This document shows positions 1 to 64,000 of a stretch of DNA of 64,000 nt, one piece after another. A model generated the notes under the pieces. That model saw nothing but the letters and a program-made list of their open reading frames with translations. It made no database searches and was not told the DNA's origin. The DNA lies in the NCBI GenBank assembly GCA_016795325.1, contig JAEUHY010000012.1, positions 1-64,000 on the forward strand, given 5' to 3'. Position 1 is the stretch's first letter; each line of letters starts with the position of its first letter. The position numbers and the translations under genes were made by a program. Origin of the DNA: Planctomycetota bacterium (GTDB taxonomy: Bacteria > Planctomycetota > UBA1135 > GCA-002686595).

Positions 1-893
1 AGCTGACCTACATCTTCACCACGCGCGGCTGCCCCTTTAAGTGCATCTTCTGCCAGAAGGAGCTGACCGGCCGCGGCTTCCGAGTGCGCTCGACGCAGAT
101 GATCGTCGACGAGCTCGAGCACATCGTCAAAACCTACAACCCCGGCGTGATCTTGTTCGTCGACGAGATCCTCACGCTGCGCCGCACGCGCATCCACGAG
201 ATGTGCGATGAGATCCTGCGCCGCGGCCTGAAGTTCGAGTGGATCGCGAACACGCGCGCGGACTGCGTCGATTATCCGCTGCTCAAGCACATGCACCGCG
301 CGGGATGCCGGCGCATCTACTACGGCTGGGAGTCGGGCTCGCAGAAGATGCTCGACGTGCTCAAGAAGGACCTCACGCCCGAGGCCATCGTCGAGGCCGC
401 GCGCATGACGCGCCGCGCCGGCATCTGGGCCAAGGTCTACCTGATCGTCGGCAGCCCGGGCGAGACGCCCGAGGACATCGTCGAGACCGAGAAGGTGCTG
501 CGCATGGCCGGCCCCGACCTCGTGCGCGTCAGCGTGTTCAATCCGCTGATCGGCACCGAGTCGTGGGACAACTACCAGGCGAGCATCGACGTCACCGACC
601 TGCGCGAGAACTACGTCTCGTCGAACCGCTCGGCCTACGTGCACGAGCACTTCAACCAGGTCGAGCTCGAAGAGCTGCGCAAGAACATGGTCCGCTCCTA
701 CGAGCGCTGGTACTACGGCTACTCGCAGCGCGCCAAGCGCTTCATGGAGCGCACGATGTACTACCTCGAGAATCCGCAGTTCGGCCGCAAGCGTCTGGGA
801 CGAGCGATGGGCATCGTCCCGCCGCCGCGCAGCGAAAGCGTCGCCAACCGCGTGATGGACGAGGCGCGCGAAGCAGCTTCGGCCAAGAAGTAG
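1..893 (+). CDS. Radical SAM protein, C-terminal part (5' truncated by window edge)
   Basis: The frame is open from base 3, so the N-terminus lies outside the window; about 296 residues are visible. The three cysteines of the radical SAM [4Fe-4S] site are seen as GCPFKCIFC, with Cys codons at 30, 42 and 51. Later blocks IYYGWESGSQ and YLIVGSPGETPED are typical of the Elp3/NifB-type radical SAM core. Proteins of this type near polysaccharide genes usually carry an N-terminal cobalamin-binding domain and perform methylations or rearrangements; that domain, if present, is upstream and cannot be seen. The substrate cannot be told from the sequence. A strong hairpin terminator follows the stop, so this gene probably ends a plus-strand unit. 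The radical SAM call is secure and the exact reaction is unknown. Confidence 0.9.
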   Translation, partial: LTYIFTTRGCPFKCIFCQKELTGRGFRVRSTQMIVDELEHIVKTYNPGVILFVDEILTLRRTRIHEMCDEILRRGLKFEWIANTRADCVDYPLLKHMHRAGCRRIYYGWESGSQKMLDVLKKDLTPEAIVEAARMTRRAGIWAKVYLIVGSPGETPEDIVETEKVLRMAGPDLVRVSVFNPLIGTESWDNYQASIDVTDLRENYVSSNRSAYVHEHFNQVELEELRKNMVRSYERWYYGYSQRAKRFMERTMYYLENPQFGRKRLGRAMGIVPPPRSESVANRVMDEAREAASAKK

Positions 894-912
894 GGCGAGC
901 AACGACTCCACG

Positions 913-943
913 AGCAGGCGCCGCAAGGCGCCTGCTGCGTTTC
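913..943 (+). terminator. Rho-independent-type terminator after the radical SAM gene
   Basis: A perfect 10-bp stem (913-922 with 927-936) is closed by a GCAA tetraloop (923-926). It is followed by a short T-rich stretch ending in TTTCT. It lies 20 bases beyond the stop codon. Read directly from the sequence; termination itself is inferred. Confidence 0.75.
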
Positions 944-1102
944 TGGGGCGGCGCGGGCGAGTGGCTCACATCCTGCGCTCAAGCGAGCAGAGTTTGTTGG
1001 ACCGCATTCGCAGCGAGCGGCGGCGGCCGTCCGCGGCGACGAATGCCCCGCGTCGCGCTCTGGCGACTTGTTCGCCCTTCGAGCGCTCCCCATGATCGCA
1101 GC

Positions 1103-2260
1103 GTGACCGACGCCGCACCGCCGCCCGCCGACACCTCGCGCACGGGGACGCTCGTCGCCTGCGGGCCCGAGCAGCGCGCCGAGCAGGCGCGGCTGTTCGC
1201 GGCGTGCTTCAAGAAGCCGCTCGCCGAGCGTGGGCTCGAGTGGCGCTACGACGACGTTCCGCACGGACCGTCGGTGAGCTTCGTCACGCGCGAGGCGGGC
1301 GGCGCGACCGTGTCGGGGTACGCCTGCAACCCGCGCCTTGTGATCTCGCGCGGCGACGAGTCGACCGCAGCGATCGTCGGCGAAACCGGCGACGTCATGA
1401 CGCATCCGGATTGGCGCAAACGCGGCTACTTCTCCGCGCTCGACCGCGCGGCGATGGAGGAGGCGAAGCGGCGCGGCTGGGCGCTCGCTTTCGGGCTGCC
1501 CAACCACCGTTCCGCGCACATCTTCCTCGAGCTGGGTTGGGAGCGCATCGGCACCGTACGGCGCTGGACGTACCTGCTCGACGGAGGGGCGGCGGCGCGC
1601 GCCGAACGAGCGCGCGAAGGCTGGCTGCGCGGCGTGCTTGCCCCGCTCGACGCACGCCGCTGCGCCCGAAAAAGTCAGCGGCAGCGGCGAATCCACGCGT
1701 CCGAACGGGAGCGAATGCGGTTGGGAGTGACGTACTACGACCGCTTCCCGCGCCAGCTAGCTCCCATCGCGCGGGCGGTCGAACGGAACTTCGGATTCAT
1801 GATCCGACGCGATCCTGAGTATCTGCGCTGGAGATTCCTCGCCGCACCTTCGCGCCAGCACATGGCGATCTTGGTGCACGGCGCTGGGACGTCGGGGAAC
1901 CCCGAGACGGACGACGAGCACGTCGCCGGCTATGCGGTGCTCCAGTCTCGTGCCGGCGCGGAGACGTGCTTCTTGGTCGACGTACTCGGGCGCGACGACG
2001 CGACCGTCGACACTGCGATCGACCTGGCGTTGGACGAAGCGCAGTGCCGAGGACACAAACTGGTGCAGGCCACCGCCATCGACGGCACGTGGTGGAGCAA
2101 GCGCCTCCAAAGCTGGGGCTTTCTCCCGCCGCGGGGAGGAAGTGAGATGAGCGTGATCATGAATCCGCTGCAGCCGGCGCATCCCTTGGTTGCGGCCGCG
2201 CGGGACATCTCGAATTGGTACTTCACCGACGGCGACCGCGACGACGAGACCGTCGGTTAG
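1103..2260 (+). CDS. GNAT-family N-acetyltransferase
   Basis: A protein of about 385 aa that transfers an acyl group from acyl-CoA; the acceptor is unknown. The GNAT core is in the first half. There is a beta-strand region, then VMTHPDWRKRGYFSAL, which resembles the R/Q-x-x-G-x-G/A pyrophosphate loop with the glycine pattern altered, then NHRSAHIFLELGW, the usual C-terminal GNAT block. The second half (about 200 residues) looks like a diverged second acyltransferase-like domain. The start is uncertain: the GTG at 1103 gives a clean N-terminus, while an in-frame ATG at 1043 would add 20 Arg/Pro-rich residues, and neither has a clear ribosome binding site. It lies just upstream of a polysaccharide deacetylase and near a carbamoyltransferase operon, so a role in decorating a glycan or lipid is plausible but inferred. 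Confidence 0.7.
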   Translation: MTDAAPPPADTSRTGTLVACGPEQRAEQARLFAACFKKPLAERGLEWRYDDVPHGPSVSFVTREAGGATVSGYACNPRLVISRGDESTAAIVGETGDVMTHPDWRKRGYFSALDRAAMEEAKRRGWALAFGLPNHRSAHIFLELGWERIGTVRRWTYLLDGGAAARAERAREGWLRGVLAPLDARRCARKSQRQRRIHASERERMRLGVTYYDRFPRQLAPIARAVERNFGFMIRRDPEYLRWRFLAAPSRQHMAILVHGAGTSGNPETDDEHVAGYAVLQSRAGAETCFLVDVLGRDDATVDTAIDLALDEAQCRGHKLVQATAIDGTWWSKRLQSWGFLPPRGGSEMSVIMNPLQPAHPLVAAARDISNWYFTDGDRDDETVG

Positions 2261-2274
2261 ATTCGAGATTCACG

Positions 2275-3357
2275 ATGGCGTTCAAGCACAAGCTCAAAGG
2301 CGCTCTGCGCGAGGGGTACGCGCGGCTCTTGTTCCACACCGGCCTGTGCGCGCTCGTCGACAAGTTGATGCCGCCGCGCCTGACGATTCTGGCCGGCCAC
2401 TGCGTGCGGCCCGCAGGCGGCGAATGGCCCGCGGGCGAGCACTTGCCGCCCGACATGAGCATTTCCGAGCGCAAACTCGACGAGTTCCTGCGCTGGTTCG
2501 GCGCGCGCTTCGAACTGGTCAGCGTCGGCGCCGGCGTCGAGCGGCTCGATCGCGGGCTCTCGGGCAAGAGCCTCGTCGCGCTCTCGATGGACGACGGCTA
2601 CCGCGACAACGCACGGGTGCTCACGCCGCTGCTCGCGAGCCACAAGGCGAGCGGAACGGTGTATCTCGAGTCGCGCCCGCTCGACGAGCGCAAGGTCAAC
2701 TGGGCGCACAAGTACTTCTGGATCCTGGCGCGTTCGACGCCCGAGGACTTCGTGCACCGTTTCGGCGAGCTCACGAGCGACAAGGACGCGTTCCATGCGC
2801 TCAACCAGCACGTATGCGAGGGCCGCGTCGATCTGCGCTACCACCTGAAGCTCGTGCTCAAGTACGACGCACAGCCCGCGGAGCGCGACCGCGTGCTCGA
2901 TCAGGTGTTCGCCGAACTGGGCGGCGACGAACGCGCTCTGTGCGACGCGCTCTACATGGACTGGGACGAAGCGCGCGCGATGCAGCGCGCTGGGATCGAA
3001 CTGGGCGGGCACACGGTCAACCACCCGATCCTCGCCAAGCTCGCGCCGCCGGAGCAGTCACGCGAGATCGAAGACGGCGCGCGCTCCATCGAACGCGAGC
3101 TCGGGCAGCGCGCGCGCTCGTTCGCGTACCCGTGGGGGCGGCGCTGGGACTTCAACGAGCACAGCTCACGCGCGGCGCGCGAGAGCGGCTTTGGTTGCGC
3201 CGTGACGATGCACGCGGGCGTCAACACTCCCAAATCGGAGCGCTACACGCTCAAACGACTGGCGATCGACGACGCAGCGCAACTCCATCTGCTCGCGGCC
3301 GAAGCCTGCGGCGGCTTCGAGCTGCTGCGCCGCCTCGGCGTCAACCTGTCGGAGTGA
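2275..3357 (+). CDS. NodB-type polysaccharide deacetylase
   Basis: A 360-aa carbohydrate esterase 4 family protein that removes N- or O-acetyl groups from a polysaccharide using a divalent metal. The first motif, with the catalytic base and metal Asp, is SMDDGYRDN (Asp pair near residues 106-107). The metal-binding HxxxH motif is HTVNH (His246, His250). A third block, SFAYPWGRRWDFN, is the usual arginine/proline-containing motif. No signal peptide is obvious, so it may act in the cytoplasm or be anchored through partners. It starts 14 bases after the GNAT gene, suggesting co-transcription. It converges on the minus-strand operon that ends at 3425. A second, different deacetylase is at 42803-43714. 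Confidence 0.88.
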   Translation: MAFKHKLKGALREGYARLLFHTGLCALVDKLMPPRLTILAGHCVRPAGGEWPAGEHLPPDMSISERKLDEFLRWFGARFELVSVGAGVERLDRGLSGKSLVALSMDDGYRDNARVLTPLLASHKASGTVYLESRPLDERKVNWAHKYFWILARSTPEDFVHRFGELTSDKDAFHALNQHVCEGRVDLRYHLKLVLKYDAQPAERDRVLDQVFAELGGDERALCDALYMDWDEARAMQRAGIELGGHTVNHPILAKLAPPEQSREIEDGARSIERELGQRARSFAYPWGRRWDFNEHSSRAARESGFGCAVTMHAGVNTPKSERYTLKRLAIDDAAQLHLLAAEACGGFELLRRLGVNLSE

Positions 3358-3424
3358 AGTTCGCGAGTCGGGCGCGCGCGTTGCCGTGATCTCGGTCGAT
3401 CCAGCGCGCGGGCCGAGCGCTCGT

Positions 3425-3553
3425 TCAGTGGATGGGGTAGATGAAGGGCGAGCTGTCCTCACCGCCCAGGAACACGAGCGCGAGGACGATCACGCCGGCG
3501 ACGATGAACGGCGCAGCGAACCAGACCCAGTTCTCCCTGATGAATTCCTTCAT
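3425..3553 (-). CDS. DUF5989-like small membrane protein, copy B
   Basis: A 42-aa protein with a polar N-terminus MKEFIRENW, one hydrophobic segment and a C-terminus with an acidic GGEDSSPF patch. It matches the DUF5989 pattern (short, one membrane span, ending near APFIYTLF), here ending SPFIYPIH. DUF5989 proteins are found next to carbamoyltransferases and SxtJ proteins in secondary-metabolite and polysaccharide loci; their biochemical role is unknown. It is closely similar to copy A at 3612-3740 (same first five residues, most of the helix conserved), so the two are tandem duplicates. It is the last gene of the minus-strand operon, 58 bases after copy A. The leader carries 17-nt repeats that supply an AAGGAG ribosome binding site. 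Confidence 0.75.
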   Translation of the reverse strand: MKEFIRENWVWFAAPFIVAGVIVLALVFLGGEDSSPFIYPIH

Positions 3554-3587
3554 GGGGTGAGCTCCTTCACGGGCAGAACTCCTTCAA
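3537..3587 (-). repeat. Three 17-nt direct repeats across the start of DUF5989 copy B
   Basis: Read on the minus strand, three units begin at 3587, 3570 and 3553: TTGAAGGAGTTCTGCCC, GTGAAGGAGCTCACCCC and ATGAAGGAATTCATCAG. The last is the start of the gene. Each unit starts with a possible initiation codon and contains AAGGA. The 17-nt period puts each in a different reading frame, so only the last encodes the protein. The upstream units can act as Shine-Dalgarno elements. Confidence 0.8.
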
Positions 3588-3611
3588 CGCGCTCGCCGCG
3601 CGGCTGCGCGA

Positions 3612-3740
3612 TCAGAAGATCGTGTAGCTGAACGGCGAACCGTCACCGCCGCCCAGGAACACCAATGCGAGAACCAGCAGGGCGGCGACGACGAAGGGCG
3701 CGGCGAACCAGACCCAGTTCTCCTTGATGAATTCCTTCAT
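3612..3740 (-). CDS. DUF5989-like small membrane protein, copy A
   Basis: A 42-aa protein: MKEFIKENW, a single hydrophobic span of about 20 residues, GGGDGSPF and the end FSYTIF. Length, topology and the SPF-x-Y end fit DUF5989 proteins. It follows the SGNH hydrolase gene by 40 bases in the operon SxtJ-carbamoyltransferase-SGNH-A-B, and the SGNH protein ends in a DUF5989-like segment of its own. Three related membrane segments therefore sit in a row. The start codon is fixed by the leader, which repeats the first codons 17 bases upstream and offers AAGGA at normal spacing. Function is unknown. A role in anchoring or assembling the modification enzymes at the membrane is only a guess. Confidence 0.78.
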   Translation of the reverse strand: MKEFIKENWVWFAAPFVVAALLVLALVFLGGGDGSPFSYTIF

Positions 3741-3757
3741 GGGCTGAATTCCTTCAT
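3724..3757 (-). repeat. Two 17-nt direct repeats across the start of DUF5989 copy A
   Basis: On the minus strand ATGAAGGAATTCAGCCC (from 3757) is followed at once by ATGAAGGAATTCATCAA (from 3740, the gene start). The upstream ATG would encode only six codons before a stop. Its AAGGA lies at ribosome-binding-site distance from the real start. The arrangement is the same as at copy B. Confidence 0.8.
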
Positions 3758-3780
3758 GGCGATCGGTGCGGGGCCGCGGC

Positions 3781-5379
3781 TCAGAACAAGGTGTAGATGA
3801 AGGGGGCGATCAGCGGCGAACTGGCCGCGACCACGAGCAGGCTCCCGATGCTCAAAAGTACCACGAGCAGCGGCATCAGGTACCAGTGGCCGCGCTGGAT
3901 GAAGCTGGCGAGCAGTTCCGCGATCGTGGCGAGGCGTCGGCCGAGTTTGTACGCGACGAAGCCCAGCACCACGACGAGGAACACCCCCAGCGCCCAGCCC
4001 GACCACTCGGCCGGCATCAGCGCCATCAACTCGCGCCCGCCAAGGAAGATCGTGAACACCAGGGCCAGCATTCCGCCGACCTTGAACGGGGCCAGTGCGC
4101 GCGGCTCGTCGGGGTAGGTGCCGATGAAGATGGCGCTGAGCACGAGCCACAACCCCGCGAACAAGGCGCCGACGAAGGTCCAGTTCGTTCCTTCGCGCTC
4201 CGCTCCGAACCACGCGGGCGCCGCAGACGGGCTGCTCGGGGGCGGGCCTCCGGCGGCGAGTTCCGGCCGCGCGCTCAACGCGCCGTGCAGGAAGTTCGCC
4301 AGCGCCAAGTTGCCGTCGTCGTTGAAGTGCCACTCGCGCGCCTTCTCGAAGTACAGCTTGCGCTCGGCTCCATCGCGGCGCAGCGCCTCGCGCGGATCGA
4401 GCGTTTCGATGCCTTGGCGCTTCGCGGCGCTCAGAACGATCTCCACCGGTCGATCGGGCGACCAGGCCGTGTCGGGCAGACCCTTGAGGCCGCTCGACCA
4501 GGTCCTGAAGTACTCGCGCTCGTCGGCGTGGATCGCGCTCTTGCTCGGGATGGGGACGACCACCAGCGGCACTCGCAGTGCGCTGCAGAAGCGTGCGAGC
4601 GCCGCGAGCGCGCTTTCCATGCGCGCTTCGGCGGCGGCTTCGAACGCAGGCGGCGTGTGCAGCAAGGGCGCGAACTCGCCGGGCAGCTTGCGTCCCTCGA
4701 CCTCGAATTCGCCCGGCAGTTTTCTAGGCGTGATCGCATTCACCACGAACCCGAGGAACTTGCCGAGCGCGAGTTTCTCCAGCGGTTTGGTCGGGCCCGG
4801 GTCGACGAGCTGCCGGCGTTCGACTTCGCCGTTGCTGCCGAAGCGCGGTTTGTCGAAGCGGGGCGGATAGCGCTCCTCGCCGCACCAGTAGATGTCGTTC
4901 TCGTAGGCGAACAGCACCACGAGGTCCGGCGCGTACTCGCGGCCGCGTTCGACGAACCACACGACCGACTGGTCGATCGACCAACCCTCGACGCCGGCGT
5001 TGACGACGTCGATCGCGCGGCCCTCGGAGCGCCAGCGCTGTTCGAGTTGTTCGACGAAGGTGCGTTGCTGCTCGACGGTGTAGCCGAGCACGAAGGAGTC
5101 GCCGAGCGCGAGCACGCGCGCCGTGTCGGGCTTGCGCTGCGGCCCGACGGACTCGTCCTCGCGCAACCCATGTTGGTTGATCGCGAACTCGATGCGGCGG
5201 CCGGCGACGTCGCGTACGACCTTCAGGCCGGGCCGTTTGGACCAGCCTGTGCTGGGGTCGAACTGGTTGAGCGTCGGCTGCGGACGGAAGGCCGGGAGCA
5301 AGCGCAGGCCGCCTTCGAAGACGGCGAAGGCGAGGAACACGCTGACGAGCAGCGCGAGCAGGACGTTGAGCGCGCGCAT
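3781..5379 (-). CDS. SGNH/GDSL hydrolase fused to a membrane domain ending in a DUF5989-like segment
   Basis: A 532-aa protein. An N-terminal signal anchor (residues 1-25) is followed by an SGNH hydrolase domain with VLALGDSFVLG (nucleophile Ser about 95), an NDIYW block near 185 and a C-terminal EWHFNDDGN block that can supply the catalytic Asp/His. Such domains act as esterases or acyl carriers on extracytoplasmic glycans. After about residue 395 come several hydrophobic spans (SxtJ-like in character). The last 45 residues, ending in PLIAPFIYTLF, look like a textbook DUF5989 tail. The fusion is unusual because the two following genes are separate DUF5989-like proteins. It starts 2 bases after the carbamoyltransferase stop, so translation is probably coupled. 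The hydrolase call is firm and the substrate unknown. Confidence 0.8.
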   Translation of the reverse strand: MRALNVLLALLVSVFLAFAVFEGGLRLLPAFRPQPTLNQFDPSTGWSKRPGLKVVRDVAGRRIEFAINQHGLREDESVGPQRKPDTARVLALGDSFVLGYTVEQQRTFVEQLEQRWRSEGRAIDVVNAGVEGWSIDQSVVWFVERGREYAPDLVVLFAYENDIYWCGEERYPPRFDKPRFGSNGEVERRQLVDPGPTKPLEKLALGKFLGFVVNAITPRKLPGEFEVEGRKLPGEFAPLLHTPPAFEAAAEARMESALAALARFCSALRVPLVVVPIPSKSAIHADEREYFRTWSSGLKGLPDTAWSPDRPVEIVLSAAKRQGIETLDPREALRRDGAERKLYFEKAREWHFNDDGNLALANFLHGALSARPELAAGGPPPSSPSAAPAWFGAEREGTNWTFVGALFAGLWLVLSAIFIGTYPDEPRALAPFKVGGMLALVFTIFLGGRELMALMPAEWSGWALGVFLVVVLGFVAYKLGRRLATIAELLASFIQRGHWYLMPLLVVLLSIGSLLVVAASSPLIAPFIYTLF

Positions 5380-5381
5380 GG

Positions 5382-7172
5382 TCAGCTCACCATCTCCGTC
5401 ACGCTGTCGCCCTCATGGCGCAGCACGAAGCGCGTGTCCGCGATCTTCTTCTTGGCTTCCTTGCGCACGACGAAGTTGTTGAGGAACAGGTAGTCCATGC
5501 CGGACAGGCTGAACGTGTTGAAGGCGTGGCTGGGATCCTCGACGATCGGCTCGCCCTTCAAGTTGAAGCTGGTGTTCATGATCACCGGCACGCCGGTGAG
5601 TTCGCCGAAGCGCTTGATGATCGCGTGGTAGGCGGGGGACACGTCTGCGAAGACGGTCTGCAGGCGGCCCGAGCCGTCCTCGTGCGTGATGCCCGGGAGC
5701 ACGCTGCGCTTCTCCGGCCGCACCGGCGCGACGTAGAGCATGAAGCGCGCGGGATAGTGGCGCGCGGCCTGCGGAATGTCGAAGAACTCGCTCGCCGCTT
5801 CGACCGTCACGCTCGGCGCGAAGGGTCGGAAAGCTTCGCGGAACTTGATCGTCGCGTTGAGCTTGTCCTTCATCTCGGCCTTGCGCGGGTCGGCGATGAT
5901 CGAACGTGCGCCGAGCGCGCGCGGGCCCCATTCGAAGCGGCCGCGGAACCAGCCGCACACGCCGCCCTCGACCAGCGTGCGCGCGACGAAGTCGTAGAAC
6001 TTCGCGTCGTCGGCGATGTGCTCGAAGGCGATGTTGTGCTTGCGCAGGAAAGCTTCGATCTCCTGGTCGGTGTAGCTCGAGCCCAAGTACGGGCTGGTGA
6101 GCACCGGGCCGCGCGGCTGCTTGAGCAGATGGTTGTAGGCCCAGTACGCCGCGCCCACTGCGCCGCCGTCGTCACCGGGCGCGGGGTGCACGTAGATGTC
6201 GTCGAAGGGGCCTTCGCGCAGCAGCTTGTAGTTGGCGACCGAGTTGAGCGCGACGCCTCCCGCGAGACACAGGTTCTTGAGTCCCGTGAGCTTGTGCAGG
6301 TGCGTGATCATCTTCATGAGCACCTGCTCGGTGACGACCTGGATCGAGGCCGCCATGTCGCAGTAGTACGGATCGAGCGACTTGTCGCCTTCCTTGGGAT
6401 CGCGCGGCGGCTTGCCGAAGTGGCGCCCGAACTCCTCGGCGAGCGTGTTGTCGCGTGAGTAGTGGTAGGCGAAGTACTTCATGTCGTGCCACAGCGAGCC
6501 GTCCTCGGCGACGTGGATCAGCTTGTAGATCTCGTCGACGAAACGCGGCTTGCCGTACGGGTGCATCCCCATCAGCTTGTACTCGCCCTCGTTGATCTCG
6601 AACCCGCAGTAGGCGGTGAAGGCCGAGTAGAGGAGGCCCAGCGAGTGGGGGAAGCGCAGCTCCTTGAGGATCTCGATCTGGTTGCCGCGGCCCACGCCGA
6701 GCGTCGCGGTGCTCCACTCGCCGGCGCCGTCGACGGTGAGGATCGCGCTCTCCTGGAAGTGCGAGGTGAAGTAGCTCGACGCCGCGTGCGACATGTGGTG
6801 GTCGGCGAACAGCAGCTTGGAGCTCGGCACGTCGAGCTCGCGCTGCATCATCGACTTGATCCACAGCTTGTCGCTGATCCAGCGCTGCATCGACTCGCGG
6901 AACACCGCCGCCGAGTGCGGGAAGGTGCTCATCGCCGTGAGCAGCATGCGCTCGAACTTCACGAACGGCTTCTCGTAGAAGACGATGAAGTCGACGTCGT
7001 TGAGCGTGAGCCCTGCGGTCTTCAGGCAGAACTCGATTGCCAGGCCCGGGAAGCCCGAGTCGTGCTTGCGGCGGCTGAAGCGCTCCTCTTCGGCGGCGGC
7101 GACGAGCACGCCGTTCACGACCAGCGCCGCCGACGAGTCGTGGTAGTAGAACGACAGTCCGAGGACGTTCAT
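5382..7172 (-). CDS. NodU/CmcH-family carbamoyltransferase
   Basis: A 596-aa protein, normal for the family, which uses carbamoyl phosphate and ATP to make an O-carbamoyl ester on a sugar or natural product via carbamoyl-adenylate. The N-terminus MNVLGLSFYYHDSSAALV, the AAAEEERFSRRKHD block and ADHHMSHAASS are the Kae1-like ATP/metal-binding signatures. The GGVALNS and GWFRGRFEWGPRALG blocks in the C-terminal half complete the family pattern. The start ATG overlaps the stop of the small SxtJ-like gene (TGATG), fixing both ends. It is followed closely by the SGNH hydrolase. Carbamoylation of an exported polysaccharide is the most natural reading of the context. A cytoplasmic secondary metabolite cannot be excluded. 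Confidence 0.93.
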   Translation of the reverse strand: MNVLGLSFYYHDSSAALVVNGVLVAAAEEERFSRRKHDSGFPGLAIEFCLKTAGLTLNDVDFIVFYEKPFVKFERMLLTAMSTFPHSAAVFRESMQRWISDKLWIKSMMQRELDVPSSKLLFADHHMSHAASSYFTSHFQESAILTVDGAGEWSTATLGVGRGNQIEILKELRFPHSLGLLYSAFTAYCGFEINEGEYKLMGMHPYGKPRFVDEIYKLIHVAEDGSLWHDMKYFAYHYSRDNTLAEEFGRHFGKPPRDPKEGDKSLDPYYCDMAASIQVVTEQVLMKMITHLHKLTGLKNLCLAGGVALNSVANYKLLREGPFDDIYVHPAPGDDGGAVGAAYWAYNHLLKQPRGPVLTSPYLGSSYTDQEIEAFLRKHNIAFEHIADDAKFYDFVARTLVEGGVCGWFRGRFEWGPRALGARSIIADPRKAEMKDKLNATIKFREAFRPFAPSVTVEAASEFFDIPQAARHYPARFMLYVAPVRPEKRSVLPGITHEDGSGRLQTVFADVSPAYHAIIKRFGELTGVPVIMNTSFNLKGEPIVEDPSHAFNTFSLSGMDYLFLNNFVVRKEAKKKIADTRFVLRHEGDSVTEMVS

Positions 7173-7378
7173 CAGCCCTGTCTCCGCGCGGCGCCGAGCG
7201 TCTCGTTGGCGCGCCGCCATTCGACCCAGTTCGTGCTGCGGCGTTTGATGTGCAGCGGGTCGGCGAACAGGCGGTAGAGCAACGCGAAGGGCCCGAGGAG
7301 GCCGAAGTAGAGCACGGTCAGCAGCACGCGGGAGAGCATGCTGCCGAAGCGCTCGGAGAAGTGCAGGAAGGCTTGCAT
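7172..7378 (-). CDS. Short SxtJ-like membrane protein
   Basis: A 68-aa protein that matches the C-terminal half of SxtJ-family membrane proteins. An amphipathic start is followed by one hydrophobic span (RVLLTVLYFGLLGPFALLYR) and a basic and aromatic tail with TNWVEWRRA, comparable to the family's end KSYW. SxtJ proteins are usually about twice as long; the N-terminal spans appear to be missing here. The ATG at 7378 is chosen because the upstream extension is only Pro/Arg-rich. The stop overlaps the carbamoyltransferase start, as in many SxtJ-carbamoyltransferase pairs. It is the first gene of the operon. Function is unknown; it is consistently found with carbamoyltransferase and DUF5989. Confidence 0.65.
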   Translation of the reverse strand: MQAFLHFSERFGSMLSRVLLTVLYFGLLGPFALLYRLFADPLHIKRRSTNWVEWRRANETLGAARRQG

Positions 7379-7559
7379 GGGGCGGTCGGGCCGGGACGGA
7401 GGCGCGTGGAGCGCGCTCCCGGGGGGAGCTCGCAGGGGCGCAGGAAACCGGTCCGCGCACACCGCGAGCAAGACCGCAGTCTATCGGCCGCTGGCGCAGT
7501 CCAAGAGTCGGCGCCGCGCCGGAAAAAGTTTCCGCGGAGCGTGCGTCAGGCGCCGCTGC

Positions 7560-8855
7560 TCAGCGCAGCACGAGCACTCCGCGCAGCACCTCGGTCCGCA
7601 GGTCGATGCGCTGGTCGCCGTTCTCGTCGCGCAACACGTCGATCTCGATCTCCGTGCGCGGCGGCAGGGCCGCGAGAAGGTCGGCGAGGTCGGCCTGCGT
7701 GCGCGGCCGGACCGACGCGCGTTGCCCGGCGATGCGCAGGGCGTCGATCACGTCGCCCGCACGCAATCCGAGCGCTTGCGCGGGACCTTCTCGTGCGACC
7801 TCGGTCAGCCGCAAGTAGATGTCCCAACCGTCGCGGGAGGGGCTGACCTCCATCCCCAGCCGCGCGAAGATCGCGCCCCGTGCGCGGTCCCAGCCGGTCA
7901 CCACGTACTCCCGGTCGCCCTTGGGGCCGGCCAGCGTGAACGTCGCCGTCTGGTTGGGCGCCAATGGCAAACGGTGCAAGCGGTACTCCGCGCCGTCCTT
8001 GATGCGGGCGCCGTTGATCGCGAGCAGTCGGTAGCCAAGCTCCATCCCTGCGAGCGCCGCGGGGCTGCCGGGCACGAGTTCGTTCACGCACAACGTGGCG
8101 TTGTCGTCGACCTCGAATCCGAACCAGGCGCGCGACGCCGACGGCGACAGCAAGTCGCGCAGGACCTCCTCGACGCGGTCGACCGGGATGGCGAAGCCCA
8201 TGTTCTCGGCGCCTTCGCGGATCGCGGTGTTGATGCCGATCATCTGGCCTTCGATGTTGAGCAGCGGGCCGCCCGAATTGCCCGGGTTGATCGCCGCGTC
8301 GGTTTGGATCAGGCCCTTGAACTTCAGCGGCGGCTGCGCGAGCGGCACGTCGAGGTCGCGGTTGAGCCCGGAGATGATTCCGGCGCTGACGGTCTTGGTC
8401 TGCCCGAGCGGATTTCCGATCGCCACCACGGTCTCGCCGAGCATGAGGTCGCTCGACGTGCCGCGCAGGATCACCGCGAGCTCGTGTTCGGTTTCGATCT
8501 TGAGCAGCGCCAAATCGTCGTGCGGCGCGCTCGAGATCAAGCTCGCCGGATAGCGCCGCGGCGCTTCGCCCTCCTCGAACAACGTGACGAACAGCTTGCG
8601 CGCGTCGGCCGTGACGTGGTGGTTGGTGACGATGTAGCCCGACTTGTCGACGACCACTCCCGACCCCCCGACCGTGTCCCACTCGACGTGGCGTCGCCCG
8701 AAGAAGTCGAGCATCGCCTTTTGGCGCTCGGCCTCGATGTAGACGACGGCCGGAGCGGCCTTGCGCGCGACGAGCACGATCGGCGTCACGCGCGGGTTGT
8801 CGAAGGGCGGCGGCTCTTGGGGCAGCGCGGTCAGCGCTAGCAGCAGGCTGAGCAT
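7560..8855 (-). CDS. DegP/HtrA-like trypsin-type serine protease with PDZ region
   Basis: A 431-aa envelope protease. A short signal sequence (MLSLLLALTAL) precedes the catalytic domain. The triad is readable as TNHHV (His80), HDDLALLK (Asp114) and PGNSGGPLL (Ser194). IGNPLG and the GFAIPVD block are standard HtrA features. The C-terminal half contains one clear PDZ-like region and a second, weaker one (with LGLRAGDVIDAL). Members degrade or refold damaged exported proteins. It stands alone, with about 340 bases of non-coding DNA upstream and 180 downstream. Regulation is not visible. The name could be DegP, DegQ or DegS-like; the domain layout does not separate them. Confidence 0.9.
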   Translation of the reverse strand: MLSLLLALTALPQEPPPFDNPRVTPIVLVARKAAPAVVYIEAERQKAMLDFFGRRHVEWDTVGGSGVVVDKSGYIVTNHHVTADARKLFVTLFEEGEAPRRYPASLISSAPHDDLALLKIETEHELAVILRGTSSDLMLGETVVAIGNPLGQTKTVSAGIISGLNRDLDVPLAQPPLKFKGLIQTDAAINPGNSGGPLLNIEGQMIGINTAIREGAENMGFAIPVDRVEEVLRDLLSPSASRAWFGFEVDDNATLCVNELVPGSPAALAGMELGYRLLAINGARIKDGAEYRLHRLPLAPNQTATFTLAGPKGDREYVVTGWDRARGAIFARLGMEVSPSRDGWDIYLRLTEVAREGPAQALGLRAGDVIDALRIAGQRASVRPRTQADLADLLAALPPRTEIEIDVLRDENGDQRIDLRTEVLRGVLVLR

Positions 8856-9194
8856 CGAGAGGGTCGGTTGTGGGGGACGGAGGCGGTGCGGAGCGCCTCA
8901 GGTGCTTTTCGCGGTCGAGCGGAGGCTACGTCGCGTTCGTGCGCCGCGTGAGTGTCGAGAGGCCGCGAGTTGACGCACTCGGGACATGCTGCCGAGGAGT
9001 TCCGGCGCGGCCTTCGAAGCCGAGCCGCCGCGTCGCGACGGCGTGGCGAGTGGATGGCGTCGCGACCGGACCGCCGAGCGCGCCTGCAACCTCGTTGGGG
9101 CGACTGCGCGTCTCACGCACCGACGTCGAAGCCCGTCGCGGAGCCGCCGCGAGTGGGCACGCCGATCACCCTCGTGCGTGCTGCGGAGCCGAGC
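8856..9194. other. Non-coding stretch between the protease start and tRNA-Val
   Basis: About 340 bases with no open frame that shows a recognisable protein in either direction. It holds the promoter region of the minus-strand protease gene and the 3' flank of the tRNA gene. No repeats, attachment-site remnant or convincing hairpin were seen. Confidence 0.5.
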
Positions 9195-9271
<77 letters not shown>

Positions 9272-9549
9272 AGCTCCGCTCCCGCGACGGCCAGCCTCCG
9301 AAGAGGTCCGAACCGTCAAGGGGGCGCAGAGCTTAGGAACGGTCGCGTGCGGCGCCAAGCGCTTTCTTGCGGACCCGGCCGCGTCAGCGCGTGGATGCGT
9401 GGGCTCCGCGTCGCGGCGGCGCTGCTACACTCCGCCGCTTCAGTTCGCCCCATCCCATTGGCGGAGAGCGCCCCCGCCGCGAGATTCTCGCGCGAAGCGC
9501 GGCCGCCGTGCCCCCGTCACCAAGTCATTCGCCTCGAGGAAGGCCTGTC

Positions 9550-10671
9550 ATGCGCGTTGGCGTCATTCGCGAGATCAAAGCCCAGGAAAACCGTGTTGCC
9601 CTGACTCCCGCCGGCGCCGAGCGCCTCGTGGCGGCCGGCAATGAAGTGTGGGTCGAAACCCAGGCCGGGGTCGGCAGCCTGCTCGCCGACGAGGCCTACG
9701 TGCGGGCCGGCGCGCGCATCGCGCCCAGCGCCGCCGAGGTCTGGAAGAACTGCGAGATGATCCTGAAGGTCAAGGAGCCGCTCGCCTCCGAGTGGCCGCA
9801 CATCCGCCCCGGCCAGACGCTGTTCACGTACTTCCACTTGGCCGCCGACCGCGCGCTCACCGACGCGATGGTCAAGTCCAAGGCGCACTGCTTCGCCTAC
9901 GAAACGCTGGAAGTCGGCCGCACGCTCCCTCTGCTCACGCCGATGAGCGAGGTCGCCGGCCGCATGGCGATCCAGGCCGGCGCCCAGTGGCTCGAACGTT
10001 CGCGCGGCGGCTCGGGCATCCTGCTCGGCGGTGTTCCGGGCGTGGACCGCGCGCACGTGCTGGTTCTCGGCGGCGGCGTGGTCGGCACGCAGGCGGCCCG
10101 CATGGCCTGCGGCCTGGGCGCCGACGTCACGATCATGGACGTCAACCTCGACCGCCTGCGCTACCTCGACGAGGTGATGCCGAAGAACTGCCGGCCGCTG
10201 TACTCGACGCCCTTCGCGCTGCGCGAGTTGCTGCCCTGGGCCGACCTCGTGATCGGCGCGGTGCTGATCCCCGGCGCTGCAGCGCCGAAGTTGATTCGCC
10301 GCGAGGATCTCAAGCTGATGAAGAGCGGCAGCGTGATCGTCGACGTCGCCGTCGACCAGGGCGGCTGCATCGAGACCTGCAAGCCGACCACGCACGCCGA
10401 GCCGACCTTCGTGATCGACGGCGTGATCCACTACTGCGTCGCCAACATGCCTGGCGCGGTGCCGCGCACGAGCACGTTCGCGCTCAACAACGCGACGCTG
10501 CCGTACTCGCTCGAGCTGGCGCGCCTGGGCGCCGCGCGCGCGATCAAGGAGAACGCGCCGCTGCGCACCGCGGCGAACGTGATCGCGGGTGAGATCACGT
10601 ACTCGGCCGTGGCCGAGACGTTCGGTCTCAAGTACACGCCTGCGCTCGACGTCGCTGCGCGTCTGAGCTGA
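9550..10671 (+). CDS. ald: Alanine dehydrogenase
   Basis: A 373-aa NAD-dependent enzyme that interconverts L-alanine with pyruvate and ammonia. The N-terminus [20 protein letters not shown] is the family signature including the pyruvate-binding Arg and Lys region. The Rossmann block is [17 protein letters not shown], with an acidic residue ending the second strand (IMDVN). The [11 protein letters not shown] block and the DVAVDQGGC block are also standard. The ATG at 9550 is preceded by GAGGAAGG at good spacing, which decides the start. Length is normal. The next gene, uppP, follows after 34 bases and may be co-transcribed without an obvious functional link. Confidence 0.95.
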
Positions 10672-10705
10672 GCGGCGACAGGGCTGAGCGACAGGCACGC
10701 GGCCG

Positions 10706-12513
<1,808 letters not shown>

Positions 12514-12818
12514 GGCGCGAAAAGCTGGCGCGCGAAGCCGAGGCGCTGCGGCTGGCTTCGCAGAATCGCAGCAGCGGGCTTCCACGCGGCCGCGCCGACA
12601 CCTGGTCCCTTCACCCGTGCTCTGCTGCAGACGCCGGCTCTTCCGGCCCAGCGGCGTCGGCGATCGTGGAGGTCGCTCCCGCTGACGAGCAAACAAGGGG
12701 AGGCTCGTTCAAGTTCGCTGCGCGGTCCGGCGCGGGAACGCTTGGAGGCGCCCGTCGAAAAACGTTGCTGGAGAGGCGCTCCGGAGTTTTCGCGACGCCG
12801 TTCGTGAAGTCGCTCGAA
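12514..12818. other. Non-coding stretch between gmd and the amidase gene
   Basis: About 305 bases between convergent genes. Open frames here are only composition-driven and resemble nothing known. No strong terminator hairpin, repeat or RNA gene was recognised. Confidence 0.5.
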
Positions 12819-13829
12819 CTAACGGTGCTTCTTGATCCAGTTGGTCAGCGCGTCGCCGGGGCAACTCGTCGTGTTCAGCTCGCGGTGCGCGTACAGCCGG
12901 TTCGCGCGGATCTTGTAGCGCTGCCGCAGGTCGTCGATCAGCAGTTCGAGCGACTTGAGCGCTGCGGCCGTCGGGGCGCGACGTTCGAGGTCGCCGAGCA
13001 GGCACACGCCGATGTTCTGCGCGTTGTTCGCGCCGCCGGCGTGAGCGCCCTGCCAGCGCAACTCGCGGCCTTCGAAGATGCGGCCGGCCGCGTCGATCAG
13101 GTAGTGGTACCCGACGTCGCCCCAGCCGTTGGATTCCATGTGGTAGCGCTGGATCGCGCGCAAGGCTGTCGCCGACTCGTCCTGCGAGCCGCCGGTCGGG
13201 TCCGTCGACGTCTCCGCGGAGTGGTGCACCGTGATCTTGCTCCACTGCCCCTTGAGCGGCGTCAGGTTGGCGACGCTCGCGTTGCGCGCGCCCCACTGCT
13301 TGCGCGTCAGGATCGCGAGCTTTTGCCCAACCGGGGCGACGAGCAACGCCTGCGAGGCGCGCAGTCCGATCTCGGCGCGCCGCTTTTGTCCGGCGGAGGC
13401 GCGCGGGTCGTCCTTCACCGTGGCGAAGCCCTCGCGGGCGTTCTCGATGCGCAGGCGCAGCGTGTCCGCCGGCGTCGTGGCGCGGTCGCGCTGGGAAAAC
13501 TGCAAACGGCCTTCGTTGAGCACCAGTCGGCCCTCGATGACGAGCGAGGGCTCGTGGCGCGCGGCGTCTTGCTCCAGCCACTTCTCGAGGGCCTCGAGCT
13601 TGGACCACGACAGCGGCTGGTCGACCCAGGTCGGAGCGCGCGTCTCGACGATCGGCGGCTCGATCACTTCCACCTTCTTGGGCGGCTGCCGACAGCCGCC
13701 GACCAGCACGGCGACGGCCAGGGCCAGACTTGCGCCGAAGGTCGCCGCGCGAACAGCGACGTGACGCGGCGCTCCGACGCGGGCGCAGTGCGCCATCCGT
13801 TCCCAAGAACGCGCCAGCAAACGCTTCAT
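12819..13829 (-). CDS. N-acetylmuramoyl-L-alanine amidase-like lipoprotein (Amidase_2/PGRP fold)
   Basis: A 336-aa probable lipoprotein. A basic N-terminus and hydrophobic stretch end in a lipobox, LVGGC. A linker and a helical region follow to about residue 180, then the Amidase_2/PGRP domain. Visible motifs are KITVHHSAE (first zinc His), GYHYLIDAAGRIFEGRE, the GAHAGG His, NIGVCLLGD, and near the end HRELNTTSCPGD, whose His and Cys fit the T7-lysozyme/PGRP zinc site. It would cleave the amide between muramic acid and the stem peptide, probably for wall turnover. The ATG at 13829 was chosen; a second ATG at 13796 would also leave the signal sequence intact. It diverges from the TPR-peptidase gene at 13985. 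Confidence 0.85.
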   Translation of the reverse strand: MKRLLARSWERMAHCARVGAPRHVAVRAATFGASLALAVAVLVGGCRQPPKKVEVIEPPIVETRAPTWVDQPLSWSKLEALEKWLEQDAARHEPSLVIEGRLVLNEGRLQFSQRDRATTPADTLRLRIENAREGFATVKDDPRASAGQKRRAEIGLRASQALLVAPVGQKLAILTRKQWGARNASVANLTPLKGQWSKITVHHSAETSTDPTGGSQDESATALRAIQRYHMESNGWGDVGYHYLIDAAGRIFEGRELRWQGAHAGGANNAQNIGVCLLGDLERRAPTAAALKSLELLIDDLRQRYKIRANRLYAHRELNTTSCPGDALTNWIKKHR

Positions 13830-13984
13830 GGTGGCTGGAGATACAGTAGCCGCGGTCGAAGAGCAATCGCGTGGGGCGCAATCGCAGGCGTTCGCACGCT
13901 TGTCTTGCCCGCCCGCTTCGAACTTGGATCCGCCCCGCGCGCGCGCCCGCCCGGCGTTCGCCGCCACCCTCGACACTTCGCTCC

Positions 13985-16978
13985 ATGACCGGCGATCGGA
14001 TGCTGCCCTGCGCGCGTGCTTTGGCCCTGTCGACGCTGCTAGTGGGCGCCCTTGCGAACGTCGGCAGCGCAGCCGTTGCGAGCGCGCGCCAGGCCGCCGC
14101 TGTCGACCAGGAGGCCCTCGACGAGCGCGAGCTCGAACTCGCGCGCGCCGACGCCGACCGCCTGCGCAGGCGCGGCGATCCGCGCGCGGAAGGCGCGTTG
14201 CGTCGCCTGCTCTCCGACGCAGAGGACGACTACCGCACCCGCGCGCTCTACGCGCGTTGGCTGGCGGACCAGTCGCGTTGGGACGACGCGCTGCGCCAAG
14301 GGCGGGCGGCGCTCGACGCGGCGCCGCGTGAGGACCGGGAGGCGCGCGGCGCCATCGGTCGCACGCTGCTCGAGGTTCGGCTCGCGCGTGCGCAGTGGCA
14401 GGAGGCGGTGCTGCTCCGCCAGGAACTCGGCGACGCGCTCGCTCCGGCGCGCGACTCGCGCGACGCGTTTTGGAGCGCCCAGGTCTCGCTCGCCGAGGGC
14501 GACCGCGAAACTTCGCGCGCGCTGCTCGCCGCCGGCGCCACGGCGGCGGGGACGAGTTGGGAGCAGCTGTGGGCCCGGGCGCGTTGTCTGCGCGCGCTGG
14601 GGGACCTCGGCGGCGCGTCCCGCGCGCTGGTCGAAGCGGACCGGCTCGCCGTCGCCGCAGGCGGCGCCGAGCCCGACGTGCTCGCCGAACTGGCCTCGAT
14701 CTACTTCGAAGCCGACGGCGAGATCGACCACGCGCAGGCGAACACGCGCTCCCCAGGTCAGCTCTACCGCGCCGCGCTCGAGCTGCACAAATCCCATGAG
14801 GCGACTCTGCTGGGCCTGTTCGAGCTCGGTCGCTTCAACTGGAACCGCCAGCGCACGCCGCCCCACGAGTACCTCGAGCGCGCGCTCACGGCCGCGCCCA
14901 ATTCGGTGCGCGCCCTGTTGCTCGCCGGCTGGAACGACCTCGCCGACGGCAAGCTGCCCGCGGTGCGCGAGCGCGTCGCCGCGCTCTCGCAGTTGGCGCC
15001 GCAGGCGCGCGGTCTGCGCTCCTTGCGCGCCGCGCTGGCCTGGTTGGAGCACCGGCGCGAAGAGTGCCGCAGACTGCTCGCGGAACTCGCCGCCGAGGAC
15101 GCCGCCGACAGCGCGCCCGAGCGCGAGGTGGGGCGCTCGCTGAACGAGCTGTACCGCTTCGCCGAGGCGGTTGAGTTCCTGCGCGCCGCCGTGGCGCGCG
15201 ACGCGACGGACCACTTGGCGTGGATGGAGCTGGGGGAAGCGCTGTCCAACTCGGGCGACGAGAAGGGCGGGCTCGAAGCCCTGCAGCGCTCGGAGGCCGA
15301 GGCGCGCGGACGGCAGAACGCGTGGCGCAACAACACGCGCCTGGTGCTCGAGCGGATGCAGTCGAAGTTCGTCGTCGAACAAGGCGGCGGCGACCTGCGC
15401 TACACCTGGAATCCGGCCGGCGCCGACGTGCTGCGCGCGTACTGGCTGCCGTTCTACGAGAGCGCGCGCACGGAACTGGCGCAGCGTTACGCCTTCACGC
15501 CCGGGCCGACGATGATCGAAGTGTTCGAGCGCGTGGGCGACTTCTCGGTGCGCTCCACGGGCTTCGAGGGATTCCCCGCGCTCGGCGTGTGCTTCGGGCC
15601 GGTCGTGACGGCCGTCGCGCCGCACTCGGAGTTTCGCGGTCGATTCTCTTGGGCGCGTACGGCCTTCCACGAGTTCACCCACGTGATCCACCTCGGGCTC
15701 TCGCACAACCGCTGCCCGCGTTGGATCACCGAAGGGCTCGCGACCTGGGAAGAGGAGAACAAGAACCCCGCCTGGACGCGCAACCTGCGCCGCGATCTGC
15801 TCGACGCGTTGCACAACGACGACTTGATCGCGGTGCGCGAGCTCAACCGCGCCTTCCGTTCGTCGCGCATCATCTTCGGCTACTACCAGAGCGGTCTGTT
15901 GTGCCGCATGTGGATCGAGACGCGCGGCTTTCCGCCGATGATCGCGCTGCTCGAGGCCTTCGACCGCGGCGCGGATCTCGACCAGGCGCTGCGCGAGGTG
16001 TTCAAGGTCACGCCCGAAGAAACCGACCGCGAGTTCCGCGCCTGGGTCGCCAAACGCGTCGAGGGGCTCGCGCTCGAACCGCGCTGGACCGCGCAGGTGA
16101 TCGTGCGCAAGCGTGTGGCGCTCAAGGATGCGCCGCCCGAGGGCGACGAGGCGCGCAAACGTTGGGCGGAGGACTGGACCACCGTGGCCTGGGGCTACCA
16201 CCAACAGGAGCGCCGCGTCGACGCCGAACAGGCGCTGCGCCGGCTCGACGCGCTCGGGCTCGAGCCGCCGCGCGCGGCGTTCTTGCGCGGCGAGATGGCG
16301 CTCGCACGCGGAGAGCAGTCCGCGGCGCGCGAGCACTTCGAGCGCGGATTGCGCGCGGGCGGCGAGAACTTCTACGCGCGCATGGTGCTCGGCAAGGTCG
16401 CACAGCGCGAGCGTGAGCTCGAGCGCGCGCTCGAGCACTTCACCGCCGCCGAAAAGGCCTTCCCCGGCTACGACGATCCGGCGCTCTCCGCTGAGCTGCA
16501 CTTGGCCGCCGTCTACAAGGCGCTCGAGCGCGACGAGGAGCATTTCCAAGCGCTCGAGCGGCGGCTCGCGTGGACGGCGGACGACATGCCGAACACGTTG
16601 GTCGTCGCGCGCTGGCACGCCGCTGAGGGGCGTCACGAGCGCGCCGCGACGTGGTTCGAGCGCGCGAACGACATCGATCCCTTCCGGCGTCAGTTGCACG
16701 CGGACTGGGGACGCTCGCTGCTCGAACTGGCGCGCTACGCCGACGCGCTGCGCGAGTTTCGAGTGGCCTTGCAAGTGCCGCCGACGCTCGACCCCGACAG
16801 TCCAGACGCCCCCGACGAAGAGGAGCAGGCGCAACTGCTCGGCGGCCAGGCCCAGGCGCTGGTGGGGCTGGAGCGCTTCGACGAGGCGCGTGCGTGCGTC
16901 GAGCAGGCCCTGGCGCTCGACGAGGATTGCGAAAACGCTCGGCGCGCGCAGGAGGAGCTCGCGCGACGCAAGCCCTGA
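13985..16978 (+). CDS. TPR protein with a central gluzincin (peptidase MA-like) domain
   Basis: A 997-aa exported protein with a signal peptide ending near ASARQA. Helical tetratricopeptide-like repeats fill roughly residues 40-500 and again 730-990. Between them is a metallopeptidase domain with HEFTH (His562, Glu563, His566) and a downstream EGLATWEE whose Glu583 can be the third zinc ligand, the gluzincin arrangement. TPR-flanked peptidase-MA proteins are common in Planctomycetota and Acidobacteriota; their substrates are unknown. The flanking repeats suggest a docking scaffold around the protease. It is transcribed toward tmk with a 66-base gap. The protease call rests on the motif and spacing only. 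Confidence 0.82.
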   Translation: MTGDRMLPCARALALSTLLVGALANVGSAAVASARQAAAVDQEALDERELELARADADRLRRRGDPRAEGALRRLLSDAEDDYRTRALYARWLADQSRWDDALRQGRAALDAAPREDREARGAIGRTLLEVRLARAQWQEAVLLRQELGDALAPARDSRDAFWSAQVSLAEGDRETSRALLAAGATAAGTSWEQLWARARCLRALGDLGGASRALVEADRLAVAAGGAEPDVLAELASIYFEADGEIDHAQANTRSPGQLYRAALELHKSHEATLLGLFELGRFNWNRQRTPPHEYLERALTAAPNSVRALLLAGWNDLADGKLPAVRERVAALSQLAPQARGLRSLRAALAWLEHRREECRRLLAELAAEDAADSAPEREVGRSLNELYRFAEAVEFLRAAVARDATDHLAWMELGEALSNSGDEKGGLEALQRSEAEARGRQNAWRNNTRLVLERMQSKFVVEQGGGDLRYTWNPAGADVLRAYWLPFYESARTELAQRYAFTPGPTMIEVFERVGDFSVRSTGFEGFPALGVCFGPVVTAVAPHSEFRGRFSWARTAFHEFTHVIHLGLSHNRCPRWITEGLATWEEENKNPAWTRNLRRDLLDALHNDDLIAVRELNRAFRSSRIIFGYYQSGLLCRMWIETRGFPPMIALLEAFDRGADLDQALREVFKVTPEETDREFRAWVAKRVEGLALEPRWTAQVIVRKRVALKDAPPEGDEARKRWAEDWTTVAWGYHQQERRVDAEQALRRLDALGLEPPRAAFLRGEMALARGEQSAAREHFERGLRAGGENFYARMVLGKVAQRERELERALEHFTAAEKAFPGYDDPALSAELHLAAVYKALERDEEHFQALERRLAWTADDMPNTLVVARWHAAEGRHERAATWFERANDIDPFRRQLHADWGRSLLELARYADALREFRVALQVPPTLDPDSPDAPDEEEQAQLLGGQAQALVGLERFDEARACVEQALALDEDCENARRAQEELARRKP

Positions 16979-17044
16979 GCTGCGCACGGCGGGCGCTTCG
17001 CCCTTGCGCCGCGCCTCCCGGCGCCGCTAGAACGCAGTGGACCG

Positions 17045-17671
17045 ATGTCCTCGCGCACCGCCCTCGACGCTCCGCTGTTCATCGTGCTCGAGGGCGTCGA
17101 CGGCTGCGGCAAGAGCACGCAGGCCGCGCGTCTGGTGCAACGGCTCGAGCGCGAGAGCGGGCGGCGAGTGTTGCACGTGCGCGAGCCGGGCAGCACAGCG
17201 TTGGGCGAATCGATCCGCGCGCTGCTCCTCTCGCGCGAGCACGACCTCGACAGCGGCGTCGAGTTGTTGCTCTTCGCGGCGGCGCGCCGCCAGATGTTGC
17301 GCGAACGCGCGGGGCCGGCGTTGGCCCGCGGCGAACACGTCGTGTGCGAACGCTTCCACGCCTCGACCTTTGCCTACCAGTCGGCCGCGGGCGGGCTCGA
17401 CGAACGCGAGGTGCTGGCGGTGCTCGAACGCTGGGCCGGTGAGCCCAAGCCGACGCACACCTTGCTCATCGAGACAGCGCCCGAAGCAGCTGCGCTGCGC
17501 CGCGGCCGACCCGGCGATCGGATCGAGGACAAGGGGCTCGGATTCCAATACAGCGTCGCGGCCGGATTTCGGCGCTACACAGAGCTGGTGAGCGGCGTGC
17601 TGCGCGTCGACGGCATGGGCAGCGCCGACGAAGTCGAAGCACGCGTGTGGAGAGCCCTGCATGGCGACTGA
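17045..17671 (+). CDS. tmk: Thymidylate kinase
   Basis: A 208-aa kinase that phosphorylates dTMP to dTDP. The P-loop is EGVDGCGKST and the substrate-binding block is CERFHASTFAYQ, a variant of DRYxxSxxAYQ. The LID region is RGRPGDRIE. Length is typical. It overlaps the following holB gene by 11 bases, and the tmk-holB pair is a widespread conserved arrangement linking nucleotide supply and replication. No separate promoter is visible for holB. Confidence 0.95.
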   Translation: MSSRTALDAPLFIVLEGVDGCGKSTQAARLVQRLERESGRRVLHVREPGSTALGESIRALLLSREHDLDSGVELLLFAAARRQMLRERAGPALARGEHVVCERFHASTFAYQSAAGGLDEREVLAVLERWAGEPKPTHTLLIETAPEAAALRRGRPGDRIEDKGLGFQYSVAAGFRRYTELVSGVLRVDGMGSADEVEARVWRALHGD

Positions 17672-18803
17672 TCGACGCGCGCGCGCTGCGGCGGAGCAAG
17701 AACTCGCGCTGACAGCGCCCCTCGGCCACGACGCGTTGCTCGCCGGGCTGTGCGCCTCCGTGCGCGCTGGCCGGCTCGCGCACGCGCTCGAGTTCGTCGG
17801 CCCCGCGGGCGTCGGCAAGTTCCTCGTCGCGCGTTGGTTCGCCGCGGCGCTCCTGTGCGACCGTGGGCCTGCGCGCGGCGGGCTCCACGACGGGCCGTGC
17901 CTGGAGTGCGGCGCGTGCAAGCGCTTCCAGGCCGGCTCGCACGCCGACGTGTTTGTCGTCGACGTGCGCCAAGAGGCCGAGAAGGAGCGCTCGGAGCAAC
18001 TGCGCATCGGCCGCTTCGTGCCGCGTGAGGAAGCGCGCAGCACGTACTGGGGCGGAGCGACGGTGGAGGACTTCCTCGGTTTGCGCGCCGCGAGCGGACT
18101 GTGGCGCATCGTGATCGTGCGCGAGGCCGAGCGCATGAACTCCGAGGCGCAGAACGCGATGCTCAAATCGCTCGAGGAGCCCGCGCCGAACGTGCTGTGG
18201 ATCCTCGAAACCAGTGAGCCGCACGAGCTGCTGCCCACGATCCACAGCCGTGCGATCGCGGTGCGTTTCGAGGCCCTCGCGCTCGAACTGGCGGCCGAGA
18301 TCCTCGCGCGTGCGGAGCTCGAGCCAGCGGCCGCGCGCGAACTTGCGCGCTGGGCAGGCGGCGCGCCCGGCGTGGCGCTGGAACTCGCCGCGCAGGCGGC
18401 GCTGGAGCTGCGTGCGGTGACGCTCGCGGTGCTCGTGGGGGAGGCGCCGTCGACCACCGCCGCCGCCGCGGTGTGGGCCGTCGAAGGCGAGTTCGTCGGC
18501 AAGACCGAGCGCGCGCAGCAGCGCACACGCGTGCGGCGCGTGCTCGACACGGCGCTCGAGCTCGTGCGCGACCGCGAACGGCTGCGGGCGGGACTCGCAC
18601 CCGCGGAACTGCCGCACGGCGGCGTCGCGGCTGAGCTCGCCCGCGCAGCGGCCCTCGCCACGCGCGGCGAGTCGCGCCGCGCGCTGCACACCTTGCTCGG
18701 CTGCCGCTCGGACCTGGAGTCCAACGTCGATCCGCAGACGGTGCTCGAGCGCGCGCTGCTCGCGTTCGCGCCGCCTCCGGCGGCTGTGCGGGCGCGTGGT
18801 TGA
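17661..18803 (+). CDS. holB: DNA polymerase III subunit delta'
   Basis: A 380-aa clamp-loader subunit. The AAA+ module has a degenerate P-loop GPAGVGKF without the usual Ser/Thr, as expected for delta', which does not hydrolyse ATP. The zinc-binding cysteines are seen as CLECGACKRF after an earlier Cys near residue 72. Sensor 1 region NAMLKSLEEPAPN is typical. The conserved SRC trigger motif reads HSRA here, so the cysteine is lost. Identification is supported by the overlap with tmk. The C-terminal 150 residues are Ala/Leu-rich and fit the oligomerisation domain. Confidence 0.9.
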   Translation: MATDRRARAAAEQELALTAPLGHDALLAGLCASVRAGRLAHALEFVGPAGVGKFLVARWFAAALLCDRGPARGGLHDGPCLECGACKRFQAGSHADVFVVDVRQEAEKERSEQLRIGRFVPREEARSTYWGGATVEDFLGLRAASGLWRIVIVREAERMNSEAQNAMLKSLEEPAPNVLWILETSEPHELLPTIHSRAIAVRFEALALELAAEILARAELEPAAARELARWAGGAPGVALELAAQAALELRAVTLAVLVGEAPSTTAAAAVWAVEGEFVGKTERAQQRTRVRRVLDTALELVRDRERLRAGLAPAELPHGGVAAELARAAALATRGESRRALHTLLGCRSDLESNVDPQTVLERALLAFAPPPAAVRARG

Positions 18804-18808
18804 GGGCG

Positions 18809-18824
18809 GCCGGAGCCTTCCGGC
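18809..18824 (+). terminator. Weak hairpin after holB
   Basis: A 6-bp perfect stem (GCCGGA with TCCGGC) and a 4-base loop start 5 bases after the holB stop. There is no T-run, so termination is only possible. Confidence 0.35.
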
Positions 18825-18894
18825 GCAGTCTCGGGCCTTCGGGCGCGGACACCCGGCCGTTACCATTTCGCGGCGGCGCCTGTAGCCGCGCCGC

Positions 18895-19320
18895 ATGACC
18901 GACACGAAGGAACGCCTGCGCCAGATCGCCCGCGCCGATGGCCGCTACTCGCCGGAGGCGTTCTACTTCCTGTTCGAGGCCCTCGAGGTCGCGGTCAAGC
19001 TCGCGGGCAAGGACACGCTGCAAGGCGCCGCACGCCATGTGACCGGACGCGAAGTGGTCGCCGGCATGCGCGAGCACGCGCTGAGCGTGTTCGGGCCGCT
19101 CGCCGCCTACGTATGGCGCGCCTGGGGCGTGCACGAGACCTTCGACTGGGGGCAGATCGTGTTCCTGCTCGTCGACCACGGTCTGCTCAAGCGCCAGGAC
19201 AGCGATTCGATCGAGGAGTTCCGCGACGTGTACGACTTCGACGAGGCCTTCGTCGGCGCCTATGACGAGCGCCTGCGCGAGGCGCTCGCCGCTCGCATGG
19301 GCCCGGCCAAGGAGGCGTGA
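18895..19320 (+). CDS. Minf_1886-family protein
   Basis: A 141-aa cytoplasmic protein of a conserved but uncharacterised family known mainly from Planctomycetota and Verrucomicrobiota. The family blocks are readable: YSPEAFYFLFEAL, HVTGREVVAGMREHA, FGPLAAYVWRAWGV, DWGQIVFLLVDHGLL and a conserved YDFDEAF near the end. No catalytic motif is apparent. Its stop overlaps the start of the AI-2E-type permease gene (TGATG), so translation is coupled. Function unknown. Confidence 0.88.
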   Translation: MTDTKERLRQIARADGRYSPEAFYFLFEALEVAVKLAGKDTLQGAARHVTGREVVAGMREHALSVFGPLAAYVWRAWGVHETFDWGQIVFLLVDHGLLKRQDSDSIEEFRDVYDFDEAFVGAYDERLREALAARMGPAKEA

Positions 19321-20468
19321 TGCTGAGCGGTCTGACGGTCAATCGCCGCAACTGGCTGCTCGCGGGCCTGTTCGTCCTGGTGCTGTGGTTCGCCTGGACG
19401 GTGCGCTCCGCGCTGAACCCGTTGCTCGTCGGGCTGCTGCTGGCGTACATCCTGCATCCGTTGGTGCTCAAGCTCGAGCGCCGCGGCTGGTCGCGCAAGG
19501 CGGCGGTCAACTTCATCTTCTGCAGCTTCGCGGCCGCGCTCACCTTGCTGCTCGTGCTCGTCGTGATGCAGGCGCGTGCGCTGGTGTTGGACTTCGGGTC
19601 GGAGCACGCGACGCAGGCGCAACTTGCCGATCGCTTCCAAGCCGCGGTCGAGTGGGTCCTCGCCCACATCGAGGGCTTGGGCGTCGACCTCGACTTGATC
19701 GGCATCGAGGACCGTGCGCAGGCGGGCCGCTCGTTGCGCGAGACGTTCTTCGACAAGGCGGGCATGTGGTTCACCTCGGGTGAAGCTGCGGAGGGCGCGC
19801 TCAACGCCGCCGGAGGAATGTGGGCCTTCGTGCAGTCGTTCTTCGGCTCGGTCTTCGCGGCCTTCGGCTTCCTGCTGCTCGTACCGATCTACACCTGGTT
19901 CCTGCTGTTCGAGCTCGAGCGCGTCTCGTCCTTCGTCAGCCGCTACATCCCCAAGGACCACCGCGAGCAGTGGACGCGCATCGGCGCCGCGATGGCCGAG
20001 ATGCTGGGCGGCTTCTTCCGGGGCCGCTTGCTCGTGTGCGCGCTCAAGGGCGCCGCGGTGTGGCTCACCCTGCTGGTGATCGGCGTGCCGTACGCGCTGC
20101 TCCTCGGGCTGCTCGGCGGCGTGCTCTCGCTGCTGCCCGTGATCGGGCCCGGCATCGGCCACGCGCTCGTGTTCGCCGTGGCGCTCATGACGTTCGATCC
20201 GTTCGGCGCGTTGTGGCGCACCGCGCTTGTCTTCGCGGTGGCCGAAGCGCTCGAGGGCTACGTGCTGATTCCGAAGATCCTCGGCGACAGCCTGGGGCTG
20301 CACACCGTCGTCGTGTTCGCCGCGCTGACGATCTTCGGTTCGGCGCTGGGGATGTTCGGCCTGCTGATCGCGCTGCCGCTCTCGGCTGCGATCGTGATCC
20401 TCGCGCGCGAACTGCTCCTGCCAGCGCTGCGCGAGTTCGCGGACGGAACTCCGAACAAGAAGAGCTGA
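19320..20468 (+). CDS. AI-2E family transporter (PerM-like permease)
   Basis: A 382-aa membrane protein of the AI-2E_transport family, with two hydrophobic spans at the N-terminus, a soluble middle region (about 70-170) and five to six spans in the C-terminal half. Family blocks include LLLVPIYTWFLLFE, the GVPYALLLGLLGGVLSLLPVIGP region and LEGYVLIPKILG. Members include autoinducer-2 exporters and Na+/H+ antiporters, so the substrate cannot be given. The ATG at 19320 is preceded by GGAGG and overlaps the upstream stop; an in-frame GTG at 19317 lies too near that site. It converges on the S41 protease gene with a large hairpin between. Confidence 0.9.
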   Translation: MLSGLTVNRRNWLLAGLFVLVLWFAWTVRSALNPLLVGLLLAYILHPLVLKLERRGWSRKAAVNFIFCSFAAALTLLLVLVVMQARALVLDFGSEHATQAQLADRFQAAVEWVLAHIEGLGVDLDLIGIEDRAQAGRSLRETFFDKAGMWFTSGEAAEGALNAAGGMWAFVQSFFGSVFAAFGFLLLVPIYTWFLLFELERVSSFVSRYIPKDHREQWTRIGAAMAEMLGGFFRGRLLVCALKGAAVWLTLLVIGVPYALLLGLLGGVLSLLPVIGPGIGHALVFAVALMTFDPFGALWRTALVFAVAEALEGYVLIPKILGDSLGLHTVVVFAALTIFGSALGMFGLLIALPLSAAIVILARELLLPALREFADGTPNKKS

Positions 20469-20493
20469 GCGTTCACGCCCGAGTTCATTGCAT

Positions 20494-20536
20494 GCAGCGG
20501 GCCGTCGCCACCAACTCGGTTGCGACGGCCCGCTGC
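20494..20536. terminator. Bidirectional hairpin between the permease and S41 protease genes
   Basis: A perfect 15-bp stem (20494-20508 with 20522-20536) extends inward by ACC/GGT across one mismatch, leaving a 5-base loop. It lies between two convergent stop codons, so it can serve both strands. There is no T-run on either side. Confidence 0.7.
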
Positions 20537-20545
20537 GTTCGCGCG

Positions 20546-23137
20546 TCAGTTGTCGAGCGAACCCTTGAGCATGTCGACCAGCTGCGAGAGCGTCGACTCG
20601 GGAAGCTTGCGGTCGGCGCGCAGCGCCTGGTTCAGCTCGTCGAGCGTGCCGCGCAACTTGTCCTTGTCGTTTGTGGCGAGGTTGAGGCGCGGGCTCAGAT
20701 CCGGCTCGATCGTCGCGCGGTAGTCCTCGATGCTCTCGGGCTTCTCCCCGAGCTTGCCTAGCACGTGCCGGATCGCAGCCTGCAGCTGGCGATCCTCCAC
20801 GAAGTCGCCCTGCGGGAACTCCTGGCCGCGCGCGTCCTGGATGCGGCGGCGGATCTCGGCGCGCAGCAACTGGCGCACATCGTCGGGCGGCAGCGGAGTG
20901 CGCAGCGATTGGTAGAAGCTCTCGAAGTCCGGGTAGAGCGAGGTGTCGCGACGGTCGTTGTCGGCGATCTGCGAGAAACGCTCGCGGTGTTCGGCGAAGT
21001 GCTTGTCGACATAGTCGCGGGGCGCGCGACGGTCGAGCACGCGTCGCATCTGCTCCACGCGCCAGGCGTCGATGCGCGTCGCTTCGACCTTCTCCTCGGG
21101 AACCACGCCGCCGATGTTGAGCACGTTGCCCTCGGCGTCGACCTCGCGGTGGATCGAGCGACCCGTCGGCAGCAGGTAGCGCGCGATGGTGAGCTTCACG
21201 CGCGGCGCGAAGTCGAACTCGCCATTGCCGTTGAAGTCCTTGGTGATCTTCTCCCAGTTGTCCCAGCGGCGGTTCTTGTTCTCGTCGAGGTACTCGTCGT
21301 CCTCCATGCCGGGCATGGTGATCAGGTTCTGCACCGAGCCCTTGCCGAAGCTGCGCTCGCCGAGCACCAGCGCGCGCTTCTCGTCCTGCAGCGCGCCGGA
21401 GACGATCTCGGCCGCCGAGGCGGTGAAGCGGTTGACCAGCACCACCATCGGCATGTCGGGCGGCAGGATCGGGTCGCGGCGCGTGTAGAGCTTCTCCGTC
21501 GGGCGGATGCGGCTCTCGGTCGAGACGACGAGGGTCTTCTTCGGCAGGAACAGCTCGGCCACGGCGACCGCTTCGTCGAGCAGTCCGCCGCTGTTGTTGC
21601 GCAGGTCGAGGATCAAGCCGCGCATGCCGCCGTCGAGCATCGCGACGATCGGCTTGCGCAATTCGCCCGAGGCCACCTGGCTGAACTCGTTGAGCGTGAT
21701 CAATCCGATCTTGCCCGGCAGCATCTGGTGCTGCTCGGCGGGGATCGTGATGGCCTGGCGCGTGATGGTGATCGCCATCTCCTCGCTCGGCCGGTCGATC
21801 AACGTCGCGTCCATGCCGCGCCGCCACACGTAGAGCTTGACCTGCGTGTTCGGCTTGCCCTTGAGGCGCTTGATGATGTCGTCGACCGGCTTGCCGATGG
21901 TCGGCCAATCGTCGATGCGCACGATCTTGTCGTCGCTCATCAGTCCGGCCTTGTAGGCGGGACCCGAGTAGATCGGACGAGTGATGGTGAACAGGCCGTC
22001 CTGGCGATCTTCGCCGACGTACGCACCGATCCCGCCGTAGTTCGCCGCCAGCTCCTGCTCGAAGCGCGCGAAGCCCTTGGGGCTCATGTAGGTCGAGTGC
22101 TCGTCGAGGCTGCTGAGGATGCCTTGCATCGCCGCCTCGAGCAGTTCGTCGCGCTTGAAGCGTTCACCTTCGAGGTGCCAGCGTTCGACCAGTTCGACGA
22201 GGTTGGTGAGCTCTTGCCATTTGCCGCCCTTCGGCGCGCCGTCCGTTTCGGCGCCTTCAGCGGCCGCCGCGCGCTTTTGTCCCTCGAAGGAGTCGCTCAG
22301 GTTCTTGAGCTTGCGTTCGCCCAACTCGCGCACGCGCTCGCGCTCGAGGTAGCTCGCCGCGAGGCGGCCGTTCTCGCTGGGCAGCACGGCCAGACGACGC
22401 AACTCGTCGAACAGTTGGCCCTGCAACTCGGCGCCGCTGCGCGCCATCGCCAGCGCGCCGCTCGCGCGCAATTCGGCGTCGCCGGAGGCCAGGAATTCCT
22501 GCATGACCGCGCGCGCGCGGCGGATGTCGTCGCCGCCGCCCAGCCGCGTGGCTGCGAAGGCCGCTTCGAGCCGCAGCGCCGGGGCGCGCTGCGCATCCGC
22601 GGCGCACTTGAGCAGGCGGCGCACCACATCGCGGCGCTCCTCGGTGTCGAGGGCGCGGAAGTTCGCGTCCGAGAGCAGGGTCGCAGCGCTGATGGCGCGT
22701 TCGTCTGCGCGCGCGCCCGCGGGCGCATCGAGCAGGTCGATCAGCGGCGTGGCGAGCTTGCCGGCCTCCACCGCCGCGCCCTGGATGCGCGCGGCGGCGA
22801 GCATCAGCACCGCGCCGGAGTCGAGTCCGGGCTTGCTGAGCGCTGCGTCGATGGCGGCGTCGAGTCCTTCCAAGTTCAGCTCGCGCGCGGCGTCGCGCAG
22901 GGCGATCGCGCGGCGCCAGAGTTCGTCGCGCGGCGCCTCCGCGAGTTCGGCGGTCTGGAGTGTGATCAACTCGGACAGCGCCGCGCCGGCATCCTGCTGG
23001 GCGCTCGCCGGGGCGGTCGGCCCCGCGAACGGCGACCCCGCCGTGGACGATGACACCGCCAGAGTGGCTGACAGAGCCGGGCCGAGCGTCAGCGTCGGCA
23101 GGAGAGCAAGGAGCGCGACACGGTGGAGTTGGTGCAT
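20546..23137 (-). CDS. S41-family C-terminal processing peptidase with PDZ domain
   Basis: An 863-aa exported protease. A signal peptide (MHQLHRVALLALLPTLTLG) is followed by about 250 helical residues that resemble HEAT/Armadillo-type repeats. A PDZ domain follows (GGIGAYVGEDRQDGLF, then SGPAYKAGLMSDDKIVRID), then the S41 catalytic core. The Ser/Lys dyad is read as FTASAAEIVSGAL (Ser574) and SFGKGSVQN (Lys599), 25 residues apart as in Prc/CtpA. A C-terminal region of about 200 residues is helical, as in tail-specific proteases. Such enzymes trim or degrade periplasmic proteins. The ATG at 23137 gives the signal peptide directly, and a longer start would only add Arg/Pro-rich sequence. It diverges from moaC. 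Confidence 0.9.
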   Translation of the reverse strand: MHQLHRVALLALLPTLTLGPALSATLAVSSSTAGSPFAGPTAPASAQQDAGAALSELITLQTAELAEAPRDELWRRAIALRDAARELNLEGLDAAIDAALSKPGLDSGAVLMLAAARIQGAAVEAGKLATPLIDLLDAPAGARADERAISAATLLSDANFRALDTEERRDVVRRLLKCAADAQRAPALRLEAAFAATRLGGGDDIRRARAVMQEFLASGDAELRASGALAMARSGAELQGQLFDELRRLAVLPSENGRLAASYLERERVRELGERKLKNLSDSFEGQKRAAAAEGAETDGAPKGGKWQELTNLVELVERWHLEGERFKRDELLEAAMQGILSSLDEHSTYMSPKGFARFEQELAANYGGIGAYVGEDRQDGLFTITRPIYSGPAYKAGLMSDDKIVRIDDWPTIGKPVDDIIKRLKGKPNTQVKLYVWRRGMDATLIDRPSEEMAITITRQAITIPAEQHQMLPGKIGLITLNEFSQVASGELRKPIVAMLDGGMRGLILDLRNNSGGLLDEAVAVAELFLPKKTLVVSTESRIRPTEKLYTRRDPILPPDMPMVVLVNRFTASAAEIVSGALQDEKRALVLGERSFGKGSVQNLITMPGMEDDEYLDENKNRRWDNWEKITKDFNGNGEFDFAPRVKLTIARYLLPTGRSIHREVDAEGNVLNIGGVVPEEKVEATRIDAWRVEQMRRVLDRRAPRDYVDKHFAEHRERFSQIADNDRRDTSLYPDFESFYQSLRTPLPPDDVRQLLRAEIRRRIQDARGQEFPQGDFVEDRQLQAAIRHVLGKLGEKPESIEDYRATIEPDLSPRLNLATNDKDKLRGTLDELNQALRADRKLPESTLSQLVDMLKGSLDN

Positions 23138-23321
23138 CGTGGGTCCAGTCGGAGGCGGGCGCACGGCCCGCCGGTTCATCGAACGGCGACGCCCGCTGGC
23201 CCAAGTCGGATCCGCGGACGAGTGCAAGGGAGACTCTAAGCTCGCCGTCCGGGTGCTCGCGCCTGCGGAACCGAAAACATACCCTGCGGGCTATGCCGCA
23301 CCGACGCCCTCGGAGTTCGCT

Positions 23322-23873
23322 GTGAAGCCGCGCCCGCGACGCGCGGAGGCAGGCCTGAGTCACGTCGAGCGGAGCGGTGGCGCAGCGCGTGCTCGCATGG
23401 TCGACGTCGGCGCCAAGGAAGCGACTGCGCGCGTCGCGATCGCGCGCGCGACGGTGCTCTTCCCGCCGCGCCTCTTGGCGCGCGTGCTCTCCGAAGGTGG
23501 TCCGAAGGGCCCCGTGGTGGAAGTTGCACGGGTCGCCGGCATCCTCGCCGCCAAGCGCACGCCCGAGTGGATTCCGATGTGCCACACGCTGGCGCTCGAC
23601 GAAGTCGCGATCGAAGTGCGAGCGCGCGGCGCCCGCCGTCTTGAAATTCGCTGCCGCGCCGCCTGCCACGGGCGCACGGGAGTCGAGATGGAGGCGCTGG
23701 TGGGAGCGAGCGCGTGCGCGCTCGTGATCTACGACATGACCAAGGCGCTGTCGCACGAGATCGCGATCGAGCGCGTCGAACTGCTCGAAAAGTCCGGCGG
23801 CAAGTCGGGGCGCTGGGTGCGAGGCCGCTCGGAGGCGCGGCGTCCGGCGCGCCGCGGCCCGGCCGGGGCGTGA
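23322..23873 (+). CDS. moaC: Cyclic pyranopterin monophosphate synthase MoaC
   Basis: A 183-aa enzyme of molybdenum-cofactor synthesis that forms cyclic pyranopterin monophosphate together with MoaA. Family blocks are [16 protein letters not shown] near the N-terminus, the active-site [25 protein letters not shown] and [11 protein letters not shown], with the catalytic Lys in the last. The Arg/Gly-rich C-terminus is extra. The GTG at 23322 is the start that places [18 protein letters not shown] at the N-terminus as in homologues; no ATG is in frame nearby. No other moa or moe gene is close, so it stands alone here. Confidence 0.93.
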
Positions 23874-23886
23874 AGCGCGAGGTCTG

Positions 23887-23905
23887 TGCGCCGCGCTGCG
23901 GCGCA
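23887..23905 (+). terminator. Hairpin after moaC
   Basis: A perfect 8-bp stem, TGCGCCGC with GCGGCGCA, has a 3-base loop and lies 13 bases after the moaC stop. There is no T-run. It probably separates moaC from accB. Confidence 0.45.
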
Positions 23906-24085
23906 GGCCCTGTGCGCCCCGCCAAACGAGCGCCTCGCCGCCATTCTGCGCCTGCGGCGCGCGAGCGACCGTCCGCGGGGCGTTCGCAGTGCTGGAAGCG
24001 CGCGCTCCGCTCCCTAAGATGCCGAGCCCGTCCCTCGGCCCTGAGCCGGCGACGCTCGCGTCACCCGACCGATCCCCACACGACC

Positions 24086-24571
24086 ATGGACTTCAAACTG
24101 ATCCAGCGCTTGGCGCACCTGATGCAGCAGGCCGAGCTCACCGAACTCGAGCTCGACGACCCCAAGTCCGGGGCCCGGCTGCGGCTGGAGCGCGGCTCGA
24201 AGGCGGTGCCGATGGCGGCGCCCGTCGTGCACCTCAGCCACGCCGGAATGCCGGCTCCGCTCGCGGCGGCCGCACCTGCGGCGGCGGCCCCTGAAGCTGC
24301 GCCCGCGGCGCCGAGCGGTCCGCCGCCGGGCACCAAGCCGATCGCCAGCCCGATGGTCGGGACGTTCTACCGCTCGCCGTCGCCGGAGGCCGAGGCCTTC
24401 GTGCAGGTGGGCAAGGCGGTCAAGCCCGACACGGTGGTGTGCATCATCGAGGCGATGAAGGTGCTCAACGAGATCCGCGCCGAGACCTCGGGCGTGATCG
24501 TCGACATCCTGGTCGAGAACGGCCAGCCGGTCGAATTCGGTCAACCGCTGTTCCTCATCAAGCCGGCCTGA
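24086..24571 (+). CDS. accB: Biotin carboxyl carrier protein of acetyl-CoA carboxylase
   Basis: A 161-aa carrier that holds the biotin used to make malonyl-CoA. A short N-terminal helix region is followed by an Ala/Pro-rich flexible linker (about 55-85) and the biotinyl domain. Biotin is attached at Lys125 in [24 protein letters not shown] is the conserved entry to the domain. It lies 82 bases upstream of accC, the usual pair. An inverted repeat straddles its stop codon. accA and accD are not in the window. Confidence 0.95.
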
Positions 24572-24581
24572 GGCCGGCTTG
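24559..24581 (+). terminator. Hairpin with the accB stop codon in its loop
   Basis: A perfect 10-bp stem (24559-24568 with 24572-24581) has a 3-base loop that is exactly the TGA stop of accB. There is no T-run, so it may act as an attenuator or RNA processing/stability element between accB and accC rather than a full terminator. Confidence 0.55.
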
Positions 24582-24653
24582 CGTGCGTCAGCGGCGCCAG
24601 ACCGCGCGCGAGTTCGACGAGCTTTTTTCGAGGCCCCCCGAGCACCCACCTGC

Positions 24654-26057
24654 ATGTTCCGGCGCATTCTGATCGCCAACCGCGGAGAGATCGCCCAGCG
24701 CGTGATCCGCACCTGTCGTGAGATGGGCATCGAGACCGTTGCGGTCTACTCCGAGGCCGACGCGGACGCGCTCTACCTGCGCCAGGCCGACGAGACCATC
24801 TGCATCGGCCCCGGTCCGAGTTCGAAGAGCTACCTGCACATCCCTTCGATCATCAGCGCGGCGGAGATCGCGGACGTCGACGCGATCCACCCTGGCTACG
24901 GGTTCCTCTCGGAGAACGAGCACTTCGCCGAGGTGTGCTCGTCGTGCAACATCACCTTCATCGGGCCGCATCCCAAGGCGATCGCCGCGGTCGGCAACAA
25001 GGCGCGCGCGAGAGAGATCGCGATGCTCGCCAAGGCGCCCGTCGTGCCCGGTTCGGACGGCGCGGTGGAGGACGAGCCGACGGCGCTCGCGGTCGCGCAG
25101 CGTCTGGGCTATCCGGTGATGATCAAGGCGGCGTCCGGCGGCGGCGGGCGCGGCATGCGCATCGCGCGCAACGACGTCAGCCTCGTGTCGGGCTTCCACG
25201 CCGCGCGCGCCGAGGCGGACGCAGCCTTCGGCGACGACACGGTGTACCTCGAGAAGTTCATCGAGAACCCGCGCCACGTCGAGATCCAGTTGCTGGGCGA
25301 CATGCACGGCAACATGGTGCACCTGGGCGAGCGCGACTGCTCGATCCAGCGTCGCCACCAGAAGCTGATCGAGGAGTCGCCGTCGCCCTTGCTCACGCCC
25401 GAGCGGCGCCAGCAGATGGGCGAAGCGGCGATCCGCATCGCCAAGGCCGCGGACTACTACAACGCGGGCACGGCCGAGTTCCTGCTCGACCGCCACGGCA
25501 ACTTCTACTTCATCGAGGTCAACTCGCGCATCCAGGTCGAGCACTCGGTGACCGAGCTCGTGACGGGCATCGACTTGATCCGCCAGCAGATCCTCATCGC
25601 GGCTGGCGAGAAGCTCGCCTTCCGGCAGGAGGACATCCGCTTCAGCGGTCACGCGATCGAGTGCCGCATCAACGCCGAGGACCCCGACCGCGATTTCCAG
25701 CCGTCGCCGGGGCTGATCTCGGTGTTCGTCCCGCCGGGGGGGCCCGGAGTGCGCGTCGACAGCCACGGTTACAGCGGTTACCGCATTCCGCCGAACTACG
25801 ACTCGATGATCGGCAAGTTGATGGCCCACCGCTCCACGCGCGAGGCGGCTGTGCGCACCATGTTGCGCGCCCTCGACGAGTTCGTGATCCAAGGTCCCAA
25901 GACCACGATCCCGCTGCTCAAGAAGGTGCTCGGCCACCCCGACTTCCTGGCCAGCAACCACGACACGGGCTTCGTCGAGCGCTACTTCGGCGCGCGTCCG
26001 TCGATCACGACCGGTGTGAGCGCCTCGGGTGCGAACCCGGTGGGTGACAAGCCGTGA
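24654..26057 (+). CDS. accC: Biotin carboxylase subunit of acetyl-CoA carboxylase
   Basis: A 467-aa ATP-grasp enzyme that carboxylates the biotin on AccB. Recognisable blocks are [19 protein letters not shown] at the N-terminus, [15 protein letters not shown], the glycine-rich ATP lid [41 protein letters not shown] and [16 protein letters not shown] with the catalytic Arg and Glu. The length is normal with about 25 extra C-terminal residues. The ATG at 24654 matches the family start. It overlaps the next gene by 4 bases (GTGA). Confidence 0.96.
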
Positions 26058-26986
26058 AGCCGCTCGCGCTGACCCGCTCGGCCTCGGTCGGCGCACTGCT
26101 CGCGGCGGCGCTGTGCGGAAGCTGCGTCTGGACCGGCGTGCAACGTTGGCCCGGACCGATGCGTGCGACGAACGATCCGCTGCCGCCCGGCGACACGGCG
26201 GTGCACCGCCCGGGTCCGGAGGAGGTGACCGTCGTGCGTCACGCTGACCCGGTGCAGATCCGGCCCGCAGGCGCGCTCTCCGGGCGACCGATGGAGTTCT
26301 TCGACAAGCGCGCGCAACTCAACGCGGGCGGGGCGGTCATCGTCTCTCCCGGCGGTCGCGCGGAAGTCCTGTGGCCCTCGGGTGCGTCCGCTGTCGTGCT
26401 CGGCGAGAGCGTCGCGTGGGTGGGCTCGCCGTCGCGGGGCGAGCCGATCCTCGAATTCGACGAGCTCGAGCGCGCGCGGCTGGAGCTGCGCGAGGGCGAC
26501 AGCGTGCGCCTCCTCGGCGGTTCGTTGCTCAGCGGCGCCGGCGGACCGTTCACGCTCGAGCACCTGGGCGACGAAGTCGTGACCGTGTCGAACCAGGGCA
26601 AAGAGCCGCTGACGATCTCCTTCCGCGAGGAGCGTTTCGAACTGGCGCCCAACCAAGCCGTGCGTGTGCCGCTGCTCTCCTCGGGCGGCGCGCCGTTCGT
26701 CGACGACATCAGCCTGCGCCGCTTCGACGGCCCGGGCTTCAGCGTGCGTGTCGGCGGCGAACTCGTCTGCGAGGAACTCGACTCGGCCATCGTCGTGCGC
26801 GCGCCCGAAGGCGTGGCCGGCGAAGCACGGGCCCTGGGCTTGCGCGCCAAGCTCGCGTCCGGCGAAAGTGTGCGTTTCCAACCGCTGCCGGTGCGCGTCG
26901 GGACGTCGCGCCAACCGGCGGTGTCCGACCCGTCCGAAACTGCGTCTCCCGTCCCCTCGAGCGGCTCCGCCGCACCACTGCGCTGA
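26054..26986 (+). CDS. Hypothetical lipoprotein translationally coupled to accC
   Basis: A 310-aa protein of unknown function. The N-terminus has a basic start, a hydrophobic stretch and a lipobox-like LCGSC (Cys near 25). The body (about 75-265) is rich in Val/Ser/Gly with short strands such as [17 protein letters not shown], suggesting a beta-rich fold somewhat like FecR-type anti-sigma C-terminal domains; this is a weak resemblance. The C-terminal 30 residues are Pro/Ser-rich. The GTG start at 26054 overlaps the accC stop as GTGA, so expression is tied to fatty-acid synthesis genes, which is odd for an exported protein. No family name is offered. Confidence 0.6.
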
Positions 26987-27014
26987 CTCCGCACCGGGGC
27001 GCGCCAGATCCAAC

Positions 27015-27989
27015 ATGAGTCAACAACTTCAGCGCGTGGTCATCACGGGCGGCGCCGGATTCCTCGGCAGCCACCTGTGCGATCGATTCCTGGCCGAGGG
27101 CTGGGAAGTCATCTGCATGGACAACCTCGTGACCGGGGACCTGCGCAACATCGGCCACCTGGTCGGCGAGAGCCGCTTCCACTTCTTCCACCAGGACGTG
27201 ACCGAGTTCATCCACGTCCCGGGCAAGGTCGACGCGGTGATGCACTTCGCCTCGCCGGCCAGTCCGCTCGACTACCTCGAACTGCCGATCCAGACGCTCA
27301 AGGTCGGCGCGCTGGGAACCCACAAGGCGCTGGGACTGGCGCGCGAAAAGGGCGCGCGCTTCCTGCTCGCCTCCACCTCGGAGTGCTACGGCGATCCGCT
27401 CGTGCACCCGCAGCGCGAGGACTACTGGGGCAACGTCAACCCGGTCGGACCGCGCGGCGTGTACGACGAGGCCAAGCGTTTCGCCGAGGCGATGACGATG
27501 GCCTACCACCGCTACCACAAGGTGCGCACGCGCATCGTGCGCATCTTCAACACCTACGGACCGCGGATGCGCCTCAACGACGGGCGTGCGCTGCCGGCCT
27601 TCATGAGCCAGGCGCTGCGCGGCGAGCCGATCACCGTCTTCGGCGATGGCTCGCAGACGCGCTCGTTCTGCTACGTCGACGACCTCATCGACGGCATCTA
27701 CCGCCTGCTGCACTCCGACGAGGTCTACCCGGTCAACATCGGCAACCCCAATGAGATGACCATCAAGGAGTTCGCCGAGCGCATCGCGCGCCTGGTCGGG
27801 ACCACCTCGCCGATCATCTACAAGGACCTGCCCGTCGACGATCCCAAGCAGCGCCGCCCCGACATCTCGAAGGCGCGCCGCGTGCTCGGCTGGGAGCCGA
27901 AGTTCGATCTCGACACGGGCCTGGCGAAGACCTTGGCGTACTTCCGCGAACGGCTCGACGCGCCGCTGGCCAAGGGTCCGCGGGGCTGA
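27015..27989 (+). CDS. UDP-glucuronate decarboxylase (UDP-xylose synthase)
   Basis: A 324-aa SDR enzyme that decarboxylates UDP-glucuronate to UDP-xylose. The NAD site is [18 protein letters not shown]. The UXS signature is complete: [18 protein letters not shown], then [12 protein letters not shown] with the catalytic Tyr and Lys, then [27 protein letters not shown] is also typical. Length is that of the soluble bacterial form. It is followed after 4 bases by glmS and then by another epimerase, forming a sugar-nucleotide block that leads into the export genes. Confidence 0.93.
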
Positions 27990-27993
27990 CGCG

Positions 27994-29835
<1,842 letters not shown>

Positions 29836-29863
29836 ACGCCGCCGAATCCCAGGAACGCACGCG

Positions 29864-30805
29864 ATGCAGAGGATCCTCGTCACCGGCGGCGCCGGCTTCA
29901 TCGGATCGCACACCGTCGAGCGCTTGCTCGCGCGCGGCGATCAGCCCGTCGTGCTCGACAACTTCAACGACTTCTACGACCCCGCGATCAAGCGCGCGAA
30001 CGTCGCGCGCTTCGCGAGCGTGCCCGTGGTGGTGGGGGACATCCGCGACAAGGCGCTCGTCGATTCGCTGTTCGCCGAGCAGCGCTTCGACGGCGTGATC
30101 CACCTCGCCGCGATGGCGGGCGTGCGGCCTTCCGTGCAGGACCCGCTGCTGTACGAAGACGTCAACGTGCGCGGCACGATGGTGCTGCTCGAGGCCGCGC
30201 GCCGACAGCCCGGCCTGCGCTTCGTGTTCGCCTCGTCCTCGAGCGTCTACGGCGCACGCGACCGCTCGCCGTTCCGCGAGGACGACGACATTCCGCGGCC
30301 GGTCTCGCCCTACGCGGCCACCAAGCGCGCCGGCGAGTTGATCGCCTACACCTACCACCACCTGTTCGCTGTGCCGGTCGCGTGTCTGCGCTTTTTCACC
30401 GTCTACGGTCCGCGCCAGCGCCCGGAGATGGCGATCGCGAAGTTCAGCGCCGCGATCGAGCGCGGGGAGCCCATCCCGTTCTACGGCGACGGCTCGACGC
30501 GCCGCGACTACACCTACATCGACGACATCGTCGATGGCGTGGTGGCGGCCTACGACCGCTGCCAGGGTTACGAGATCTTCAATTTGGGCGAGAGCGCCAC
30601 GACCAGCCTCAGCGAGTTGGTGGACGGTCTCGCACGCGCGCTGGGGCGCGAGGCGCGCCTGGACCGCCAGCCGCTGCAGCCCGGCGACGTCCCGCTGACC
30701 TGCGCCGACGTTTCGAAGGCGGTGCGCCTGCTGGGTTACGCCCCGAAGGTGGGCGTGGACGAGGGCTTGCGGCGCTACGTCGCCTGGCGGCGGACGCTGA
30801 ATTGA
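29864..30805 (+). CDS. NAD-dependent sugar-nucleotide epimerase/dehydratase (UDP-glucuronate 4-epimerase-like)
   Basis: A 313-aa extended SDR. Motifs are ILVTGGAGFIGSHTVERLL (NAD site), DNFNDFYDPAIKRANV, AAMAGVRPSVQDP, the catalytic Ser in FASSSSVYG and YAATKRAGE (Tyr-x-x-x-Lys). The NDFYDP and AGVRPS blocks are those of UDP-glucuronate 4-epimerases (GalA formation), which would compete with the neighbouring UXS for UDP-GlcA. Substrate assignment is by motif resemblance, not proof. An AGGAA ribosome-binding-like sequence precedes the ATG. Confidence 0.82.
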   Translation: MQRILVTGGAGFIGSHTVERLLARGDQPVVLDNFNDFYDPAIKRANVARFASVPVVVGDIRDKALVDSLFAEQRFDGVIHLAAMAGVRPSVQDPLLYEDVNVRGTMVLLEAARRQPGLRFVFASSSSVYGARDRSPFREDDDIPRPVSPYAATKRAGELIAYTYHHLFAVPVACLRFFTVYGPRQRPEMAIAKFSAAIERGEPIPFYGDGSTRRDYTYIDDIVDGVVAAYDRCQGYEIFNLGESATTSLSELVDGLARALGREARLDRQPLQPGDVPLTCADVSKAVRLLGYAPKVGVDEGLRRYVAWRRTLN

Positions 30806-30830
30806 TCGCCCCGCATCTGCCGATTACAGT
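30802..30830 (+). promoter_or_regulatory. Candidate sigma-70-type promoter for rmlA
   Basis: TTGATC (30802-30807) and TACAGT (30825-30830) are separated by 17 bases, each matching 4 of 6 consensus bases. The site lies in the 133-base gap before rmlA, about 110 bases from the start codon, and its -35 overlaps the upstream stop. Recognised by eye only. Confidence 0.35.
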
Positions 30831-30938
30831 CTTTCGCTTGCGTTCGCGCCCTGGGACCGCCTTTCGAGCCCATCCGTCGCGGCCCTACGCGTTCTCCATC
30901 CAGCCCCAGATCTCTAGCCACAGGCTCAGCATCGACCC

Positions 30939-31700
30939 ATGAAGGGCGTCATCCTCGCGGGAGGCCTCGGTACGCGGCTTTTCCCGCTGACCAAGATCAC
31001 CAACAAGCACCTGCTGCCGGTCTACGACCGCCCGATGATCTACTACCCGATCCAGGCGCTCGTGAACGCCGGCATCCGGGACATCATGATCGTCACCGGC
31101 GGCCGCAAGTCGGGCGACTTCCTCTCGCTCCTGGGCAACGGCTCGGAGTTCGGGCTCAAGCACCTGAACTACACCTACCAGGAGGGCGAAGGCGGCATCG
31201 CCGAGGCGCTCGGCCTCGCGGCGCACTGGGCCGGCAACGACAAGGTCGCGGTCGTGCTCGGCGACAACATCATCCAGTACAACATCGCCAAGGCCGTGCG
31301 CGCCTTCGAGCGTCAGGACAAGGGCGCGAAGATCATGCTCAAGGAAGTGCATGATCCCGAGCGCTTCGGCGTGGCCGAGCTCCAGGGCGAGCGCGTGGTC
31401 AACATCATCGAGAAGCCCAAGCAGCCCAAGAGCAATCTGGCTGTGATCGGCATCTACATGTACGACGCACGGGTGTTCGAGATCATCAAGACCTTGAAGC
31501 CCTCCGACCGCGGCGAGCTCGAGATCACCGACGTGAACAACTGGTTCATCCGCGATGGCTCGATGACCTACGAGGTCCTCCCGGGCTGGTGGACCGACGC
31601 GGGCACGTTCGAGTCGCTGCATCGCGCCAGCTGTCTGGTCGCCGAAGGCGGCGCCAACTTGATGGACGAACCGGCGCGCGAGGAAAAGGCGCTGCGGTGA
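30939..31700 (+). CDS. rmlA: Glucose-1-phosphate thymidylyltransferase (short form)
   Basis: A 253-aa nucleotidyltransferase making dTDP-glucose from dTTP and glucose-1-phosphate. The nucleotide-binding block is ILAGGLGTRLFPLTKITNKH, followed by LLPVYDRPMIYYPI. VVLGDNII is the product or Mg site and IIEKPKQPKSN is the conserved Lys region. It is shorter than the 290-aa enterobacterial enzyme and corresponds to the short form lacking the C-terminal extension. The stop overlaps rmlD (GTGA), and rmlB follows, supporting dTDP-rhamnose-type synthesis. Confidence 0.9.
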   Translation: MKGVILAGGLGTRLFPLTKITNKHLLPVYDRPMIYYPIQALVNAGIRDIMIVTGGRKSGDFLSLLGNGSEFGLKHLNYTYQEGEGGIAEALGLAAHWAGNDKVAVVLGDNIIQYNIAKAVRAFERQDKGAKIMLKEVHDPERFGVAELQGERVVNIIEKPKQPKSNLAVIGIYMYDARVFEIIKTLKPSDRGELEITDVNNWFIRDGSMTYEVLPGWWTDAGTFESLHRASCLVAEGGANLMDEPAREEKALR

Positions 31701-32587
31701 GCGGCGCGTTCGCGGGCCGTGTCCTCGTGACAGGTGCGGCGGGCATGCTGGGCAGCGAGTTGCTGCTGCGCGTGCCCGCCGAGTGCATTGGCGTCGGCAC
31801 GGATCTGATCGCGGGACCGGCCGTGACCGCGTCCGGCGTCGACCTGTCGGACCGCGCGCAGGTCGAGCGACTGTTCGACAGCCACGGGCCGTTCGTCGGC
31901 GTGATCCACTGCGCGGCTTACACCGCCGTCGACAAGGCCGAGGAGCAGCCCGAACTGTGCGCCAAGGTGAACGTCGAGGCCAGCCGCGTGCTCGCCCAGG
32001 TGTGCCAGGCGCGCGGCGCGCAACTCGTCGCGGTGAGCACGGACTTCGTCTTCGACGGGCACGGCCGCCGCCCGTATGTCGAGACCGATGAGCCGCGGCC
32101 GCTGAGCGTCTACGGGCGCACGAAGCTCGACGGCGAGCGCGCCACGCTCGCCGCCTGCCCCGGCGCAGCCATCGTTCGCACGCAGTGGCTCTACGGGCCC
32201 CGCGGCAAGCACTTCCCGCGCACGATCGTCGGGTACGCGCGTTCGACGGGCAAGCTGAAGGTCGTCGACGACCAGTGGGGCGCGCCGACCAGCACGCTCG
32301 AACTCGCGCCTGCGCTCTGGGACGTGCTGCGCGCGCGGGCGAGCGGGGTGTTCCACGGCGCGTGCGAAGGCTCGTGCAGCTGGCACGGGTTCACGGCGGA
32401 GATCCTGCGCCAGTGTTCGCTGTCGTCGGTCGAACTCACGCCCTGCACGACCGACGCCTTCCCGCGGCCGGCGCAGCGGCCGGCGTACAGCGTGCTCGAC
32501 GCTTCGAAGCTCGCGGCCTTGCGCGGTCGCCGCTTCGCCGATTGGCGCACGGCGCTGTCGAACTACTTGGCCGCCGAGCCGCTGTGA
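31697..32587 (+). CDS. rmlD: dTDP-4-dehydrorhamnose reductase
   Basis: A 296-aa SDR that reduces dTDP-4-keto-rhamnose to dTDP-L-rhamnose. Motifs are VLVTGAAGMLGSELL, CAAYTAVDKAEEQPELC, STDFVFDGHGRRPYVE and the catalytic VYGRTKLDGE. RTQWLYGP and the VVDDQWGAPTST block also fit. The GTG start at 31697 overlaps the rmlA stop. RmlC, the 3,5-epimerase that normally acts before this enzyme, is not found in the window. Confidence 0.92.
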   Translation: MSGAFAGRVLVTGAAGMLGSELLLRVPAECIGVGTDLIAGPAVTASGVDLSDRAQVERLFDSHGPFVGVIHCAAYTAVDKAEEQPELCAKVNVEASRVLAQVCQARGAQLVAVSTDFVFDGHGRRPYVETDEPRPLSVYGRTKLDGERATLAACPGAAIVRTQWLYGPRGKHFPRTIVGYARSTGKLKVVDDQWGAPTSTLELAPALWDVLRARASGVFHGACEGSCSWHGFTAEILRQCSLSSVELTPCTTDAFPRPAQRPAYSVLDASKLAALRGRRFADWRTALSNYLAAEPL

Positions 32588-32711
32588 GTTCCGTTTCCCG
32601 CGCACCGAGCGGCGCGCGAGCCCCTCGGGCTCAGCGCGCGCTCAAGTCGCCCGCCCACGTCCGCACGATCTCGGTTCCACAACCCTGCTCCAGGCCCTCG
32701 GCCCCGCACCC

Positions 32712-33740
32712 ATGAAGCGCACTGTTCTCGTCACCGGCGGCGCCGGATTCATCGGCTCCAACTTCGTCTTGATGCTCGCGGCGCAGCGCCCGGACTGGAA
32801 CATCGTCAACCTCGACGCGCTGACCTACGCGGGCAACCTCGAGAACCTGAAGAGCCTGGAGGGCCGTCCGAGCCACGTCTTCGTGCACGGCGACATCACG
32901 CGGCCCGAGGATGTGAACCGGGCCTTCGACGCCGCGAAGCGTTTCGGCGGACCGGTCAGCGTCGTGCACTTCGCGGCCGAGAGCCACGTCGACCGCTCGA
33001 TCCTCTCGGGGCTGCCGTTCGTCCAGACGAACGTCGTGGGCACGCAGATCCTGCTCGACGCTTCGCGCGCCGTCGGAGTCGAGCGCTTCGTCCACGTCTC
33101 GACCGACGAGGTCTACGGCTCGCTGGGCGCCACGGGCTTCTTCACCGAAGACACGCCGATCCAGTCGAACTCGCCCTACTCCTCGAGCAAGGCCGCCAGC
33201 GATCTGCTCGTGCGCGCCGCGATCCACACGCACCACTTCCCGGCGTGCATCACGCGCTGCTCGAACAACTACGGCCCGTACCAGTTCCCCGAGAAGCTGA
33301 TCCCGCTGATGATCGCCAACGCCAGCGAGGACAAGTCGCTGCCGGTGTACGGCGACGGCATGAACGTGCGCGACTGGCTGTACGTGGTAGACCACTGCGA
33401 GGCGATCCTCGCCGTGCTCGAGAAGGGGCGCCTGGGCGAGGTCTACAACATCGGCGGCCACAACGAGCACCCGAACATCTTCATCGTCAAGCGCATCCTG
33501 GCCGGGCTCGGCAAGCCCGAGAGCCTGATCCACTACGTGAAGGACCGTCCGGGCCACGATCGGCGCTACGCGATCGACGCGGGCAAGATCGAACGCGAGC
33601 TCGGCTGGCGTCCGCGCTACTCGTTCGAGCAGGCGCTGCCGCTCACGATTCGCTGGTACCAAGAAAATTCTGACTGGTTGGCGCGCGTGCGCAACGGCGC
33701 CTACCGCGCGTACTACGCCAGCCAGTACGCGGCTCGCTGA
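32712..33740 (+). CDS. rmlB: dTDP-glucose 4,6-dehydratase
   Basis: A 342-aa SDR forming dTDP-4-keto-6-deoxyglucose. Motifs are VLVTGGAGFIGSNFVLML, NLDALTYAGNLENL, HFAAESHVDRSI, STDEVYGSLG (catalytic Thr-Asp-Glu), YSSSKAASDLL (Tyr-x-x-x-Lys), RCSNNYGPYQFPEKLIPL and VRDWLYVVDHCEA. All are family-diagnostic. It lies 124 bases after rmlD; the order A-D-B is not the common B-A-C-D order. Confidence 0.96.
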   Translation: MKRTVLVTGGAGFIGSNFVLMLAAQRPDWNIVNLDALTYAGNLENLKSLEGRPSHVFVHGDITRPEDVNRAFDAAKRFGGPVSVVHFAAESHVDRSILSGLPFVQTNVVGTQILLDASRAVGVERFVHVSTDEVYGSLGATGFFTEDTPIQSNSPYSSSKAASDLLVRAAIHTHHFPACITRCSNNYGPYQFPEKLIPLMIANASEDKSLPVYGDGMNVRDWLYVVDHCEAILAVLEKGRLGEVYNIGGHNEHPNIFIVKRILAGLGKPESLIHYVKDRPGHDRRYAIDAGKIERELGWRPRYSFEQALPLTIRWYQENSDWLARVRNGAYRAYYASQYAAR

Positions 33741-33880
33741 CACGCCAGTCGCCGTTCGCGCTGCGCGAGCAGCGTGGACGGCGGAGTCAAGCGGACAGCG
33801 GCGGGGTTGTTCGGCCCGCGGACGCCGACGCAGGCGCGGCGGCGCCATTTCCGCCGTGGGCGTGCGGCGCCACCAAAAGC

Positions 33881-33909
33881 TTGGGAGCTGCGGTGTCGAT
33901 CTCTAGGAT
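33881..33909 (+). promoter_or_regulatory. Candidate sigma-70-type promoter for the export operon
   Basis: TTGGGA (33881-33886) and TAGGAT (33904-33909) have a 17-base spacer and lie 30 bases before the Wza-like gene. Each hexamer matches 4 of 6 consensus bases. The 199-base gap before it suggests that a new transcript starts here. Confidence 0.4.
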
Positions 33910-33939
33910 CCAGCGACGCCGACGAAAGGCGTCCGCCCG

Positions 33940-34722
33940 ATGCACAGCCCCGCCCGATTGCCGCACGCTTCGCTGATCCAGCTCCTCTGCGCGTTGCTCG
34001 TGCTCGCCTGCGCCTCGTGCGCGAGCACCAGCCCCGACAAGCGGCTGCTGCAGTACCTCAACGACAAGGGCTTCGGCAACCGCTACACCGGCAACTCCGA
34101 GGATCAGAACTACATCACGATCGGGGACACGCTCTCGATCTCCGATGCGTTCCACCCCGAACTCGGGACGACGGCGCGCGTCGACATTGACGGCACGGTC
34201 GTGCTGGCGGAAGTCGGCGCCGTGCACGTGGCCGGACAGACGCGCTCGGAACTCAAGACCTTCCTCACGCAGAAGTACGCCAACTACTACGAGCAGGTCG
34301 ACATCGACGTGCGCCTGCAGACGGCGAGCAAGTTCTACTTCGTGTTCGGCGAAGTCGCGGCCGAAGGCGCCAAGACCTTTCCCGGCGACCTGACGGTGTT
34401 CCAGGCCGTGATGGCGGCCGGCCCGGACAAGAACACCGCCAACCTCGGACGTGTGCGCGTGATCCGCGCCGACCCGCGCGACCCGATCATCATCCCGGTC
34501 AACCTGCTGGCGATGTTCCGTGGCGACTCCACGGACAACGTGCTCATCCAGGAGCGCGACATCATCTACGTCCCGCCGACGATGATCGCCGAACTGGGCT
34601 ACTTCATCGCCGACCTGGTGTTCCCGATCACGAACGTCGTGCGGCAAGTGGCCGGCGCGATCCTGCTCCTCAACGGCGGCGTCGGTCAGGGACGCTTCCG
34701 CAACCAGAACGCGTTCTTCTAA
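33940..34722 (+). CDS. Polysaccharide export protein, Wza-like lipoprotein
   Basis: A 260-aa outer-membrane-type export protein. The signal sequence ends in a lipobox region LVLACASC. A Poly_export (PES) domain starts NYITIGDTLSISDAF and includes VDIDGTVVLAEVGAVHVAG. A SLBB-like domain follows (KFYFVFGEVAAEGAKTFPGD, LTVFQAVMAAGP), ending near ERDIIYVPPT. The last 45 residues are hydrophobic and could be the membrane-inserting helix. It begins a run of export and assembly genes with the Wzz-like protein 12 bases downstream. It would form the exit channel for the polymer made by the following genes. Confidence 0.9.
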   Translation: MHSPARLPHASLIQLLCALLVLACASCASTSPDKRLLQYLNDKGFGNRYTGNSEDQNYITIGDTLSISDAFHPELGTTARVDIDGTVVLAEVGAVHVAGQTRSELKTFLTQKYANYYEQVDIDVRLQTASKFYFVFGEVAAEGAKTFPGDLTVFQAVMAAGPDKNTANLGRVRVIRADPRDPIIIPVNLLAMFRGDSTDNVLIQERDIIYVPPTMIAELGYFIADLVFPITNVVRQVAGAILLLNGGVGQGRFRNQNAFF

Positions 34723-34734
34723 GGCAACGCGCCC

Positions 34735-36372
34735 ATGGCCGCCCGCGACAACAATCCGCTGCAGGAGGTCGTTCAGATCCTCCGGCGCCGCGCGTTGCAG
34801 ATCGTGCTGCCGGCGCTCGTGACGCTCTCGATCGGCTGGTTCCTCGGCCAACTCTGGCCGCGCACCTACCTCGCGCAGACCAGCGTCGAAGTGCGCGAGA
34901 TCAACGCGCCGATCGCGACCGGCTCCGCCGACGTGCGCGCGATCCAACGCGACATCGCCAACGCCGGTTGGCAGATCAAGCAGTTCGAGCGCATCGCGCG
35001 CGTGCTCGACAAGCTGGAATGGCGCGAGTACCGCGAGGCCACCGACCCGGTCGAGCGCGCGGAGTTCGTGCGCGAAGTCTCGGCGCGCATCAAGACCAAT
35101 GTCTCCGGCGGCGGGAAGCAGGTCCAGGGTTCGATCCTGTTCACGGTCGCGTACGAAGATCACGATCCGCAGCGCGCCGAGCAGTTCCTCAACCAGTTGC
35201 GCCAGGTGTACATCGCCGAGACGCTCGAGCGTTACCGCGCCGAGGCTCGCCGCACGCTCGAGCTGCTGCTGAACCAGAAGACGCTGGCGCAACGCTTGGC
35301 GACCGAGGCTGGGGCCGCGGCGTCGACGCTCAAGAAGGACTCGGGCGTCTCTGCGACGCAGCAGGCCCCGGGCGGCGGCCGACAGCGCGACGAAGACCCG
35401 GTGTTCCGTCGCAAGAGCGACGCGGAGCAACAGCTGTTCGTCGCGGATGCGGAACTCGCGGTCAGCCTGGCCGAGGTCGAGCAGATCAAGAAGCGTTTGG
35501 AAGCGGAGCCCGCAGAGCTTGCGCAGACGCGCGAGCGAGGCGGGCTGGCGTTCGACGACGAAGTCGCCGCGATCGAACGCGCCAAGGCGGAGCAGCGCGA
35601 GCGCCAGCAGGGACTGCGCCCGGACAACTCGGTGTACAAGAACGCCGAGTTCAAGATCCGCCAGCTGGACGCCAAGCTCGAGCAGTTGCTCGCTGTGGCT
35701 CGGGCGCCGGAGAACGAGACGCGTATGGCGCCCAACCCCGCGCGCGAGCAATTGGCTGCGCGGCTGAGCGACGCGGAACTGGCGCTGGCCCGCGCGCGGG
35801 CGCGCAAGGCGCGCCTCGAAGCCGACGTGCAGGCGCTGACGATCGAGTGCAACCAACTCGCCGATGTCTACCGGCGCTTGGAGGACCTCGATCGCCAGGC
35901 GCGGATCGCGGCGGCGGATCTGGAACGCGCCGCGGAGAACTACGACCGGCAGAAGGCGGCCGTGGATTTCGTGAACAGCCCCTTCGCCGATCCCTTCGTG
36001 CTCGCCGAGGCGGCTCGCGCGCCGAAGGACCCGATTTCACCGAACGCCGCGCTGTTCGTCATCGGCGGGTTGGTGCTCGGGCTCGCCTTCGGACTGGGCA
36101 CGAGCCTGGCGGCCGAGTTCGGCCGCAACGGCGTGCGCAACGCGGCGGAAGCCGAGCGCATCGCGGGCGCGCCCGTGCTGGGCGTCGTCAACCGCATCCG
36201 CACGCGCCGCGAGCGCCGCGAATTGCTCGGTCGACGCGTCGTGGTCGTGCTCTCGACCGTTGCGATTGCGGCGAGCATCCTGTGGACGACCTGGGCGTAC
36301 CAGAACGAGCCGCAGGCTCTGGGTGTTTCGCTGCGCACGGCTCTCGACCGCTTCCGCGAGGCCCTGCAGTGA
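34735..36372 (+). CDS. Chain-length determinant/polysaccharide co-polymerase (Wzz/GumC-like)
   Basis: A 545-aa inner-membrane protein. The first span is near residues 25-45 (LPALVTLSIGWFLGQLW) and the last near 440-470. A third hydrophobic segment lies near 510. Between the spans is a long coiled-coil periplasmic region rich in Ala, Glu and Arg. This is the GumC/Wzz layout that sets polymer length and contacts the Wza channel. There is no C-terminal BY-kinase domain (no Walker A after the last span), so a separate kinase, if any, is outside the window. Closely follows the Wza-like gene. Confidence 0.85.
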   Translation: MAARDNNPLQEVVQILRRRALQIVLPALVTLSIGWFLGQLWPRTYLAQTSVEVREINAPIATGSADVRAIQRDIANAGWQIKQFERIARVLDKLEWREYREATDPVERAEFVREVSARIKTNVSGGGKQVQGSILFTVAYEDHDPQRAEQFLNQLRQVYIAETLERYRAEARRTLELLLNQKTLAQRLATEAGAAASTLKKDSGVSATQQAPGGGRQRDEDPVFRRKSDAEQQLFVADAELAVSLAEVEQIKKRLEAEPAELAQTRERGGLAFDDEVAAIERAKAEQRERQQGLRPDNSVYKNAEFKIRQLDAKLEQLLAVARAPENETRMAPNPAREQLAARLSDAELALARARARKARLEADVQALTIECNQLADVYRRLEDLDRQARIAAADLERAAENYDRQKAAVDFVNSPFADPFVLAEAARAPKDPISPNAALFVIGGLVLGLAFGLGTSLAAEFGRNGVRNAAEAERIAGAPVLGVVNRIRTRRERRELLGRRVVVVLSTVAIAASILWTTWAYQNEPQALGVSLRTALDRFREALQ

Positions 36373-36440
36373 CGTCGGACGTGCGCGCATCCGGGCTCGC
36401 TCGCGAGCGCTGAGGCGCGTTCCATCCGCGGAGGTGCGAC

Positions 36441-37790
36441 GTGCGCGACCTGATCTTCACGCTGATGATCGCCGTGCTCGTGCCGGTGAGCTTCCGCCGC
36501 CCGTTGATCGGGCTGCTGACGTTCTCGTGGCTGGCGTACATGCGCACCCAGGACCTGTGCTGGGGGTTCGCGCGTTATCAGCGCTGGTCGTTCTTGATCG
36601 CGATGGTGACCTTCGCCGGCTTCTTCTCGCGCCCCTTCGAGAAGCTGTGGGCCCCGTTCTGGCGCTGCTACGCGATGATCGCGCTCGCGATCTGGGTCGC
36701 GCTGAGCGTCGCCGCGAGCGATGTGAAGTCCTTCGGCGCCGTGCCCGCCATCATCGAGTTCGCCAAGGTCGTCTACATCGCGCTGTTCACGACCGCCGTC
36801 GTGCTCCGCAAGGAGCACCTGCGCATGCTGGTGTGGATCATCGCGCTCTCGTTCGGCTTCTACGGCGTGAAGGTCGGGCTCTCGGGCGTGCTCAGCGGCG
36901 GCAACATCACCGTCAAGCAGGGCCCGGGCGGCATGCTCGAGGACAACAACAACTTCGGGCTCGCGCTCGTGATGTCGCTGCCGTTCCTGATCCAGATCAC
37001 GCAGGCCGAGCGCAACCCCTTGCTCAAGCGCGGCTTCTTGGCGATCGTTCCGCTGACTGCGGTGGCGGTGATGGCCACGCACTCGCGCGGCGCGTTCCTG
37101 TCGATGGCCGCGGCGATCGGCGTTCTGGTGTGGCGCTCGAAGAACCGCTTCGTCGGGTTCGCGATCGCGGGAGTCCTGGCGGTCTCGGCCTTCCTGCTGG
37201 TGCCCGACTCGTACAAGGAGCGCATCAGCTCGATCCAGGACTACGAGCAGGACGGCTCGGCCATGGGGCGCTTGGCCGCGTGGCAGACCGCCATCAACAT
37301 GACCAAGTCCAACCCCGTGTTCGGGGTGGGCTTCGAGAATTTCCAGGCCAACTACTGGCGCTACGCGTCGGGCGCCCAGTCGGAAGGCAAGCGCGTCGCC
37401 CACAACGCGTACTTCCAGATCATGGCCGAGTGCGGCCTGCCCGCGTACGGGCTCTACATGTTCCTGATTGTCGCGACGATGCTCGCGTTGTGGCGCGTGC
37501 GCAAACGAGCCGAGGAGCTGTACGCGCAGAGCTGGATCCGCGACTACGCCGTGATGTTCGAGGCGACGATGGTGGCTTTCATCGTCGGCAGCACGTTCTT
37601 GAACCGCGCGCAGTTCGACCTCTTCTATCACCTGGTGGCGATCGTGATTGCGTTTGAGGTGATCGCCGAGCGCGAGTTCTCCGGCAAGGGCGAGGTCGAC
37701 GGTCCGATCGAGCTGCACGGCGGGGAACTGCGGCCGGTGCGGCGGCGCGGTTTCCGAGGCGTGATTCCGGCCTTCCAGCGCGGCGCCTAG
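36441..37790 (+). CDS. O-antigen polymerase/O-glycosylation ligase, exosortase-A-associated type
   Basis: A 449-aa polytopic membrane protein with about ten to twelve spans. The N-terminus MRDLIFTLMIAVLVPVSFRR and the following WLAYMRTQDLCWGFAR are those of the putative O-glycosylation ligase (DUF5935 plus Wzy_C) of exosortase A systems (TIGR03097 from memory). Further blocks are LEDNNNFGLALVMSLPFL, THSRGAFLSM, NPVFGVGFENF and RVAHNAYFQIMAECG with a conserved His, as in Wzy/WaaL enzymes. It joins repeat units or attaches glycan to an acceptor at the outer face of the inner membrane. The GTG at 36441 is preceded by GGAGGTG, which decides the start. Confidence 0.85.
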   Translation: MRDLIFTLMIAVLVPVSFRRPLIGLLTFSWLAYMRTQDLCWGFARYQRWSFLIAMVTFAGFFSRPFEKLWAPFWRCYAMIALAIWVALSVAASDVKSFGAVPAIIEFAKVVYIALFTTAVVLRKEHLRMLVWIIALSFGFYGVKVGLSGVLSGGNITVKQGPGGMLEDNNNFGLALVMSLPFLIQITQAERNPLLKRGFLAIVPLTAVAVMATHSRGAFLSMAAAIGVLVWRSKNRFVGFAIAGVLAVSAFLLVPDSYKERISSIQDYEQDGSAMGRLAAWQTAINMTKSNPVFGVGFENFQANYWRYASGAQSEGKRVAHNAYFQIMAECGLPAYGLYMFLIVATMLALWRVRKRAEELYAQSWIRDYAVMFEATMVAFIVGSTFLNRAQFDLFYHLVAIVIAFEVIAEREFSGKGEVDGPIELHGGELRPVRRRGFRGVIPAFQRGA

Positions 37791-37824
37791 AGTTCCGCGC
37801 ACTCCACGAGCCGAAAAATCCACC

Positions 37825-39714
37825 ATGTGCGGACTGTGCGGTGTCAGCTTCGACGATCTCTCCCGCGCCCCGGACGGCGCGCGTGTGCTGGCCATGGCGC
37901 GCACCATCGCGCACCGTGGTCCCGACGACGAAGGTCTGTGGACACGAGGTTCCTCGGCGCTGGGCTTCCGGCGGCTTTCGATCATCGACCTCGCCGGCGG
38001 CCACCAACCGATCGAGAACGAGAGCGGTGAGATCGCCATCGCGATCAACTGCGAGATCTACAACTTCGTCGAGCTGCGCGACGAGCTCGAGCGCAAGGGC
38101 CACCGCTTCAAGACACGTTCGGACTCGGAAGTCGTGCTGCACCTGTACGAGGAGCACGGCGAGCGCTGCGCCGAGCGCCTGGTCGGCATGTACGCGTTCG
38201 CGCTGATCGACGTGCGCGACAAGGCGCGTCCGCGCGTGCTGCTCGGCCGCGATCGACTGGGAATCAAGCCGATGTACTTCGCGCGCACCGCCGAGGGCCT
38301 GGTGTGGGGCAGCGAGCCCAAGACGATCCTCGAGTGGGGTTCGACCGCGCGCGAGCTGCGGCCCGAGAAGTTGCTCGACTACCTCGTGCAGGGTTACGTC
38401 GGCGGCGAGGACAGCGCGTGGACCGGGATCCAGCGCTTGCCGCCCGCGAGCACGCTCTCGTGGCGGCCCGGCGAAGCTCCTCAGATCCGCCGCTACTGGG
38501 ATCTGCCCACGGATCGACTGCGCGAGCCTGCGCCGCCCGAGGAGATCCTCGAACAGCTCGACCGCGTCGTGGCCGACCACATGGTCGCTGACGTGCCGCT
38601 GGGCGCGTTCCTCTCCGGAGGGATCGACAGCACCGCCGTCGTGACGTCGATGGCGGCGCGTTCGCGCTCCGCGCTGATCGCTTGTTCGGTCGGCTTCCGC
38701 GAGAAGGACTTCGACGAACTCGATCTCGCGCGCGCCACCGCGTTGCGTCTGGGCGCCGTGCACCACACCGAAGTGCTCGACCCTGATCCAACGCTCGCGA
38801 CCGAAGTGTTGCCGTGGATCTATGACGAGCCGCTTGCCGATCCGTCGACGGTGCCGAGTTACCTGGTGTCGAAGATGGCGCGCGAGCACGTCACGGTCGC
38901 GCTGTCGGGCGACGGCGGCGATGAAATCTTCGCGGGTTACCGACGCTACGTGCACGACCTCGCGGAGAACCGCTTGCGCGGGCGCTTGGGCGCCGCCGGC
39001 GTGAGCGCTGCCGCGGCGGTGGGGGCGCACTATCCCAAGCTCGACTGGGCGCCGCGCTTCCTGCGCGCCAAGACGTTTCTCTCCAACCTCGGACGCACGC
39101 CTGCGCAGGCCTATTGGCGCAGCGTGACGCAGCTCGACCGCGAGAGCGCGCTCGAGTTGCTCGCGCCCGACGTCGTGCGCCGCCTCGCGAGCCACGATCC
39201 GTTCGAGAATTTCGAGCGCTTCTACGCGCGGCCGAGCGTGGACGATCCGCTGTACCGCGCGCAGTACGCGGACTTTCACACCTACCTGCCCGATCAGATC
39301 CTCGCCAAGGCCGATCGCGCCTCGATGGGCGTGTCGCTCGAAGTGCGCCCGCCGCTGCTCGACCACCGTTTCGTCGAGCGCTTCGCGCCGCTGCCGGCGC
39401 GCGAGAAGGTTCGCGGAGCGCGCGGCAAGCACGCCTTTCGCGAGGCTTTGCGCTCGCGTGTGCCCGCCGAGATCCTCGACGGCCGCAAGCGCGGTTTCGA
39501 TACGCCGCTCAAGCGTTGGATCGCGGGTCCGCTGCGAGGCGCCGTGGCCGAGGCGCTCGAGACGCTGCCTGAGGATTGGTTCCGGCGCGACGTGCTGCGC
39601 GCGCGCCTCGCCGAGCACGCCGCGGGCGCGCGCGACCACGGACGTCTGCTGTGGAGCCTGCTCGTGCTCGAACACTGGCGCCGCCGCCACTGCGTGCGCG
39701 GCCTGAGCGCATGA
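37825..39714 (+). CDS. Asparagine synthase-like glutamine amidotransferase (exosortase-A/EPS type)
   Basis: A 629-aa two-domain enzyme. An N-terminal class II glutaminase begins MCGLCGVSF with Cys2 as nucleophile, followed by HRGPDDEGLW and RRLSIIDLAGGHQPI. The C-terminal synthetase domain has the PP-loop FLSGGIDSTAVV and the SGDGGDEIFAGYRRY block. This layout is AsnB, but in exopolysaccharide and XrtA loci the family is thought to amidate sugar carboxyls (for example hexuronic acids) rather than aspartate. UDP-hexuronate-using enzymes are encoded upstream, which would fit. The stop overlaps the next gene as ATGA. Confidence 0.9.
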   Translation: MCGLCGVSFDDLSRAPDGARVLAMARTIAHRGPDDEGLWTRGSSALGFRRLSIIDLAGGHQPIENESGEIAIAINCEIYNFVELRDELERKGHRFKTRSDSEVVLHLYEEHGERCAERLVGMYAFALIDVRDKARPRVLLGRDRLGIKPMYFARTAEGLVWGSEPKTILEWGSTARELRPEKLLDYLVQGYVGGEDSAWTGIQRLPPASTLSWRPGEAPQIRRYWDLPTDRLREPAPPEEILEQLDRVVADHMVADVPLGAFLSGGIDSTAVVTSMAARSRSALIACSVGFREKDFDELDLARATALRLGAVHHTEVLDPDPTLATEVLPWIYDEPLADPSTVPSYLVSKMAREHVTVALSGDGGDEIFAGYRRYVHDLAENRLRGRLGAAGVSAAAAVGAHYPKLDWAPRFLRAKTFLSNLGRTPAQAYWRSVTQLDRESALELLAPDVVRRLASHDPFENFERFYARPSVDDPLYRAQYADFHTYLPDQILAKADRASMGVSLEVRPPLLDHRFVERFAPLPAREKVRGARGKHAFREALRSRVPAEILDGRKRGFDTPLKRWIAGPLRGAVAEALETLPEDWFRRDVLRARLAEHAAGARDHGRLLWSLLVLEHWRRRHCVRGLSA

Positions 39715-40898
39715 GGATCGCGGTGGTGACCTCGCTGTTTCCCAGCTCGGTGAAGCCGCACGAAGGCATCTTCGCGCTGCGGCGCTGGGCCGGCATGCGC
39801 CGGCGCGGCCACGAGGTGCAGGTCGTGCAGCCCTTGCCTTGGGCGCCGCCCGTGGGGCGCGCAGAGTGGCGGCAGATGCGTTGCATCGCCGCACAAGAGA
39901 CGCTTGACGGCGTCCGTGCGAGCCGACCGCGCTACCTGCATCTCCCCGGGCGCGCGCTCGGCAACGCGCGCCGTTTCGCTCGCTGCGCCGAGCGCGAACT
40001 CGCCCGGACTGCGCCGTTCGACGTGCTCGTCGCGGACTACGCCTGGCCGGCGGCGATGCTCGCTCCACTGTGTGCGCGCCGCGCTTGGCCGCTCGTCGTG
40101 AACGGTCGCGGCAGCGATGTGTTGCAAGTCGCCGAGATCCCTGAGCTGCGCGCGGAACTCGCGGCGGCGCTGCGGCTCTCGAAGGGTTGGTGCGCCGTAT
40201 CCGAGCACCTGGTGCGCGCCATGGACGAGCTCGCGGGCGAGTCGCGCGGCGTGCTCGTCGCCAACGGCGTCGATGCCGAGCTGTTCGCGCCGCGCGATAG
40301 GCGCACCGCTCGCGCGTCGCTCGGACTGGGCAGTGAAACGACTCACGACGCTCCGCTCGTGCTCGTCGTCGGGCACTTGATCGAGCGCAAGGACCCGCTG
40401 CTCGCGCTCGAGGTCGTTGCGCGCCTGCGTGCGAGCGCTGCGCCCAACGCGCGGCTCGTGTACGTCGGTCGCGGCGCGCTCGAGGGTGAACTGCGCGCCG
40501 CGGTGGCGTCGCGCGGGTGCGAGGCGTGGGTGAGCTTGGCCGGCGAGGCCGCGCCCGACGTGCTGGCCCGCTGGTACAACGCCGCGGACGCGCTGCTCCT
40601 CACGTCGCGCCGCGAAGGTCGCCCGAACGTCGTGCTCGAGGCGTTCGCCAGCGGTTTGCCGGTGCTCGCCACCGACGCGGGAGGCACCGCCGAGTTGTTC
40701 GCCGGCGACGCGCGCATGCTCGCGCGCACGCGCGAACCGAAGGCGCTGGCTGCGCAACTCGCCGCTTTGCTCGCAGCACCGCGCGACTCCGCCGCGCTGC
40801 GCGCCCTGGCTCAACGCTGGGGCTGGGACTCGGCCTTCGTCGCGCTCGAAACACTGCTCGAGCGCGCGCGCGGCGCCGCCGCTGGAGCGACACGGTGA
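39711..40898 (+). CDS. Glycosyltransferase family 4 protein
   Basis: A 395-aa GT-B fold enzyme. The N-terminal domain starts MRIAVVTSLFPSSVKPHEG, and NGRGSDVLQ fits the acceptor-side motif of the subfamily. The C-terminal donor domain has VLVVGHLIERKDPLLALEV, ARLVYVGRGALEGEL and the EGRPNVVLEAFASGLPVLAT motif with the conserved EX7E pattern (Glu in EGRPN and in LEAF). The donor sugar is unknown. The start overlaps the amidotransferase stop, and its own stop overlaps the next glycosyltransferase, so three genes are coupled. Confidence 0.9.
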   Translation: MRIAVVTSLFPSSVKPHEGIFALRRWAGMRRRGHEVQVVQPLPWAPPVGRAEWRQMRCIAAQETLDGVRASRPRYLHLPGRALGNARRFARCAERELARTAPFDVLVADYAWPAAMLAPLCARRAWPLVVNGRGSDVLQVAEIPELRAELAAALRLSKGWCAVSEHLVRAMDELAGESRGVLVANGVDAELFAPRDRRTARASLGLGSETTHDAPLVLVVGHLIERKDPLLALEVVARLRASAAPNARLVYVGRGALEGELRAAVASRGCEAWVSLAGEAAPDVLARWYNAADALLLTSRREGRPNVVLEAFASGLPVLATDAGGTAELFAGDARMLARTREPKALAAQLAALLAAPRDSAALRALAQRWGWDSAFVALETLLERARGAAAGATR

Positions 40899-42112
40899 AG
40901 ATCCTCTACCACCATCGCACACAGGCCGAAGATGGCCAGGCGGTGCACATTCGCTCGCTGCAGCGGGCGTTCGAGCAACTCGGCCACGAGGTGTTCGAAG
41001 TGAGCCTGGTGCAGCGCGCGGCGCCTTCGGGCGCGGCGAGCGCACCGGCGCGTCCGCCGGCCTGGCGAGCGCTCACGCGACTGCCGCGGTTCGCGCGCGA
41101 ACTCGCCGAGTACGCGTACACATCGATCGGGCGGCCGAAGATCGTCGCCGCGGCGGTGCGCCACAAGGTCGACTTCATCTACGAACGCTACGCGTTCGGC
41201 AACGCCGCTGGCGTGCTGGCGGCGCGGCGCCTGGGCCTGCCGCTGATTCTGGAAGTCAATTCGCCGATGGTGCTCGAGCTCTCCAAGACACGCGGACTTT
41301 CGTTTCCGCGCACCGCGGCTCGGCTCGAGAACTGGATCTTCGCCAGCGCCGACCGCGTGTGCGTGGTGACCGAGGCGCTGGGTGAGATCCTCGTCGGCTT
41401 GGGCGTGTCGCGCGATCGTTTGCTCGTCACGCAGAACGGCGTCGACCTCGCGCGCTACGACTACTCCGATCGCTCCGCGGTGCGCGCCGTCGCTCGAGCA
41501 GACCTGGGGCTCGGGCCCGAGCGGCCGGGTGAGGTCGTGCTCGGTTTCGTCGGCTACTACCGCGACTGGCACCGGCTCGATCTCGTGCTCGACGCGCTCG
41601 CGACGCCCGAACTCGGCGCGGCGCGGCTGGCGATCGTCGGGGAAGGGCCGGCGCACGAAGCGCTGGTGGCGCAGTGCGCGCGCCTGGGACTGGCGGACCG
41701 CGTGCAGTTCTGCGGCCCGCGCAAACACGCCGAGATTCCCGCGCTGCTGCCGGCCTTCGACGTCGCGCTCGTGCCGGCGATCAACCCGTACGCATCGCCG
41801 CTCAAGCTGTTCGAGTACATGGCGGCCGGCCTCCCGGCCGTGGCGCCGGATCAGCCCAACCTGCGCGAGGTCCTGCGCGACGACGTCGACGCGTTGCTCG
41901 TGCAGCCCGGCGACGGCGCCAGCTTGCAGCGCGCGTTGGCGCGGCTCGTGGGCGAGGCCCACGTGCGCGAGCGGCTCGGCGCGCGTGCGCGCGTGACGCT
42001 GCTCGAGCGCGACTACACCTGGATCGGCAACGCGCGCCGCGTGGTCGAGGCCGCGCGCGAGCTCGCTTCCCGAGAATCTGGCGCGAGCGCACGCGCTCGC
42101 CCTCGGGCATGA
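40895..42112 (+). CDS. Glycosyltransferase family 4 protein
   Basis: A 405-aa GT-B enzyme of the type found in exosortase-A-associated loci. The N-terminus MKILYHHRTQAEDGQAVHI is typical of that subgroup (H-R-T-x-x-x-D-G-Q). The middle shows FIYERYAFGN, and the C-terminal domain has LGFVGYYRDWHRLD, LAIVGEGPAHEAL and SPLKLFEYMAAGLPAVAPD. The donor is unknown. The GTG start at 40895 overlaps the upstream stop (GTGA). The methyltransferase gene begins 13 bases after the stop. Confidence 0.9.
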   Translation: MKILYHHRTQAEDGQAVHIRSLQRAFEQLGHEVFEVSLVQRAAPSGAASAPARPPAWRALTRLPRFARELAEYAYTSIGRPKIVAAAVRHKVDFIYERYAFGNAAGVLAARRLGLPLILEVNSPMVLELSKTRGLSFPRTAARLENWIFASADRVCVVTEALGEILVGLGVSRDRLLVTQNGVDLARYDYSDRSAVRAVARADLGLGPERPGEVVLGFVGYYRDWHRLDLVLDALATPELGAARLAIVGEGPAHEALVAQCARLGLADRVQFCGPRKHAEIPALLPAFDVALVPAINPYASPLKLFEYMAAGLPAVAPDQPNLREVLRDDVDALLVQPGDGASLQRALARLVGEAHVRERLGARARVTLLERDYTWIGNARRVVEAARELASRESGASARARPRA

Positions 42113-42125
42113 TGGGGGACTGGCC

Positions 42126-42806
42126 ATGCCCTGGGGAAAGACCAACTACCAACGCTTCTTTCCGAGCCTGACCTGGCAGGTCCGGCCGCAGGTCGAAGCG
42201 CTCGTCGCGGCTCAGCCGCGCGGCGCGCGCATCGTCGATCTGGGCGCGGGCGGCCGCAAACTTCGCGACGACGTGCTGTGCGTCGATTTCGTGCTCTTCC
42301 CGGGCACCAACGTCGTCGGCGACGTGCAGCGCCTGCCGTTCCGCGATGGAGCGCTCGACCTGATCGTCGGCACGGGCCTGATCGAACACGTGGAGGACGA
42401 ACGCGCGTTGCTGGCCGAGGTCGAGCGCGTGCTCAAGCCCGGCGGCGTCGCGCACATGGAGGTGCCGTTCCTCCAGCAGTACCACGACGATCCGATCGAC
42501 TGTCGCCGCGTCACGGTCGACGGGTTGGCGCGCCTGATGCGCCGCTCCGGGCTCGAACCCGTGCGTCAGGGCGTGCACATCGGACCGACGGTGACGCTGA
42601 TCACGCTCTGGTCGTATTACGCCGCGTTGTGGTTCGAGGGCCGCAACCTCTTCGCGCGCGTCGCGAACACGCTCGTGTTCCTGTTCTTCTCCGTGCTGCT
42701 GTGGCCGGCGAAGTTCCTCGACGTGTTCCTGGTGAACAAACGCAGCGCGCACCGCCTCGCGTTCGGCGTCTACTGCACGGCGCGCAAGAGCGGAGGCGCA
42801 CGTTGA
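42126..42806 (+). CDS. Class I SAM-dependent methyltransferase with a C-terminal hydrophobic segment
   Basis: A 226-aa protein. The SAM-binding motif is IVDLGAGGRKL. An acidic motif II region (CVDFVLFPG) and DLIVGTGLIEHVEDERALL with the family His/Glu follow. VLKPGGVAHMEVPF is post-motif III. Near the C-terminus a hydrophobic stretch (VFLFFSVLLWPAKFLDVFLV) suggests membrane association, unusual for the fold. Methylation of a sugar or a lipid-linked intermediate is inferred from the neighbours. The TGA stop overlaps the following TTG start. Confidence 0.82.
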   Translation: MPWGKTNYQRFFPSLTWQVRPQVEALVAAQPRGARIVDLGAGGRKLRDDVLCVDFVLFPGTNVVGDVQRLPFRDGALDLIVGTGLIEHVEDERALLAEVERVLKPGGVAHMEVPFLQQYHDDPIDCRRVTVDGLARLMRRSGLEPVRQGVHIGPTVTLITLWSYYAALWFEGRNLFARVANTLVFLFFSVLLWPAKFLDVFLVNKRSAHRLAFGVYCTARKSGGAR

Positions 42807-43714
42807 GCACGCGCAAGCTGCACTCGCTGTCGTTCGACGTCGAGGAGTACTTCCAGGTCGCCAACCTCCGCGGCCACTTCGCGCGTTCGGACTGGGAGCG
42901 CGTCGAGCCGCGCATCGACGTCGGCATGGACGCGATCCTGGGCGCACTCGAACGCCACGGCGCGCGCGCGACGTTCTTCTTCCTGGGTTGGATCGCCGAA
43001 CGCCATCCGCACCTCGTGCAGCGCTGTCTCGAGGGCGGGCACGAAATCGCGAGCCACGGTTACGAGCACCTGTTCCTCCAGGACCTCGAGCCCGCGTCGT
43101 TGCACCGTGACCTCGAGCGCACCGAACAGGCCTTGATGGCCGCCGGCGCGCCGCGCCCGGTCGGTTTTCGCGCCTCGACGTTCACGCTCACGCGTTCGAC
43201 GTGGTGGGCCTTCGACGTGCTCGTGCAGCGCGGCTACCGCTACGACTCGAGCGTTCATCCGGTGCGCCATCCCGTGTACGGCGTCCCCGGTTTCGAACCG
43301 GGTCTGTCGCGGGTCGCGGCCGCGGGCGGAAGCATCGTCGAGTTCCCGGTGTCGACCTATCCGCTGCTCGGCCGCAACTGGCCGTTCGGCGGCGGCGGTT
43401 ACTTCCGACTCCTGCCCGGCGCCGTGACGCGTGCGCTGGCCGCGGGACTGGAACGCCGCGGTCGGCCGATGGCCTTCTACCTGCATCCGTGGGAGTTCGA
43501 TCCCGGCCAGCCGCGTTGCCCCGCGCCGGCGTTCAAGCGCTTTCGGCACTACCTCAACCTCGATCGCACGCTGCCGCGCCTGGAAGCGCTGCTCGAGCGC
43601 TTCCGCTTCGGCAGCATGGCCGAGGTGCTCGCTGCCGAGGGCTTCGATGCGCCGCGCGGCGCGCTTTCAGCGACGGTCCCGCAACGTGGCGGCCAGGCTG
43701 CGGAGCGCGGCTAG
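42803..43714 (+). CDS. Polysaccharide deacetylase, XrtA/PEP-CTERM-associated type (with DUF3473-like C-terminus)
   Basis: A 303-aa carbohydrate esterase 4 protein. The N-terminus LSFDVEEYFQVANL is the hallmark of the exosortase-A-associated deacetylase (TIGR03006 from memory), in which the DD of other deacetylases reads DVEE. GHEIASHGYEHLF supplies the metal-binding His residues and GFRASTFTL the Arg. The C-terminal part with HPWEFDPGQPR and FRHYLNLDRT matches DUF3473. The start is TTG at 42803, chosen because it overlaps the upstream TGA and has GGAGG seven bases before; no ATG is available. Its 3' end overlaps the convergent TPR gene by 48 bases. Confidence 0.88.
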   Translation: MSTRKLHSLSFDVEEYFQVANLRGHFARSDWERVEPRIDVGMDAILGALERHGARATFFFLGWIAERHPHLVQRCLEGGHEIASHGYEHLFLQDLEPASLHRDLERTEQALMAAGAPRPVGFRASTFTLTRSTWWAFDVLVQRGYRYDSSVHPVRHPVYGVPGFEPGLSRVAAAGGSIVEFPVSTYPLLGRNWPFGGGGYFRLLPGAVTRALAAGLERRGRPMAFYLHPWEFDPGQPRCPAPAFKRFRHYLNLDRTLPRLEALLERFRFGSMAEVLAAEGFDAPRGALSATVPQRGGQAAERG

Positions 43715-46700
43715 CTCGCTGGCCGCGAGCGGATCCTTCACACGCGGCGCGATCTGCGCGAAGACCTCGATCGCGAGCGCCGCATCGCCGGCGGCCGACC
43801 TGCGGCACAGGCCCGCGCCGTAGCAGGTCCCGATCTCGATCATCTCGGCTTCGCGCGTCTTCGGGTCGCGGCTGGCCCACAACTGGGCGAGCAGCACGAG
43901 GCCTTCGCCGAGCCGCGCGCGGTCGGCCCGCAGCAACGCGCGCGCGCGTGCCAGCAGGACGTGGCGGTCGTTGCCGCCGAGATTGCCGAGCACCGCGGCG
44001 CGTGCGATCTGCACTTGCACTGCGTCCGGCGCGCCGTTGCGGCGCGCGCAGACGGCGACCAGGTTCTGCGCGGCGAGCGCGGTGGGCGAGATGCCGAGTG
44101 AGACTTCGAAACTCTCGGTGGCCTCGTCGAAACGGCCCAACTGCGCGGCCAACTCACCGTGCGCGGACCACAACGCCGCGGAGTGCGGCGCGTGCTCGAG
44201 CTCGAGTTCGAGCAGTTGGAGCGCCCGCCTCGGATCGAGCCGCGCGTAGTACTCGGCCCAACGCACGCCCGCGCCCGGTTGCACGGACTCGACGCCGTGC
44301 GGCAAACGGCGGCGCAGGTTCTCGAGTTCGCTGAGGGCGTGTTCGCCGGTCCAGCGGTCCTGCGCGGAGTCGAGCGGATAGGCGAAGCGCAGCGCTTCGA
44401 TGCGCACCCATGGGTCGTCGGGGCGCGTGCTCGTGAGCGCGTCGAACTGCGCGCGCACGAGCCCGTCGAGCGCCGCGCCCTGGGCCTGGCGCGCACGCGC
44501 GAGCAACTCCACGAACTCGCGCACCTGGCGCGGCGTGGCGCGTTCGCCCTCGAGGTCGAGCGCTTTCCTGGCGGATTCGATCGCCGTCGACCACGCTCCG
44601 CGCGCCAGAGCGACGCGTTCGCGCTCCCGCAGCACTTTGGGGTCATACGGCGCCAGCGCGAAGGCCGCGTCGATGGAGCGCTGCGCCGCGTCGAGCGACT
44701 TCGCCACGCGCGCCAGACGCGCGTCGACGAGATGTCCGCTCAGCGGGTCGCTGGCGCCGAGCGCGGCTTTGCGCTCCCGCGCGACCTGCAGGCGCTGCGG
44801 TGCGTCTTCATCGCCGGTCTGCGCGGCGACGACCTGTTCGAGCACGTTCCAGCCCGGCGCGAACTTGGGCGCGAGCTTCGTGAGCTTGCGGGCCAACGTG
44901 TCGGCGACGTCGTAGGCCCCGAGCCACGCCGCGCCGCGCGCAGCGAGGTAGGCGGGCCACAGGCCGCCCTTGCTGCGCTCGGTCTCGGCGGCTTGCGTCT
45001 GGCGTGCGAGGTCCGCGACGGCCCAGGCGGTCCACTCCGGATCGTCGAGCGCTGCGAGCCGCGCCAGCAACGCGCGCGGGTCGCGCTGCACGGCGCCCGC
45101 GGGCAGCGGACCGAACCCGTGCTCGGCGCTGAGGGGATCGAGGCTAGGCGTCGAGTTTTCGGACAACGCACTCACGCACGAGGTCACCAGCGCTTCGAGG
45201 GCCGTCGCCGGCGCGTCGGCGCTCAGCGACTCCTCCGCGCGACGTTCCACCGCGTAGGCCTGCAGCAGCAAGCGCGCATCGCCGAGGCGTTCACCGAGGG
45301 CGGCCAGCGCTGCGAACTGCAGGCCGGTCGCTTGGAACTCGCTCTTGAGCAACGCCTCGTGCAAGTCTGCGCAGTCGCCCCAGCGGCGTTCTTGGACCGC
45401 CGTGACGAGCATGCCCAGTTCGGCGCTGCCGTGCTCGTCGTAGGCGAGCGCGCGCTCGAGCGACTCGCGGGCCAGGGTGAAGTCGTCCGCCAGAAGTGCG
45501 AGCTGCGCCAGACGCAGATGCAGACGCGGCGAACGCCAGCGCGCGCGCGAGTCGAGCAGTTCGCAAGCTTCCGCGGCGACGTCGTGCAGGCCGCGGACCA
45601 TGAGCTCGTCGAGCGCGTCGATGAACGCATCGACGTCGAGCTCGACCTTGACCTTGAGCAGCCGCAGGATGCGCCGCACGTGTTCCGCGTCGCGTTGCCG
45701 CGCGGCGATCGTGATCATCAGCGGAGCGGCCTTGGCCAGCAGCCCCGCGTCGGCGGTCAGCCGGGCCAGCTGCGACTGCGCGGCCACGAGCTGGCCTTGT
45801 TCGGCGTAGAGCTCGGCGAGCAGCAGATGGTCGGCGTCCGAGCGCCGCGCCGGCGCCACGCGTTCCAGGCTCTCGATTGCCGCGGCGAGCTCGCCGCGCT
45901 CGCGCAGGTCGTCGGCCGCCCACCGCCGTCCGATGCCGCCTGGATCAAGGCGCACGAGCGCGAGCTTCCAGCCCGGCGCCTGCACTTCTTCGGGCAGGCC
46001 GGCGAGCGCTTCGACGAGCTCGGGCTTGGCGCCTTCCGCAGCGATCCGCTCGCGCAAGTGGCGCGCCGCTTGGCTCCAGGACTGGGCCGCGAGCGCTGCG
46101 TCGCTCGCCAGGCGCAAGGCGGGCAGCAGGCGCGGGTGCTGCTCGAGCGCGAGCCCCGCGAGCGCGAGCGCCGAGGCGTGTTGTCCCGCGGCGAACTGCA
46201 CCTCGCCCAGCTTCACGCACTCGAACGCAACGCGGCGCTCCTGTGGTGCGAGTTGGTTCGCGTTGCTCAGCGCCTGGGCCTCGAGTTCGAAGTCCACGCG
46301 TCGCGACTTGGAGAAGCGCGCGCCGATCTCTCGCCAGCGCGGCTCGAGCTGCGCGGCTTCCTGCGGCGCGAGCTCGAGCGCGCGCGTGATCGCGTCTATC
46401 GCACGTCCCAGGTGCGGCGGCTCGGCTTCGAGTTCGATCTCGACGAGCCGCAACCAGCCGGCGTGCTGGTTGGGAAGCTTCGTGCTCGCGGCGGCGAGGC
46501 CGCGGCGCAGGAAGTCCGCTTCGGTGGCGGTGTCGGGCGTCGGCTGCGCGCGCAGCGCCTCGGCCATCGAGATCCAGGCCAGCGCAAAGGCGTCGGGGAA
46601 CGGCTCGCGCGTGTACGTGCGCACGTACTTCGAGAGCAGCGGTACGGACTCGGAGGCGACCTTGCGCTTGGCGAAGCTCAGCCCGACGTAGAAGTCACCC

Positions 46701-47761
46701 AGCGCGCGCACGTCGGGATCCGGGGAGCGGCGCATCTGGTTGCCGCTCCCGGCGAGTTCGGCCCAGCGTTCGAGCGCCAGCAATTGCGCCGCGTGTTCGG
46801 CGTAGAACTCCGTGTCGAGCGCGACGCGCCGCATCACGTCGGGTGTGATCAACTCCGGCAGCGCCGCCTCGCGTCCGGCCTCGGGCAGCACCCGCAACAT
46901 CAGTCGCAGCAGCGCCGGCTGCGCCGCGTACGGTGGGAACGAGAGCGCCGCCTGGCCCAGGTTCGCCGCGGCGTCTTGTTCGCCCGCATCCAGCAGGGCT
47001 TGGACGTACGCGATCAGCGCGCTCGGCCGCAGCCCCGCCTTGAGCGACTGCATCAGCGCCTCGGGCGCCTGCGCGAGCAGCGCGCTCGCGTCGTCGAGCC
47101 GCGTCTGGATGTCGCGCGCGAGCTCCTTCTCCGAGCTCGGATAGCGCTCGTACAGCTCCTGCGAGAGCCGCAGCCGCGTCGCGTCGTCGACTGGGCGCGC
47201 GGCGATGCGGCGCATCAGGGCTTCGGTGTCCTTCAATCCGAACTCGGCCGTCAACACGCCGCTGCGGCGCACGCAGTCGTCGATCACGCGCTGCGCCAGC
47301 GCGAGCACCGCCTCCGCGCGAACGCCCCAGGCTTCGGTTTGGTTGCGGTCCTTCGCGAGCACGCGGTCCGCACGCGCCAGCGCTTCCTCGAGTTCGCCGC
47401 TCTCGAGCAGCACGCCGGCCAGCATGGCCTCGATCGCAGGCGAACCGGGTCGGTGGTGGTTGAGCACCGTCTCGAGATCGGCCTTCGCGCGCACCCAGGC
47501 CCGCGACTGGCGCGCGAGGCGCGAGCGTTGGATCAGGATCTCTTCGACGAGCGGTCGGTCGAGGTCGCGCTCGGCCGCCGCCAGCGCCGCGTCGAGGTCG
47601 TGCCCGGCCTGCACCAAGTCGAGCTTGGGGCCGCTCATCAGGACGCGGGCCTGCTCGAGCAGGGCCCGCGGGTCCGCGCTCTCGGCGCGGCGAACGTGCA
47701 GGAACAGGAACGCGCAGAGGGCGCAGGCCGCGAGCGCGTAGAGCCAGTAGAGGAAGCGCAT
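43667..47761 (-). CDS. Large TPR-repeat protein, membrane anchored
   Basis: A 1364-aa protein with MRFLYWLYALAACALCAFLF at the N-terminus, a hydrophobic segment that could be a membrane anchor. A lipobox-like LAAC at residues 10-13 is embedded in it. The rest is almost entirely Ala/Leu/Arg/Glu-rich helical repeats with TPR character (for example ALAAAERDLDRP, LFAQAPE-type and YDVADTLARKL stretches). No catalytic motif was seen. It lies next to a sigma-54 activator and a kinase-like protein and inside an exopolysaccharide locus of exosortase-A type. The XrtA-locus protein PrsT is likewise a large TPR lipoprotein, so a comparable assembly or secretion role is possible but homology is not shown. 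Confidence 0.8.
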   Translation of the reverse strand: MRFLYWLYALAACALCAFLFLHVRRAESADPRALLEQARVLMSGPKLDLVQAGHDLDAALAAAERDLDRPLVEEILIQRSRLARQSRAWVRAKADLETVLNHHRPGSPAIEAMLAGVLLESGELEEALARADRVLAKDRNQTEAWGVRAEAVLALAQRVIDDCVRRSGVLTAEFGLKDTEALMRRIAARPVDDATRLRLSQELYERYPSSEKELARDIQTRLDDASALLAQAPEALMQSLKAGLRPSALIAYVQALLDAGEQDAAANLGQAALSFPPYAAQPALLRLMLRVLPEAGREAALPELITPDVMRRVALDTEFYAEHAAQLLALERWAELAGSGNQMRRSPDPDVRALGDFYVGLSFAKRKVASESVPLLSKYVRTYTREPFPDAFALAWISMAEALRAQPTPDTATEADFLRRGLAAASTKLPNQHAGWLRLVEIELEAEPPHLGRAIDAITRALELAPQEAAQLEPRWREIGARFSKSRRVDFELEAQALSNANQLAPQERRVAFECVKLGEVQFAAGQHASALALAGLALEQHPRLLPALRLASDAALAAQSWSQAARHLRERIAAEGAKPELVEALAGLPEEVQAPGWKLALVRLDPGGIGRRWAADDLRERGELAAAIESLERVAPARRSDADHLLLAELYAEQGQLVAAQSQLARLTADAGLLAKAAPLMITIAARQRDAEHVRRILRLLKVKVELDVDAFIDALDELMVRGLHDVAAEACELLDSRARWRSPRLHLRLAQLALLADDFTLARESLERALAYDEHGSAELGMLVTAVQERRWGDCADLHEALLKSEFQATGLQFAALAALGERLGDARLLLQAYAVERRAEESLSADAPATALEALVTSCVSALSENSTPSLDPLSAEHGFGPLPAGAVQRDPRALLARLAALDDPEWTAWAVADLARQTQAAETERSKGGLWPAYLAARGAAWLGAYDVADTLARKLTKLAPKFAPGWNVLEQVVAAQTGDEDAPQRLQVARERKAALGASDPLSGHLVDARLARVAKSLDAAQRSIDAAFALAPYDPKVLRERERVALARGAWSTAIESARKALDLEGERATPRQVREFVELLARARQAQGAALDGLVRAQFDALTSTRPDDPWVRIEALRFAYPLDSAQDRWTGEHALSELENLRRRLPHGVESVQPGAGVRWAEYYARLDPRRALQLLELELEHAPHSAALWSAHGELAAQLGRFDEATESFEVSLGISPTALAAQNLVAVCARRNGAPDAVQVQIARAAVLGNLGGNDRHVLLARARALLRADRARLGEGLVLLAQLWASRDPKTREAEMIEIGTCYGAGLCRRSAAGDAALAIEVFAQIAPRVKDPLAASELAALRSLAATLRDRR

Positions 47762-47815
47762 GGAGGCCGGGGGGACCGTAGCGTGTCGGTTGCTGCGCGC
47801 CGTGTCCAGACGGCT

Positions 47816-49237
<1,422 letters not shown>

Positions 49238-49419
49238 GTCGCGTCTTGTCGACACGCCGCGGCTCGGGCCGGAGTGTGCGTCCGGCGCGTGGTTCGTCCG
49301 CTGAGCGCGCGCCGGAAGAAGTTTCGCGGCGCGAGGCGTTCCGCGCGGCGCCGCGCTCGGCGAAGGTGCGGCGCGCCCGGCGCTGCACGCGCCGAACGGA
49401 CCGTGGCGAGCGCCGTCGG

Positions 49420-50784
49420 TCAGGCGAACGGATCTTCCGCCCGGGCGCGTGGGCCCCGAGTCGGGCGCGCGGCCGGGCTCTCGGGCAAGGTGCTGCGCTC
49501 GACCGGCAGGCGCATCCGAATGGCGAGCTGGCCCTCGGCCGGCGTGGCCACTTCGAGCGCGCCTCCCTGGCTGCTCACGATCGCGCTCGCCGCGGCGAGT
49601 TCGTTGGGGCCGAGGTCGGGCAGGCGCTCGCGCAACACGTTGACGTCGAGCACGTTTTCGGCGGCCACGCCCTGCAGCGGGCCGGCCGGGAATTCGATGC
49701 CGATGGACACCGCGCTGCCGTTGATCGGCGTGTAGGCGACCTTCACCGTGTCGCCTCCGCTGGAGCACAGGCGTGCGACCCCGAGCACCGTTTCGAAGGC
49801 CAGGGTGAGCGCGGAACGGTCGGCGCGCACGATGAACTCGACCGCGGGGCGGCCACCGGCGCCCGCCGCCGGCTGAAAGCGCGGTCCCTTGCGGCCGCGC
49901 AGCGTGAGCGTGGTGAGCAGCTCCTCGATCACGCCCGAGACGTCGAATTCTTCGACGCCGCGCGGCGGGGGAGCGGCCAGGCAGGCCAGGCTGCGCGTGA
50001 AGCGCAGCAGACGCCGCAGCTCGATCTGCGGGCCTTCGAGGTCGTCTTCCGCGGCGCGTCCGCTCTCGCGCAGCGCGAGGAAGGCGAGTTCGAGGCGCTG
50101 CGAGATGTCCGCCAGCACCGCCACTTGGTCGCGCCCGATCGAAAGGCCGCTGGTGAGCGGCGCAGGCCCGCGGCGGGGGGCCGGGGTCAGTTCGACCTGG
50201 GCGACTGGGGCTGGGGCGGCTACGGACGCCCCCGGTGCGGAGCTCACGGGCGCCGGCTGTTGGCGGGCTGCTTGCGGGAACGAAGCCGTCTCGTCGGGCA
50301 CGTGGGGCTGGAGCGTGGCCGCAACGCCGGCCGACGCGCTCCCGGTCGCGGCCTCGGCGCCCGCCAGCCAGGCCCGCAATTCGTCGAGGTCCGGCGGCCA
50401 GGGCGCGAAGCGCGACCCCGGCAGGCGCCGCACCGCGCGGGCCAGGGCGTTGGCGGGGTCCGTTCCCAGGCCGACCACTGCCTCGAGGGCCCCGGCTGCG
50501 ACCCGGTTGCGGATCCAGCCGATGTCCTCGAGCGAACCATGGTCGCAGTCGAGGAGCAGCAGCGGGGGGCGAACTCCCGGCGCGGGGAGTTCGTAGAGCT
50601 GCTCGAGGGCGCTGCAGCTCCCCGGGCGGAGCGCCGACAGCACCGCGTGCAGCTCGGCTTGCCGCGGCCCAGGCGCCACGAGCAGGCGCGGTCCGGCGGA
50701 CGCACCGCGGGCCGCGGGCGAAAACCCGCGCACTCCCGACGGAGACGGTCCTCCCGCCTCCGGCGCATTTTGGCCGCCGTTCAC
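49420..50784 (-). CDS. Histidine-kinase-like protein without recognisable catalytic motifs
   Basis: A 454-aa soluble protein. Residues about 30-140 are receiver-like (alternating strands and helices, LLLLDCDHGSLED). A Pro/Ala linker follows. Residues 210-440 look like a dimerisation helix plus an ATPase-like domain (VLADISQRLELAFLAL, then FDVSGVIEELLTTL and a strand pattern up to QLAIRMRLPV). The usual phospho-His H-box, N-box Asn and G-box DxGxG were not found, so activity as a kinase is doubtful. The GTG start at 50784 has GAGGGG close upstream. Its place beside a sigma-54 activator suggests a sensor or adaptor role. The HK relationship is a fold-level inference. Confidence 0.55.
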   Translation of the reverse strand: MNGGQNAPEAGGPSPSGVRGFSPAARGASAGPRLLVAPGPRQAELHAVLSALRPGSCSALEQLYELPAPGVRPPLLLLDCDHGSLEDIGWIRNRVAAGALEAVVGLGTDPANALARAVRRLPGSRFAPWPPDLDELRAWLAGAEAATGSASAGVAATLQPHVPDETASFPQAARQQPAPVSSAPGASVAAPAPVAQVELTPAPRRGPAPLTSGLSIGRDQVAVLADISQRLELAFLALRESGRAAEDDLEGPQIELRRLLRFTRSLACLAAPPPRGVEEFDVSGVIEELLTTLTLRGRKGPRFQPAAGAGGRPAVEFIVRADRSALTLAFETVLGVARLCSSGGDTVKVAYTPINGSAVSIGIEFPAGPLQGVAAENVLDVNVLRERLPDLGPNELAAASAIVSSQGGALEVATPAEGQLAIRMRLPVERSTLPESPAARPTRGPRARAEDPFA

Positions 50785-50927
50785 ATTCCCCTCGCGAACG
50801 CGGGCGATCGTAGCGCGCTTGCGCAGGCTGGCAAGCGCACGGCTGGGATCGGCGTGCTGCGCGCCGCGCCGTTTTCTCCCTCGGACCGCGGCCCGCTGTC
50901 GGTACGTTCCTAGGCTGTCCCCGCGCC

Positions 50928-51878
50928 ATGCGATCCGCGCCCCAGCTCTCCGTCGTCGTCCCCGTCTTCAACGAAGAGGACAGCGTGCCGATCCTCTACG
51001 AAGAGGTTCGCGCGGCCTTGGACGGCGCCGGGCACTCGTTCGAGCTGATCCTCGTCGACGACCATTCGACCGACACGAGCCTCGCCAAGATGCTCGAACT
51101 GCGCCGGCGCGACAGCCGCGTCAAGGTGCTCCACTTCCGGCGCAACTACGGTCAGACGGCCGCCATGTCGGCGGGCTTCGAGCGCGCTCGCGGGCGCGTC
51201 GTCGTGACGCTCGACGGCGATCTGCAGAACGATCCCGCCGACATTCCGCGCATGCTCGCGAAGATCGACGAGGGCTTCGACATCGTCGCGGGCTGGCGCA
51301 AGGCGCGCAAAGACGGGTTCGTGCTGCGGCGCGCGCCGTCGCAGGTCGCCAACCGGTTGATCGCCTGGGTCACCGACACGCCGATCCACGACACGGGCTG
51401 CACGCTCAAGGCCTTTCGCTCGCAGCTGGTCAAGAACCTGCCGATCTACGCCGAGCAGCACCGCTTCTTGCCCGCCATGTCGCGCGGCAGCGGAGCGCGC
51501 GTCGCGGAGATCGTCGTCAACCACCGCGCGCGACGCTTCGGCTACAGCAAGTACGGGCTCGAGCGCGCGCTGCGCGTGCTGCTCGATCTGTTCGTGATCA
51601 AGTTGATCAGCCAGTTCGCGCACCGGCCCTTGCACTACTTCGGTCTCTTCTCGCTGCCCTTCGCGGCGCTCGCGCTCGCAGTGCTGTTCGTCGGCGTGTT
51701 CGATTTCGAGAAGTTCGACGTCATCACCGAGTGGCCGCAGTTCGCCTTCACCACGTTCATGCTGTTCCTGCTGCCCGCAGCCCACTTCGTGCTGCTGGGG
51801 CTGCTCTCGGAACTGGTCGTGATCGCCAGTGGTTTCCACCGCCGCAGCGTCACCGACTCGCTCGTCAACCGCCGCTAG
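50928..51878 (+). CDS. Family 2 glycosyltransferase, dolichol-phosphate-mannose-synthase/GtrB-like
   Basis: A 316-aa membrane-anchored GT-A enzyme. The catalytic domain has SVVVPVFNEEDSVPILYEE, LILVDDHSTDTS and the metal-binding TLDGDLQNDPADI. YGQTAAMSAGFERARG is also typical. Two C-terminal hydrophobic spans (about 225-300) match GtrB/ArnC-type enzymes that load sugars onto undecaprenyl phosphate. It diverges from the kinase-like gene and is followed after 12 bases by a related protein that lacks the metal motif. The product could feed the GT39-like enzyme at 55063. Confidence 0.9.
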   Translation: MRSAPQLSVVVPVFNEEDSVPILYEEVRAALDGAGHSFELILVDDHSTDTSLAKMLELRRRDSRVKVLHFRRNYGQTAAMSAGFERARGRVVVTLDGDLQNDPADIPRMLAKIDEGFDIVAGWRKARKDGFVLRRAPSQVANRLIAWVTDTPIHDTGCTLKAFRSQLVKNLPIYAEQHRFLPAMSRGSGARVAEIVVNHRARRFGYSKYGLERALRVLLDLFVIKLISQFAHRPLHYFGLFSLPFAALALAVLFVGVFDFEKFDVITEWPQFAFTTFMLFLLPAAHFVLLGLLSELVVIASGFHRRSVTDSLVNRR

Positions 51879-51890
51879 AGATCTGCATCT

Positions 51891-52895
51891 GTGTCAGCTC
51901 CCACCACCAACCGCACACCGCCCGCGCCGCGTCCGCGCGACATCACGGTCGTGCTGCCGGTCACGTCGCCGCACGCTGAGCTCGACCAGGTCGTGGCGAG
52001 CCTGTCCGAGCAGTTCACCCGCATGGGCAAGGACTGGGAGTTCGCGCTCGTTTTCGACGGCGTGCGCGGCGACGCGTGGCGCAAGGCCGAAGAACTGCGC
52101 GCGCGCTTGGGCGATCGAATCCTCACCATCGCCTTCGAGAAGCCCTTCGGCGAATCCGTGTGCCTTTCCGCGGGCGCGGAAATCTCCGGCGGCCGGGTGA
52201 TCGTCACCTCGCCGCAGTACGTGCAGATCGATCCGGTCGAAGTGCGCCGCATGCTCGAGCAGATCGAGAGCGGCGCCGACATGGTCGTGCCCTGGCGCAG
52301 TCCGCGCGTCGATCCGTGGCTCAACCGCTTGCAGTCGGCGAGCTTCAACTGGTTGATGCGCAAGATCAACGGCGGCCAGTTCCACGACCTCAACTGCTAC
52401 CTGCGCGTGTTCAAGCGCGAGGTGCTGGCCGACGTGACGGTCTACGGCGACATGTACCGCTTCCTGCCGCTCATCGCGCAGCGCCAGGGCTTCCGCGTCG
52501 TGGAAACCCAAGTGCGCCACCTCAAGGAGTGGGGCAAGGCCGGCTTCTTCGGCGTCGGCGTGTACATCCGCCGCTTCCTCGACGTGGTCGGGGTCGTGTT
52601 CTTGACGCGCTTCACGCTCAAGCCGCTGCGCTTCTTCGGCTCCGTGGGGCTGGTGCTGACGGTGTTCGGCGGCGGGCTACTGGCCGGCGTCATCTACCAG
52701 AAGCTGTTCCTCAACGGCCAACTGCAGAATCGGCCGCTGTTCCTCCTCGCGCTGATGTTGTTCGTGCTCGGCGTGCAGGTCATCGGTTTTGGCCTGGTCG
52801 GTGAGATCATCGTCTACACGCAGGCGCGCAACCTGCGCGAGTACCGCATCGAGCGCGCCTGGGACGACGACGCTGGCGACGGGGAGCGGAGCTGA
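51891..52895 (+). CDS. GT2-type paralogue with missing catalytic DxD
   Basis: A 334-aa protein with the same layout as the preceding glycosyltransferase: a GT-A domain followed by two C-terminal spans. The positions are alignable (RVIVTSPQYVQIDPVEVRRML against RVVVTLDGDLQNDPADIPRML), but DGD is replaced by SPQ, and the first acidic motif reads ALVFDGVRG instead of VDDHS. The catalytic metal site is therefore lost or rebuilt. It may be a non-catalytic partner of the upstream enzyme or a different transferase. The GTG at 51891 is the start and lacks a strong ribosome binding site. The FemAB-like gene follows after 8 bases. Confidence 0.78.
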   Translation: MSAPTTNRTPPAPRPRDITVVLPVTSPHAELDQVVASLSEQFTRMGKDWEFALVFDGVRGDAWRKAEELRARLGDRILTIAFEKPFGESVCLSAGAEISGGRVIVTSPQYVQIDPVEVRRMLEQIESGADMVVPWRSPRVDPWLNRLQSASFNWLMRKINGGQFHDLNCYLRVFKREVLADVTVYGDMYRFLPLIAQRQGFRVVETQVRHLKEWGKAGFFGVGVYIRRFLDVVGVVFLTRFTLKPLRFFGSVGLVLTVFGGGLLAGVIYQKLFLNGQLQNRPLFLLALMLFVLGVQVIGFGLVGEIIVYTQARNLREYRIERAWDDDAGDGERS

Positions 52896-52903
52896 CGCAT
52901 TCG

Positions 52904-53971
52904 ATGAGCGAATCCGCCGTGCTCGCTTCCGCTGCGCCCGCGCAGATCGGCGCCTCCGCTCCGGCGGACGACGCCGAACGCGACGCGTTCGTCAACGCCC
53001 ATCCACGCGCGACGTTCTTCCATCTCTCGGGCTGGCGGCGCGTGGTCGAACGTGTGCTGTGCCATCAACCCGCCGACCTCATCGCGCGGCGCGACGGGCG
53101 CATCGTCGGCGTGCTGCCGCTGATGCGCGCGCACTCGTTGATCACCGGCAACGCGCTCATTTCGATGCCGTATGCGGTGTACGGCGGGCCCGTCGGCGAT
53201 GACGCGTCGATCGAGGAAGCGCTTGTGCGCGCGGCCATGGCGCAGGCCGAGCGCGAGCGCGCGAGTCGGCTCGAGTTGCGCTGCCTCAGCGCGCCGCCCG
53301 TCGAGCTCACGCCGTCGAACCTGTACGCGACGTTCATCTCCGATTTGCCCGCCAAGCCCGAGGACGTGCTCGCGCGCATGCCCAAGAAATCGCGCGCGGA
53401 GGCCCGCAAGGCGCGCGACAAACACGGCCTGACGCTCACCGAAGGCCTGTGGTACTTCGAGGACTTCTACCGCTTGTTCCACCGCAACAAGCGCTCGCTC
53501 GGTTCGCCTGGATTGCCGCACGCGTTCTTCTGGACGCTGCGCAAGGAGTTCGGCGAGGGCGTGCGCATCCACGCGGTCCACAAAGGCAGCGAGGTCGTTG
53601 CCGCGGTGATGAGCTTCGTTTGGCGCGGCGAGTTGATGGCGTACTACTCGGGTGCGGCCGACGGCGCCGACCGCAACTTCAGCGCGAGCAACTTCATGTA
53701 CATGGCGCTGCAGGAGTGGAGCGTGGAGCAGGGGCTCAAACGCTTCGACTTCGGCCGCAGCCGCAAGGATTCGGGCGCGTTCCAGTTCAAGGAGCACCAG
53801 GGCTTCACGGCGCGTGACCTCGAGTACCGCTTTCACCTCGTGCGCGACCGCGGGCTTCCGTCGCTCAATCCGTCGAACCCCAAGACCAAGTGGTTGCGCG
53901 ACGGTTGGGCGCGTTTGCCGCTGAGCGTTTCGATGGCGCTCTCGAGCGAATTGGCGCGCTACCTGCCCTGA
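52904..53971 (+). CDS. FemAB-like protein of XrtA/PEP-CTERM system type
   Basis: A 355-aa GNAT-fold protein. It matches the FemAB-related family found with exosortase A (TIGR03019 from memory). Blocks are [58 protein letters not shown] and the C-terminal FDFGRSRKDSGAFQFKEHQG. FemAB proteins transfer amino acids from tRNA to peptidoglycan precursors; the XrtA-type members have no proven substrate. It ends the plus-strand run of GT2, GT2-like and FemAB genes and converges on a gmhB-like gene with a hairpin between. Confidence 0.88.
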   Translation: MSESAVLASAAPAQIGASAPADDAERDAFVNAHPRATFFHLSGWRRVVERVLCHQPADLIARRDGRIVGVLPLMRAHSLITGNALISMPYAVYGGPVGDDASIEEALVRAAMAQAERERASRLELRCLSAPPVELTPSNLYATFISDLPAKPEDVLARMPKKSRAEARKARDKHGLTLTEGLWYFEDFYRLFHRNKRSLGSPGLPHAFFWTLRKEFGEGVRIHAVHKGSEVVAAVMSFVWRGELMAYYSGAADGADRNFSASNFMYMALQEWSVEQGLKRFDFGRSRKDSGAFQFKEHQGFTARDLEYRFHLVRDRGLPSLNPSNPKTKWLRDGWARLPLSVSMALSSELARYLP

Positions 53972-53972
53972 C

Positions 53973-53999
53973 CTCGGCGCCAGCGCGTCACGCGCCGAG
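53973..53999. terminator. Hairpin between convergent femAB-like and gmhB-like genes
   Basis: A perfect 8-bp stem, CTCGGCGC (53973-53980) with GCGCCGAG (53992-53999), has an 11-base loop holding the stop codon of the minus-strand gene. It can serve both strands. No T-run was seen. Confidence 0.5.
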
Positions 54000-54557
54000 C
54001 GCGAATTCGACCGCCTGCGCGAGGTCGGCCGCGAAGTGCGTTCGAGAGCGCTCGAGCGCCGTGAGCTTCTCCGCTTCGCGCGCGCCCTTGCCGGTGGCGA
54101 CGAGGATGCCGCGCACACCGGCTGCGGCGCCGGCCGCGAGGTCGCGACGCGCGTCGCCGATCATCCAACTGCGCGCCAGGTCGAGTTCGAGTTCCCGCTG
54201 CGCCGCGAGCACGAGCGCCGAGCCCGGCTTGCGGCACTCGCACTCGCGCCGGTACGGCGGCTCGCCTTCGAGCGGGTGGTGCGGGCAGAAGTACACGGCG
54301 TCGAGGCGCGCCCCGGCGACGGCGAGCTGCGCGTCGATCGTGCGCTGCACGGCCGCGAACTCTTCGAAGCGCAACCAGCCGCGCGCGAAGGCGCTTTGGT
54401 TCGTGATCATCACGAGCGCGAAGCCGCGCGCTCGAGCGCGCGCCAGCGCCGCCGCGCCGCCCGCGAGCAGCTCCACCTCGCCGGCGCTTCGCGGCGGTTC
54501 GTCGTGCTCGCGGATCAGCGTGCCATCTCGGTCGATCAGCAGCGCCGGTCGGCTCAC
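53988..54557 (-). CDS. HAD-IIIA phosphatase, GmhB-like (heptose/sugar bisphosphate phosphatase)
   Basis: A 189-aa HAD-superfamily enzyme. The nucleophile motif is LLIDRDGTLI (first Asp of DRDGT), motif II is MITNQSAF and motif III/IV is SWMIGDARRDLAAG. The zinc-binding insertion CPHHPLEG followed by CECRKP is diagnostic of D-glycero-D-manno-heptose-1,7-bisphosphate 7-phosphatases (GmhB) and of HisB-type phosphatases. A role in heptose precursor formation is likely, but other heptose genes are not seen here. The GTG start at 54557 overlaps the stop of the upstream PEGA lipoprotein gene (GTGA). Confidence 0.85.
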   Translation of the reverse strand: MSRPALLIDRDGTLIREHDEPPRSAGEVELLAGGAAALARARARGFALVMITNQSAFARGWLRFEEFAAVQRTIDAQLAVAGARLDAVYFCPHHPLEGEPPYRRECECRKPGSALVLAAQRELELDLARSWMIGDARRDLAAGAAAGVRGILVATGKGAREAEKLTALERSRTHFAADLAQAVEFALGA

Positions 54558-55000
54558 GGCTTGCGCCCGCCGCCGCGGCGGCGCGTGTCGACCACGTCCG
54601 CCAACTGCAGCGGCGCGTAGATGCGCGCCGGCGAGTAGCTGCGCTCGACCTTCACCGGCAGGAAGCCGTCGCGGGCGTTGAGCCACAAGGGAAAACGCCA
54701 AGTGTTGGGATACACCCAGGCTTCGTCCCAGAACACGAGCGTGGTCTGGCCGCCGGGCTCGATGGCGACGCTCACCGGCTTGTAGCCCTCGAGCACCATG
54801 TCGACGTCCTGCGACTCGCGCGGCAGGTCGATGTTGCAGGGCGTGACGAAGCCCGAGTCGACGCCGTCGACGATCACCCGCGCGCCGGGCGGATTGGTCG
54901 CGAACAACACGCCGGGCGTGCGTTGGATCTCGATGCAGGCGCTCGAGAGCGCGGCGAGCACGAGGGCGGTGGTTCGTTCGAGGGGCAAGCGGCGGTGCAT
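54554..55000 (-). CDS. PEGA-domain-like lipoprotein
   Basis: A 148-aa probable lipoprotein. The signal sequence (MHRRLPLERTTALVLAAL) ends in a lipobox LSSAC. A PEGA-like beta domain follows (LFATNPPGARVIVDGVDSG), a fold often found on cell-surface proteins of bacteria with S-layers or complex envelopes. The middle has VFWDEAWVYPNTWRFP. The C-terminus is basic (TRRRGGGRKP). The ATG at 55000 gives the signal peptide directly. It is coupled by a 4-base overlap to the gmhB-like gene. Function unknown. Confidence 0.7.
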   Translation of the reverse strand: MHRRLPLERTTALVLAALSSACIEIQRTPGVLFATNPPGARVIVDGVDSGFVTPCNIDLPRESQDVDMVLEGYKPVSVAIEPGGQTTLVFWDEAWVYPNTWRFPLWLNARDGFLPVKVERSYSPARIYAPLQLADVVDTRRRGGGRKP

Positions 55001-55062
55001 GAGCGGGGCCTGGGGCGCAGGACAGTGTTGCCTTCCTCGGCGGGCTTTGAAAGGCTCCTGGA

Positions 55063-56493
55063 GTGAGCGCCCAGGCTTCGTCTCCGCGCGCCGCGCGGCG
55101 TCCCATCCGTGCGCCGTGGACGATCCCCACACGCTGGATCATGGCCCTGGCGCTCGCCTTGGCGCTCGCGCGGCTCGTCGGGCTGGGCCGCTACGGACTG
55201 TGGATCGACGAGGCCTTCAGTCTGCACGACGCGTTCGCGCTGCGACTGGAGCGCCTGACCAACTTTCCGCTGGCGCTTGCCGTGCTGCGCGCCTGGCTCG
55301 AGTTCACGGGGCTGCCCGTCGACGAAACGCTGCTGCGCCTCCCAGCGGCGTTGTTCGGCGCCGCCAGCGTGCCGCTCACGGCGTGGGCCTTTCGGCCGCT
55401 CCTCGGAGCGCGCCAGTCGTGGATCGCCGCGGCGCTGCTCGGCGCCTCGAGTTGGCACTGGTTCTGGAGCCAGAGCGCGCGCGGCTACACGCTGATGCTC
55501 CTGCTCGCGTTGCTCGGCGCCGGCGTGTGCATCCGCGCCTTGGTGCAGGCGCGGCCGATCTGGTTCGTAGCCGGGCTCCTCGTCGCGGGCGCCGCCGCGC
55601 TCGCGCACCCGACCGGCGGATTGGTCCCGGCGGCGCTGCTGTTCGCCGCTCCGCTCGTCCGTCGGCGCTGCGGCGCGCCCGAGTGGGCGCCGAGCGTGTG
55701 GATCGCACTCGCGCTCGCGGCCGTGGGGGCGTGGGGCCTCAACGACTGGTTCCACGAGGTGTGGGGCGACTACTCCTGGCGCAAGTCGGGTTCGAGCGTC
55801 GCCCACTTCGTGCTCTCGAGCGGCTTCTACATCGGGGCGCCCGTCGGACTTGCCGCGCTCGTCGGCGCCTGGGGCGGGCTGCGTTCACGCGACGGCGCTC
55901 GCACGCTCGTGCTCGGCGTGGCGCTGCTCGGAGTCCTCGCGCCGCTCGCCGCCGCGTCGGTCGTGAAGGTCTCCGCGCAGTACGTGTTCGTGCTCGCGCC
56001 CTGGATCGCCGCGCTGGCCGCGCCCGCGCTCGACGACGAACGCGAACCGCGCTGGCGGGCGCGCGCGCTCGGAGCGTGCGCACTGCTGTGGGCGGCGGTG
56101 GATGTCGGCGCGTACCTGACGGTGCGGCACGGCGACCGACCGCGCTGGCGCGACGCTTACCAGCACGTCGCGCGCGCGCGCGGCGCGGAGGACATCGTGT
56201 TCGGGATGGCGGCGCCGACGGGGAGTTACTACCTCGATCCGTCGCAGTGGCGCGTGCGGGAGTACGCCGCACTGGTCCCGCTGACGCACTACGACGTCGA
56301 CGAGTTGAGCTACTGGTCCACGCGCGAGCGGCCGATGTGGCTCGTGCTCAACCGCGAGGATCTCGAGGATTGGCCGCGGCCCGAGCGCGAGCGGCTCGAG
56401 TCGTTCCTGCGCGAGCAGTGCGAGCTGCGGCGCGTGTTCAGCGTACGCGGCACGCCGCGCAACCTCGACGTCGAGGTGCACCTGCGACCGTGA
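55063..56493 (+). CDS. Membrane glycosyltransferase, GT39/ArnT-PMT type
   Basis: A 476-aa polytopic protein with about ten spans. The periplasmic-loop motif GLWIDEAFSLHDAF near residue 45 carries the catalytic Asp-Glu of lipid-linked-sugar transferases of the GT39/ArnT fold. WFWSQSARGYTLMLLLALLG is the following family block. The C-terminal 130 residues form a soluble domain. Such enzymes transfer a sugar from undecaprenyl phosphate to a protein, lipid or glycan outside the membrane, so the GT2 at 50928 could supply the donor. The start is GTG at 55063, 62 bases from the divergent PEGA gene. Confidence 0.83.
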   Translation: MSAQASSPRAARRPIRAPWTIPTRWIMALALALALARLVGLGRYGLWIDEAFSLHDAFALRLERLTNFPLALAVLRAWLEFTGLPVDETLLRLPAALFGAASVPLTAWAFRPLLGARQSWIAAALLGASSWHWFWSQSARGYTLMLLLALLGAGVCIRALVQARPIWFVAGLLVAGAAALAHPTGGLVPAALLFAAPLVRRRCGAPEWAPSVWIALALAAVGAWGLNDWFHEVWGDYSWRKSGSSVAHFVLSSGFYIGAPVGLAALVGAWGGLRSRDGARTLVLGVALLGVLAPLAAASVVKVSAQYVFVLAPWIAALAAPALDDEREPRWRARALGACALLWAAVDVGAYLTVRHGDRPRWRDAYQHVARARGAEDIVFGMAAPTGSYYLDPSQWRVREYAALVPLTHYDVDELSYWSTRERPMWLVLNREDLEDWPRPERERLESFLREQCELRRVFSVRGTPRNLDVEVHLRP

Positions 56494-56531
56494 GCCGCGA
56501 GGCGCGCGCCGGCGGCGCAGCGTGCGACGCG

Positions 56532-56630
56532 GGCGGCGCGCGGCGCCGCAGCACACATCCGGCGGCGCGCGGCGCCGCATTGCACATCGGGCGGCACGCG
56601 GCGCCGCATTGCACATCGGGCGGCGCGCGG
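56532..56630. repeat. 29-bp GC-rich tandem repeat, about 3.4 copies
   Basis: Units begin at 56532, 56561 and 56590, with a 12-base partial fourth at 56619. Units 2 and 3 differ at one base; unit 1 has several changes near its end. Each unit contains GGCGGCGCGCGGCGCCGC followed by a less GC-rich tail. The last copy runs into the large hairpin at 56612-56662. Confidence 0.85.
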
Positions 56631-56662
56631 ACGGTCGACCCGTCCGCACGCCGCCCGATGTG
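56612..56662. terminator. Large hairpin between the GT39-like gene and efp
   Basis: A 23-bp stem (56612-56634 with 56640-56662) has a single C-A mismatch and a 5-base loop. It lies between convergent genes, so it could terminate both. The left arm overlaps the tandem repeat array. No T-run was seen on either side. Confidence 0.7.
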
Positions 56663-56692
56663 GGTGGCCAGCGCTGGCGAAAGCGCCTCCCG

Positions 56693-57262
56693 TCAGTCGT
56701 TGACGCGTCCGAGGAACTCGCCGTCCTCGGTGCGGATCTTCACCTTCTCGCCCTTGGTGATGAAGATCGGGACCTTGATCTTGAGCCCGGTCTCGACGAC
56801 AGCGTCCTTCTTGACGTTGGTCGCGGTGTTGCCGCGCACGGCCGGGTCGGCCTCGATGACTTCGAGCACCACCGCGGCCGGCAACTCCAAGCCGATCGGA
56901 TTGGCGCCGTGGAAGGTCACGATGCAGCGCGTGTTCTCCTTCACGTACGACATCTTGTCGCCGATCAGCTCTGCATTGACGTTGAACTGCTCGTACGACT
57001 CGGTGTCCATGAACACGAAGTCGCCGCTCGATTCCTTGTAGAGGTACTCGCAGTCCTTCTTGTCGAGGTAGGCGACCTCGAGGATGTCGCCCGAGCCCAG
57101 GCGCAGGTCCTTGGTCGACCCGCTCTTCAGGCTGCGCAGCTTGACGTGGATGATCGCCCGGAGGTTGCCGGGCGTGTGGTGCATGTAGTCGGTGATGACC
57201 CACAAGTCGCGGTCGATCTCGACGACGACGCCTTTGCGAAGTTCAGTGGCTTTGACGCCCAT
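56693..57262 (-). CDS. efp: Elongation factor P
   Basis: A 189-aa translation factor that relieves ribosome stalling at polyproline. It has the KOW-like domain I (KATELRKGVVVEIDRDLWVI) and two OB domains, ending KIRTEDGEFLGRVND. The loop that contacts the P-site tRNA reads HHTPGNLRA, so the residue aligned with the modifiable Lys34 of E. coli is Asn33, neither Lys nor Arg. The ATG at 57262 starts at the family N-terminus. It lies downstream of rpoN on the same strand with a 180-base gap. Confidence 0.95.
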   Translation of the reverse strand: MGVKATELRKGVVVEIDRDLWVITDYMHHTPGNLRAIIHVKLRSLKSGSTKDLRLGSGDILEVAYLDKKDCEYLYKESSGDFVFMDTESYEQFNVNAELIGDKMSYVKENTRCIVTFHGANPIGLELPAAVVLEVIEADPAVRGNTATNVKKDAVVETGLKIKVPIFITKGEKVKIRTEDGEFLGRVND

Positions 57263-57442
57263 GGGATGGTGCTGTGGCCCGTCGGGCGCGTTGGAACACG
57301 GCGCGGGCGCGTGGGGAGCGGAAGGTCGGCGCCGCGGCTCGGCGCTGCGAAAGGGCGGGGAGGATAGCACGGGCGAGCGCGCTGCGGACCGCTGACGACG
57401 AGCCCGAGTTTCGCAGCCGCGGCCGGCACGGGCCGCGCCCGA

Positions 57443-58873
57443 TCAGAACACCTTGCGCTGGCTGGAGGACGGAATCGAGAGCGCCTTGCGGTACTTGGTC
57501 ACCGTGCGGCGCGCGATCTTGATCTTCTCGGTCTGCTCGAGCAGGGCGGCCAGCTGGTCATCGGAGAGCGGATTGGCGCGGTCCTCTTTGGCCACCAACT
57601 CGGCGATGCGTTGTTTGATCGCGGTCTGGCTCTCGACTTCGCCGCCCTCGCGCTGCGTGCCGCCGGTGAAGAAGTACTTGAGCGCGAACGAGCCGCGCGG
57701 CGTCTGCGCGTACTTGCCGGAGACCGCGCGGCTGACGGTCGAGATGTGCACGCCTACTTCGTCGGCGATCTCCTGCATGCGCAGCGGCTGCAGCGCGCGC
57801 ACGCCGTCGTCGAGGAAGCCCTTCTGGCGCGCGAAGATGCGCTCGGCGATGCGCTTGAGCGTGCTCTGACGCTGCGCGACCGCGTCGATGAACCAACGCG
57901 CCGATTCGATGCGCTTCTTGACCCACTCCTGCACGCCGTCGCCCTTGCGCGCGTCGCGCAGGTACTGGCGGTACATCGGGTTGAGCGTCAGGCGCGGCGT
58001 CCAGTCGCGCGAGACCTTGACCTCGTACTTGCCGTCGACGCGCTCGACCACGACGTCCGGCAGGATCGCCGTCGCAGGCGCGCCGCCGAACTGCGCGCCT
58101 GGACGAGGCTCGAGCGCGCGGAGCGTCTCGAGCGCGTCCTTGACGTCCTCGATGCTGCGGCCGGTCAGTTTGGCGATGCGCGGCAGGCGGTTCGCGGTGA
58201 CCTCGTCCAGGTGCAGGTCGACGATCTGACGCACCAACTCGTCGTCGAGCTTGTAGGCGTCGAGCTGGAGCAGCAAGCACTCGCGCAGGTCGCGGGCGCC
58301 GAGCGCGGGGTGGATCAGGCGGCGCAACTCGTGCAGCGCCTGCTGCACTTCCTCGACGGTCGCGTTCTCGACGCCGCAGTCGCGCGCCAGGTCTTCGACC
58401 GACATCGTCAAGTAGCCGCGCTCGTCGAGTGAATAGAGCACGAACTCGGCGATCTCGCGGCCGCGTTCGCCCAGCTCGGTGAAGGCCAGCTCCTCGATCA
58501 GCGACTCGGCGAGGTTCTTCGGCTCGTCGGGCGTGTTCTGCAGCGCCTCCTGCTTGCGGTCGCTCTCCTCGTCGTAGTTGTTCGAGCGCGTGCGCGGCAT
58601 CTCCGATCGGTCGGGGCTGTAGCGCTCCAGCTCGCTGAGCATCGACTCCAGGCGGGCCTGCTCCTCTTGAGCCGACGCGTCCGTGGTCGGCTGCGGTTCG
58701 TTCTCCGCGGACGCCTCGAGCCGCTCGAGCAGCGGATTCTCCGTCAGCTCCTGCTCGATGCGCTCCTCCAGCTCCATCGCCGGAAGCTGCAGAATCTGCA
58801 TCGCCTGGATCATCTGCGGCGACTGGATCAGTCGCTGCTCCATGCGCGCGGATTGGTGGAGGCCGAGTCTCAA
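57443..58873 (-). CDS. rpoN: RNA polymerase sigma-54 factor
   Basis: A 476-aa sigma-54. Region I is at the N-terminus (ARMEQRLIQSPQMIQAMQIL, then LPAMELEERIEQELTENP). An acidic region II follows, then the core-binding domain and the C-terminal DNA-binding part with the helix-turn-helix VGVHISTVSRAVSGKYAQ. The RpoN box is ARRTVTKYRKAL, close to the canonical ARRTVAKYRE. The TTG at 58873 is preferred because it adds MRLGLHQS, giving the same N-terminal length as planctomycete homologues; an ATG at 58843 would cut into region I. Two sigma-54 activators are encoded nearby (47816 and 60623). Confidence 0.93.
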   Translation of the reverse strand: MRLGLHQSARMEQRLIQSPQMIQAMQILQLPAMELEERIEQELTENPLLERLEASAENEPQPTTDASAQEEQARLESMLSELERYSPDRSEMPRTRSNNYDEESDRKQEALQNTPDEPKNLAESLIEELAFTELGERGREIAEFVLYSLDERGYLTMSVEDLARDCGVENATVEEVQQALHELRRLIHPALGARDLRECLLLQLDAYKLDDELVRQIVDLHLDEVTANRLPRIAKLTGRSIEDVKDALETLRALEPRPGAQFGGAPATAILPDVVVERVDGKYEVKVSRDWTPRLTLNPMYRQYLRDARKGDGVQEWVKKRIESARWFIDAVAQRQSTLKRIAERIFARQKGFLDDGVRALQPLRMQEIADEVGVHISTVSRAVSGKYAQTPRGSFALKYFFTGGTQREGGEVESQTAIKQRIAELVAKEDRANPLSDDQLAALLEQTEKIKIARRTVTKYRKALSIPSSSQRKVF

Positions 58874-59039
58874 GGCAGCAGGTGGTCGGGTTGGAGGCGG
58901 GTGGGCGGTGGGGGCGCAAAGCGGCCCGGTCGGAGTGCTTGGAAGTATAGGCGGTCCGTGTGCTCGCCACGCGCGGCTGCCGCGAGGATCTCGCCCTCGC
59001 AGGGGCTGCCTGCGCGTGCAAGCTGCAGTCCTTTCCGGT

Positions 59040-59864
59040 ATGGATAGCCGCATGAGCGGACCGTGGATGGACGTGCTCGAGCCGGACGGCGCGCGCCGAC
59101 GCGTGGCGCTGCGCCGCGGCTTGACGATCGTCGGCGGCGCGAAGGCGGACGTCCCCGTCGGCGGCGTCGACAACGACCAGCTCCACGTCTGGGATCAGCC
59201 GCCCAAGCTCGTCTTCGTGGGCTTCGGCGAAGCGCCGACGGCGAGCGGGGCGCGCTTCGAGGAGCGCACGCTGGCGAGCGGCGACGTGGTCACGTGGCGC
59301 GGCGTGCGGCTCGAGTTCGGCGGTTTGCTCGCGGCGCGCATCGAGGAGATCGAGTTGCCCGCGGCGCCGGTTGCGGCGCCCGGTACGACACCGGGTGCGA
59401 CACCGGGTGCAGCGAGTGCCGGCGCATCGTTCGTCGGGCTGGCCGGCGCCGACGAGCAGTTCTGGCGCCGGTTGAAGGCGGGGATCGCCGTCGAGCAGGG
59501 CCTGGCCGAGGGCGCCGTCGCGCGGCGCTGGCAGGACGCGGTGATGCGCTCGGAGTTCGACCCCGACGCCGCGGCGCGCGACATCCTCGCCACGGTGCGC
59601 GGACTCGACGATCAACGCCTGGGGGAACGCTCGGCGCGCTTGCAGCGCGACCTAATCATGGCGCCGCTCGCCACCAGCTCGAGGGGCGCCACGCGCAAGC
59701 TGCGCGGCGCGGCGCAGAGCATGGTCGCGATGGTGATCTCGCAATTCGTCGTGCTTTCCGTCTCGCTGCTGCTCGTGCTCGTCGCCCAGTTCGTGGCGCG
59801 CGTGCGCCTGGGCTGGAGCCTCGACGAGTTCTTCGACCGACTGCGCAACGTCTTCGGGAACTGA
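59040..59864 (+). CDS. FHA-like protein with one membrane span
   Basis: A 274-aa protein of uncertain family. Residues 8-100 have strand-rich sequence with LRRGLTIVGGAKADVPVGG, reminiscent of an FHA domain start, but the phosphothreonine-binding Arg and Ser are not evident. A short Ala/Pro linker contains a duplicated 12-bp unit (59387-59410, encoding TPGA twice). A helical middle region follows, then one membrane span near 225-255 (ISQFVVLSVSLLLVLVAQFV) and a cytoplasmic tail. The start is ATG 59040; ATG 59052 is an equal alternative. It diverges from rpoN and is followed after 47 bases by the degenerate GGDEF gene. A signalling role is inferred from context. Confidence 0.5.
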   Translation: MDSRMSGPWMDVLEPDGARRRVALRRGLTIVGGAKADVPVGGVDNDQLHVWDQPPKLVFVGFGEAPTASGARFEERTLASGDVVTWRGVRLEFGGLLAARIEEIELPAAPVAAPGTTPGATPGAASAGASFVGLAGADEQFWRRLKAGIAVEQGLAEGAVARRWQDAVMRSEFDPDAAARDILATVRGLDDQRLGERSARLQRDLIMAPLATSSRGATRKLRGAAQSMVAMVISQFVVLSVSLLLVLVAQFVARVRLGWSLDEFFDRLRNVFGN

Positions 59865-59911
59865 CGCCGCCAACACTGCGCGCGCTGCCCCTGGGATCGC
59901 TCCACACGCCC

Positions 59912-60445
59912 ATGTCCGAATTCCGCTCCGCCCAGTTCAGCGACGCCGACCCGGGACTGTTTTCGCTCGCTCAGATCATGCATCTGATGCGCACCGAGTT
60001 CGGCCGCGCGCAGCGCTACCGCTACCCGCTCACGGTGCTGGTGATCGGCGTCGATCGCCTCGGCAGCCTGCGCGACCTGTACGGATACGAGTCGAAGGAA
60101 GCGGTGCTCGACGAAGTGGCGCGCCTGCTCAAGGGCGAGACGCGCACCTGCGACTTCCTCGGGCGTTTGGCGGACGACCGGCTGATGGCGGTCGCGCCGC
60201 ACACGGATGCGGCGGGCGCGCAGGTGCTCGCCAAGCGTCTGGTGGAAGGCGTGCGCGGGCTGCGCTTCGAGAGCGCCGGCAAGCAGATCCCGATCCGGGT
60301 CACGATCGGCGCCGCGACGATGGCCGATGAGAACACGCTCTACTTCGATCAGCTCGTCGGCGCAGCCGAGACGGCGCTCGAGGACGGCGCGAGCGCCGGA
60401 GGAGATCGTGTCGTGGCGCGTGACCCGCGGGGCGGCGGCGGCTAG
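59912..60445 (+). CDS. Degenerate GGDEF-domain protein
   Basis: A 177-aa soluble protein that is essentially one GGDEF domain. FSLAQIMHLMRTEFGRAQRY and LTVLVIGVDRLGSLRDLYGY match the usual entry and first acidic strand. The active-site turn reads FLGRLADDRLMAVAP where active enzymes have RYGGDEFAVLLP, so GGDEF is replaced by ADDRL. Synthesis of cyclic di-GMP is therefore unlikely. It may sense a nucleotide or mediate protein contact. It sits between the FHA-like protein and a sigma-54 response regulator, 177 bases from the latter. Confidence 0.75.
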   Translation: MSEFRSAQFSDADPGLFSLAQIMHLMRTEFGRAQRYRYPLTVLVIGVDRLGSLRDLYGYESKEAVLDEVARLLKGETRTCDFLGRLADDRLMAVAPHTDAAGAQVLAKRLVEGVRGLRFESAGKQIPIRVTIGAATMADENTLYFDQLVGAAETALEDGASAGGDRVVARDPRGGGG

Positions 60446-60622
60446 CGCCCCGCCGACATGTCCCATGCCGCACGATCCTTCGACTGGCGCGCGAGCGCCT
60501 TCGCCGGCGCATCCGCCGATGCTGCGCCCGCGCGTGCGCTGCAGCCACAGGACGAACGCTTTTCCGACCACAAGCGGCGCGAACAGTCGGCGAGCGACGC
60601 AGCGCGCCCGGCCCTCGAACCG

Positions 60623-62002
<1,380 letters not shown>

Positions 62003-62262
62003 GCGGCCGCTCGGTGTCGGGCGTGCGCCTGGTCGACGCGCTGGTCACTCGGTGTCGAGACCGATCGCGGGCTTGCTGCGGCGCCACGCGGCGCGCTCCG
62101 ATGGGCCGCGAGCGAAGGAAGTTCCTCCGGGCGGGCGCCTTGCCCCCTCTGCGTTTCGCGCGTAGCGTCAAGGCACGGGCTGGCGCGCGGAACGCATCCT
62201 TGGCCCCCACACATGCCGATGCGTTTCGCAGCGGGAGCTGCGCGACCAGAGAGAGGTTCACC

Positions 62263-64000
62263 ATGGTTTGCAGCTCGAGTTGGTTCGAGATCGGGCGTTG
62301 GCCGTTGTTGGTCTCATCGGGCTTGATGCTCCTCGCCGGCGGCGCGCACGCCCAGACCCAGATCAAGGCGGTCGGATGGGGCGCCGACCGTTTCGACTCG
62401 TCCTGGAGCGACGAGTCCTTCGTCGGAGTCGAGTCGGGCGGCTACCACCAGATGGCGCAGCGCGCCGACGGCACGTTCGCGACTTGGGGGTCCTTCAACT
62501 CGCTCGTGGATGCTCCTGCGTTGCCTCCGGGCGTCGATTACGTCTCGGTCGCCAGCGGCAGCTACTTCGCCGTCGCGTTGCGCAGCGACGGAGTGGCCGT
62601 CGGTTGGCCGGCGAATGTGGGGCCGACGCAGGGCTTGCCGCTGTCGAACGTCGCGGAGATCGCGGCCGGCAACGGGTTCAGCGTGGTGCGCTTTGCGAAC
62701 GGCGTCGTCTGGGTGCTCGGCGGCGGATCGAACGGCGTCGGACCGGCGCCGACGCCGCCGGCTGGCACGCACTACGTCCACGTCGGCGCGGGTGCGATCC
62801 ACGCGCTCGCGCTGCGCAGCGACGGCGTGGCGATCGGGTGGGGAAACAACAGCGGCGGACAGGCGAGCCCTCCCGCGCCGCCTCCCGGACGCAGTTTCGT
62901 CAAGCTCGACGGCGGCATCTACCACAGTGTCGGTCTGCTGGATGACGGACGCGTGCTCGCTTGGGGGCTCTCGAACTGGAACGTGTTGAACGTTCCGGCG
63001 TTGCCGCCCGGAGTCACGTACGTCGACATCGACGCGGGCCCCAAACACACCGTCGCGTTGCGCAGCGACGGGCAGGTGGTCGCGTGGGGCAACAACTTCT
63101 TCGGCCAGTGCAACGTTCCGCCGCTGCCGCCCGGACTGACGTACCTCGACGCCTCGGCCGGCGGTCCGTACTCGACGAGCGACTACGGGCACAGCGTCGC
63201 GCTGCGCAGCGACGGTCGCGTGGTCGCGTGGGGCGGCAACGGACTCACGCAGGCGAGCACGCCCGCGATTGCGCCGGGCGTCGACGTGCTCCAAATCGTC
63301 AAGGGCGTGCCGTCCGAGTTCGGCGCTCCCGCGAATGCCCTGCTGCTGAGCGATGGCAACGTCGTCACCTGGGGAGGCGCGACGTGGGCGCAGGGGCCCG
63401 TGCCCGCGCTTGCGCCGGGGACGACGTACGTCGAGGTTGCGATCGGCGACTCCGGCGCGCTGGCGCTGCGCAGCGATGGCAGCTTGATCGAATGGGGCTC
63501 GCCGCTCGGCGCGCCGGCGGGGACGGACTTCGTGGAGATCGCCTGCGGTCCGCTGCACCGCATCGCGCGACGTTCGAATGGAACGCTTGCGGTGTGGGGC
63601 TGGAGCAGCCTTGCGCAACCGGCGCCTGCGCTGCCCCCGGGCGTGACTTACGTCGAGATCGCGGCGTCGTACTTCAGCGTGGCGCGCCGCAGCGACGGGG
63701 CCGTGGTCGCGTGGGGACCGAACCAGTCGTACGGACAACTCAACGTCCCCGCGCTGCCCCCGGGGCTCACCTACGTCGAGATCGCGGTCGGCACGTACCA
63801 CGCACTGGCGCGGCGCAGCGACGGCTCGGTTGTGGCTTGGGGCAACAACAGCTTCGGGCAATGCAACGTGCCGAGCCTGCCGCTCGGCGTCACCTACGTC
63901 GAAGTCGCTGCGGCCGCCAACTACAGTGCGGCGCTACGCAGCGATGGCGTGTTGCAGGTGTGGGGCGCCTCCAACGGACTGCAGAACGCGCCGCCGCTCG
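62263..64000 (+). CDS. Exported RCC1-like repeat protein (3' truncated by window edge)
   Basis: An open frame of more than 579 codons that runs off the window. A signal peptide (hydrophobic LLVSSGLMLLAGG, cleavage near AHAQT) is followed by at least 13 repeats of about 38-50 residues. The consensus is RSDGxVVAWGxNxxGQxxVP, then LPPGxTYVEIAxGxxHxxAL. This is the RCC1/ATS1-type beta-propeller repeat, giving one or two seven-bladed propellers. Such proteins are common as surface or secreted proteins in Planctomycetota; a sorting tail, if any, is outside the window. GAGAGG before the ATG fits a ribosome binding site. Ligand unknown. Confidence 0.9.
   Translation, partial: MVCSSSWFEIGRWPLLVSSGLMLLAGGAHAQTQIKAVGWGADRFDSSWSDESFVGVESGGYHQMAQRADGTFATWGSFNSLVDAPALPPGVDYVSVASGSYFAVALRSDGVAVGWPANVGPTQGLPLSNVAEIAAGNGFSVVRFANGVVWVLGGGSNGVGPAPTPPAGTHYVHVGAGAIHALALRSDGVAIGWGNNSGGQASPPAPPPGRSFVKLDGGIYHSVGLLDDGRVLAWGLSNWNVLNVPALPPGVTYVDIDAGPKHTVALRSDGQVVAWGNNFFGQCNVPPLPPGLTYLDASAGGPYSTSDYGHSVALRSDGRVVAWGGNGLTQASTPAIAPGVDVLQIVKGVPSEFGAPANALLLSDGNVVTWGGATWAQGPVPALAPGTTYVEVAIGDSGALALRSDGSLIEWGSPLGAPAGTDFVEIACGPLHRIARRSNGTLAVWGWSSLAQPAPALPPGVTYVEIAASYFSVARRSDGAVVAWGPNQSYGQLNVPALPPGLTYVEIAVGTYHALARRSDGSVVAWGNNSFGQCNVPSLPLGVTYVEVAAAANYSAALRSDGVLQVWGASNGLQNAPPL

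Follow-up and report, generated by a model that had tools for sequence, protein, structure and literature searches.

The window, the whole 64,000-nucleotide stretch of DNA analysed here, comprises bases 1-64000 of a 583-kb contig from a planctomycete genome of 6.48 Mb that is 89.9% complete. Its ORF listing contains three genes on the minus strand, encoding a kinase-like protein (KIN), a sigma-54 activator (REG) and a TPR protein (TPR), which are flanked on both sides by plus-strand polysaccharide genes. The original prediction, made from the sequence of the window, that genes of these three types stand together inside the locus is thus confirmed. The features are as follows.

33940..42806, plus strand: remaining polysaccharide locus, with genes for export, chain length, a Wzy-type ligase, an amidotransferase, glycosyltransferases and a methyltransferase
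42278..43714, plus strand: ORF with an XrtA-type polysaccharide deacetylase (TIGR03006, over cut-off), whose true start lies inside the frame; convergent with TPR
43667..47761, minus strand: TPR protein, 1364 aa, with a hydrophobic anchor at the N-terminus (ORF, Pfam)
47816..49237, minus strand: REG, sigma-54 activator with pseudo-receiver, AAA+ domain and Fis-type HTH, 473 aa from the ATG (ORF, Pfam)
48293..48787, minus strand: AAA+ sigma-54 interaction domain of REG, with GAFTGA (Pfam, alignment)
48854..49213, minus strand: pseudo-receiver of REG, active-site residues L-D-D-S-R (Pfam Response_reg, profile match, residue table)
49420..50784, minus strand: KIN, kinase-like, 454 aa, catalytic boxes absent (ORF, homologues; no Pfam or NCBIfam match)
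49489..49953, minus strand: KIN residues 278-432, predicted HATPase (CA)-like fold with other motifs in place of the N-box and the two G-boxes (model, structure and motif comparison)
49975..50145, minus strand: KIN residues 214-270, predicted DHp-like helical hairpin without phospho-His (model, matches to histidine kinase core structures; register inferred from sister families)
50341..50700, minus strand: KIN residues 29-148, predicted CheY-like receiver fold without acidic pair or Lys
50928..51878, plus strand: GT2a, family 2 glycosyltransferase, divergent from KIN
51891..52895, plus strand: GT2b, family 2 glycosyltransferase
52904..53971, plus strand: FemAB-type XrtA-associated protein (TIGR03019, over cut-off)
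57443..59173, minus strand: RpoN (sigma-54), start uncertain, one of two in the genome

The deacetylase scores 305.8 bits against TIGR03006 (NCBIfam cut-off 276.2) and the FemAB-type protein 294 bits against TIGR03019 (cut-off 260.35). Despite these two XrtA-type genes, no match to exosortase (PF09721) was found in the 89.9% complete genome. Just beyond the polysaccharide locus lie a gene for elongation factor P (56693-57370, minus strand) and the RpoN gene, the latter 7 kb from the locus and near it in many relatives too. A role as a sigma factor dedicated to the locus was considered and rejected, since the elongation factor P gene adjoins it and a second RpoN is encoded on contig C8; we therefore treat it as a housekeeping gene. 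On the plus strand, 59063-62002 encodes a GGDEF protein and, behind it, the second sigma-54 response regulator of the window, whose receiver is complete; both recur near the locus in several relatives.

In the available text of PMC1569441 and PMC9850573 the proteins PrsT, PrsR and PrsK are described, and our trio resembles them in that a TPR protein, a receiver-bearing sigma-54 activator and a kinase-type protein occur near XrtA-type polysaccharide genes (PMC1569441). The original prediction had placed the three genes with this system, although in degenerate form, but membership is not upheld. REG scores 372.9 bits against the PrsR model TIGR02915, taken on the whole open frame 47816-50971, versus a cut-off of 502.6. 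TPR reaches 22.9 bits against 312.2 for PrsT (TIGR02917), which is a lipoprotein. The PrsK model (TIGR02916), which asks for at least 300 bits and for H-, N- and G-boxes, does not match KIN at E values up to 1, and has no match over its cut-off anywhere in the genome, where exosortase was not found either. Unlike the Prs proteins, KIN has no catalytic box, carries a receiver-like domain of its own and shows no membrane stretch when its sequence is inspected by eye. The TPR protein, which gives weak matches to TPR repeats in Pfam, differs as well: 50 of 51 homologues have no lipobox-like pattern, and the single one that does, the copy of the window, continues with more hydrophobic residues. A clear N-terminal hydrophobic stretch is present in 38 of these 51 homologues, and its absence from the other 13 probably results from stop-to-stop reading of the frames.

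KIN matched no Pfam or NCBIfam family in profile searches, and none of 34 members of its family matched Pfam. The predicted absence of H-, N- and G-boxes was borne out across the family. The N-box and both G-boxes are absent in place in all 54 copies that have the CA part (9 of the 63 pieces have no CA columns, and eight loci repeating a genome were left out of the residue table), and H[ED] in helix 1 is absent in 49 of 50 copies, the exception being G014. A looser pattern search found DxGxG-like letters in 14 genomes and NLxxNA-like letters in 2, none of them at the box position; its control for the His was empty, the kinase pieces beginning behind the H-box, and the 23 comparison kinases had been picked by their G-boxes and hence provide no control for these. 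KIN therefore has none of the phospho-His, N-box Asn, DxGxG and GxGLGL that mark an active histidine kinase. The lost boxes are replaced by the motifs FPAGPL and LGPN[AE]LAAA, which are common to most copies.

A HATPase-type fold at 49420-50784, on whose presence the original prediction had been staked, is predicted by an AlphaFold2 model and its comparison with the PDB. These assign KIN the fold of a histidine kinase core, with a DHp hairpin and a Bergerat-type CA domain; in the comparison of the whole model (VIA list) it is residues 210-430 that are well tested. The N-terminal domain is predicted from structure comparison to be a receiver fold; in profile comparisons it matches the REG receivers weakly (E 0.0024, probability 12%) and does not match the second regulator of the window. 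Among solved structures, the best sequence match of the KIN profile is ZraS. An initial alignment register, in which the lost His had become Gln at residue 229, was dropped once sister families had been compared. Asp226 probably aligns with the Asp that replaces the His there, followed by an eight-residue gap, in a global profile alignment; the local alignment omits this stretch. The KIN proteins of the closest relatives end in a conserved DPFA (49420-49434, minus strand, in the window); Asp451 and Pro452 are nearly invariant in 26 proteins, and DPF occurs in 10 of 61 KIN ends.

REG has an intact AAA+ domain (Pfam Sigma54_activat, 224.7 bits), with GAFTGA, lid and Fis-type HTH present, and with RpoN encoded in the genome it is predicted to be a sigma-54 activator; its best sequence match among solved structures is ZraR. 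The GAFTGA-type loop is kept in 54 of 54 REG copies, i.e., the copy of the window and the 53 others with a readable Walker A. The start was placed at the ATG at 49237, but translation may really begin at an in-frame GTG at 49255. A conserved stretch, [MVAL]SK..[DN]M, lies near the start of many REG genes; the window has VSTRRDM there (49235-49255, minus strand), and the stretch is likely either the start site or a conserved element.

The receiver of REG is matched only weakly by Response_reg, at 18.6 bits, but clearly by the one canonical receiver used for profile comparison, that of the second regulator of the window, at E 3.8e-17. The original prediction that it had lost its Asp pair and Lys stands in part: alignment to the canonical receiver gives L-D-D-S-R for the five active-site positions, so that the pair has lost one acid and Arg stands in for Lys, but the other acid, the Asp site and Ser remain. 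None of the 54 copies, that of the window included, has all five residues. Both acids of the pair occur in 7, the Asp site holds Asp in 28, Glu in 13 and another residue in 13, and the Lys site holds Lys in 12 and Arg in 24. By the definition in the available text of PMC12632262, under which a receiver without any one of DD, D, T and K is a pseudo-receiver, all 54 belong to this class. The idea that Glu at the Asp site is a phosphomimic tied to loss of the DHp-like part was rejected, Glu occurring also with a complete KIN and without KIN.

KIN is present in 61 of the 81 genomes of the window's family (all genomes of this family among the 154 of the search), with some copies cut by contig ends. 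Outside the family the best KIN match among those listed has an E value of 1.2e-12, and the listed matches cover the kinase-like columns only. KIN lies divergent beside GT2a in 60 of the 61, the exception being cut by a contig end, and REG follows directly behind KIN on the same strand in 40, three of them cut. Another 7 loci are cut before REG. In 8 genomes TPR is present without a complete REG; in 5 of these a short ORF with an HTH was found and in 3 none. The five belong to one genus (L194-L197 and L201), where the activator has shrunk to a Fis-type-HTH ORF between KIN and TPR; no REG remnant was found in L200, a sixth genome beside them. In 6 genomes the ORF behind KIN resembles a GDP-mannose dehydratase, as judged by eye and by phmmer with one such ORF as query; in 4 of the six the REG ortholog and TPR are on another contig, three times next to the remaining half of the polysaccharide locus and once cut. 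The contig pairs, KIN first, are L061/L213, L065/L214, L192/L212 and L063/L215; the receivers of L212 and L213 keep both acids, Asp and Lys. The DHp-like part is missing from KIN in eight genomes, as judged from profile coverage. Twenty genomes of the family have no KIN by profile. In 13 of them REG is directly divergent from GT2a, with TPR found in 12 and a weak KIN match in one; the others comprise five without a GT2a match at E 1e-60, one that is cut and one in which a fragment resembling KIN stands at the end of a contig.

The same genes thus recur in the same order and orientation in tens of genomes, so that the trio does occur with polysaccharide genes elsewhere, as the original prediction needed. 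KIN is under purifying selection in all of 14 close pairs (dN/dS 0.09-0.46, on stop-to-stop frames, which would inflate the values). Because of this recurrence and this selection, the arrangement is more than chance, and the data support the view that the three genes form a conserved unit within a polysaccharide locus and that neither signalling protein has the residues for normal phosphotransfer.

Beyond this family, the surroundings of the FemAB gene were inspected in 17 loci, one per genome, belonging to six further families of the order (the search gave 19 genomes with a match among 20). REG occurs in 12 of these, three loci having little sequence before GT2a. KIN-like ORFs were found in 10 loci, spread over the three families f4, f6 and f7, and wherever both are present (8 loci) the order is REG, KIN, GT2a. 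The family KIN core matches these ORFs in profile comparison (E 9.7e-15 over 202 columns), and they are nearer to kinases: of 5 searched in Pfam, 2 match HisKA and 1 HATPase_c over cut-off, and the KIN-like ORF of locus L271 has no match. In all 9 copies whose H-box can be read, Asp replaces His (e.g., ISDEVNNPL), a count made with a search pattern that itself requires Asp and fits 9 of the 10 ORFs, the H-box of L271 being unreadable. L271, from one genome, has a complete receiver (D-D-D-T-K, Response_reg 89.6 bits) and, between REG and KIN, a separate 250-aa kinase with all boxes (HATPase_c 77 bits, HisKA 36 bits), and L277 has a complete receiver (E-D-D-S-K) beside a pseudokinase. Three other loci in two sister families (L266, L267 and L269) carry a gene of the FGE-sulfatase type, i.e., like a formylglycine-generating enzyme, in the place of KIN, assigned by Pfam for L266 and by eye for the others.

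The co-evolution of KIN and the activator, which the original prediction proposed to test, gives a weak signal. Among the 25 genomes having all six genes, and with three neighbour genes removed, the distance correlation is r 0.23 (p 0.027) for KIN-REG, 0.23 (p 0.013) for REG-TPR and 0.13 (p 0.10) for KIN-TPR. The -24/-12 promoters to be looked for near the cluster are not enriched: the window has 11 matches versus 5-14 in five shuffles, and there is no enrichment in 31 regions upstream of GT2a. These regions took in 143 bases ahead of GT2a in the window and roughly 260 ahead of its match in relatives. A candidate sigma-54 site upstream of GT2a, scored with weights that were not fitted, was dismissed, as the best p of the window (0.03 in the direction of GT2a, uncorrected) is one of 62 tests over the 31 regions. 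A strict -24/-12 pattern has 0 matches in the genome versus 5 for the reversed control, though the genome has two RpoN genes and many sigma-54 activators.

We consider it roughly 45% probable that KIN and REG are the remains of a ZraS/ZraR-like pair, in which KIN has become a phosphorylation-free docking partner that holds or releases REG. The sequence features of both proteins, the gene order, the absence of N- and G-boxes and the purifying selection come from the data, the folds of KIN are predicted and the further steps are what we infer. KIN would dimerise via its DHp-like hairpin, and hairpin and CA-like domain would touch the pseudo-receiver of REG, or another partner, as a live kinase touches its regulator. 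This contact, perhaps gated by the receiver-like domain of KIN, would change the assembly of REG, which would then drive sigma-54 promoters of the polysaccharide locus. The pair would be of ZraS/ZraR type, with a kinase half that lost its chemistry before the families split; alternatively, a live kinase such as that of L271 may have been a separate gene, now missing in most lineages, while the kinase-shaped KIN stayed. The receiver would have drifted afterwards in the window's family. Control by KIN and REG may be independent of phosphorylation, as the original prediction suggested, although 28 of 54 REG receivers retain the Asp site.

Since KIN is kept by selection and its boxes have been replaced by motifs, it most likely still binds something, and by adjacency and ancestry REG would be the first candidate. 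Several observations speak against docking. KIN and REG are separable (13 genomes with REG only, 8 without a complete REG and 4 with the two on different contigs), eight genomes have no DHp-like part, which would dock, and the co-evolution signal is weak, with no -24/-12 enrichment; the tie to ZraS/ZraR is drawn solely from best matches. The repeated separation means that KIN may have a second partner, or that REG may be controlled by another protein.

It is possible, but rather unlikely, that KIN serves the polysaccharide machinery instead, as a cytoplasmic scaffold or regulator for GT2a, GT2b or another product of the locus, with REG a separate factor that shares the divergent position by chance. 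In favour, KIN neighbours GT2a in 60 of 61 genomes, including those in which REG is absent, relocated or reduced to an HTH piece, and REG in turn is retained next to GT2a in genomes without KIN. However, KIN and REG find their best matches in the same two-component pair, 40 of 61 genomes have them side by side on one strand, KIN stands between GT2a and REG in all 8 sister loci that encode both, and KIN has no Pfam match of any kind. Less probable still is that REG continues to be phosphorylated, a distant kinase acting on the kept Asp with Arg partly replacing Lys, and that KIN modulates this as DivL does. In its favour are the 52 HATPase_c matches in the genome, the complete receivers of two sister loci, one of which also encodes an intact kinase, and the statement in the available text of PMC12632262 that phosphorylation is not in every case lost when DD, T or K is substituted. 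Asp is retained at its site in 28 of 54 receivers, but the other 26 hold Glu or another residue there, both acids are rare and no copy has all five residues. That the trio is simply decaying, KIN and the receiver being relics and REG acting constitutively through AAA+ and HTH with nothing sensed, would fit the graded loss from two complete sister receivers to 0 of 54 in the family, the HTH-only remnants in five genomes and the DHp losses in eight, but is improbable given purifying selection in 14 of 14 pairs and replacement motifs common to most copies.

Systems that work in a similar way to the proposed docking of KIN and REG are DivL (PMC4211667) and, on the side of the activator, FleQ, which is listed among atypical regulators in the available text of PMC12632262. 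DivL, a pseudo-histidine kinase of Caulobacter, contains PAS domains and targets DivK in its phosphorylated form as well as the kinase CckA, whereas KIN has a receiver-like N-terminal domain and adjoins an activator with a pseudo-receiver. Like FleQ, its third best PDB match, REG combines a pseudo-receiver with AAA+ and Fis-type HTH; no FleQ-domain match was found among the best 25 of 27 Pfam matches of the window's REG. Control by c-di-GMP as in FleQ was discarded, as the arginine in the c-di-GMP motif of FleQ is not kept in the alignment with REG. ZraS and ZraR are the best matches of the KIN profile and REG among solved structures, but ZraS is a live membrane kinase with a periplasmic sensor, and KIN is without its active-site boxes.

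No description of a module of KIN, REG and TPR was found in the literature searched. Tentatively, and with somewhat less confidence than we place in docking itself, we suggest that this is a planctomycete module, present in several families within one order, in which neither half of the two-component system performs phosphotransfer any longer and KIN has been rebuilt as a mechanical switch for a sigma-54 activator, acting by docking alone. Compared at this gene position, the loci form a graded series: one sister locus has a complete receiver, an intact kinase and KIN, another a complete receiver with the pseudokinase only, the window's family pseudo-receivers with the pseudokinase, 13 genomes pseudo-receivers without it, and 5 genomes an HTH remnant together with the pseudokinase. 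This series is material from which it may be learned if a kinase fold without chemistry can control a pseudo-receiver.
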